In this document: positions 1-36,508 of the stretch, piece by piece
Layout of the letters: the number at the start of each line of letters is the position of its first letter
Numbering within the stretch: the stretch's first letter is position 1
Assembly (NCBI GenBank): GCA_019686135.1
Contig: JADGHL010000042.1
Location: forward strand, 1-36,508
Length of the DNA stretch: 36,508 bases
DNA from: Myxococcaceae bacterium
Lineage (GTDB): Bacteria > Myxococcota > Myxococcia > Myxococcales > Myxococcaceae
Direction: 5' to 3'
Notes under the pieces: generated by a model
Seen by the model: the letters and a program-made list of their open reading frames with translations, nothing else
Told to the model about the DNA's origin: nothing
Database searches by the model: none
Translations under genes and position numbers: made by a program

Positions 1-228
1 CCGCCCGATGACGAAGTCCCGCCCCGACCCGCGGACGAGGCCCCGGAGGTGAAGCCTGCGCCCCCGCCGGCACCTGACGCGGAGAAGGCGAACCGCGAAG
101 AACCGCACGCGCCCGAGGCAAAGAAGGAGACGCCTGCCTCGAAAGAGAAGGCTTCGCCGCCGCCGCCCGAGAAGAAGGAGAAGGAGCGCGACATCAGCGA
201 GTGGGAGGAGGGCGTGATCGAATACTGA
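1..228 (+). CDS. C-terminal tail of an unidentified charged, Pro/Ala/Glu/Lys-rich protein (partial)
   Basis: The reading frame is open from the first base and ends with TGA at 226-228, giving 75 residues of a protein whose start lies outside the window. The visible part is low complexity, rich in Pro, Glu, Lys and Ala, and ends in a more ordered acidic and aromatic tail (DISEWEEGVIEY). Such tails are usually disordered linkers or surface extensions, so no function can be assigned. The gene is convergent with the EamA transporter, only 7 bases from that gene's stop. The regular GC-rich third positions and a clean stop support real coding. Confidence 0.6.
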   Translation, partial: PPDDEVPPRPADEAPEVKPAPPPAPDAEKANREEPHAPEAKKETPASKEKASPPPPEKKEKERDISEWEEGVIEY

Positions 229-235
229 GCGTCGA

Positions 236-1171
236 TCACCGCAGCGCGGGCGGCGACGTCCTTCGCTGGGTGATGCGCACGCCGGCGATGACCAGCGCGC
301 CGCCGGCGAAGATCTCCCAGGTCAGCGGCTCGCCGAGCAGCGCCCACGCCGCCAGCGCCGTCGCGGCGGGCTGCAGGTTCGCAAACACCGCCACCTTCGA
401 CGCCTCGAGGCGCGACAGCGCGAAGTACCAGAGGATGTACGAAATCACCGAGGTGGCCAGGCCGAGGTAGACGATCATCCACCAGGTCAAGTGGCTGGCC
501 TGGGTGAAGTGCGGCAGGTGCACCACCAGCGGCGCGAACGGGACAGAGACGAAGGAGGCCACCGTCATGGTCCAGGCGGTCGCGCGGAAGGCGCCGTAGC
601 GTTCGATGAGGACGCGACCCTCCGCGGTGTAGAGCACCCAGGCGGCGACGGCGACGAGGATGAGGGCATCCCCCCACAGGGGCCCGATGGCCGCGCGCAG
701 CCCGCGCCCGAGCAGCAGCATCACCACGCCGATGAACGCGACGCCGATGCCGAGCACCCGCGTCCGCGAGATGACCGCCTCGCCGCGCCAGACGAGATAG
801 AGGTACACGCCGAGCGGCGTGAGCGCGTAGAGCAGCGCGGCGTGCGCGGCGGTGGAGTGGTCGAGCCCGAAGAAGAAGAAGCCCTGGTTGAGCGGCCCGG
901 CGAGAACGCCGAGGAGGAACACGCGCAGGCGCGCCTCCTTCGGAGGCAGCGCGGGTCCGGGGAGGACCGCGAGCAGGAGCACGAAGACGATCCCGCTCGT
1001 GGCGAAGCGGGCCATCACCAGCTCCAGCGGGCGCAGGTCCACCATCGCCTGCTTGGCCGCAAGGTACGTCCCCGCGCTGATCGCCGTCTGCGCCAGCAGC
1101 GCCGCGTACACCGCGCCCAGCGGGGCCGCCGCGCCCGCCTCTCCGCCCAGAGCCGTCGTCCGATCCGCCAT
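236..1171 (-). CDS. EamA/DMT-family transporter (10-TM inner-membrane permease)
   Basis: Predicted inner-membrane permease of the drug/metabolite transporter superfamily (EamA). Members export amino acids, nucleobases or other metabolites; the substrate cannot be read from sequence. From the Met at 1171 the protein is 311 residues, the usual family length. It is a run of about ten hydrophobic segments in two halves, with family-like stretches such as FFFGLDHSTAAHAALL in the first half and NLQPAATALAAWALLGEPLTW in the second. A start at 1270 would add 33 polar residues unlike a DMT N-terminus, so I prefer 1171. It lies 41 bases downstream of the YXWGXW lipoprotein gene on the same strand. Confidence 0.88.
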   Translation of the reverse strand: MADRTTALGGEAGAAAPLGAVYAALLAQTAISAGTYLAAKQAMVDLRPLELVMARFATSGIVFVLLLAVLPGPALPPKEARLRVFLLGVLAGPLNQGFFFFGLDHSTAAHAALLYALTPLGVYLYLVWRGEAVISRTRVLGIGVAFIGVVMLLLGRGLRAAIGPLWGDALILVAVAAWVLYTAEGRVLIERYGAFRATAWTMTVASFVSVPFAPLVVHLPHFTQASHLTWWMIVYLGLATSVISYILWYFALSRLEASKVAVFANLQPAATALAAWALLGEPLTWEIFAGGALVIAGVRITQRRTSPPALR

Positions 1172-1212
1172 GCCATCGGTCTGGCACGGACCGGGCTCCG
1201 GGTGAACCGGAT

Positions 1213-2598
1213 TCAGGGCGCCGTCAGCACCCACCTCCCACCGACGCCGATGGTCGGGCCGGGCTCCCACACGTAGTTGGGCCCCGGCGGAACTTCGTAG
1301 TGCCCGGGACGCCAGACCCAGTGGCAGCCATCATGCCGCCACGAGCCGCCGATCCAGTGCGCGTTCGGCGCCGGCGCCTCCGGCTGAAGCTCCTCCGGTG
1401 GCTCCGGAGGCGGTCCGTCGTCGCATGGCTCCGGTGGCGGCTGAACAGCTGCCGCCGTCACCGCTGTGGTCTTCGCGGGCGCCGTCTGCTCCGGCGCGGT
1501 CCGGGCGCGCGGCGTCTGACTGAACGGAGGCATCGGCGCCGGAGCGTGGGCGACAGCCGTTCGAGCGGGCGGGCGCGGCGGCGCCGGGACCCTCCACCAG
1601 CCGCTCTGCCACTCCCATCCGCCGTCGGTCCAGACCCAGTGTCCGTTGATCCACTCCGCGTCATCGCTCGGGCGGCCGAAGTCGCGCCACGGGCGATCGT
1701 CCTTCGGGGGCGGCCGGAAACGATCCGGCGGACGCTGCCAGTGCCCCTCCACCCAACGCCACCGCGCGTAAGCCGGGACCGTGCCGTCGTGGGTCCACTC
1801 GTACCTGCCCGGCTGCCAGACCGCTCCGGGCGCGGGCGGCGATCCAGGCTCACGTGGTGGCGGAGGCGGCTCGATGCGGGTCACCTCGATCGTCACGCGG
1901 CCCTCCCGGACGAGCTGCGGCCACTCCGACCACAGCACCAGCTCGGCCTCGCGCGTGCCCGGGTCGATCGGATCGCTCTCCAACTCCCAGGTGGAGAGTT
2001 GGGCGCAGATCTCCAGCTCCGCCTTCAGATAGTTCCGGAGCCACCGGGCCTCGATGCTCTCCACTTCGCGCCAATGACCCGGCAGCGTAACCCCCACGTG
2101 CGCGCCCGCGCTGAGCGCCGCGCCCGAACCATCGACGGCGACACCGCCGAACCCCTGGACCGCAGACTGCGGCGGAGCGGTGGCCGGCATGTCCGCCGAA
2201 GCCTCTTCGTCTTCCCGAAGCCGCGAGGGTTCCGGCGTCGCTTCGGTTCGGGCCCCGGGTGCGGTCGCGTTGAGGTCGACACGTTCGCGCAGCCATTGCT
2301 GCCAGCGCAGCTCCGTGGGCGAATCGAACCACCGGTACGCGGGCGTGAGCGCACGGTCGCCGATGGTGGCATTGAAGCGCGGCGCGCAGCGCGCGCTGAT
2401 CGCGACCTTCACCTGCGTGGGCAGGGTGTCGTGGAGCGGAACTTTGATCCGCACCGGGCCCTGCTCGAAGCCGTCCTCGAGCCGGGTCTCCACGGTGTGG
2501 TCGCGGACGTAGACGCCACCGGGAGCGCAGCCGATGGCCGCGACGGCGACGATGCCGAGTGAGAGGAGCCGAGTCATGCGCCGGAAACCGGATGCCAT
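1213..2598 (-). CDS. YXWGXW-repeat lipoprotein
   Basis: Putative envelope lipoprotein of 461 residues and unknown function. The N-terminus has an Arg-containing n-region, a hydrophobic core and Cys24 in AIGC, an acceptable though not ideal lipobox. The first ~220 residues resemble no family I know. The C-terminal half carries Trp/Gly/Pro-rich motifs of the YXWGXW type: WVEGHW, WINGHWVW, WQSGWW, WIGGSW, WVWRPGHYEVPPG and YVWEPG, separated by Pro-rich linkers. Proteins with this repeat are common in proteobacterial and myxobacterial envelopes without a proven role. An alternative start is Met8 (2577); neither has a clear Shine-Dalgarno. It sits 80 bases after the urate-degradation operon on the same strand, but nothing links it to that pathway. 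Confidence 0.8.
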   Translation of the reverse strand: MASGFRRMTRLLSLGIVAVAAIGCAPGGVYVRDHTVETRLEDGFEQGPVRIKVPLHDTLPTQVKVAISARCAPRFNATIGDRALTPAYRWFDSPTELRWQQWLRERVDLNATAPGARTEATPEPSRLREDEEASADMPATAPPQSAVQGFGGVAVDGSGAALSAGAHVGVTLPGHWREVESIEARWLRNYLKAELEICAQLSTWELESDPIDPGTREAELVLWSEWPQLVREGRVTIEVTRIEPPPPPREPGSPPAPGAVWQPGRYEWTHDGTVPAYARWRWVEGHWQRPPDRFRPPPKDDRPWRDFGRPSDDAEWINGHWVWTDGGWEWQSGWWRVPAPPRPPARTAVAHAPAPMPPFSQTPRARTAPEQTAPAKTTAVTAAAVQPPPEPCDDGPPPEPPEELQPEAPAPNAHWIGGSWRHDGCHWVWRPGHYEVPPGPNYVWEPGPTIGVGGRWVLTAP

Positions 2599-2678
2599 CG
2601 ACGCGGGCGGCGCGACGAAAATTCAATCGGCTCGGCCTGCGAACCGCAGGCGCCCACGCCCGTGAGGGAGCCTTCGGC

Positions 2679-4037
2679 CTACCGTTTCCGCCGCGCGGTG
2701 ACGATCGCCAGAAACGACCGCGTGCGGAGCTCTTCGAGCGACAGGCCCGCCTCACGCGCGTCGTTCTCGGTGAGGGCGCCACAGGCGATGCCGCGGAGGA
2801 AGAAGTTGAGCAGCCCCTGGCCGGTGGCCGCGTCGTCGAAGATCTCGTTCACCCGCGTGGCCTGCGCCGCCCGGGCGAGGAACGCACGCAGCCGCGCGGT
2901 CGCTTCGGGGAGTCCCTCGAGGAAGAACGCGTAGGTGGCCGCGTAGCGGATCGGCAGCTGCGCGGGGTGCAGGTCCCAACCCTGATAAAGGCCGTTCACC
3001 AGCGCGTTCCGGATGTGCCGGTACGCCAGGCGCCAGGCGTTGAAGACGACCTCGCGGTTGCGCTCGAGCTGCTCGTGCGTGAGCGTCTCGCCCTTCTCCG
3101 CGCGGTGCGGTCCGACCGGCATCACGTTGGTCGCCCCGTCGACGACCCACACGCCGGTGCCGGCGAGCGCCACCTGCATCATCTGCCGCGCCCAGTCCGC
3201 GGCGGCGTGGCTCATCGTCTGGTGCGTCGCGGTCACGTCCATCGCAGCGGTGTAGTCGTACGCGCCGAAGTGCGCCGCCACGCAGCGCCCGCCGCCAGCC
3301 GCCACCAGCGCGCGCAGCGGCACTCGCCCGTCCTCAGAGAGGAGCGCCTGGGGCATTTCGATCATCAGCTCGAGCTTCAGCGCCCCCGACGGCAGGCGGT
3401 GCTTCTTCTCCAGCATCCCCAGCATCCGCACGAGCACCGCCACCTGCTCGGGCCGCGTCACCTTCGGGAGCGTGACCACGAAGTGCGGCGGAAGCCTGCG
3501 CCGGGAGGCCTTCGCCAGCGTGGAGACGAACACGTCCAGCGTCCGGGTCGCGCGCGGGAACAGCTCGGACGTGAGCGCTTTGATCCGGATCCCCACGAAG
3601 GGCGGAAGCGTCCCCGCCTCGAGCCCTTTCGCCATCTCCAGCGCGGCGTGCTCCGCGTGACCGTCCTCCTCCGCGTCCGGGCGGTGGCCGTAGCCGTCCT
3701 CGAAGTCGATCCGCTGATCCTCCACCGGCTCCCGGCGGAGCTTCTCCACCACCCGCGCGTAGACCGTGCGCATCATCCCCGCGTCCGCGCTGAGGTTGAG
3801 CGCGCGGGTGAGATCGCCCGCTTCGGGCGCGTACGTCTCCAGCGCGCGGAGCGCCAGATCGCCGAGCTTGCGCGCCGCGTTGGCCTGATAGAGGTGCGCG
3901 CCGCCGTAGACGACGTGGATGGGTTGGCGATCGGCCGAACGTCCGGGCCAGGTTCGGGCGATCGCCTTGTCGGCGCGCGCGATCGCCGAACGCAGCGGCG
4001 CGAGCTGGGCGGGAGTGAGCGAGGTCCGCGGCGGCAT
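2679..4037 (-). CDS. CitE/HpcH-like aldolase (DUF6986-type), last gene of the urate operon
   Basis: A 452-residue cytosolic protein with the metal-site motifs of the HpcH/HpaI/CitE (beta/alpha)8 superfamily. It has DFEDGYG at 111-117, LPK at 190-192, MIEMPQ at 225-230 with the likely Mg-binding Glu227, and HFGAYDYT at 256-263 with Asp261. These enzymes make or cleave C-C bonds of CoA thioesters or oxo-acids. I believe it matches the family annotated DUF6986, which I recall near purine-catabolic genes. Its start is 6 bases after the uraH stop, so it is almost certainly co-transcribed with the allantoin genes. My inference is a reaction with glyoxylate, the end product of ureidoglycolate breakdown, for example a malate-synthase-like condensation. 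The exact reaction is unproven. Confidence 0.75.
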   Translation of the reverse strand: MPPRTSLTPAQLAPLRSAIARADKAIARTWPGRSADRQPIHVVYGGAHLYQANAARKLGDLALRALETYAPEAGDLTRALNLSADAGMMRTVYARVVEKLRREPVEDQRIDFEDGYGHRPDAEEDGHAEHAALEMAKGLEAGTLPPFVGIRIKALTSELFPRATRTLDVFVSTLAKASRRRLPPHFVVTLPKVTRPEQVAVLVRMLGMLEKKHRLPSGALKLELMIEMPQALLSEDGRVPLRALVAAGGGRCVAAHFGAYDYTAAMDVTATHQTMSHAAADWARQMMQVALAGTGVWVVDGATNVMPVGPHRAEKGETLTHEQLERNREVVFNAWRLAYRHIRNALVNGLYQGWDLHPAQLPIRYAATYAFFLEGLPEATARLRAFLARAAQATRVNEIFDDAATGQGLLNFFLRGIACGALTENDAREAGLSLEELRTRSFLAIVTARRKR

Positions 4038-4043
4038 GAGGCG

Positions 4044-4388
4044 TCAGCTCCCGCGGTAGGTCGAAAAGCCAAAGGGACTGAGGAGCAGCGGCACGTGGTA
4101 GTGCTCGCCGGCCTCGGCGATCTCGAAGACGACCTGCACGTACGGATAGAAGCCGCGGGTCTTTTTCGAGGCGAAGTAGGCCGCGGTGTCGAAGGTAAGC
4201 CGGTACACCCCGGCACTCAGCGAGGTCCCCGAAGGGAGGAAGTCCTTGATGCGGCCGTCCGCATTCGTCACGCCGCGGGCGAGTTCCTTCCATCCGGTCG
4301 CGCCGATTTGCGCCTCCAGGAGGATGGGGAGATTTGCCGCGGGGCGGCCGAGAGAGACATCGAGGACGTGGGTGGAGAGCGTGCTCAT
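4044..4388 (-). CDS. uraH: 5-hydroxyisourate hydrolase (transthyretin-like)
   Basis: Hydrolyses 5-hydroxyisourate (HIU), the first product of urate oxidation, to OHCU. At 114 residues it has the normal length of bacterial HIU hydrolases. The diagnostic pieces are present: an N-terminal THVLD with the active-site His7, DGRIKDF with the conserved Arg46, HYHVPLLLSPFGFSTY near the end, and the C-terminal tetrapeptide YRGS that separates these enzymes from vertebrate transthyretin. The ATG at 4386-4388 overlaps the uraD stop (ATGA), implying translational coupling. A longer upstream reading in this frame is only a shadow of uraD. Confidence 0.96.
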   Translation of the reverse strand: MSTLSTHVLDVSLGRPAANLPILLEAQIGATGWKELARGVTNADGRIKDFLPSGTSLSAGVYRLTFDTAAYFASKKTRGFYPYVQVVFEIAEAGEHYHVPLLLSPFGFSTYRGS

Positions 4389-4903
4389 TCGTTCAACAGT
4401 TTCTCGAGCCGGATCCGCGTGATCTTCGCCTGTTCGGCGGCGGCCACGCGCAGCTCGGTGTCGGGATCGTTGTTCATCCGCTCGCGCAGAAGCGCGAGCA
4501 TCTCCTCGGCGCTCTTGCCGGTGGCGCATACCAGGAAGATGAAGCCGAACTTCTCCTCGTAAGCTCGGTTCCCTACGGCCAGGGCGCGGATGACCTCCTC
4601 CGAGGCGCCCTGGACACCCTGCTGCTCCTGCGAGGACCACTGCGCGGTGGACTGGAACTTCGCGCGCAGCGCGCTCTCGCCGATCCGCGGGTGGTGCGTC
4701 ATCGCCTCGCGCCAGTCCGATTCCGTGGTGCGCGCCCACTGCCGTTCCGACTCGGCGAACAGCTGGCCGGCGTCCGCGAACGGGCGCGCGCGCGCCATCG
4801 CCTCGGCCCACTTCGTCGATCCGCAGCAGCGAAGGAGCGCGGCGACGGCCTCCGCCTCACTCATCGCGTTGAGGCGCTTAAGCGCAGCCATGGGCCCCGT
4901 CAT
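4385..4903 (-). CDS. uraD: OHCU decarboxylase
   Basis: Converts 2-oxo-4-hydroxy-4-carboxy-5-ureidoimidazoline (OHCU) stereospecifically to (S)-allantoin. The protein is 172 residues, typical for UraD. It contains the catalytic HPRIGE motif at residues 71-76 (His71), the downstream SSQEQQG motif, and the family block YEEKFGFIFLVCATGKS near residues 115-131. The start ATG at 4901-4903 overlaps the allantoicase stop by four bases (ATGA). Its own TGA overlaps the uraH start, so alc, uraD and uraH form a tightly coupled chain. Met5 and Met14 are alternative starts, but the overlap supports the one chosen. Confidence 0.96.
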   Translation of the reverse strand: MTGPMAALKRLNAMSEAEAVAALLRCCGSTKWAEAMARARPFADAGQLFAESERQWARTTESDWREAMTHHPRIGESALRAKFQSTAQWSSQEQQGVQGASEEVIRALAVGNRAYEEKFGFIFLVCATGKSAEEMLALLRERMNNDPDTELRVAAAEQAKITRIRLEKLLNE

Positions 4904-5922
4904 ACCGGCCTGCCATAGAGCCGGAGCCGGCTCACGCCGCCGTCCGGGAAGATGTTGAGCCGCACGTGGGTGAAGGGGCCCTTCTCCACGAGCTCCTTCT
5001 CGAAGTAGTGCTGCTGCGAGGGGCCGAGCTTCACCCGCGGGAGCAGCTCCTTCCAGGGGAGCTCCTTCGCGTTGGCGAAGTCCAGCACCTCGGTCTCGAG
5101 ACGCACGCCGTCCAGCGAGCAGCTCTCCGGGTAGTTGCCCTTGAAGTGGTTGGTGTCGACCTCCACCTTCTGGATCATCCCCGGCGCGGCCAGCTTCACG
5201 ACGATCCAGTCGAACCCCGGCACCCGCTTGCGCCGCGTCTCCCAGCCCTCGCCCATGTGCGCCGCGCGGCCGGGGAGGATGAGGTTGTCCTTCGGGCCGA
5301 AGAACGCGTCGTTCGCCTGGATCACCACGCCGCCGTTCGCCACCGCCGCGAGGTCGACCAGCTCTCCCGACGCCTTGAGCCGGGCCACGTCCGGCACCAC
5401 CTGCCCGTGCACGCGGAAGCGCGCCACGCCACCGTCGGGGAAGATGTTGAGGCGCAGGTGCGTCCACCGCCGGTCGCTGTGGACCGCGAACATGTTCTGC
5501 GTGCCGCCGTGCAGCTTCTGGCGGGGGACGATCTCCGTCCAGCCGGACGCGCTCTGGTCGAACGGCGGATCGCCCTCCTCCGTCGCGATCGCGTCCACCG
5601 AGGCGTACTCGGGGAAGTTGCCGAGGAAGTGCGCGGTGTCGATGTTCACCCCGCGGACCACGCCCGGGATGCCGAGCCGGATGATCGCGCTGTCGTAGCC
5701 GGGCACGCGCTTGCGGCGCGACTCCCAGCCGTCCATCCACTTGCCCTTGTCGGTGTACTTGTCGGGGAGGAACACCGCGGGCGCCGGCTTGAGCAGGTTC
5801 TCCTTCTCCGCGAAGAAGTCGTCCGTCGCCCAGAGCACCCGCCCGCCCACCTTCTCGGAGGCGAGGTCGAGGTGCGTGGTGAAGCCGACGTGGATCCGCG
5901 TGTCGTTTGTGGCTGCCTGCAT
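4900..5922 (-). CDS. alc: Allantoicase
   Basis: Hydrolyses allantoate to (S)-ureidoglycolate and urea. The 340-residue protein consists of two tandem allantoicase domains, visible as an internal repeat. The first has WATDDFFAEKENLL, GWESRRKRVPGYD and HLRLNIFPDGGVARFRVHG. The second has QANDAFFGPKDNLIL, GWETRRKRVPGFD and HVRLNIFPDGGVSRLRLYG. This duplication and length are standard for the family. A Shine-Dalgarno-like GAGGAGG lies just upstream of the ATG at 5922, in the 16-base gap after allB. No ureidoglycolate lyase gene is seen in the window, so the next step must be encoded elsewhere or done by another protein. Confidence 0.96.
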   Translation of the reverse strand: MQAATNDTRIHVGFTTHLDLASEKVGGRVLWATDDFFAEKENLLKPAPAVFLPDKYTDKGKWMDGWESRRKRVPGYDSAIIRLGIPGVVRGVNIDTAHFLGNFPEYASVDAIATEEGDPPFDQSASGWTEIVPRQKLHGGTQNMFAVHSDRRWTHLRLNIFPDGGVARFRVHGQVVPDVARLKASGELVDLAAVANGGVVIQANDAFFGPKDNLILPGRAAHMGEGWETRRKRVPGFDWIVVKLAAPGMIQKVEVDTNHFKGNYPESCSLDGVRLETEVLDFANAKELPWKELLPRVKLGPSQQHYFEKELVEKGPFTHVRLNIFPDGGVSRLRLYGRPV

Positions 5923-5938
5923 CGGTCCTCCTCGGTCC

Positions 5939-7285
5939 TCAAGCTTCGCGCGTCACCCGGCGGCCGGAGGGCGGTGCGGGGAAGGTGCCGTCCGCGTAGA
6001 TCCGCTCGCCGGCCAGGAAGGTGGTGCGGACGCGGCCATATAGCCGGCGCCCGCTCCACGGCGTCAGCGGGTGGCGGTGCAGCACGTCCTTCGGCTGCGG
6101 GGTGAAGTCCGCGTCCGGATCGAACAGCACCAGGTCCGCGCGCAGGCCCGGAGCGATCCGCCCCCGGCTGCGCGAGACGCCGATGAACGCCGCCGTCCGT
6201 TCGCACATCACGCGCGCCAGCCACTCCAGCCCGAGCCCACGTGCCCGCATCCCGGTCCACACCGCGGGCAGCGAGAACTGCAATCCGGCGATGCCGCCCC
6301 ACGCCGCGCCGAAGTCGCCCGTCTCCAGCCCCTTGAGCGCCGGCGTGCACGGCGAGTGATCCGACACGACGAAGTCAATCGTCCCGTCCTTCACCGCGTC
6401 CCACAGGCGCTCCCGGTTCTCCGCCTCGCGGATGGGCGGCGCGCACTTGAAGTGCGTGGCGCCCGCGTCGATCTCCTCGGCGCTGAAGGTGAGGTAGTGC
6501 GGGCAGGTCTCCACGGTGAGCGGCAGCCCCTCTTCCCGCGCGCGCCGGATATCCGTCAGCGCGTCCGCCGACGAGAGGTGGACGATGTGCACGCGGCACC
6601 GGTGCGCGCGGCACAGGTCGATCATCATCCGGACGGCCGCGTTCTCCCACTCGCGCGGGCGAGCGTTCAGCCAGGTTGCGTACGCGCGCGGCTCGCCGCC
6701 GGTGGACGCGGGCGCGGCGTTCTCCAACTCCGCGTGCACCAGCAAGGGGACGCCTGCGCGCGCCAGCACCGGCATCGCTTCGTCGAGATCCGCGCGCGTC
6801 GACTGCGGGAACTCGTCCACGCCCGACGGGCAGAGGAACGCCTTGAACCCCAGCGCGCCGGCTTCGACCATCCGCTCGAGCTCCCCAGCGTTCTCCGGCA
6901 CCACCCCGCCCCAGAAGCCGTAGTCGATGGCGCAGCGCCCCTCCGCCGCCGCCACCTTGGTCTGAAGCGCGCTCAGTGTGGTGGTCGGCGGGATCGAGTT
7001 GAGCGGCATATCGACCACCGTGGCGATCCCCCCGGCTGCGGCGGCGCGGGTGGCCGTCTCGAAGCCCTCCCATTCGGTGCGCCCGGGTTCGTTGATGTGC
7101 GCGTGGCAGTCCACCACCGCCGGCATCACGACCTCGGCCGTCGCGTCGATGCGCTCGGCACCGGGCGGTCCGGCGACCTCGCCCCGCGCGACCTCGACGA
7201 TGCGGCCGTCGCGGACGATCACCGCGCCATCGACGAGACCTTCGGGCGTGACGATGCGGCGGCTGCGGATGACCCGATCGGACAT
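5939..7285 (-). CDS. allB: Allantoinase (cyclic amidohydrolase)
   Basis: Opens the hydantoin ring of allantoin to give allantoate. The protein is 448 residues, normal for AllB. It shows the amidohydrolase metal site: DCHAHINEPG (His61 and His63), Lys148 in GFKAFLC as the probable carboxylated bridging lysine, His184 in LLVHAE, HIVHLSSA at 233-240, and Asp309 in SDHSPC. The C-terminus has the usual beta-sandwich return (GRIAPGLRADLVLFDP). Dihydropyrimidinases and dihydroorotases share the fold. The HINEPGRTEWEGFETATRAA segment and the neighbouring urate genes favour allantoinase. The start lies 19 bases after puuD. Confidence 0.95.
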   Translation of the reverse strand: MSDRVIRSRRIVTPEGLVDGAVIVRDGRIVEVARGEVAGPPGAERIDATAEVVMPAVVDCHAHINEPGRTEWEGFETATRAAAAGGIATVVDMPLNSIPPTTTLSALQTKVAAAEGRCAIDYGFWGGVVPENAGELERMVEAGALGFKAFLCPSGVDEFPQSTRADLDEAMPVLARAGVPLLVHAELENAAPASTGGEPRAYATWLNARPREWENAAVRMMIDLCRAHRCRVHIVHLSSADALTDIRRAREEGLPLTVETCPHYLTFSAEEIDAGATHFKCAPPIREAENRERLWDAVKDGTIDFVVSDHSPCTPALKGLETGDFGAAWGGIAGLQFSLPAVWTGMRARGLGLEWLARVMCERTAAFIGVSRSRGRIAPGLRADLVLFDPDADFTPQPKDVLHRHPLTPWSGRRLYGRVRTTFLAGERIYADGTFPAPPSGRRVTREA

Positions 7286-7304
7286 GCGTGCCTCCGGAGC
7301 CCGG

Positions 7305-8999
7305 CTACTGTGAGGCGAACCCGCGGATGTGCTCCACCAACGCCTCGAGCAGCTCGGGCTTGTTCTTCAGATCCGGCTGCGGCGGCATCAGCGGGCTCTT
7401 CCCCACTGCGGCGCCACCGCCGACGATCGCCTGCTCGATGTGCGCGTCGGTGACCGACTTCTGCCACGCGGGATCGGCGAAGTTCCTGGGCCGCGGGTTG
7501 TACGCCGCGGCGGCCGGACCGTCGCCGTGCCCCTTCGGGCCGTGGCACATCACGCAACGCACCGAGTAGGTCTCGGCCGCCTCCTCCGTGGGCGTGTTCT
7601 TCGCAGCGGCGGGCGTCGAACCCTGGAACCCACCCATCAGCCCGCCGGAGCCGTTCGCCAGCTGGAGCGGATTCGGCGCAGGCGCGGGCGCGGCGGGCTT
7701 TGCACCGGCATCGGGAGCGTCGGGCGCCTGAGCCCTCGGAGCGGGCGGCGGCGGCCGCGGCGTCACCCCCGCCCCGGGCGCGGCCACCCGGTTCGGGACC
7801 GCGTCGATGTGCGCGCCCTGGTGGATCCACGCGCCCAGCGCGAAGCGCTCGTTGTCCGTCATCCCGGTGAGGTTGCCCAGCGGCATCGTCTTCGTGTCCA
7901 CCGCACGCACGAGGATCCGGTCCTTCAGCCGCTGGATCTCCTCGGGCGTATCCAGCGTGATGCCGAGCGGCGCCACCGGGAACCCCGGGTTGGTGGGCTT
8001 CGCCGAGTGGCAGGTGACGCAGCGGGTCTGGATGATGTTGTTCACCGTCTCGAACGGAACCCGGGTGGCCGAGGCATAGGCCTCCGCGTTCGACGTGGAC
8101 GTGGACGCCGGGAGTGTGAGGAGGATGGCTCCGGCCAGCGCAGCGGCGGTGCCGACCAGCGGCACCGGGTGCATCTTGAGCCGCTGGTTCATGAACGTCT
8201 TCACGCCCACGCCCACCACGGCGATCAACCCGAGCGCGAGCCACGGGTGCGCGCACGCGTAGACGGACGAGAAGTGGTTGGAGAGCATCAACGCCAGCAC
8301 CGGCAGCGTGGCGTAGTGGTTGTGCGTGGAGCGGAGCTTCGCGCGCTGGCCGTAGCTGGTGTCCACCGGCGTGCCGGCGCGCGTGGCCGCCAGCATGTGC
8401 CGCTGCGCCGGGATGATGCGCAACAGGACGTTGCTGCTCATCACCGTGGCGATCATCGCGCCGATCTGCAGGAACACCGCGCGCGGCGAGAAGATGTGGC
8501 CCAGCACCCAGGCCAGGCCCATCACCACGACCAACCAGAGCGCGCCGAACAGCCGCAGGTTGTTCACCAGCGGCGTGCGGCAGACGAGGTCATAGGCAAT
8601 CACCCCCAGCCCGAGCAGGCTGATGCTGATCGCCACGCCCTCCGCGTGGACGAGGCCGCTGGCCGGGTTCACCAGCACGACCTGATCGCCCAGGTAGTAG
8701 ACGACGGTGATGAGGAAGAAGCCGGTGATCCACGTGGTGTACGACTCCCACTTGAACCAGTGCAGCGTGGGCGGCATGTCCTGCGGCCGCAGCGAGCGCC
8801 GCTTGACCACCTCGTAGAACCCACCGGAGTGCGTCATCCACAGCTCGCCGGCGACGTCCCCCTCGCGCTTGCGGAGCGGCGCCTCGATGTGGCTGTCGAG
8901 CCACATGAACAAGAAGGAGTCGCCGATCCACATGATCGCGGCGACGACGTGCGCCCAGCGGAGCGCGAGGTTCAACCATTCATGGAGGACGGGGAGCAT
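7305..8999 (-). CDS. puuD: Membrane urate hydroxylase PuuD with two cytochrome c domains
   Basis: Oxidises urate to 5-hydroxyisourate at the membrane, passing electrons to heme c instead of O2. The first ~300 of 564 residues are the PuuD membrane domain, beginning EWLNLALRWAHVVAAIMWIG, with about eight hydrophobic segments and conserved His and Trp residues. A first c-type domain follows, with CVTCH at 327-331 and a likely Met ligand in KTMPLGN (Met372). After a Pro/Ala linker at about 405-475 comes a second c-type domain with CVMCH at 482-486 and Met538 in SPLMPP. As I recall, characterised PuuD proteins are about 430 residues with one heme domain, so the second looks like an added electron carrier. 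This is the first gene of the urate operon and is divergent from the Mla genes. Confidence 0.93.
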   Translation of the reverse strand: MLPVLHEWLNLALRWAHVVAAIMWIGDSFLFMWLDSHIEAPLRKREGDVAGELWMTHSGGFYEVVKRRSLRPQDMPPTLHWFKWESYTTWITGFFLITVVYYLGDQVVLVNPASGLVHAEGVAISISLLGLGVIAYDLVCRTPLVNNLRLFGALWLVVVMGLAWVLGHIFSPRAVFLQIGAMIATVMSSNVLLRIIPAQRHMLAATRAGTPVDTSYGQRAKLRSTHNHYATLPVLALMLSNHFSSVYACAHPWLALGLIAVVGVGVKTFMNQRLKMHPVPLVGTAAALAGAILLTLPASTSTSNAEAYASATRVPFETVNNIIQTRCVTCHSAKPTNPGFPVAPLGITLDTPEEIQRLKDRILVRAVDTKTMPLGNLTGMTDNERFALGAWIHQGAHIDAVPNRVAAPGAGVTPRPPPPAPRAQAPDAPDAGAKPAAPAPAPNPLQLANGSGGLMGGFQGSTPAAAKNTPTEEAAETYSVRCVMCHGPKGHGDGPAAAAYNPRPRNFADPAWQKSVTDAHIEQAIVGGGAAVGKSPLMPPQPDLKNKPELLEALVEHIRGFASQ

Positions 9000-9013
9000 G
9001 TAGGAGGATTCGC

Positions 9014-9019
9014 TCTATA
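9014..9019 (-). promoter_or_regulatory. Possible -10 element for puuD
   Basis: On the minus strand this reads TATAGA, about 15 bases before the puuD ATG, and it is AT-richer than its surroundings. No convincing -35 hexamer sits 16-18 bases further upstream, and the resulting leader would be very short. This is a weak, purely sequence-based suggestion. Confidence 0.2.
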
Positions 9020-9171
9020 CCTCAACGCGGCTTCGTGGCATCGCTCCCCGGCGTTTCTTCAGTGTCCAGAGAGCACGGTCGGCGGGTGACAGCGCAAGCG
9101 CGCAGATCCGCTCGCGGATGGCGCACAGGCCCCAGGCACTGAGGATGCAAGCGCCCCCGCGGAGGTGTGCG

Positions 9172-9945
9172 GTGGGCAGGCTGGCAGCGCTGACGCGGCC
9201 GGGGATCTCCCTCGCCGAGGAGACGGCCGACTTCTTCCTCTACTTCGGGAAGGTGTGCGCCGCCGTCCCGCGCGGCCTCCGCGAACGCGGCGAGCTGGGC
9301 CGGCAGCTCATGCACGTGGGCGTGGGCTCGTTCCCGGTGGTGTTCTTCACCGCCGCCTTCACCGGCGCGGTCATCGCCCTGCAGACGTACACCGGGTTCA
9401 TCCGCTTCCGGACCGAGGGCCTGGTGGGCAGCGTGGTGGCGCTCTCCATGCTGCGCGAGGTGACACCGGTGCTGGCCGCGCTGATGGTCACCGCGCGCGT
9501 GGGCAGCGCGATGGCCGCCGAGGTCGGCAGCATGCGCGCCGCCGAGCAGATCGACGCTTTGGTGGCCATGGGCACCGATCCGATTGAATACCTCTTCGTC
9601 CCGCGGGTGCTGGCCGGCGCGACGATGCTCCCGCTCCTCGTGGTGCTGGGCGACTTCGTGGCGATCGTTGGCGGCCGCATCGCCGCCACCACGCTCCTGG
9701 GCGCGAACTCGGTGCAGTACGACGACAGCACCTTCGCGTACCTCGACCTGCGCGACTTCTGGTCGGGCGTGGTGAAAGCGTCCGCCTTCGGGCTCCTGTT
9801 CACGCTCATCTGCTGCCAGAAGGGGTATCAGGCCACCGGCGGCGCCGCGGGCGTGGGCCACGCCACCACGCGCGCCGTGGTGAGCGCCAGCCTCTCGGTC
9901 GTCATCGTCGACTTCTTCCTCTCCAAGCTGCTGTTCGTGCTCTGA
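9172..9945 (+). CDS. mlaE: MlaE-family lipid ABC transporter permease
   Basis: Inner-membrane permease of an Mla/MCE phospholipid transporter. It contains the MlaE core: VVFFTAAFTGAVIALQTYTG, then LREVTPVLAALMVTARVGSA, then AAEQIDALVAMGTDPIEYLFVPR, and hydrophobic segments to the C-terminus. I choose the GTG at 9172 because GGAGG lies six bases upstream and it gives 257 residues, the usual length. In-frame ATGs at 9118 and 9145 would add 18 or 9 residues without a good ribosome site. It is followed after 9 bases by the ATPase gene, forming an E-F-D operon. Confidence 0.93.
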   Translation: MGRLAALTRPGISLAEETADFFLYFGKVCAAVPRGLRERGELGRQLMHVGVGSFPVVFFTAAFTGAVIALQTYTGFIRFRTEGLVGSVVALSMLREVTPVLAALMVTARVGSAMAAEVGSMRAAEQIDALVAMGTDPIEYLFVPRVLAGATMLPLLVVLGDFVAIVGGRIAATTLLGANSVQYDDSTFAYLDLRDFWSGVVKASAFGLLFTLICCQKGYQATGGAAGVGHATTRAVVSASLSVVIVDFFLSKLLFVL

Positions 9946-9954
9946 GGCGCAAGC

Positions 9955-10773
9955 ATGTCCGGGGAGCCGCGACAGACCGATCCGCCGCTGCTTTCCACCG
10001 AAGCGCTCACCGGCGGCGTCCCCGGGCGGATCCTGCTGGAGGAGATCACCACGCAGATCCGCCGCGGCGAGTGCCTGGTGCTGATGGGCCCCTCCGGCGC
10101 CGGGAAGACGGTCCTGCTCAAGCACCTGATCGGGCTGATGCGCCCGGTCTCCGGGACGGTCAGGGTGGACGGCGTGGACTTCTGGTCGCTCTCGCCGGCC
10201 GAACAGGTCCGCACCCGTCAGCGCTACGGGTTCGCCTTCCAGCAGGGCGCGCTCTTCGACTCGCTCTCCGTCTTCGACAACGTCGCGTTTCCGCTCCGGC
10301 GGCACACCCAGCTGTCGGAGGAGAGAATCGCCGAACGCGTCCGGCAGTGCCTGCATTGGGTCCAGCTGCGGATCAGCGGGCGCGAGTCGATCTCCGAGCT
10401 GTCGATCGGCATGCGCCGGCGGGTCGGCTTCGCGCGGGCGATCGCGCTCGAGCCGGAGATCCTCCTCTTCGACGAGCCCACCGCGGGACTGGATCCGGTG
10501 ATGGTCACCGTCATGAGCCAGCTCATCAACTCGCTCAAGGCGCGCCTGCGCCCGGCCACGGTGGTGGTGACGCATGATCTGGCCTGCGCTCGGGACGTGG
10601 CCGATCGGATCGCCCTTCTGGTGCAGCGGCGGATCGTCGCCGAGGCGCCGCGCGACGTGTTCTTCGATCTGACGGATCCGGTGGTCCGCCAGTTCGTCGA
10701 GGGAAAGCCGTTCGGCCCGCTTTTGCCGCCCGAGGAGCTGCTCGAGCGCCCGGACGGGGAGCAGCGCCCGTGA
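9955..10773 (+). CDS. mlaF: MlaF-family lipid ABC transporter ATP-binding protein
   Basis: Cytoplasmic ATPase that powers the MlaE permease. The 272-residue protein has Walker A GPSGAGKT at 45-52, a Q-loop region FAFQQGALFDSLSVFDNV near 93-110, Walker B plus catalytic Glu in LLFDEPTAGLDP at about 170-181, and the switch His in VVVTHDL. The signature motif reads ELSIGMRRR (148-156), where MlaF proteins usually have LSGGM; the second residue of the Gly pair is Ile-Gly here. Transport direction is not deducible from sequence. Its TGA overlaps the GTG start of the MCE gene. Confidence 0.95.
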   Translation: MSGEPRQTDPPLLSTEALTGGVPGRILLEEITTQIRRGECLVLMGPSGAGKTVLLKHLIGLMRPVSGTVRVDGVDFWSLSPAEQVRTRQRYGFAFQQGALFDSLSVFDNVAFPLRRHTQLSEERIAERVRQCLHWVQLRISGRESISELSIGMRRRVGFARAIALEPEILLFDEPTAGLDPVMVTVMSQLINSLKARLRPATVVVTHDLACARDVADRIALLVQRRIVAEAPRDVFFDLTDPVVRQFVEGKPFGPLLPPEELLERPDGEQRP

Positions 10774-12119
10774 GCCGCTCCGCCGCCATCGGCTTGTTCA
10801 TTCTGGCGGGACTGGTGATCGCCGCCTGGTTCGTCCTGCGCATCCAGGGCATGCGGATCGGCGAGACGCCGGGCATCGACTACGTGGTGGAGCTACCGGA
10901 CGCGGAGGGGCTGCAGCCCAAGGCGTGGGTTCTCTACAAAGGCGTGCGCGTGGGGCGCGTCACCGGCGTCTCCCTCTCGGGCGAGGGCGTGGCGGTCAGG
11001 GTGACGATGCAGTCGCGGCTCGATTTGCGCGAGGGGACGCGCGCGCGGATCGTCAACGTCGGGCTTCTGGGCGAGAAGAACCTCGAGCTGCTCGCCGGTC
11101 CCCCCGACGCGCCGCCGCTGCCGCAGGGCGGCCACATCCGGGGCGTGCCCGCGCCCTCGCTGGACCGCGCGCTCGATCAGGCCAACGCCATCGGCGCCAA
11201 CGTGGAGGCGATCACCGGCGATCTCCGTCGCGCCGTGGGCGGACCCGACGGCGGGAGCCCGCGGATGGAGGAGCTCCTGCAGAACCTCACCGAGCTCACC
11301 GCGGTGTTGAAGGAGGCGGTCGCCGAGAACCGGCACGCGCTGCGCGGATCTCTGGACGAGGCGCGCGAAGCGTCCAGGGCGATCACCGTTCTGGCGCAGC
11401 ACCTCACCGATCTGGCGGATCGCCAGAGCTCGCAGGTGGACCGGACGGCCGACAACGTCGTCGCCACGAGCGAGAGCCTGCGCCGCGCCGCCGCCACGCT
11501 GGAGTCATTGGCGGCGAAGCTCGATCACGGCGAGGGCGCGGTGGGCCGGCTGGTCTCGGATCCGGAGACGGGCCAACGCTTCGACGACGCGCTGGATTCG
11601 GTGAAGACCGGCGCCGACGCGATGTCGCACCTGGCGGAGGGCGCGAGGCAGGTGCGCCTCGGCGTCGGCATCCGCGGCGACTACCTCGCGGCGCACGGGC
11701 GCGGGAAGGGCTACTTCGGCGCCATGCTGACCGGGCAATCTTTGTCGCTGAAGCTGGAGGTGGTGAACGCACCGCTCGCGCTCGTGTCCGTCGCCGGCGC
11801 TCCACGTGCGGACGAGGAGGCGGAGCGGATCGCCTGGACCGCGCAGGTGGGCTACCGCTTCGGCTTCTTCCGGGTGCGGAGCGGCCTCAACGAGTCGCGC
11901 GTCGGCGCGGGGGCGGACGTGTTTCTGCTCGAAGAGCGGCTGCGCCTGAGCGCGGACCTCTGGGACCTCTCGCGCGCCGGGCTTCGGCCGCACGTCCGGC
12001 TGGAGGCCGCGGTCACGCCCTGGCGGCCGATCTTCCTGGTGGGCGGCTGGGACGACGCGCTCAACCCGGGCCAGGGCGACTCGGTGTTCATCGGCGCCGG
12101 GCTGCAGTTCGGACGGTAG
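10770..12119 (+). CDS. MlaD/MCE-domain lipid-transport protein with long helical region and beta-rich C-terminus
   Basis: Periplasmic substrate-binding (MCE) subunit of the transporter, anchored by one N-terminal TM helix at about 5-23. The MCE domain spans about 35-128, including GLQPKAWVLYKGVRVGRVTGV and the LLGEKNLELLAGP hinge. Residues ~130-295 are alpha-helical, Ala/Leu-rich and coiled-coil-like, as in other MCE proteins. Residues ~297-449 are different: alternating polar/apolar beta segments rich in Gly, Arg and aromatics, ending GAGLQFGR like an outer-membrane beta protein. The GTG start overlaps the mlaF stop (GTGA). The gene ends 13 bases from the convergent cyclophilin gene. MlaD in E. 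coli is much shorter (about 180 residues). Confidence 0.9.
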   Translation: MSRSAAIGLFILAGLVIAAWFVLRIQGMRIGETPGIDYVVELPDAEGLQPKAWVLYKGVRVGRVTGVSLSGEGVAVRVTMQSRLDLREGTRARIVNVGLLGEKNLELLAGPPDAPPLPQGGHIRGVPAPSLDRALDQANAIGANVEAITGDLRRAVGGPDGGSPRMEELLQNLTELTAVLKEAVAENRHALRGSLDEAREASRAITVLAQHLTDLADRQSSQVDRTADNVVATSESLRRAAATLESLAAKLDHGEGAVGRLVSDPETGQRFDDALDSVKTGADAMSHLAEGARQVRLGVGIRGDYLAAHGRGKGYFGAMLTGQSLSLKLEVVNAPLALVSVAGAPRADEEAERIAWTAQVGYRFGFFRVRSGLNESRVGAGADVFLLEERLRLSADLWDLSRAGLRPHVRLEAAVTPWRPIFLVGGWDDALNPGQGDSVFIGAGLQFGR

Positions 12120-12132
12120 AGCGCCTTTTCGG

Positions 12133-12771
12133 CTACGGCTTCTTCTCGCTGATGACGATCTCGTTCATCACCGCCGGCTCCAGCGGGCGATCGCGCGCGT
12201 CCCGCGGCAGCTTCGAGATCTTCTCCACGACGTCGTACCCGGAGATGACCTCGCCGAAGATGGTGTGCTTGCCGTTCAGCCACGCCGGCGTGGAGGTGGT
12301 GATGAAGAACTGCGAGCCGTTGGTGTTCGGCCCGGAGTTGGCCATCGCCACGAGGCCGACCTTGTCGAACTTCCGGCCGCTCTGGAACTCGTCCTCGAAC
12401 TTGTAGCCGGGGCCGCCGTAGCCCATCCCGAGCGGATCGCCGCCCTGGATCATGAAGTTGGGGATCACCCGATGAAAGAGGGTGCCGTTGTACAGCGGCT
12501 TCTTCTGAAGCTGCCCCGTCCTCGGGTCCTTCCACTCCTTCGTGCCCCGCGCCAACCCGACGAAGTTGGCCACCGTCTTCGGAGCGTCCTTCGGGAACAG
12601 CTTGATGACGATGTCGCCGTGGTTCGTCTTGATCGTCGCGTAGAGCTCGTCGGGCAGCGACTCGCTGTCGGCGGCGCCGCCGGCCGTGGACGAGGCCGAC
12701 TCCTCCTTGCAGCCCACAAGCGCCAGGGAAGCCATCGCCACCACTGCGAAGGTCCGAAATGCGTTCGTCAT
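12133..12771 (-). CDS. Peptidyl-prolyl cis-trans isomerase, cyclophilin type, lipoprotein
   Basis: Catalyses prolyl cis/trans isomerisation, here probably at the envelope. The Met at 12771 begins a lipoprotein signal with lipobox LVGC (Cys21), followed by a Ser/Ala/Gly linker and then the cyclophilin domain from about residue 44. Active-site motifs are intact: FHRVIPNFMIQGGD with catalytic Arg, GPNTNGSQFFIT, and WLNGKHTIFGEV. The 212-residue length is normal for a secreted bacterial cyclophilin. AGAAGGA lies about six bases before the ATG. The gene starts 10 bases after queG and probably ends the thyX-pduO-queG operon. Confidence 0.94.
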   Translation of the reverse strand: MTNAFRTFAVVAMASLALVGCKEESASSTAGGAADSESLPDELYATIKTNHGDIVIKLFPKDAPKTVANFVGLARGTKEWKDPRTGQLQKKPLYNGTLFHRVIPNFMIQGGDPLGMGYGGPGYKFEDEFQSGRKFDKVGLVAMANSGPNTNGSQFFITTSTPAWLNGKHTIFGEVISGYDVVEKISKLPRDARDRPLEPAVMNEIVISEKKP

Positions 12772-12781
12772 GCGCGTCCTT

Positions 12782-13801
12782 CTACCGGGCACACGAAAGC
12801 TGTTCCAGCGCCCAGCGCGCGGCGTCGCGCACGACGTCGCTCGGGTCTTCGGCCAGCCGCTGCAACAGCTCGCGCGCGCCGGCATCGCGCATCGCCCCGA
12901 GCGCATAGGCGGCATTCCGCCGCAGGCCATCGTACTTCGCGCGCGCCAGCGGCGTGCCGGGGATCAACGCCTGGTACTCGTCCGGCGTCAGCGCCGCCAG
13001 CTCGCGCGCGCCGAGCTGCGCCACCGCCCGCGGCGCGAACCGCTCGCTGCCGGCGACCTTCGGGGCCGCGTTCAGTGGGCAGACGTCCTGGCACACGTCG
13101 CAGCCGAAGACGATGTTCCGCATCGCCGGGCGCAGCGGTTCGGGGATGGCCTGCTCGTTCTCGATCGTCTGGTACGACAGGCACAGCCGCGCGTCGACGC
13201 GGCGGTCGGACGTAATCGCCCCGGTCGGGCACGCGCTCAGGCACAAGGTGCAGTCGCCGCAGGCGTCGGGCACGAACCGCTCGTTGTACCGGTCCACCTC
13301 CGCGTCCAGCACCATCGTGGCGAGGAAGACCCAGGAGCCGAAGTCGCGGGTGATGAGGCAGCCGTTGCGGCCGACGAAGCCCAGCCCGGCGCGCACCGCC
13401 CAGACCCGCTCCATGACCGGTCCGAAGTCCACCGCCGCGTAGTCGCGCAGCCCGGGAAACTTCTGGCGCAGCGTCCGCCGGAGCGTCCGCAGGCGATCGC
13501 GCATCGTCTGGTGGTAGTCGCGGCCGCGCGCGTAGCGGGAGATGGGCGAGCCTTCAGCGTTCGGATCCCACCAGTAGTAGTTCGCCGCCAGCGACAGGAC
13601 CGTCCGCGCGCCCGGGAACAGGCGGCGCACGTCCAGCCGCTCGTCCGCACGCTCCTGCATCCAGTCCATGTCCGCGCACATCCCCGCGGCCAGCCACTCG
13701 CCGAGCACCTCTGCGGGGATGGGTTCGGGCCGGGCGAAGCCGCACAGGTCGAACCCCGCGGCGCGCGCGAGCGCCTCGACATCGGCGGCGGAGAGGATCA
13801 G
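12782..13801 (-). CDS. queG: Epoxyqueuosine reductase QueG
   Basis: Cobalamin- and Fe-S-dependent enzyme that reduces epoxyqueuosine to queuosine in tRNA. Markers are the conserved Asp125 in VDFGPVMER, AVRAGLGFVGRNG, and two [4Fe-4S] clusters from CGDCTLCLSACPTGAI (181-196) and CDVCQDVCPLN (234-244). A HEAT-like C-terminus follows from about residue 285. No ATG, GTG or TTG exists in frame between the end of pduO and residue 41, although family homology clearly extends upstream to about LILSAADVEALARAAGFD. The only plausible start is a CTG at 13799-13801 whose bases overlap the pduO stop (CTGA). This gives 339 residues. Met41 would delete conserved sequence. The neighbouring PduO gene fits a B12-linked operon. 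Confidence 0.9.
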   Translation of the reverse strand: MILSAADVEALARAAGFDLCGFARPEPIPAEVLGEWLAAGMCADMDWMQERADERLDVRRLFPGARTVLSLAANYYWWDPNAEGSPISRYARGRDYHQTMRDRLRTLRRTLRQKFPGLRDYAAVDFGPVMERVWAVRAGLGFVGRNGCLITRDFGSWVFLATMVLDAEVDRYNERFVPDACGDCTLCLSACPTGAITSDRRVDARLCLSYQTIENEQAIPEPLRPAMRNIVFGCDVCQDVCPLNAAPKVAGSERFAPRAVAQLGARELAALTPDEYQALIPGTPLARAKYDGLRRNAAYALGAMRDAGARELLQRLAEDPSDVVRDAARWALEQLSCAR

Positions 13802-14352
13802 CGGGGCGGAGTCCAGGGCACGTCCTTCACTCCGGCCCGCTTGTTCGCCACCCGCGCGAGGGTGAAGAGCAGGTCGGAGAGGCGGTTGAGGTAGGTGACC
13901 GGCAGAACGTCGATCTCTCCCGCCGCGTGGAGCGCCACCACCTTCCGCTCGGCGCGACGGCACACGGTGCGGGCGAGGTGGAGCGCAGAGGCCAGCGGCG
14001 TTCCGCCGGGCATGATGAAGCTGGTCAGCGGGCCGATCTCCGCGTCGAACGTGTCGATCGCCCGCTCCTGATCGGCGATCCAGGCGGCCTGGATTTTCGG
14101 AATCGCCTCCCACGCCTTCGTCCCGCGCGGGGTGGCCAGCATCGATCCCACGGTGAAGAGCTCCGCCTGCAGGCGGCCCAGCCACGCATCCAGCTCCGGA
14201 TCCGCGCCGTGCGCGCGCGCCACACCGAGGCAGGCGTTGAGCTCGTCGACCTCGCCGTAGGCGTCCACGCGCGCCTCGTTCTTCTTCACCCGCCCGCCGC
14301 CGAACAGCGCGGTCTCTCCGGTGTCGCCGGTCTTCGTGTAGATCTTCGTCAT
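13798..14352 (-). CDS. Cob(I)alamin adenosyltransferase, PduO type
   Basis: Transfers the adenosyl group of ATP to cob(I)alamin to make adenosylcobalamin. The 184-residue protein begins with the PduO ATP-binding motif KIYTKTGDTGETALFGGGRVKKN, in two pieces TKTGDTGET and GGGRVKKN. It continues with RVDAYGEVDELNACLG, FIMPGGTPLASALHLARTVCRRAER, and YLNRLSDLLFTLAR. These are the family's conserved blocks in the usual order and length. It lies 7 bases after thyX, and its TGA overlaps the presumed CTG start of queG. The pairing is sensible because QueG needs cobalamin, although QueG is not known to need the adenosyl form specifically. Confidence 0.95.
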   Translation of the reverse strand: MTKIYTKTGDTGETALFGGGRVKKNEARVDAYGEVDELNACLGVARAHGADPELDAWLGRLQAELFTVGSMLATPRGTKAWEAIPKIQAAWIADQERAIDTFDAEIGPLTSFIMPGGTPLASALHLARTVCRRAERKVVALHAAGEIDVLPVTYLNRLSDLLFTLARVANKRAGVKDVPWTPPR

Positions 14353-14359
14353 CGCTCGC

Positions 14360-15910
14360 TCAGATGAGCCGCTGCATCTGCTCCGGCTCCAGGTTCCACA
14401 CCGGCACGCCGCAGTAGCGCGGCCCCTCGGGACAGAAGGGCGTGATGCCCGCCTCCTTGCGCAGCGTGCACGGCGGGCGGATGTGGCGGACCAGCTGCGG
14501 CTGCACCCGCGCCACCTGCCCCACCTCCTCCTTCGAGCAGCGCCAGATCTCCTCCTGGGCGGTGTAGCAGAGGCGGTGCACCCACTTGTGGTGGTGGTGC
14601 AGCAGATCGCCGCTCTCGTAGAAGCGGATCGGGAACGCGTTGGGCAGGAGGTACAGCGCGAACTCCTGCGGCACGTTGGCGTCGAGCAGCCGCTCGATCG
14701 TCTTCCACGTCCGGCCCACCACCTCGAAGAAGCGCTCATGCGCCTCGGGCACCGCGGCGATCAGATCGGGGACGATGACGTCCACCTCGCCGGGCACGAA
14801 GTGCGCGTGCAGCACCGGGCGGGACGCGGGCGTCATCCGGTGCCGCTGGTCCTGGCTGTCGGCGGTGTGGGAGAGCTTCTTCTGGAAAGTGAAGTGCGCG
14901 TGCCCGAGCGCGCGCGTGAGCTTGGACACGGTGGTGAGCGTGAGCGCCTCGCCGAGGTACGGGTTCTGCTTCGGCGAGAGCACGCGGTCGAGCGCGGCAT
15001 CGTCGGGGAGCTCCGCGCGCGTCAGCCCGAGCACCGCTCGCACCGCGGCCGCGACGGATGCGGGCCCGTTCACGCTGTAATCCACCAGGCGGGACCGCAC
15101 CGTGCCCAGCGCCTCGTCGAACTCGCGCAGGAAGCGCCGCGCGTCCGTGCCCGAGGCGCGCAGCCGGCCGTGCTCGGCCAGCGTGCGGAACTCCAGCGTC
15201 TGCTCCAGCGGCAGCGGGTCTTCGATCCGCTGGAAGAAGAGTGGATCCAGCTTCGACACCTCCGCCACCATCGCCTCGACCACCAGGCGGGCCTCGGTGG
15301 GCACGTCCAGCTGCTGGCAGAGCCGGTGATAACGGTGGAGCGTGAGCCCGGAGATGGTGTGGTACAGGTGCGCGAACGTGCCGATGGGGAGCACGTAGCG
15401 GGCGATCTCCTGCGCCTTCTTCTTGAGTCCCAGAGCCCAGCGATCCGGAGCGCGCTTTCGGGCCGGGAAGATGCGGAAGTACTCCTCGGCCACCTTCGGC
15501 TTGAGGAGCTCGATGAGCGCCCGGTAGCCGCCCATCATGTCCTCCACCGCCGCACGGTAGAGCGCCTCCTCCGCCTCGCCGAGCGCCGGGAGCACCACGT
15601 TGCCCGGCTTCACCTCGACGTAGCGCTGGCTCACCTGCTCCGAGTTGTAGAAGGGGTGCGCGTGGAGAAAGGACCAGATCGTCTGGCGCGTCACGTTCTC
15701 CAGAGTGAACTGGAAGGTGGCGTGCTGGAGCGTCGTGTGGTGGCCGGCCTCGTACGTCTCGCGGGCGATGCGATCGCGCATGGCGATCGCCCGCTCATCC
15801 TTCCGCACGTCGGCCGGCGTGATGATGCGGCTGTTGTAGCAGGTGCGCGCAGTGGCGACGGCGTTGTCGAACGGCTCGGTGAAGCCGTTGGTCAGCGTCA
15901 CCCTGGGCAA
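14360..15910 (-). CDS. thyX: Double-length FAD-dependent thymidylate synthase (tandem ThyX)
   Basis: Probable flavin-dependent thymidylate synthase making dTMP from dUMP with methylene-tetrahydrofolate. At ~516 residues it is about twice a normal ThyX and appears to be two ThyX domains. The N-half has FQFTLENVTRQ, then SEQVSQRYVEV (90-100) and QEIARYVLPIG (167-177), but the RHR triplet is replaced by AHP. The C-half has HAHFTFQKKL and QDQRHRMTPAS (353-363), then YLLPNAFPIRFYESG and YTAQEEIW, but lacks SxRY. The signature is therefore split between halves. I use the TTG at 15910. A GTG at 15901 is possible, and the frame stays open about 18 codons further upstream with no standard start. Confidence 0.88.
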   Translation of the reverse strand: MPRVTLTNGFTEPFDNAVATARTCYNSRIITPADVRKDERAIAMRDRIARETYEAGHHTTLQHATFQFTLENVTRQTIWSFLHAHPFYNSEQVSQRYVEVKPGNVVLPALGEAEEALYRAAVEDMMGGYRALIELLKPKVAEEYFRIFPARKRAPDRWALGLKKKAQEIARYVLPIGTFAHLYHTISGLTLHRYHRLCQQLDVPTEARLVVEAMVAEVSKLDPLFFQRIEDPLPLEQTLEFRTLAEHGRLRASGTDARRFLREFDEALGTVRSRLVDYSVNGPASVAAAVRAVLGLTRAELPDDAALDRVLSPKQNPYLGEALTLTTVSKLTRALGHAHFTFQKKLSHTADSQDQRHRMTPASRPVLHAHFVPGEVDVIVPDLIAAVPEAHERFFEVVGRTWKTIERLLDANVPQEFALYLLPNAFPIRFYESGDLLHHHHKWVHRLCYTAQEEIWRCSKEEVGQVARVQPQLVRHIRPPCTLRKEAGITPFCPEGPRYCGVPVWNLEPEQMQRLI

Positions 15911-16057
15911 AGGCGAACGGAACGGCAGTGCAGCGTCGATGACGTCCTCCGGGGGAGCACCGCTCTATATAAGGAGGCGGCCGGTTCGGGGCCGCGGAGC
16001 ATACCCGCCTGCACGGCAGCCCTGCCCTCTTGCGTTTCCGCAGGGTTGGCTCCGCTC

Positions 16058-16080
16058 ATTTTGACTCTGACTAGCAAAAT
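16058..16080. promoter_or_regulatory. AT-rich palindrome upstream of the FTR1 gene (candidate operator)
   Basis: ATTTTG at 16058-16063 and CAAAAT at 16075-16080 are perfect inverted arms around an 11-base spacer, in an otherwise GC-rich region and 35 bases before the FTR1 GTG. TTGACT at 16061-16066 overlaps the left arm and could be a -35 element, so a bound repressor would block transcription. An iron-responsive regulator is the obvious guess from the downstream gene. The sequence is not a textbook Fur or DtxR box. Confidence 0.35.
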
Positions 16081-16115
16081 TGAAATCACGACGCGGACGA
16101 TCTACAAGGTCCGCC

Positions 16116-18011
16116 GTGCGCCGCCACGTCCCCATGCTGATGATGTCCGTCCTCGCCCTCTGCGCGCAGGTAGGCGCAGCCCAGACGCCGCCTTCGGCGG
16201 AGCCGGAGGGCGAAGCCCAGTCCAGCTGGCACCACGTGGTGGGCATCCTCCAGTACCTGCAGGCGGACTACCCCGAAGCGCTGAAGTCGGGTTCGCCGAC
16301 GGAGATGGAGGAGCAGCGCGCCTTCGTCCAGGAGGCCATCACCACCGCGCAGGAGATCGGCCCGGCGGCGCGCGCCTTCGTCCCGCGGATGAAGGACATC
16401 CAGAAGCGGATCGACGCCGGGCAGGATCCGGAGGGCGTGAGCCGGGACTGCGCCGCGTTGATCGAGGATCTCGTGCTGGCGGGTGGGCTCGCGCGCAGCC
16501 CGCACCAGGTGCCAGAGCTGGCGCGCGGCAGGGAGTTGTTCGCGCAGGCCTGTGCCGCGTGTCACGGAACGACGGGCGATGGCCAGGCTCCGGCGGCCGC
16601 GACGATGGATCCGAAGCCCGCCAACTTCCTCGACCCCAGGGTGATGGCCTCGCTGACGCCCTACAAGGCGTTCAACACCATCAGCTTCGGCGTCACCGGA
16701 ACGGCGATGCCGTCGTTCTCCACCGCGCTGACGGAGAAGGACCGCTGGGCGCTGGCGTTCTACGTCGTCTCGCTGCGCCACCGGGGCGCGACCTGCCAGG
16801 GCGAGCCCGCGCCCGTGTCGCTGGAGAAGCTGGCCACCGAATCGGACGAAGCGCTCGCGGCCGAGTACGGCGTCGACGCCGTGCCCTGCCTGCGCACCCG
16901 GCCGCCGAAGCCCGACGATGAAGCGCTCCTCCTGAGCGCGCGCACGCACGTCCTCGAGGCGATGGCGCACGCGAAGGCGGGCGATCCGTCCGCGGCGAAG
17001 CAGGCGCTTCTGACCGCGTATCTTGCGGGCGTGGAGCCGGTGGAGCCGCTCCTCCGGGCGCGCTCGCCCGGGCTGGTCGCGGAGATCGAACAGGCCGTGC
17101 TGCGGATGCGGGTGGCGATCGATCAGCGGAGCCCGCATGTGAAGGACGAAGGCCGCGAGCTCATCAGCCTCATCGACCGCGCGCGCCGCTCGGGCGGGAA
17201 GACGACCGTGCTGGGTGTGGCGTTGATGGCCTTCGTCATCCTTTTGCGCGAGGGCTTCGAGGCGCTGGTGGTGATCGCCGCGCTCCTCGCGGTGCTCAAG
17301 CGGATGAAGGCGGAGCAGCAGGCGCGCGTGGTCCACGCCGGGTGGGCGACCGCGCTGGTCGCGGGCGGGGTGGCGTTCATCTTCGGGCAGCAGCTGCTGA
17401 CAGGCGCGAACCGCGAATGGGTGGAGGGCGTGGTCGCGCTGATCGCCGTAGGGATGCTGCTGTACGCGGCGCTGTGGCTGAACGCGCGCGCGAACATGAG
17501 CGCCTTCATGAAGGAGCTGCGCGGCCGGATGGAGGGCGCGCTCGGTGGAGGCAGCCTGATCGGTCTGTTCTTCATCTCCTTCAGCGCGGTGGGGCGCGAG
17601 ACCTTTGAGACCGCGTTGTTTCTGCAGGGGCTTTCCATCGACTCCAGCGCCGGCACCGTCTACGGCGCGCTGGCGGGCCTTTTGTGCCTGACCGGCCTGG
17701 TGATCCTGGTGTCGCGGGTGGGCTACCGGCTGCCGATGAAGCTCTTGTTCAACATCTCCACCGGTGTGCTGTTCGCGACGGCGGTGATGCTCCTCGGCAA
17801 GGGGCTGCACGCGCTGCAGGAGGTGGGCGCCGTCCCCATCGCGCCGATCCCGATGATCCGCGTGGACGTCCTCGGCGTGTTCCCGGATGCGTACTCGCTC
17901 GTGCCGCAGCTTCTGCTCGCGCTGTCGCCGCTGGCGTGGTCCGGCGTGAAGAAGCTCCGCGGCCGGTCTGCGACCCGCGCTTCCGGCGCCGTGAGCGGAA
18001 CACCGCACTGA
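16116..18011 (+). CDS. FTR1-family iron permease fused to a periplasmic cytochrome c domain
   Basis: Predicted high-affinity iron (Fe2+/Fe3+) importer. The GTG at 16116 is preceded by AAGG and gives a clean signal peptide (RRH, hydrophobic core, then AQVGAAQ). The periplasmic part includes a c-type heme site CAACH at 146-150 with a probable Met ligand in TGTAMPSF (Met198). The C-terminal ~260 residues are the FTR1 membrane domain with about seven TM helices and both iron-binding motifs: REGFE (378-382) and RETFE (494-498). The heme domain may oxidise or reduce iron at the channel mouth, replacing the multicopper oxidase of yeast. Total length is 631 residues. It is divergent from thyX. Confidence 0.92.
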   Translation: MRRHVPMLMMSVLALCAQVGAAQTPPSAEPEGEAQSSWHHVVGILQYLQADYPEALKSGSPTEMEEQRAFVQEAITTAQEIGPAARAFVPRMKDIQKRIDAGQDPEGVSRDCAALIEDLVLAGGLARSPHQVPELARGRELFAQACAACHGTTGDGQAPAAATMDPKPANFLDPRVMASLTPYKAFNTISFGVTGTAMPSFSTALTEKDRWALAFYVVSLRHRGATCQGEPAPVSLEKLATESDEALAAEYGVDAVPCLRTRPPKPDDEALLLSARTHVLEAMAHAKAGDPSAAKQALLTAYLAGVEPVEPLLRARSPGLVAEIEQAVLRMRVAIDQRSPHVKDEGRELISLIDRARRSGGKTTVLGVALMAFVILLREGFEALVVIAALLAVLKRMKAEQQARVVHAGWATALVAGGVAFIFGQQLLTGANREWVEGVVALIAVGMLLYAALWLNARANMSAFMKELRGRMEGALGGGSLIGLFFISFSAVGRETFETALFLQGLSIDSSAGTVYGALAGLLCLTGLVILVSRVGYRLPMKLLFNISTGVLFATAVMLLGKGLHALQEVGAVPIAPIPMIRVDVLGVFPDAYSLVPQLLLALSPLAWSGVKKLRGRSATRASGAVSGTPH

Positions 18012-18308
18012 GTCCAGCGGACGTGGCCCGCGCGGCCCGGCTTGAGCGGGGAGATCTCGGTGAGAGGGCCGATAGACCCGCGTCCACCGCTCCGAGCAGT
18101 GACAGCGGCGCCGGCGCTCGCCACTCGATCACGCCCCGAGGGGTCGAGTCGGGTCTCGCTGCATCGAGGCGGTGGACGGCACGGCCTGGAAACTGATTCG
18201 GCACGCCGCGCCCGGAGGTCGAAAAGACGTTCGGCGTGGAGAACCTTCGCATCGCGACGACCGCGAGCCAACGGTGGCGGCAATCGGCGCGGGAGGTGCG
18301 CGAGCGAA

Positions 18309-18863
18309 TCAGGGGCCGGCGTCGACGCCGCCGTCGGCGGGGCAGTCTCCGTAGAGCGGGCCGCAGGAGAACGTGCCGGTGCGCGAGGCCGTGGCCGAGT
18401 GGCCGAGCCGATCCGTCATCGTCACCTCGATGCGCACCGGAACCGGACACCCGTCTTCGATGGCGATACCGCAGGGGATGAGCTGAACGCCCTGGGTGCC
18501 TTCGCCATCGGTGCTACCCGCGGAGGAGTCGTCGATGAAGGAGAGGTTGAAGTCGTCCTCCGCGTCGTAGATGACCTTTTCCCGGTCGGTCCGGGTCAAC
18601 GTGGCGCGCAACCCCACGCCGCAGGTGTCGACGTTCTGCGCGCGGGCGCCCACCACCATCATCGTGAAGCCCTGTCCGCCGATGATGGTCGGAAACGCCG
18701 ACCCCTCCTCCACCGGCACCCAGCGATCGCCGACGAACGCCAGCGGCTCCACGGTCAGGGGAGCGGCGCTGTCGCCCGCGACGGTGTTCCCGCAGCAAGG
18801 CAGACAGGCACTGGACAAGGACATCCCCACGAACAGGACCGTGATGACGAGCCGACGCAGCAT
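18309..18863 (-). CDS. Hypothetical lipoprotein
   Basis: A 184-residue predicted lipoprotein. A typical signal (MLRRLVITVLFVGMSL) leads to lipobox SSAC with Cys20, followed by a cysteine pair (CLPCC). The mature part looks beta-rich, with short hydrophobic strands and several further Cys residues (DTCGVGL, IPCGIAI, DGCPVPV, SCGPLYGDCP) that could form disulfides, and it ends in a flexible GGVDAGP tail. I do not recognise a family. It is separated by 124 bases from the Nudix/MBL gene upstream on the same strand, so it is probably transcribed alone. Confidence 0.8.
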   Translation of the reverse strand: MLRRLVITVLFVGMSLSSACLPCCGNTVAGDSAAPLTVEPLAFVGDRWVPVEEGSAFPTIIGGQGFTMMVVGARAQNVDTCGVGLRATLTRTDREKVIYDAEDDFNLSFIDDSSAGSTDGEGTQGVQLIPCGIAIEDGCPVPVRIEVTMTDRLGHSATASRTGTFSCGPLYGDCPADGGVDAGP

Positions 18864-18987
18864 GACGGCGAAACTAGCACCGGGCCTCCTCCCCGCCGCG
18901 AAGTTCCGTCGGTACAGAAGACCGCGCGTTCCTGAAGGGCGCGCACGCGCGACTCACCATGAACCAGTCACCACTCACTGCCTCGAC

Positions 18988-20511
18988 TCAGGCGTGGAAG
19001 TAGCGTTCGTCGCGGCGAACGACTCGTCCCTCACGGACGAGTTTGATGAGGATGGCTTGCGCGCTGCGCTCGGCGATCGGGTGCATCGCTTCCATCGTGT
19101 CCGCGTAGGCTTTCTTCACCACCTCGTGCAGCGTGGCACCGAACCGGGGGATCGCTTCGAACACCAGCCGTTCGCGGTGCTGGCGGTGGAGCAGATACTC
19201 CTCCAACTTGCCGGGGCCGTCGGGAATCACCGGTCCGTGGGCCGGGTAGAGCGTGGAGACCGGCAGGTTCTTCAGCCGCTCCAGCTGCGCGAGGTAGTCC
19301 GTCATATCGCCCTCGGGCGGATCGATGACGATCGTCCCCACGCCCGCGACCATGTCGCCGACGATGGCCGCACGCGTCGCCTCATCGATGAGGCACAAAT
19401 GCCCGCGCGCGTGCCCCGGCGTGTGCAGCACGCGCAGCTTCATCGCCGGCAGGCCCTGAAGGTCGATGACTTCGTCGTCCACCAGCAGGCGATCCACCGC
19501 GCCGGCGGGGAGCCGCTCGGCGGTGCGCTCGTGGGCCCAGATCGGGATCTTCAGGCGCTCCTTCACCGCCAGCGCCCCACCCACGTGATCCGCGTGATGG
19601 TGGGTGAGGAAGATCGCCCGCGGCCGCTTGCCCTCGGCAACCATCCCGGCGATCAGCGCGAGCAGCCGCGCGTACTGCCGCACCTCCTTCGATCCGGGAT
19701 CGACGATCAAAAGCTCGCCGTTGCCCACCACGTACGCGTTGGTGTGCGTCGCCGGCGGGAGCGTGTCCGTCTCCAGCGGGAACAGGTGGATGCCCCGCTG
19801 GAACTCGATGCGCGACGGGATGTGGCCGGGGGCGTTCTGCGGGGTGCTCAGCCGCTGCGCCGCGTCCTCGGGCGTGGTGAAGGTGGCCATCACCCGCATC
19901 GCGTGGAGGTTGGGCGGGTGCAACAGCGCCCGGCCCTCGTTCCACAGCTCCAGCGCCTCGGCCGGTTTGATCCACCGGCCCTCGCTCAGCTCGCCCGGCC
20001 ACACCTCCGCGTCCTGCGCGGCGGGCGCCTCCACCAGGAAGAACCGCGCGTCGAAGCGGACCGGCATGAACGGCGGGGTGATCCACCGGCCGGCGTCGAC
20101 GAAGTCGCGCTTGCGAAGCCGCAGCCCGTGTTCCTTCAGCAACGTGGCGAACGTCGCCTTCGCCTCGAGCAGCGCGCGGCGCATGTCCGCCCGCTGGCGC
20201 GCGCTCACGCGGTCCGCGCCGTCCGCCACCAGCACGCCGGTCTCCTCCAGAAGCTCGCGCGCCGCGGCCACCACCAGCGCCGCGTCTAGGCCTTCGGCGC
20301 CCTCCACCGGGACCTCGGAGTCTGCCGGATCGACCCGCCCTCCGGGGAACGCATAGAACCCGCCCGCGAAGCGGAGGTCCTTGCCGCGCTTGAGCCAGAA
20401 CACCGCCGCGCCGCCCGCACCCCGGCGCCGGTAGAGCACCACCGCCGCGGCGTCGCGGACGCGGGCCGGCTGCACCGGGGGCTTCTGCATCCCGGGGAGC
20501 GCTTCACTCAT
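18988..20511 (-). CDS. Nudix hydrolase / metallo-beta-lactamase fusion protein
   Basis: A 507-residue two-domain hydrolase. Residues ~18-200 are a Nudix fold with FAGGFYAFPGGRVDPAD (48-64) and the box end RELLEETGV (85-93). The upstream Glu of the box is Ala here, so activity is uncertain. Residues ~225-440 are a metallo-beta-lactamase domain with THHHADH at 303-309, LHTPGHARGH, VGDMVAG and YPAHGP. A winged-helix-like tail follows (LVREGRVVRRDERYF), as in LACTB2/RNase-type MBL proteins. Known MBLs of this group are RNases or thioesterases, and the substrate here is unknown. The ATG at 20511 overlaps the HD gene stop (ATGA), indicating co-translation. Confidence 0.9.
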   Translation of the reverse strand: MSEALPGMQKPPVQPARVRDAAAVVLYRRRGAGGAAVFWLKRGKDLRFAGGFYAFPGGRVDPADSEVPVEGAEGLDAALVVAAARELLEETGVLVADGADRVSARQRADMRRALLEAKATFATLLKEHGLRLRKRDFVDAGRWITPPFMPVRFDARFFLVEAPAAQDAEVWPGELSEGRWIKPAEALELWNEGRALLHPPNLHAMRVMATFTTPEDAAQRLSTPQNAPGHIPSRIEFQRGIHLFPLETDTLPPATHTNAYVVGNGELLIVDPGSKEVRQYARLLALIAGMVAEGKRPRAIFLTHHHADHVGGALAVKERLKIPIWAHERTAERLPAGAVDRLLVDDEVIDLQGLPAMKLRVLHTPGHARGHLCLIDEATRAAIVGDMVAGVGTIVIDPPEGDMTDYLAQLERLKNLPVSTLYPAHGPVIPDGPGKLEEYLLHRQHRERLVFEAIPRFGATLHEVVKKAYADTMEAMHPIAERSAQAILIKLVREGRVVRRDERYFHA

Positions 20512-21812
20512 GACCGGGCCTCCACCGGCCGCGAGGGCACCTTCAGCGCCGCGCGTGCCGCGTCCGCCTGGTCGGGCCGAGCGAAGATGCGGGTGATGCG
20601 CACCTCGTCCCGCATCCGGTCGTAGAGCGGCGTGTACTTCGCCACCTCGGTGAGCCGTCCGCTCGACACGTCGAGGATGTAGAGCGACGGGCCGTGTCCG
20701 TCGTCGAAGTACCGCGACAGCACGCCGCGCGACTCCACCGTGAAGTGCTCGATCCCGCGCTCGGTCAGAATGCGATCCATCTCCTTGAGGTCGTACCCCA
20801 CGTCGCGCTCGGTGAACTCGACCACGCGCTTGAATGGTGACCGGCTGACGATCCGCGCGGCCCACCGGTTCTTCGACGCGCGCAGGGCGGTGATCAGCGC
20901 CACGTCGTCGCACACCAGGAAGGCCTCCGGGTCCGAGGGGATCTCGAACTCGCCCGGTGCCTCCTCGTAGAAGCGGCGAAGCATGTGATCGAAGTTCACC
21001 GTGGTGTGGTGGTAATAGACCGACAAGAACATGTGGTAGCGGCTGAGGAGGAAGTCCTCGAAGGCGAACGCCGCCGCCCGGGAGAGCGCCAGGTGGGCGC
21101 GCCCCGCAATCACCGCCGGGTTGAGGTTCTGGACGATCCACTCCAGGTCGTACCGGCCGTACGTCACCCCGGTGAAGAATGAATCGCGGAGCAAATAGTC
21201 CATCCGATCCGCGTCGAGCTCGCCGCTCACCGTGGCGCGCAGAAGCGGGAACCAGTCGATGCCCTCGTGCACGAAGGGCGAGCCGCCGGGCACGGGAGCG
21301 CCGGAGATCAACGAAGCGATCGCCTCGGGGGTGATCCCCAGGTCCCCGTACTCGCGCTCGAGGATGCTCCGCAGCGAGCTGTCGAGCACGATCTTCACCG
21401 TGAAGTCCTCGTGGGACGCCTGATCGTCTGGCCCGGGCGCCTCGGGGCCCTCTGAGATCCACGTGGGGAGCTTCAGCGCACGGCGCGGCGGGGCGATCTT
21501 CTCCGAGGCGTGCGACAGCGGCATGTGGCCGAGGTCGTGGCAGAGCACCGCGGCGCGCACCGTGGCGCGGAAGCGGGCCTGAACGGGCTCGGGGAGATCG
21601 GACCGCGCCGCCACCGCGTCGAACAGACGCGAGGCCACGTGCATCGCGCCCATCGAGTGGGCGTGGCGCGTGTGGGTGGCGCCCGGGAATGCGAGGTCGC
21701 CGAAGCCCAGTTGTCGTACGTTGCGCAGCCGCTGGAAGAAGCGGCTGTCGATGATGGCCTTCTCCTGGTCGCTGACGGGAATGGTGCCGTGGATCGGATC
21801 CCGGATGCGCAT
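20508..21812 (-). CDS. HD-domain phosphohydrolase (SAMHD1/dGTPase-like)
   Basis: A 434-residue cytosolic metal-dependent phosphohydrolase. It begins with RIRDPIHGTI, typical of SAMHD1-like proteins. It carries the HD metal site: His50 in HTRHAHSMG, His92-Asp93 in CHDLGHMPLSH, and a downstream Asp in ELDADRMDYLLRDS. Relatives hydrolyse dNTPs to nucleoside and triphosphate, but several are uncharacterised, so the substrate is not assigned. An ATG at 21833 would add seven residues. I chose 21812 because it places IRDPIHG at the usual distance. Its stop overlaps the Nudix/MBL gene. A 117-base region separates it from the divergent ATP-grasp gene. Confidence 0.9.
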   Translation of the reverse strand: MRIRDPIHGTIPVSDQEKAIIDSRFFQRLRNVRQLGFGDLAFPGATHTRHAHSMGAMHVASRLFDAVAARSDLPEPVQARFRATVRAAVLCHDLGHMPLSHASEKIAPPRRALKLPTWISEGPEAPGPDDQASHEDFTVKIVLDSSLRSILEREYGDLGITPEAIASLISGAPVPGGSPFVHEGIDWFPLLRATVSGELDADRMDYLLRDSFFTGVTYGRYDLEWIVQNLNPAVIAGRAHLALSRAAAFAFEDFLLSRYHMFLSVYYHHTTVNFDHMLRRFYEEAPGEFEIPSDPEAFLVCDDVALITALRASKNRWAARIVSRSPFKRVVEFTERDVGYDLKEMDRILTERGIEHFTVESRGVLSRYFDDGHGPSLYILDVSSGRLTEVAKYTPLYDRMRDEVRITRIFARPDQADAARAALKVPSRPVEARS

Positions 21813-21929
21813 CGCGCAACCGGCATAGCGCATTCCGGATGCCCCGTCCCTCAACGAAGCAGCGGACAACGGGCCACTGGGCAGGGCTTGGGACAGTGCG
21901 AAGAAAGGTGATAGGGAGACGGCAACTGA

Positions 21930-23051
21930 ATGCACCTGTGCATCCTCTACAACCGTGACCAGGATTTGCTGGATGACGACCCCGGCCGTGAAGCACGAGA
22001 GGATGTGACGCGCGTCGCCACCGCGCTGCACGACGCGCTCGACGGGCATGGCTACAAGGTGGACCTCCTCGGCGTCGGGCGCGATCCGTTCGCGTTCGTC
22101 GAAACGCTCCGGGTGCGGTTGCCGGATCTGGTGATCAACCTCTGCGAGTCGGTCGCCGCGGACAGCCGCGGGGAGATGGCGGTGCCGTGCATGCTGGATC
22201 TGCTCGGCGTCCCATACACCGGCTCTTCGGCGCTCTCTCTGGGGCTGGCGCTTCACAAGAACAAGGCGAAGGAGGTCTTGCGCGGGCGCGGCGTCCCCAC
22301 GCCGGAGTTCGCGGTCATCTCCCGGCTGGAGGAGGTCACCGGCCTGGAGCTGCCCTTCCCGCTCATCATCAAGCCCTCGCGCGAGGACGCGTCGGTGGGC
22401 ATCGACTTCGAGTCGGTGGTGCACGATCGCGCCGGGCTGCAGGCCGCGGTGGCGCGGGTGCTCGAGACCTTCAAACAGCCGGCGGTGGTGGAGCGCTTCA
22501 TCGAAGGGCGGGAGATCTACGTCCCGCTGCTCGGCAACCGGCCGCGCACGGCGCTCCCGCTCACGGAGATCGCCTTCGGCCCTGCCTTCGAAGGGCGGCC
22601 GCGGATCGTCTCCTACCGTGCCAAGTGGGACGCCGAATCGCCCGAGTGCATCGACTCGACGCCGGTGCGCGCGACCCTGCCCCCCGCGCTGCACGCACGG
22701 GTGGTGGAGGTCGGCAGCCGCGCCTTCGAAGCGCTCGAATGCCAGGACTACGGCCGGGTCGACCTTCGAGTGAGCCCGGACGGTCAGCCGTACGTCATCG
22801 ACATCAACCCCAACTGTGACCTACACCCCGAAGCAGGGTTCGCGCGGTCCGCAGCAGCCAGCGGCCTGGAGTATCCAGACCTGGCGCGCAGGCTGGTAGA
22901 GATCGCGCTCGAGAGGACTCATGGAAATACGACCCATCTCGTCCAAAGACCGGGAAGCGCTCGCCGTCCTCCTCGGAAGGATCGAAACGTTTTCGCCGCA
23001 GGAGGTCGCCTGCGCCCTCGAGCTCATCGACCTGGCCATCAAGCCGACTGA
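21930..23051 (+). CDS. ATP-grasp ligase, D-Ala-D-Ala ligase-like, with out-of-frame overlap at its 3' end
   Basis: Predicted ATP-dependent carboxylate-amine ligase of the D-alanine-D-alanine ligase group. The N-domain has INLCESVAADSRGEMAVP and LLGVPYTGSSALS. The ATP-binding core has PLIIKPSREDASVGI and VVERFIEGREIYVPLLG. The metal site lies in DYGRVDLRV and YVIDINPNCDLHPEAG. Core homology ends near ALERT (about residue 330). The frame then continues 131 bases over the next gene, adding ~43 Arg/Pro-rich residues that look like a shadow. Its true substrate is unlikely to be D-Ala: the gene is not in a cell-wall cluster and sits with GNAT and transglutaminase genes. Alternatives include other peptide or amino-acid ligases. 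Confidence 0.85.
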   Translation: MHLCILYNRDQDLLDDDPGREAREDVTRVATALHDALDGHGYKVDLLGVGRDPFAFVETLRVRLPDLVINLCESVAADSRGEMAVPCMLDLLGVPYTGSSALSLGLALHKNKAKEVLRGRGVPTPEFAVISRLEEVTGLELPFPLIIKPSREDASVGIDFESVVHDRAGLQAAVARVLETFKQPAVVERFIEGREIYVPLLGNRPRTALPLTEIAFGPAFEGRPRIVSYRAKWDAESPECIDSTPVRATLPPALHARVVEVGSRAFEALECQDYGRVDLRVSPDGQPYVIDINPNCDLHPEAGFARSAAASGLEYPDLARRLVEIALERTHGNTTHLVQRPGSARRPPRKDRNVFAAGGRLRPRAHRPGHQAD

Positions 23052-23397
23052 CCCGTCCCACCCGGACTACCAGGTCCTGCTGGCGGAGAAGGACGACAAG
23101 GTCGTCGGCTACATCTGCTACGGCCCGACACCGATGACCGAGGGCACGTGGGATCTGTACTGGATCGCCTCCGACCCTTCGGTGCGGGGCCAGGGCGTGG
23201 GCGCCGCGCTCGTCTCGGCGATGGAGGGCGAGCTCCGCCGCAAGGGGGCGCGGCTCATCCGCGTGGAGACCTCGGCGATGGAGGCCTATGGCCCGACCCG
23301 CGGCTTCTACGCCGCGATGAAGTACGGCGAGGAGGCGCGCTTCCGCGACTTCTACAAGCCGGGCGAGGACCTCATCATCCTCTCCAAGCGGCTGTAG
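22921..23397 (+). CDS. GNAT-family N-acetyltransferase
   Basis: A 158-residue acetyl-CoA-dependent acyltransferase. The fold is clear: the N-terminal EIRPISSKDREAL strand/helix, VVGYICYG, LYWIASDP, and the acetyl-CoA pyrophosphate loop RGQGVGAALV at 89-98, then RGFYAAMKYGEEARFRDFY. The acceptor is unknown. The ATG lies inside the ATP-grasp reading frame (overlap 131 bases), so translation may be coupled. The stop is 39 bases before the transglutaminase start. In related bacteria ATP-grasp and GNAT modules are often neighbours or fused, which suggests joint action on one peptide or amino-acid product. Confidence 0.92.
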   Translation: MEIRPISSKDREALAVLLGRIETFSPQEVACALELIDLAIKPTDPSHPDYQVLLAEKDDKVVGYICYGPTPMTEGTWDLYWIASDPSVRGQGVGAALVSAMEGELRRKGARLIRVETSAMEAYGPTRGFYAAMKYGEEARFRDFYKPGEDLIILSKRL

Positions 23398-23436
23398 GCG
23401 GTGGAACAAATCCCGGGGCCCTCCGTCTTGAGGTTC

Positions 23437-24891
23437 ATGCGCCGCCGCACCGTCGCCTCCGCGTTCGTCGCAGTCCTCGTCTCCGTGGCACCGCTGGCGG
23501 GCGCCGCGGCGCCGCTGTCCGACGCGCTCAAGGCGAAGCGGCCGAAGGGCGGCGAGTGGTTCGGGCTGTACCTGTTGGGCAAGAAGGTCGGCCACGCGTA
23601 CGTCGATCTCGCGCTCGTCCCCGGGCAGCCGGACAAGGCGAAGGCCACCAACGAGTTCGTCTTCGAGACGAAGGTCGACACCCGCGTGTCCAGGCGGGTC
23701 GTCCGCGACGTGCGGATCTACGAGTCGAAGCCGAACGGGCGGCTGCTCTCCTTCGTGATCGAACAGCACGGCGACGGCGGCGACCAGATCATCGAGGGCA
23801 CCAACACGCCATCGGGGCTGCACATCATCCGCAAGCGGCCGGGCGCGCCCAACGACGTCCGCACGCTGCCTCCGAGCTCCGAGACGATCGAAGCCGCGGA
23901 CCAGGCGCGGGTGGCGCTGTGGCGCGGCGGGAAGGTGGAGAGCCGGTATACCGACGGGACGGACCTGGAGGCCTACCGGGTCACCAGCGAGGTGATGCCG
24001 GACGCCGAACGCGTGCTGGGTGGCGTGAAGACGAAGGTGAAGCGCGTCAGCACCCTCTCTGAGAAGGAGAATGTCCCCACCATCAACGTCTTCACCCGGC
24101 AGGGCGAGACGGTGGAGATCCAGATGGGCGAAACGCTGCGCGCGGTCGCCGAACCGAAGGAGGTCGCAGAGCGGCTGGACAAGGTGGAGGTGTTCGCGCT
24201 CACCCGCGTGGTGCTGCCGGAGAAGCTCGACGAGTCGCGGCGGATGATCCCCGGCCAGCTCAAGCTCACTGTGACCGGGCTGCCCGAGCGCTTCTGCAAG
24301 AACTCCGCGCGGCAGAAGTTCCGGCAGCTCGGCAAGGGCCGGACGGAGATCACCATCACCGCGCGCTTCCCGGACAAGGAGTCCCGCCTTTCCCGGCCGG
24401 TGAAGGATCCGACCGGCGGCCAGTACCTCGAACCTACCCTGACGGTGGAGTCCGACGACGCGCAGATCGCCGCGCTGGCGAAGAAGATCGTGGGCGGGGA
24501 GAAGGACGCCTACGCCGCGGCGAAGGCGATCACCTTCTGGGTCTACCAGCACATGCAGCGGGACTACGGGGCGTCGGCGGATCGCGCCACCGACGTGCTC
24601 CGGCGGATGAAGGGCGACTGCACCGAGCACGCGCTTCTGGCCACCGCGCTCATGCGTGCCGCCGGCATCCCTGCCCGGCGCGTGGACGGCGTGGTGTACG
24701 TGATGAACGAAGACGGCGTCCCCGCGCTCTACTGGCACGAGTGGGTGCAGGCATACGTGGGCGAGTGGACGGATCTCGATCCGACCTTCAACCAGGCGGT
24801 GGCGGACGCCACGCATCTGGCGCTGGGCGAAGAAGGCAGCGCGGAGATCACTCCGCTCATCGGGTCGCTCAAGGTCGAAAAGGTCGAGTAG
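23437..24891 (+). CDS. Exported transglutaminase-like (papain-fold) protein
   Basis: A 484-residue secreted or periplasmic protein with a Sec signal (MRRRTVASAFVAVLVSVAPLAGAAA). A long beta-rich N-domain of about 300 residues precedes the transglutaminase core. The catalytic triad is readable: Cys395 in GDCTEHALL, His434 in YWHEWVQAYV and Asp448 in WTDLDPTFNQ. Such bacterial proteins are usually proteases, amidases or crosslinking enzymes; true transglutaminase activity is not implied. A GTG at 23401 would add 12 residues before the signal, so the ATG at 23437 is favoured. It is the third gene of an apparent ATP-grasp/GNAT/transglutaminase cassette. Confidence 0.9.
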   Translation: MRRRTVASAFVAVLVSVAPLAGAAAPLSDALKAKRPKGGEWFGLYLLGKKVGHAYVDLALVPGQPDKAKATNEFVFETKVDTRVSRRVVRDVRIYESKPNGRLLSFVIEQHGDGGDQIIEGTNTPSGLHIIRKRPGAPNDVRTLPPSSETIEAADQARVALWRGGKVESRYTDGTDLEAYRVTSEVMPDAERVLGGVKTKVKRVSTLSEKENVPTINVFTRQGETVEIQMGETLRAVAEPKEVAERLDKVEVFALTRVVLPEKLDESRRMIPGQLKLTVTGLPERFCKNSARQKFRQLGKGRTEITITARFPDKESRLSRPVKDPTGGQYLEPTLTVESDDAQIAALAKKIVGGEKDAYAAAKAITFWVYQHMQRDYGASADRATDVLRRMKGDCTEHALLATALMRAAGIPARRVDGVVYVMNEDGVPALYWHEWVQAYVGEWTDLDPTFNQAVADATHLALGEEGSAEITPLIGSLKVEKVE

Positions 24892-24901
24892 ACCTCCTTC
24901 C

Positions 24902-24943
24902 CCGGAGCGCGAGCCCCGGCCCCAGCTCGGGCCCGCGCTCCGG
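24902..24943. terminator. Strong GC hairpin between convergent genes (putative terminator)
   Basis: CCGGAGCGCG at 24902-24911 and CGCGCTCCGG at 24934-24943 are perfect 10-base inverted arms around a 22-base loop that is itself GC-rich. It lies 10 bases after the transglutaminase stop and before the convergent pepF stop. There is no U-tract on either strand, so it is not a classical intrinsic terminator. It could stop or protect transcripts from both sides. Confidence 0.45.
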
Positions 24944-25066
24944 CATCGTGTTACCGATGGAGCAACGGTCGTGCCCGGAGCGTTTCCCCCCAAGGCGCCC
25001 CGACTCCGGCCCTCTGCTGCGACAGTGTGGCGCGCAGGGCTTGCCCACGCGTGACAGTTCGACGCG

Positions 25067-26860
25067 TCAGCCGACGAGCTTCTCGAATTCGTCGATCAGC
25101 GCGGACACGGTCTTGAACCCAGCGTCCCAGAAGGCGGGCTGAGTGATGTCCAGTCCGACGCGTGACAGGAGCGCCTGCGGCGTGTCCGACGATCCCGACG
25201 AGAGCAGCTCGACGTAGCGGGGGATGAAGGCCGAACCCTCCTCCTCGTAACGGCCGAAGAGCGCCAGCACCAGAAGCTGCCCGAACGCGTAGCTGTAGCA
25301 ATAGAAGCGGTAGTTCACGAAGTGCGGGATGGAGATCCACCCCCAGCGATCGCGCGGGAACATCTTCACGCTGTCGCCGTAGAGCCGCGTGCGCTCCTCC
25401 ATCCACAGCTTCGAGAACTCCTCCGCCGGGACCACACCCTCTGCGCGCTTCGCGTGCGCACGCATCTCCCAGCGCGTGTAGGCCACCTGGTTGAAGACGG
25501 TGGAGAGGATGTCCTCGATGCGCACCCCGAGCAGGTTGCGGCGGGTCTGCACGTCCTTCTCCGCCTCCATCAGCCGACGCATCAGGAGCAGCTCGCCGAA
25601 TACCGACGCGGTCTCGGCCAGCGGCGTGGTGGGCCAGAAGTTGAGCGGCGACTGACGGCGAGACAGGTAGAAGTGGATCCCGTGCCCCAGCTCGTGGGCG
25701 ATGGTGGAGACGTCCTCGATGCGCTCGTTGTAGTTGAGCAGCACGTACGGGTGCAGCGACGGCAGCATCCCCGAACAGAACGCGCCATCGCGCTTGCCCG
25801 GCCGCGGGAGCACGTCGATCCACCGGCGGTCGAAGAACTCCTGGGCGATCTCCGCGAAGCGCGGCTCGAAGCGGGCGAACGCGTCCAGAACCATCGCCCG
25901 GCCCTGCTCGAACGGGACCTTCTTCTCGGACTTCTCCAGCGGTGCGAGGAGATCGTGCGACGAGAAGTCGCTCAGCCCCAGCACGTTCGCCTTCAACCTC
26001 ATGTAGCGCTGCGCGAGGTGGTAGTGACGCTCGGTGGCGGACATCAGCGCCTCTACCACGTCCGGCGAGAGCTCGTCCTCGAGGAAGGTGGGATCGGTGA
26101 CGTTGGCGTAGCCGCGCGCTTCGATCTCCAGCCGGTGGTCCTGGAACAGCGTGTTGAAGCAGAAGTTGAGGACGTGGCTCTGCGCCTCGAAGGCGGACAT
26201 CAGCCCGTCGGTGGCGCGACGGCGGACCTCTCGGTCGGGCGACGAGCGGAGCGCACGCGCTTCGGCGACGGTGACCTCGCGCACCTTGCCGTCGAGCTCG
26301 AGCGGAATGCGGATCCGCCCGGTGACCTCGGTGTACAGCTGCGTGAAGGCGGCGCGCCCGGTGAGCGCCTTGAGGTCCACGAGCCGTTCCTCCGCCTCGG
26401 AGAGCGTGTACGGCGCGAACCGGCGGGTGGCCTGGAGGAAGTGACGGTAGCGCTCCAGCTCCGGCGCGGAGAGGAACTGCGCATAGACGTCGTCCGGCGC
26501 CTTCTTGAGCTCGACGTCGAAGAACTTCACCTCGTTGAAGGCCTCGGTGGTCGCCTCGCGGGTGCGGCTGAGCAGCGCCTGCGCGGCCTCGTCGTCGGTC
26601 TGGCCGGAGAAGAGCAGGGACGCGTACAGCTGCGGCCGGTACGCCCGGTCCATGAGCTGCTCGTACTGGCCGAGCGCCTCCGCGAGCGCCTTCGGCGAGA
26701 GCTGCGCGACCTTCCTGCGGTACTTCTGCGCGAAGGCCTCGGCCAGTTCCCTACCTGCGGCGAGGTCCTGCCCGAGCCGTTCGTCGTCCGGGCCCGAGTA
26801 GAGGTCGGCGAGGTTCCAGCGGAGCGGGTCGGTTTTTGTGTGGGCGGCAGGTGAGGTCAT
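25067..26860 (-). CDS. pepF: Oligoendopeptidase F-type metallopeptidase (M3B)
   Basis: Zinc endopeptidase degrading short peptides in the cytosol. The 597-residue length is normal for PepF. The zinc site is HELGHGIHF near residue 387, in the context EDVSTIAHELGHG, with the third ligand Glu in the following ETASVFGE segment. The C-terminal YRFYCYSYAFGQLLVLALF and SSDTPQALLSRVGLDI are typical of the M3B subfamily. The N-terminal WNLADLYSG is also family-like. I chose the Met at 26860 (MTSPAAHTK) over 26896 because the extra 12 residues are Arg-rich and non-family. The gene is convergent with the transglutaminase gene. Confidence 0.95.
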   Translation of the reverse strand: MTSPAAHTKTDPLRWNLADLYSGPDDERLGQDLAAGRELAEAFAQKYRRKVAQLSPKALAEALGQYEQLMDRAYRPQLYASLLFSGQTDDEAAQALLSRTREATTEAFNEVKFFDVELKKAPDDVYAQFLSAPELERYRHFLQATRRFAPYTLSEAEERLVDLKALTGRAAFTQLYTEVTGRIRIPLELDGKVREVTVAEARALRSSPDREVRRRATDGLMSAFEAQSHVLNFCFNTLFQDHRLEIEARGYANVTDPTFLEDELSPDVVEALMSATERHYHLAQRYMRLKANVLGLSDFSSHDLLAPLEKSEKKVPFEQGRAMVLDAFARFEPRFAEIAQEFFDRRWIDVLPRPGKRDGAFCSGMLPSLHPYVLLNYNERIEDVSTIAHELGHGIHFYLSRRQSPLNFWPTTPLAETASVFGELLLMRRLMEAEKDVQTRRNLLGVRIEDILSTVFNQVAYTRWEMRAHAKRAEGVVPAEEFSKLWMEERTRLYGDSVKMFPRDRWGWISIPHFVNYRFYCYSYAFGQLLVLALFGRYEEEGSAFIPRYVELLSSGSSDTPQALLSRVGLDITQPAFWDAGFKTVSALIDEFEKLVG

Positions 26861-26982
26861 GCGCGCTGCGTACCGACGGTGCCGCGGTCGCCGCAATCAG
26901 AATGTCGCCGGCGCGTTCGGGCGGCGGCAGACGCCCGGCCCGGCCGCGTGGCGGGCTCCACGCGAGTGCGTATCCTTGGGAC

Positions 26983-27485
26983 GTGTCCACCGCCGGGAAA
27001 GTGCTGAAGAGACCGGCCACGCTGCTGACCTGCTCGCTCTGCCGGAGAGTGTCCACGCGGAGCTCGTCGCCAGCGAGCTGGTCGAAACGGCAACGCCGAC
27101 CTTCGAGCACGGCGCGGCCCAGCATCAGATCAGCGCCCAGCTCGGGAGTCGCTTCGATGGACCGCCGCGCGGTGGCTCCGGTGGGTGGTGGTTCGGAACC
27201 GAGGTCGACGTCCAATACGCCAGCGAGGTGTTCCGCCACGACATCGTGGGGTGTCGCAGCAATCGCCACCCGCAGCGGCCGTCAGGCCGGCCCATCCGCC
27301 AGCGGCCAGATTGGGTCTGCGAGGTCCTCTCCGCGTCCAACGCATCCACCGACACCGTGAGGAAGCTGCGGACGCTTCAGTCCTTCGAGGTCCCCCACGA
27401 CTGGCTGGCGGATCCGGATGAGAGGCGTTCGCGGAGCGTCTGCGGATCGGTGATCGGCCGCTCGCAGGTGAAGTGGTGGCAATAG
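26983..27485 (+). pseudogene. Decayed Uma2-family (DUF820) nuclease gene: frameshifted and 3'-truncated
   Basis: Uma2 proteins are PD-(D/E)XK-fold nuclease-like proteins, common in myxobacteria and of unclear role. The expected N-terminus (GTG at 26983: STAGKVLKRPAT) is in one frame. The body (AADLLALPESVHAELV, then [35 protein letters not shown]) is in another, so a frameshift lies near 27015-27030. Homology stops around 27425, short of the usual C-terminus. The remaining bases to the stop at 27485 are antisense to the DUF255 gene. I infer an inactive relic. A sequencing error could explain the frameshift but not the truncation. Confidence 0.65.
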
Positions 27486-29461
27486 TACGCCGCGGCCGCG
27501 CCGTTCACGGGCGTGCGCGCCTCCAGCGTCTCCTTCAGCACCTGCGGGACGGGATTCGCCGGGTCGTGCGCGATGACCGCGGTAGTCGGCGCCCAGGTCC
27601 GGTTCGTCACCTCGAGCAACTCGCGCAGCCGGGCCCGCGAACCGACGAGCGTCACCTCCGCCGCGCCGTCGACGTAGGCATCCGCCGCCAGGAGCAGATG
27701 CCCGAACGCGAACGGGTTCCCGCTCATCGCCTCCTTCATCTTCGAGAGGTACTGGCCCGCCTGCTCCAGATACGACGGTTTCCCGGTCAGCGCGGCGAGC
27801 GCCAGCTGTGCCTCGGTGAGCGTCGACGCGCCCGACGGAGCCGCGTTGTCGTGCAGCGCGTAGGTCGGCGGGAGCAGATCCGTCTGACCTCTCCGCGCCG
27901 AGAAGTACGCCTGCTTCTCCTCGTCCCAGAACAGCGCCACCGCGCGTTCGACGATCGCCTCTGCCGCCTCGACGTACTTCGCGTCGAAGGTCGCCTGGTA
28001 CAGCGCCACCAGCCCTGCAGCGAGGTCGCCGTAGTCCTCCAAAAAGCCCTCGATCCGCGCCTCGCCCCGCTGGAATGAGCGCTTCAGCCGCTGCCCGTCC
28101 CACATCTTCGTCAGCACGAAGTCCGCCGCGCGCGCGGCGTGCACCGCCCAGCCCGGTTCGTCGAACACGCGCGAGGCGAACGCCAGGCCGCGAATCATCA
28201 GCCCGTTCCAGCCGGCGAGGATCTTGTCATCCAGTCCCGGCCTTGCCCGCTGCTCGCGCACCTCGAAGAGGATCCGCTTCGCCTCCGCGAGGTCGGCGCG
28301 CACCGACGCAGGATCGCGCCCGAGCTGGAGCGCCAGCGTGTCCACCCGGAGCGGCGCTTCCAGCACATTGCGGCCGTGTTCGAAGTTGCCCTGTGGCGTC
28401 ACGCCGAAGTAGCGCTTGGCCACCTCGCGCAGCGGTCCCGGCAGCGCCGCGTCGATCTCCGCTTCGGTCCAGACGAAGTACTTCCCCTCCTCTCCTTCGC
28501 TGTCCGCGTCCTGCGCGGCGTAGAAGGCGCCCTCCGGGGAGGTCATCTCGCGCTGCAGGTAGCGCACGGTCTCGTGCGCCACCCTGCCCCACAGCTCGTC
28601 GTGCTTCACCTGCTGCGCCTCGGCGTACAGGTGCAACAGCTGCGCGTTGTCATAGAGCATCTTCTCGAAGTGGGGCACCCGCCAGCGCGCGTCGACGGCG
28701 TAGCGGTGGAAGCCGCCGCCGAGCTGGTCGTAGATCCCGCCCTGCGCCATCTTCTCGAGCGTGAAGGTGGCCGCGCCCAGGAGCTCCTCGCGCCCGGAGC
28801 GCCGCCAGCCGCGCAGGAGCAGCGCCACGTTCGCCGGGTTGGGGAACTTGGGCGCTCCGCCGAAGCCGCCGTGCGTGGGATCGACTTCCCCCAGCAGAAC
28901 TTCGGCGGCGCGGACGACGTCATCGCCCGTCACCTCCACCGGCTGCGCGTCCAGCCCGTGCGCGGCGATGAAGGCGAGCCCTTCGCGGAACCGCTCGGCC
29001 TGCGTCTCCAGATCCTGCCGGCGCGTGCGCCATATCTCCGCGAGGTGCTCGAGGAGCTGCGGGAAGCCGGGCATCCCGTAGCGCGGTGCCGGCGGGAAGT
29101 AGGTGCCGCCGAAGAAGGGGCGCAGGTCGGGAAGCAGGAACACGGTCAGCGGCCACCCTCCCCCGCGGCCCATCAGCTGCACCACGCCCTGGTAGAGCTG
29201 GTCGAGATCCGGCCGCTCCTCGCGGTCGACCTTGATGTTGACGAAGTGCGCGTTCATCAGCGCCGCAGTGTCCGGGTTCTCGAACGACTCGTGCGCCATC
29301 ACATGGCACCAGTGGCACGCCGAGTAGCCGATCGAGAGGAGGATCGGCTTGTCCTCCCGCCGCGCGCGTTCGAGCGCCTCCTCCCCCCATGGGTACCAGT
29401 CCACCGGGTTGTCCGCGTGCTGACGAAGATAGGGTGACGGTTCCTGGCCGAGGCGGTTCAT
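27377..29461 (-). CDS. Thioredoxin-domain DUF255 protein (YyaL/SSP411 family)
   Basis: A 694-residue protein with an N-terminal thioredoxin-like domain and a C-terminal (alpha/alpha)6 glycosidase-like domain, function unproven. The family opening is clear: [20 protein letters not shown], then the redox motif CHWC (49-52) in SACHWCHVM, followed by [13 protein letters not shown] and [23 protein letters not shown]. The middle carries [44 protein letters not shown] and [13 protein letters not shown]. The last ~16 residues ([13 protein letters not shown]) come from bases antisense to the Uma2 relic, so the native C-terminus may have been replaced. Total length is still normal. Confidence 0.93.
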
Positions 29462-29543
29462 GCCCCGGGAATAACGCGCCCGGCCTGCCGGCGGCGCGGG
29501 AATTGCCCTGCGCGTGTCGCCGGCGAGCAGTTAGGTTCCCCGC

Positions 29544-31472
29544 GTGCCGCACGACGAATCTTGGTTCGACCAGCTTGCGCAGCTCCTCGAGCTGGAGCGC
29601 CGGGAGGAGCGCGCCCGCTCCGCGGAGGAGCGCCGGACGCTGCCTTTGACCGAGCTTCAGGCGCGCGGACAGGTCCTCCTCGATCTCGAGGCGGTCGAAG
29701 AGGACGTCGGACTGGGCGGCCGCTTCCTCATCACCTTCGAACGGCCCGACCGCCGCGCGCTCCCGGCGCGCTTCTCCCCCGGCGATCTGGTGGAGGTCCG
29801 CCCACGCAAGGCGGAAATCGAGACGCCCGCCCGGGCCGTCGTCTCGCGCGCCGGCGCGACGAGGCTGCAGCTCGCGTTCGATCGCTCCCCGCCGGAGTAC
29901 GTGCGCGAGGGGCGCACCCGCATCGACCGCATCCCCAACGACGTCACCTTCGACCGCGCGCGCGAGGGGCTGAGGCGGCTTCAGGCTCTGGACAAGGGGC
30001 GCGAGCGGCGGCGGCGCGACGTGCTGCTCGGCCGCGAACCCGCGCGCTTCTCCTCTCCGCTCCCGGCGCTGACCCCGACCCGGCCGCTCAACCCGGAGCA
30101 GCTCGAAGCGGCCACGCGCGCGCTCGCGGCGGAGGACTTCTTCCTCGTCCACGGCCCGCCGGGCACTGGCAAGAGCACCGTGCTCGCGGAGGTCGCCGCT
30201 CAGGCGGTGGCCGGCGGCGCGCGGCTTCTGTGCACCGCCGCCAGCAACGCCGCCGTCGACCATCTGCTCGACCTCTGCGTCCGCCAGGGCCTGCGGGCGA
30301 TCCGCATCGGCCACCCCGCCCGCGTCTCCGACCGATTGCAGGCGCACGTGCTGGACATCGTCGTCGAGTCGCACCCCGACCGCGTCCTCTCCCGCGAGCT
30401 CTTCGACGAGGCGTTCGACCTTCTGGGCTACGCGCGCCGCCAGCGCACCCGAGGCCGAAGCCGCGAACGCTTCGCCAACGCCCGCGCGTCGAAGGCCGAG
30501 GCGAACGCGCTCTTCGACGAGGCCCGTGCGCTGGAGCGCCGGGCGGTGCGCGCGGTGCTGGAGGGCGCCCAGGTGATCTGCGCCACGCTGTCGATGCTGG
30601 ATGGCGGGCTGCTCTCGGGCGAGACGTTCGACCTCGCGCTGGTGGACGAGGCGACCCAGGCGATCGAACCTTTGGCGCTCCTCGCCTTCCTCCGTGCGCC
30701 GAAGGTGATCCTCGCCGGCGACCACCGGCAGCTCCCTCCGACGGTGCTCTCGGAGGAGGCGGCGGCCCGCGGGCTGGCGCGCAGCCTCTTCGAGCGCCTG
30801 CTCGACGAGCACGGCGACGGGGTGAAGCAGATGCTCCGCGAGCAGTACCGGATGAACGAGCGGATCATGTCCTTCCCCTCGCGCGAGCTTTACGGCGGCG
30901 AGCTGCGCGCGCATGCCTCGGTGGCCACGCGCGCACTCGGCGAGCTGCTCACGCGCGAGGTGGACGCGCCGCCGGTGTTGTTCATCGACACCGCGGGGAA
31001 GGGCTTCGAGGAGCAGGCGTTGGAGGGCGATCAGAGCCTGTTCAACGAGGGCGAGGCCGCGTTGGTCATCGCCCGCGCACAGGAGCTGACCTCATCAGGC
31101 CTTCCGCCCGAAGAGCTGGCGATCATCACCCCCTACCGCGCGCAGGCCGCGCTCATCCGCGAACGGCTCGGCGACGCGCTGGCCGCGGTGGAGGTGGACA
31201 CGGTGGACGCGTTCCAGGGCCGGGAGAAGGAGGCGGTGCTGGTCTCGCTGGTACGCACCAACACGGACGGCCAGATCGGGTTCCTGACGGACCTGCGCCG
31301 CATCAACGTGGCGATCACCCGCGCGAAGCGGCACCTCTTCGTCGTCGGCGACTCGGCCACTCTCGGCGGGCACGCGTTCTACGCGCGCTTCATCGAAGAG
31401 GCGCAGCAGCACGGCGGCTACCGCTCCGCGTGGGACTGGCCGGAGCCGGCGCCGGTCACTGCCGGATCGTGA
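29544..31472 (+). CDS. SF1B helicase of the UPF1/IGHMBP2-like group
   Basis: ATP-dependent DNA or RNA helicase of 642 residues starting at GTG 29544. The N-terminal ~180 residues include a small beta-barrel-like region (GRFLITFERP, FSPGDLVEVRPR). Motif I is GPPGTGKS (204-211), with motif II LVDEATQA, motif III LAGDHRQLPPTVLS, and motif IV/V/VI elements LREQYRMNERIM, VDTVDAFQGREKEAVLVSLVRTN and INVAITRAKRHLFVVGD. These match Superfamily 1B enzymes of the UPF1 type. The biological role in bacteria is unclear. The 3' end overlaps the convergent repeat-lipoprotein gene by 17 bases. Confidence 0.94.
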   Translation: MPHDESWFDQLAQLLELERREERARSAEERRTLPLTELQARGQVLLDLEAVEEDVGLGGRFLITFERPDRRALPARFSPGDLVEVRPRKAEIETPARAVVSRAGATRLQLAFDRSPPEYVREGRTRIDRIPNDVTFDRAREGLRRLQALDKGRERRRRDVLLGREPARFSSPLPALTPTRPLNPEQLEAATRALAAEDFFLVHGPPGTGKSTVLAEVAAQAVAGGARLLCTAASNAAVDHLLDLCVRQGLRAIRIGHPARVSDRLQAHVLDIVVESHPDRVLSRELFDEAFDLLGYARRQRTRGRSRERFANARASKAEANALFDEARALERRAVRAVLEGAQVICATLSMLDGGLLSGETFDLALVDEATQAIEPLALLAFLRAPKVILAGDHRQLPPTVLSEEAAARGLARSLFERLLDEHGDGVKQMLREQYRMNERIMSFPSRELYGGELRAHASVATRALGELLTREVDAPPVLFIDTAGKGFEEQALEGDQSLFNEGEAALVIARAQELTSSGLPPEELAIITPYRAQAALIRERLGDALAAVEVDTVDAFQGREKEAVLVSLVRTNTDGQIGFLTDLRRINVAITRAKRHLFVVGDSATLGGHAFYARFIEEAQQHGGYRSAWDWPEPAPVTAGS

Positions 31473-34400
31473 TGACGAGCCGGTAGTCGAACTGCGCCGC
31501 GCCGGGCGTCACGCCCTTCGGCGACGACACCTTCAGGTAGTACGTCCCGGGGTCGAGCTTGTGCGCCGCCTCCTGCGCCGGCCGCGCGCCGGTGCCGTCC
31601 AGGAGCGAGCACGACCCGCGGCCGACGTCGTCCACGTCGTCGAGCAGCACCCCGGCCGCATCGTAGAGCTCCAGCAGGCTGTCGATGCCGTTCGACTCGC
31701 ACGTCTCGGCGCCGCTGCCTTCGATGACCTCCGCGCGGATGCTCTTGCCGGCCGGGACGGTGACCGCGTACCAGTCGTCGTCCGTGCCGGCGGGATGTCC
31801 GCCCGTGACGAAGCCGTCGTCGCCGGCGATCGCGTTCGCCGAAAGCAGCGCGTCATTCGGCTCCACCTCGCTGCCCGCGCCCGGCACCCACCGCACATCC
31901 AGCGTGTACGGCACCGCGCCGCCAGCGGGAGCGCCCTTCTCCACGCGCACGTAGTAGCTGCCGGGCGCAAGGTTCACCGTCAGCGCGGAGCACGCCAGCA
32001 CGCCGTCATCGTCGTCGGTGTACAGCGGCGTGAACGCCGCGTCGTAGAGCGTCAGCCGGGTGGCGAGCGTCAGCGGACAATCACCGAGCACCGTCCCGAA
32101 GGTCTCGAAGCGCACGACGCTGGCCGTCGCGACCGAGAGCTTGAAGGTGTCCTCGTCCGTGCCGCTGCCGAGGGTGCCCTGCACGTGGGTCGACGCGGAG
32201 ATGGTCAGCGCGCCCGCGTTGGCGTCCGCCTCGGCCTGCGTGCCATTCGGTTCGATCTCCACTGGCCCTTCGATGGTGCAGCCCGGCGAGCAACCGTCGG
32301 CGGACGAGGTGTTGCCGTCGTCGCAGGACTCGGTCCCGTCCACGTAGCCATCGCCGCACACCACGACACGGTCGCAGGTGGTGGTGCAGTTCGGCTGCCC
32401 ATCGCACGCCTCGCTGCCTTCGATGGTGCCGTTGCCGCAGGTGGCCACCTTCCGGATCCACAGCGAGTAGCCGCTCACCGGGGCGCCCTTCCCGTCGACG
32501 CGCACGAAGTACGTCCCCGGCGCCATGTGCGTCACGCCCGAAGAGAGCGGCGGCTCCAGCTTCGAGCACGCGCCGATACCTCCGTCGTCGTCGGTGCCGA
32601 GCACGGTGGTCCCATCCGGCCCCAGGAGCTGGATCCGCGTGTCGACCGAACAGCCGGGCGGTCCCGCCGCGTCGAAGGTTTCGATCACCACATCCGAGGT
32701 CGCCGTCAGAGTGAACTGGAAGACGTCGACGTCCCCGCCGGAGGAGATGGCGCCGCTTGCCAGGCCGCCCGAGCCCACGGGCGACCCGGTGGCGGGCGTG
32801 CCATTCGGCTCGACCTCCGGCAATAGCTCCCACGCGCAGAGGCTCGAGCACCCATCGCCGCTGACGACGTTTCCGTCGTCGCAGCTCTCGCCGGCCTCGA
32901 CCTCCCCGTTGCCGCAGACCGGCGGCTGCACGGTGACGGTCAGCGCGTAGTCGTTCACCGGTCCGCCCTGCGGCGAGCGCGCCACCTCCACGAAGTACGC
33001 GCCCGCCGCCAGCGGCTCGGAGACGAACCGCGAGCACCAGTTGCCCGGGCCCAGATCGTCCGCGGTGCCCGCCGCGTCGAAGACGGCCCCGCCCATCGCG
33101 TCGCGGACCGCGATCTGCGTGTCGATCTGCTTCGCCGCGCACTGCGCGCCGAGCGGCCCGTCCACGGTCTCGGCGATGAGCCGCGCGTTCGCCGGCACCG
33201 ACACGCCGAAGACGTCCTTGTCGGTGGCCGTGGGCGAGAGGAACGCCTTCACGTTGCCCGCCACGCTCACCGACGAGAAGGCGTTCGCCGTCGCGTCCGT
33301 GTCGTTGGGCTCGAGCTCGCAGCCGCTCTCGATGGTGCACGCCGGCGAGCAGCAGTCCCCGGCCTGGCCGTTGCCGTCGTCGCACTGCTCGCCGGGCGTC
33401 CTCACTCCGTCGCCGCAGACGCTGGAGCAGACCGAGGGCTCGCCGGTGCAGCTGTACCCGGGCTCCACCTCGCAGAGCGCGCTGCAGCCATCTCCGCCGC
33501 CGGGGTGACTGTCATCGCAGCCTTCGGAACCCTTCACCAGCCCGTCGCCGCAGATGGGCGCGCACGACGAGGGCGTGGTCTGGGTGCAGGTGAAGCCTGG
33601 CTCCACCGTGCAGGCCGCGCTGCACCCGTCCCCACTGAGGGTGTTCCCGTCGTCGCACGCCTCCTCGGAGACGATCACATTCCCATCCCCGCACACCGCG
33701 GCGCAGGCGCTGGGCGATCCGCTGCAGGCATAGCCGTTCTCGACGAGGCAGGTGCTCGAGCACCCATCGCCGGACGTCCCGTTGCCGTCGTCGCACAGCT
33801 CGTTGCCAACCACCACGCCGTCGCCGCAGCCCGCAACGCACATCGATGGCGAGCCGGTGCAGCTGTACCCGGGTTCGATGAGGCAGCTGGCGCTACAGCC
33901 GTCGCCGGAGGTGGCGTTGGCGTCGTCGCACGCCTCCGTGCCCGCGCGGATGCCGTCCCCGCAGGTGGTGATGCAGGTGCTCGGCTGGCCCGTGCAGGTG
34001 AACCCGTCCTCGACGACGCAGATCGGATTGCACCCATCGCCCGCGAACGTGTTGCCGTCGTCGCACTGCTCGGCGCCGGCGATCACCCCATCGCCACAGC
34101 CGGTCACGCACTTCGAGGGCTCGCCCGCGCAGGTGTACCCATCCTCCACGGTGCAGGACGACGAGCAGCCGTCGAAGTTGGCGGCGTTGCCGTCGTCACA
34201 GGTCTCATCGCCTACGATGAGCCCGTCCGAGCAGAACGACTCGCACACCGTGGGGATGCCGTTGCACAGCCACCCGGGCTCGGGCTGGCAGGTGGCATCG
34301 CAGCCGTCGCCGGAGCGGAGGTTGCCGTCGTCGCACCCCTCCTGGCCCTTGAGCTTCCCGTCCCCGCAGACGGGTGCGCAGACGCTGGGTGTGCCGGAGC

Positions 34401-34944
34401 ACGCGTAGCCCGGCTCCACCTCGCAGTCCGAGTTGCAGCCGTCGTTGAAGTCGACATCGCCGTCGTCGCACTGTTCCGCGCCGGCGATCACCCCGTCGCC
34501 ACAGGTCGTCCTGCAGTGGCTGGGCGTGCCCGAACAGGTGAAACCGGGCTCGGCGGTACACGCAGCGGAGCAGCCGTCGCCGGGATCGGCGTTGCCATCG
34601 TCACAGTCTTCGCCCGCCTTCGCGTCCACGACGCCGTTTCCGCAGGCCGCCACGCAGACGCCCTCGGCACAGACCTGGTCCGTGGCGCACGCATGTCCGC
34701 AGTCGCCGCAGTTCGCGTCATCCGTGCGCGCGTCGATGCACGCGCCGTCGCACTCCACGAGGCCCTGTGCGCAGCCGGCGCCACCGTCGGTTTCGCCTCC
34801 GTCGGTGGAGCCCGCGTCGACGGATGGCCCGGCGTCCTTCCGCCCGTTCGGGTTCGGGTGTGGCGAGGGCGATCCACCTCCACACGCTGCAAGCACGGCG
34901 AAGGCGAGGACGCACGAGAGGCGGGAACACAGGCGGACGGGCAT
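31456..34944 (-). CDS. Large cysteine-rich repeat lipoprotein with four PPC-like domains
   Basis: A 1162-residue surface-type lipoprotein starting at ATG 34944, with GAGGAG about nine bases upstream. Lipobox LAAC (Cys21) is followed by a Gly/Ser/Asp-rich linker and a Cys-dense segment. From residue 101 there are ten tandem ~45-residue repeats of the pattern CGDGxxxxxExCDDGNxxxGDGCxxxC, the myxobacterial disulfide repeat (DUF4215-like). Three more sit between four beta-sandwich units that start with an (E)xEPN motif (ELEPNDT, EVEPNGT, EIEPNGT, EVEPNDA) and end in GTYFVRV- or GTYYLKV-like strands, as in PPC (pre-peptidase C-terminal) domains. A stalk or adhesin-like exterior protein is plausible. 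No catalytic domain is visible. Confidence 0.92.
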   Translation of the reverse strand: MPVRLCSRLSCVLAFAVLAACGGGSPSPHPNPNGRKDAGPSVDAGSTDGGETDGGAGCAQGLVECDGACIDARTDDANCGDCGHACATDQVCAEGVCVAACGNGVVDAKAGEDCDDGNADPGDGCSAACTAEPGFTCSGTPSHCRTTCGDGVIAGAEQCDDGDVDFNDGCNSDCEVEPGYACSGTPSVCAPVCGDGKLKGQEGCDDGNLRSGDGCDATCQPEPGWLCNGIPTVCESFCSDGLIVGDETCDDGNAANFDGCSSSCTVEDGYTCAGEPSKCVTGCGDGVIAGAEQCDDGNTFAGDGCNPICVVEDGFTCTGQPSTCITTCGDGIRAGTEACDDANATSGDGCSASCLIEPGYSCTGSPSMCVAGCGDGVVVGNELCDDGNGTSGDGCSSTCLVENGYACSGSPSACAAVCGDGNVIVSEEACDDGNTLSGDGCSAACTVEPGFTCTQTTPSSCAPICGDGLVKGSEGCDDSHPGGGDGCSALCEVEPGYSCTGEPSVCSSVCGDGVRTPGEQCDDGNGQAGDCCSPACTIESGCELEPNDTDATANAFSSVSVAGNVKAFLSPTATDKDVFGVSVPANARLIAETVDGPLGAQCAAKQIDTQIAVRDAMGGAVFDAAGTADDLGPGNWCSRFVSEPLAAGAYFVEVARSPQGGPVNDYALTVTVQPPVCGNGEVEAGESCDDGNVVSGDGCSSLCAWELLPEVEPNGTPATGSPVGSGGLASGAISSGGDVDVFQFTLTATSDVVIETFDAAGPPGCSVDTRIQLLGPDGTTVLGTDDDGGIGACSKLEPPLSSGVTHMAPGTYFVRVDGKGAPVSGYSLWIRKVATCGNGTIEGSEACDGQPNCTTTCDRVVVCGDGYVDGTESCDDGNTSSADGCSPGCTIEGPVEIEPNGTQAEADANAGALTISASTHVQGTLGSGTDEDTFKLSVATASVVRFETFGTVLGDCPLTLATRLTLYDAAFTPLYTDDDDGVLACSALTVNLAPGSYYVRVEKGAPAGGAVPYTLDVRWVPGAGSEVEPNDALLSANAIAGDDGFVTGGHPAGTDDDWYAVTVPAGKSIRAEVIEGSGAETCESNGIDSLLELYDAAGVLLDDVDDVGRGSCSLLDGTGARPAQEAAHKLDPGTYYLKVSSPKGVTPGAAQFDYRLVITIRQ
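33317..34644 (-). repeat. Tandem array of ten ~135-base coding repeats (Cys-rich disulfide repeat)
   Basis: Within the lipoprotein gene, a ~135-base unit encoding about 45 residues recurs ten times. The most conserved core on the plus strand is close to GTTGCCGTCGTCGCA, which encodes the CDDGN segment. Copies differ at many bases but keep all six cysteines and the Asp/Gly pattern. One copy has CDDSHPGGG and another GDCC in place of the usual GDGC. Recombination between units could change copy number. Confidence 0.8.
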
Positions 34945-34999
34945 GGGGGAGCTCCTCGGCCCGGCATTATGGGTGATGCCTCTGGTAGAAGCTGCCCGG

Positions 35000-35299
35000 A
35001 TGGAGTGCACCCGCTGCGGCGCCTGCTGCGTCGCGCCAGACATCGCCGCGCTGAACAAGCCTGTGGGGCTGCGCTGTCCGCACCTGACCGACGACAACCT
35101 CTGCGCCATCTACGAGCGCCGCCCGCAGATCTGCCGCGACTACGCCCCCGACGAGGTGTGCCGGATGATCGAAGCACCCACGCTCGAGGAGCGCGTCAGA
35201 AAGTACCTCGCGCTGTTCGGGCTCGAGGCGGAGGCGCAGACGGTCCGCGAGCACGGCTGCCGGTCGATGCGGGCGGCGCGGCGCCTCACCGCGAAGTAG
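35000..35299 (+). CDS. YkgJ-family cysteine-cluster protein
   Basis: A 99-residue protein with the metal-binding Cys pattern of the YkgJ/CxxCxxCC family: CTRCGACC at residues 3-10, CPHL, CAIYERRPQICRDY, and later VCRM and GCRSM. The family probably binds a zinc or Fe-S site and has no settled function. A Met at 34976 would add eight residues (PLVEAAR), but family members usually begin right before CxxCGxCC, so I prefer 35000. It is divergent from the repeat lipoprotein, with only 55 bases between the starts. Confidence 0.9.
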   Translation: MECTRCGACCVAPDIAALNKPVGLRCPHLTDDNLCAIYERRPQICRDYAPDEVCRMIEAPTLEERVRKYLALFGLEAEAQTVREHGCRSMRAARRLTAK

Positions 35300-35483
35300 G
35301 CGGCTGTGCGGCGGCGTGGTCGCCGCACGCATGAACGGATTTGCACGGTGCCGAAGAAGGGTGCCCCGCTGCGTCGGCGGACGCGCGGATGCGCCGGGGC
35401 AACTCCGCGGATCCGTTCAGAGCTTCGCTGGCGCGCGCCCGGGCACGGCGGATGCTCTGCCGGAGCGGAACAAGGAGCGCTTC

Positions 35484-35651
35484 ATGTCCGCGAAGGCCCA
35501 GCTCACCAACGAAGACGGCGTGTGGGTGATCCGCGTGCCGAAGCCGAACGGTTCGGTCCAGGAGTTCCGCTGCGCGTCGGAGCCCCAGGCGAAGAAGCTG
35601 CTTGCGGTGTTCCTGGCGCAGAACGCGGACGCGCCGCCGCGCCGCACCTGA
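35484..35651 (+). CDS. Conserved-looking small protein, 55 residues
   Basis: A short gene with a very good ribosome site, AAGGAG six bases before the ATG. It encodes SAKAQLTNEDGVWVIRVPKPNGSVQEFRC-like content: beta-strand segments DGVWVIRVP and GSVQEFRC, then a helix PQAKKLLAVFLAQN and a polar tail. It has no signal peptide or TM segment. I do not recognise the family. A longer reading from 35316 is Arg-rich and lacks a ribosome site. The stop is 9 bases from the convergent GtrA gene's stop. Confidence 0.75.
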   Translation: MSAKAQLTNEDGVWVIRVPKPNGSVQEFRCASEPQAKKLLAVFLAQNADAPPRRT

Positions 35652-35660
35652 GCTCCCAGC

Positions 35661-36194
35661 TCAAGCCGAAGCGATGTCGGTGGACGTCGGCGGGCTGGCC
35701 GGCTCCTCCGGGGGCTCCGACTTCGACTGACTTCGCGGAAAGACCAGGTAGCGCAGCACCAGCATCTGGCCGACGGTGAAGACGAGGATGTCGGCGCCGA
35801 ACTTGGCCAGCACCACGTTCAGGCCGAGGCGATCCGCGAACAGGTACACGAACTGGGCGTGCACCAGCATGCCGATGCCGGTGGCCGCGACGAACTTCGC
35901 CGCCTGCGGCGCCAGCTTCGGGTTGTGATCGCGGAACGCGAAGTACTTGTTGGCGAAGAAGGTGAACGTGCTGCCCACCAGCACGCCGATCATCGCCGCC
36001 AGCGGATTGGGCAGCCCGGCTGCGTGGACGCAGAGAAGGAGGATGACGACGTCGATCGCCGTGGCGACCGCGCCCACCGCGAGCGTTCGAGTTGCCCAGC
36101 CGCGCCATGCCCACTTCACCCAGCCCATGAGTGTGCGCGGCCTGTCTGGCTGCACGTTCACGAGTGGGGGCTTATCAACGTCCGGGAGCATCAT
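35661..36194 (-). CDS. GtrA-like membrane protein
   Basis: A ~177-residue membrane protein with four predicted TM helices and GtrA-family features: AVGAVATAIDVVILLLCVHAAG, then VLVGSTFTFFANKYFAFRDHNP (the NKYFTF-like motif), KFVAATGIGMLVH, and ADILVFTVGQMLVLRYLVFP. GtrA proteins are thought to flip polyprenyl-linked sugars or assist cell-surface polysaccharide synthesis. The N-terminus before about residue 22 is polar. Starts at 36191, 36194 or 36128 are possible and none has a strong ribosome site. A Ser/Pro/Glu-rich tail follows the last helix. Confidence 0.88.
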   Translation of the reverse strand: MMLPDVDKPPLVNVQPDRPRTLMGWVKWAWRGWATRTLAVGAVATAIDVVILLLCVHAAGLPNPLAAMIGVLVGSTFTFFANKYFAFRDHNPKLAPQAAKFVAATGIGMLVHAQFVYLFADRLGLNVVLAKFGADILVFTVGQMLVLRYLVFPRSQSKSEPPEEPASPPTSTDIASA

Positions 36195-36297
36195 CCAGTT
36201 GACCGTGCGTTCGGGGTTCGGCCCATCCAACAGAGCCCCTGGGTCCGGAATTCGCGTGCCGCGTTGCCTTCTCTCCGGACGGCCCGGCGCGTCAACC

Positions 36298-36508
36298 TCA
36301 AACGTCCTGACGGCGGCGGCCCAGCCGGGCCAGGGCACCGAGCGCGGCCATCAACAACAGCCCACTCGTGCTGGCACCCGCCGCGCAGTGACAGCTGTCC
36401 GGCCGGTTCGTCGGGGGCACTCCGCCCGTCCCGGCCGGGCCCGGCGCGACGCCTCCGCCCGGCTTCCCCGCATCCACGCCGCCGTCCACGCCGCCGTCCC
36501 CCACGCCC
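36298..36508 (-). CDS. C-terminal end of a MYXO-CTERM-anchored surface protein (partial)
   Basis: The frame enters from the right edge and ends at 36298. It encodes a Gly/Asp/Val/Pro-rich linker, then CHCAAGA followed by a hydrophobic helix (SGLLLMAALGALARLG) and a short Arg cluster (RRRQDV). This Cys-helix-Arg pattern is the MYXO-CTERM sorting signal typical of Myxococcota surface proteins, which are processed and retained at the outer membrane. The upstream domains lie outside the window, so function is unknown. Confidence 0.85.
   Translation of the reverse strand, partial: GVGDGGVDGGVDAGKPGGGVAPGPAGTGGVPPTNRPDSCHCAAGASTSGLLLMAALGALARLGRRRQDV

Follow-up and report, generated by a model that had tools for sequence, protein, structure and literature searches.

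A conserved ATP-grasp/GNAT gene pair in Myxococcaceae, possibly the retained half of a four-gene pathway to a small N-acyl peptide

Do three consecutive genes for a ligase-like protein, an acetyltransferase and an exported papain-fold protein make up one biochemical system? The question is raised by a locus within a 36,508-nt stretch of DNA from a Myxococcaceae bacterium (GCA_019686135.1, contig JADGHL010000042.1, positions 1 to 36,508), here called the window. A preliminary description had proposed that the three genes cooperate, with a small peptide or amine being made and acylated and the exported enzyme acting as a third component. The three plus-strand reading frames were found where it had placed them and have GC3 values of coding type (0.82 for the ATP-grasp, 0.92 for the GNAT and 0.93 for the transglutaminase-like ORF). 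The family identities that it had assigned were borne out by Pfam matches to Dala_Dala_lig_C (6e-27), Acetyltransf_1 (1.5e-12) and Transglut_core (1.7e-20, 73.8 bits against a cut-off of 23), respectively. The features of the locus are as follows.

20508..21840 (start approximate), minus strand: HD-domain gene, divergent from the ATP-grasp/GNAT pair (Pfam HD and HD_assoc_2; Myxococcaceae synteny)
21930..23051, plus strand: ATP-grasp ligase of clade b, with a Ddl-like fold but not Ddl (Pfam, tree, AlphaFold, Foldseek)
22921..23397, plus strand: N-acetyltransferase of the GNAT family (158 aa), same family as PDB 2r7h (Pfam, profile match, neighbourhood)
22921..23051, plus strand: 131 nt shared, in different frames, by the ATP-grasp ORF and the GNAT gene (ORF coordinates)
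23437..24891 (ORF from 23401), plus strand: transglutaminase-like secreted protein, probable start ATG 23437 (Transglut_core, AlphaFold, Foldseek)

The preliminary description had suggested a gene-neighbourhood search across Myxococcota, and 195 genomes of the phylum were searched with each of the three proteins, the coordinates being compared by hand. The outcome was divided: the ATP-grasp and GNAT genes co-occurred, but the linkage of the transglutaminase-like gene did not extend beyond the window's family. The ATP-grasp and GNAT proteins are 57–79% identical and their genes adjacent in about 90 Myxococcaceae genomes, and because of this identity and adjacency the pairing is more than chance; the two form a deeply conserved pair. 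The HD-domain gene is also kept beside the pair in Myxococcaceae loci (L056–L060, L101 and L167) and was not assigned to the system. The transglutaminase-like gene lies directly 3′ of the GNAT gene in 82 of the 91 GNAT-bearing genomes of the family. In the other nine (G067–G072, G105, G108 and G147, some on short contigs) it is elsewhere or missing. Outside the family it was linked in none of the five pair-bearing genomes (G027, G155, G156, where the GNAT is partial, G157 and G161). Dozens of genomes have it but not the pair, among them G106, G142–G145 and nearly all of family f3, and in G105, G067 and G108 it adjoins a protein-kinase-like gene instead.

On this linkage the transglutaminase-like protein was rejected as a member of the pathway. 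A single system of three genes, with the exported enzyme working on what the ligase and GNAT produce or on envelope protein, is thus very improbable in our estimate, even though order and strand are the same in the 82 linked family genomes and the gap in the window is only about 40 nt. Besides the nine unlinked family members, the unlinked genomes outside the family and the many solitary copies, the gene was never found beside the four-gene cluster described below in the other phyla examined, and export to the periplasm is a poor fit to a cytosolic product. It is probably a linked but separate envelope gene.

The protein itself conforms to its superfamily. The intact Cys-His-Asp triad that had been read from its sequence (Cys407, His446 and Asp460 of the 496-aa ORF) falls in invariant columns of a 26-sequence alignment (C393/H432/D446), within the Transglut_core domain. 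Its true start is probably ATG 23437 rather than GTG 23401, as judged from the sequence, and starting there it would carry the Sec-type signal MRRRTVASAFVAVLVSVAPLAGAAA. An AlphaFold model (pLDDT 91.6) was matched by Foldseek to 3isr (4.2e-11) and to the DUF1849 structure 6ntr (7.6e-7); the modeled N-terminal barrel-like domain resembles DUF1849 and the C-terminal core resembles 3isr. The product is a predicted secreted protein with a transglutaminase-like core and putative protease or transglutaminase activity.

The preliminary description had named grouping of the ATP-grasp protein with housekeeping Ddl as a refutation of its proposal, and the protein does not group there. The protein has the ATP-grasp fold: its AlphaFold model (pLDDT 84) has Ddl 3r5x as its top Foldseek match (5.8e-25, 23% identity), and the catalytic Lys/Glu/Asn (K144, E180 and N272 equivalents) are kept in 41 of 41 b-type sequences, with the ATP-binding residues retained as well. 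The conserved body spans approximately residues 1–330, ending at about 22919, and the tail past about residue 330 is predicted to be disordered (residues 333–373 are modeled at a pLDDT of only 30–42). Despite the shared fold and catalytic core, the differences from Ddl are clear. A tree of 83 sequences places the protein in a clade of 74 members that excludes all Ddl (support 100). Two ligase subclades, a and b, are resolved in this tree, and subclade b (support 99), consisting mostly of ATP-grasps adjoining this GNAT, includes the window protein. Its scores lie far under the Ddl cut-offs (133 bits against 243 for PRK01372, 112 against 246 for TIGR01205). The second-substrate site is also changed: Ser281 of E. 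coli Ddl, the residue binding the second D-Ala, is Ser in five of five Ddl sequences, whereas it is Ala in 39 and Ser in two of 41 b-type sequences. The genome's own Ddl lies on a separate contig (C38; L065:6221-7162, minus strand) in a mur-fts cluster, with neighbors that we take from their sequence starts to be murC, ftsA and ftsZ. Tree, second-substrate residue and model scores together ruled out a housekeeping Ddl identity.

The GNAT contains the acetyl-CoA loop VRGQGVG and belongs to the family of the structural-genomics protein 2r7h (8.6e-29 as a single sequence, 5.3e-53 as a profile). The label of that entry, ‘Putative D-alanine N-acetyltransferase’, is the depositor's guess; we know of no biochemistry for it. 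The 131 nt that the ATP-grasp ORF shares, in another frame, with the GNAT gene is one of several overlap lengths in the family, which range from 83 to 137 nt and fall mostly into discrete classes of 89, 110, 131 and 137 nt. In one relative (G157) the overlap is just 4 nt. Within the overlap, 4-fold sites of the GNAT gene gave no clear sign of added constraint (0.337 vs 0.398, p=0.13), and a functional meaning was set aside. A search for an RNA fold 5′ of the ATP-grasp gene also found nothing (z 1.76).

With whom, then, does the pair work? The preliminary description had sought partners within the three-gene set, and the likely real ones, a second ATP-grasp and a lysine 2,3-aminomutase, lie outside the window. 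A scan of 84,980 genomes, one per species, with only the GNAT alignment as query yielded at least 569 relatives. Of these loci the best 80 were retained, and all ORFs of 48 loci were clustered. An ATP-grasp gene was beside the GNAT in nearly all of the best 80 loci, though absent from the query, and the clustered loci revealed a further recurrent family, located either directly 3′ of the GNAT gene or ahead of the ligase genes: KamA-type radical SAM enzymes whose closest match is lysine 2,3-aminomutase. Among the 31 loci not labelled Myxococcota or deltaproteobacteria, a lysine 2,3-aminomutase is adjacent in 29 (exceptions L111 and L131) and a second ATP-grasp, of clade a, is present in 29 (exceptions L111 and L136, the latter cut by a contig end); the opposite strand carries the aminomutase and ligase a in L109. 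The 31 loci come from Acidobacteriota, Aminicenantota, Bacteroidota, Ignavibacteriota, Calditrichota, Fidelibacterota, Kiritimatiellota, Lentisphaerota, Chloroflexota, Chlamydiota, Spirochaetota and KSB1, with three unplaced. The full set of lysine 2,3-aminomutase, ATP-grasp a, ATP-grasp b and GNAT is also found in four deep Myxococcota (L047, L052, L053 and L054). From these gene orders, the four-gene cluster is likely to be the ancestral context of the pair.

A survey of amidoligases by Iyer and colleagues in 2009 reportedly covered ATP-grasp/GNAT neighborhoods; the likeness is general, with amidoligases accompanied by acetyltransferases and amino-acid-modifying enzymes. The combination of an aminomutase with ATP-grasps in such a cluster was not described in the literature searched, which leaves that survey aside.

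The operon aminomutases score 432–484 bits against TIGR03820, the NCBIfam lysine 2,3-aminomutase model, which is below its equivalog cut-off of 525 and within the KamA subfamily as defined by TIGR00238; their profile matches 2a5h at 589 bits. In 2a5h numbering, C125/C129/C132 (CxxxCxxC), R134, D293, D330 and K337 are kept in 22 of 22 operon copies, and the same set is kept in the main aminomutase copy of the window genome. D293 and D330 bind the lysine side chain in the solved enzyme and, because they are conserved, beta-lysine is the expected product. As a separate observation, one locus (L148:7408-8766, plus strand) encodes directly beside the aminomutase a diverged KamA-like paralogue of 452 aa in which Arg replaces the PLP lysine, and this paralogue is kept in a relative (L179).

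The KamA family also includes EpmB, which makes beta-lysine for EF-P, and the operon enzymes do reach 246 bits against the EpmB model TIGR03821. Modification of a protein or tRNA in the manner of EpmA/EpmB beta-lysylation nevertheless strikes us as quite unlikely. The score is well under the cut-off of 369 and below that for lysine 2,3-aminomutase, neither EF-P nor EpmA was found as a recurrent neighbor at the cluster loci, and Ddl-like ligases act, as far as known, on free amino acids. A role in D-amino acid metabolism, with the pair serving as a second D-Ala-D-Ala-type ligase and a D-alanine N-acetyltransferase in wall-precursor variation or detoxification, would suit the Dala_Dala_lig_C fold of ligase b and the depositor's label on the nearest solved GNAT relative. 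It is unlikely given the separation from Ddl at support 100, the replacement of Ser281 in 39 of 41 b-type sequences, the scores far under the Ddl cut-offs and an operon partner that resembles an L-lysine aminomutase.

The reading we favor, with a probability of about one half, is that the ATP-grasp and GNAT represent two surviving genes of an ancient four-gene pathway to a small N-acyl peptide, probably one containing beta-lysine. This keeps the best-fitting part of the original proposal, a small modified peptide or amine made by an ATP-grasp and an acetyltransferase, and drops its exported third member. The aminomutase would convert L-lysine to beta-lysine. Each ATP-grasp would then activate a carboxylate as an acyl phosphate and join it to an amine to give a di- or tripeptide, and the GNAT would acetylate a remaining amine to yield a small N-acyl peptide in the cytoplasm. 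By analogy, this product would most likely be a compatible solute or a storage or stress metabolite; no fifth gene was found to recur around the cluster across phyla, so the osmolyte role is an argument from parallels. We know of no substrate tested for any enzyme of the family.

Two characterized systems offer such parallels. En route to the osmolyte NAGGN, Ngg acetylates one glutamine and ligates a second (PMC8070244). The Ngg/AsnO system (PA3459–PA3461; PMC8070244) thus likewise combines GNAT and peptide-ligase activities to give a short cytoplasmic N-acetylated peptide, but there Ngg performs both steps on glutamine and is accompanied by an asparagine-synthase-like protein and a peptidase, whereas here the activities reside in separate genes, with Ddl-like ligases and an aminomutase. 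In the AblA/AblB system, an aminomutase and an acetyltransferase make N-epsilon-acetyl-beta-lysine (PMC3543383, PMC4685198); it shares the placement of a lysine 2,3-aminomutase beside a GNAT but operates without ATP-grasp ligases. The pair is neither of these systems. An AblB identity for the window GNAT was rejected (TIGR03827 E=0.025, 14 bits against a cut-off of 205), as was an Ngg identity, TIGR03103 being absent among its 16 NCBIfam matches; no asparagine-synthase-like partner of the NAGGN type was found among the recurrent neighbors of the GNAT loci.

In Myxococcaceae the proposed pathway would be a scattered one. Ligase b and the GNAT, two of the four cluster genes, stand alone in the window, and relatives of the other two are dispersed over the same genome. 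A fused a′-a ligase lies beside an S58 (DmpA-type) peptidase on contig C51, and an aminomutase with all lysine-binding residues is encoded on contig C81; the aminomutase of the family is of a standalone type, not adjacent to the pair. Of ten Myxococcota loci examined, eight have the fused ligase together with the S58 peptidase. This two-gene unit of a double ATP-grasp and a peptidase (L061:6125-10696, minus strand; L169–L171 and L174–L178) is an observation in its own right. Enzymes of the S58 type, for example DmpA and BapA, go by the name of beta-aminopeptidases and either form or split beta-alanyl peptides (PMC9570944).

Presence and absence of the scattered genes across the 195 Myxococcota genomes did not give supportive covariation with the pair, because in much of the phylum almost every genome has the aminomutase and the fused ligase. 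The aminomutase is found in 183 of the 195 genomes compared with 100 for the GNAT, and the fused ligase is present in many genomes without the pair. Conversely, five pair-bearing genomes lack an aminomutase match, of which three are at least 95% complete (G069, G103 and G104). Given near-universal partners on the one hand and these good genomes on the other, we infer, rather than observe, that the scattered genes still cooperate with the pair, and beta-lysine use in the Myxococcaceae pathway is an extrapolation of the same kind from sequence.

The same data leave some room for a Myxococcaceae pair that has lost its tie to beta-lysine and acts as an independent N-acyl dipeptide synthase on ordinary alpha-amino acids, for which Ngg, working on glutamine, is a precedent. 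We regard this as doubtful, although it deserves more weight than the other alternatives. The pair is always together yet apart from the aminomutase and ligase a across Myxococcaceae, and neither of the scattered genes covaries with it; but ligase b and the GNAT are related to the operon copies, and the window genome still has an aminomutase with all lysine-binding residues. A broader form of the retained-pathway reading is tentative. It holds that the four-gene cluster, found in some ten bacterial phyla or more, makes a widespread and undescribed class of N-acylated beta-lysine peptides. The window pair would then make the form belonging to myxobacteria, and the fused ligase and S58 peptidase would serve in its synthesis and recycling. 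Should the pathway reading be right, hundreds of genomes with genes resembling ‘D-alanine-D-alanine ligase’, ‘GNAT’ and ‘lysine aminomutase’ would share one pathway to a small peptide, and these ATP-grasp proteins, probably misannotated as enzymes of the cell wall, would be corrected in their annotation.

Several other features of the window were recorded. A uric acid degradation cluster (2679-8999, minus strand) encodes a urate oxidase with a C-terminal cytochrome c, an allantoinase-like amidohydrolase, an allantoicase and a DUF6986 protein. A ThyX-type protein (14360-15910, minus strand) has two Thy1 matches in a 516-aa chain, and an FTR1-type iron permease (16080-18011, plus strand) is fused to a cytochrome c domain. 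Finally, a large protein encoded at 31456-35109 on the minus strand carries 12 DUF4215 matches together with pre-peptidase C-terminal domains.
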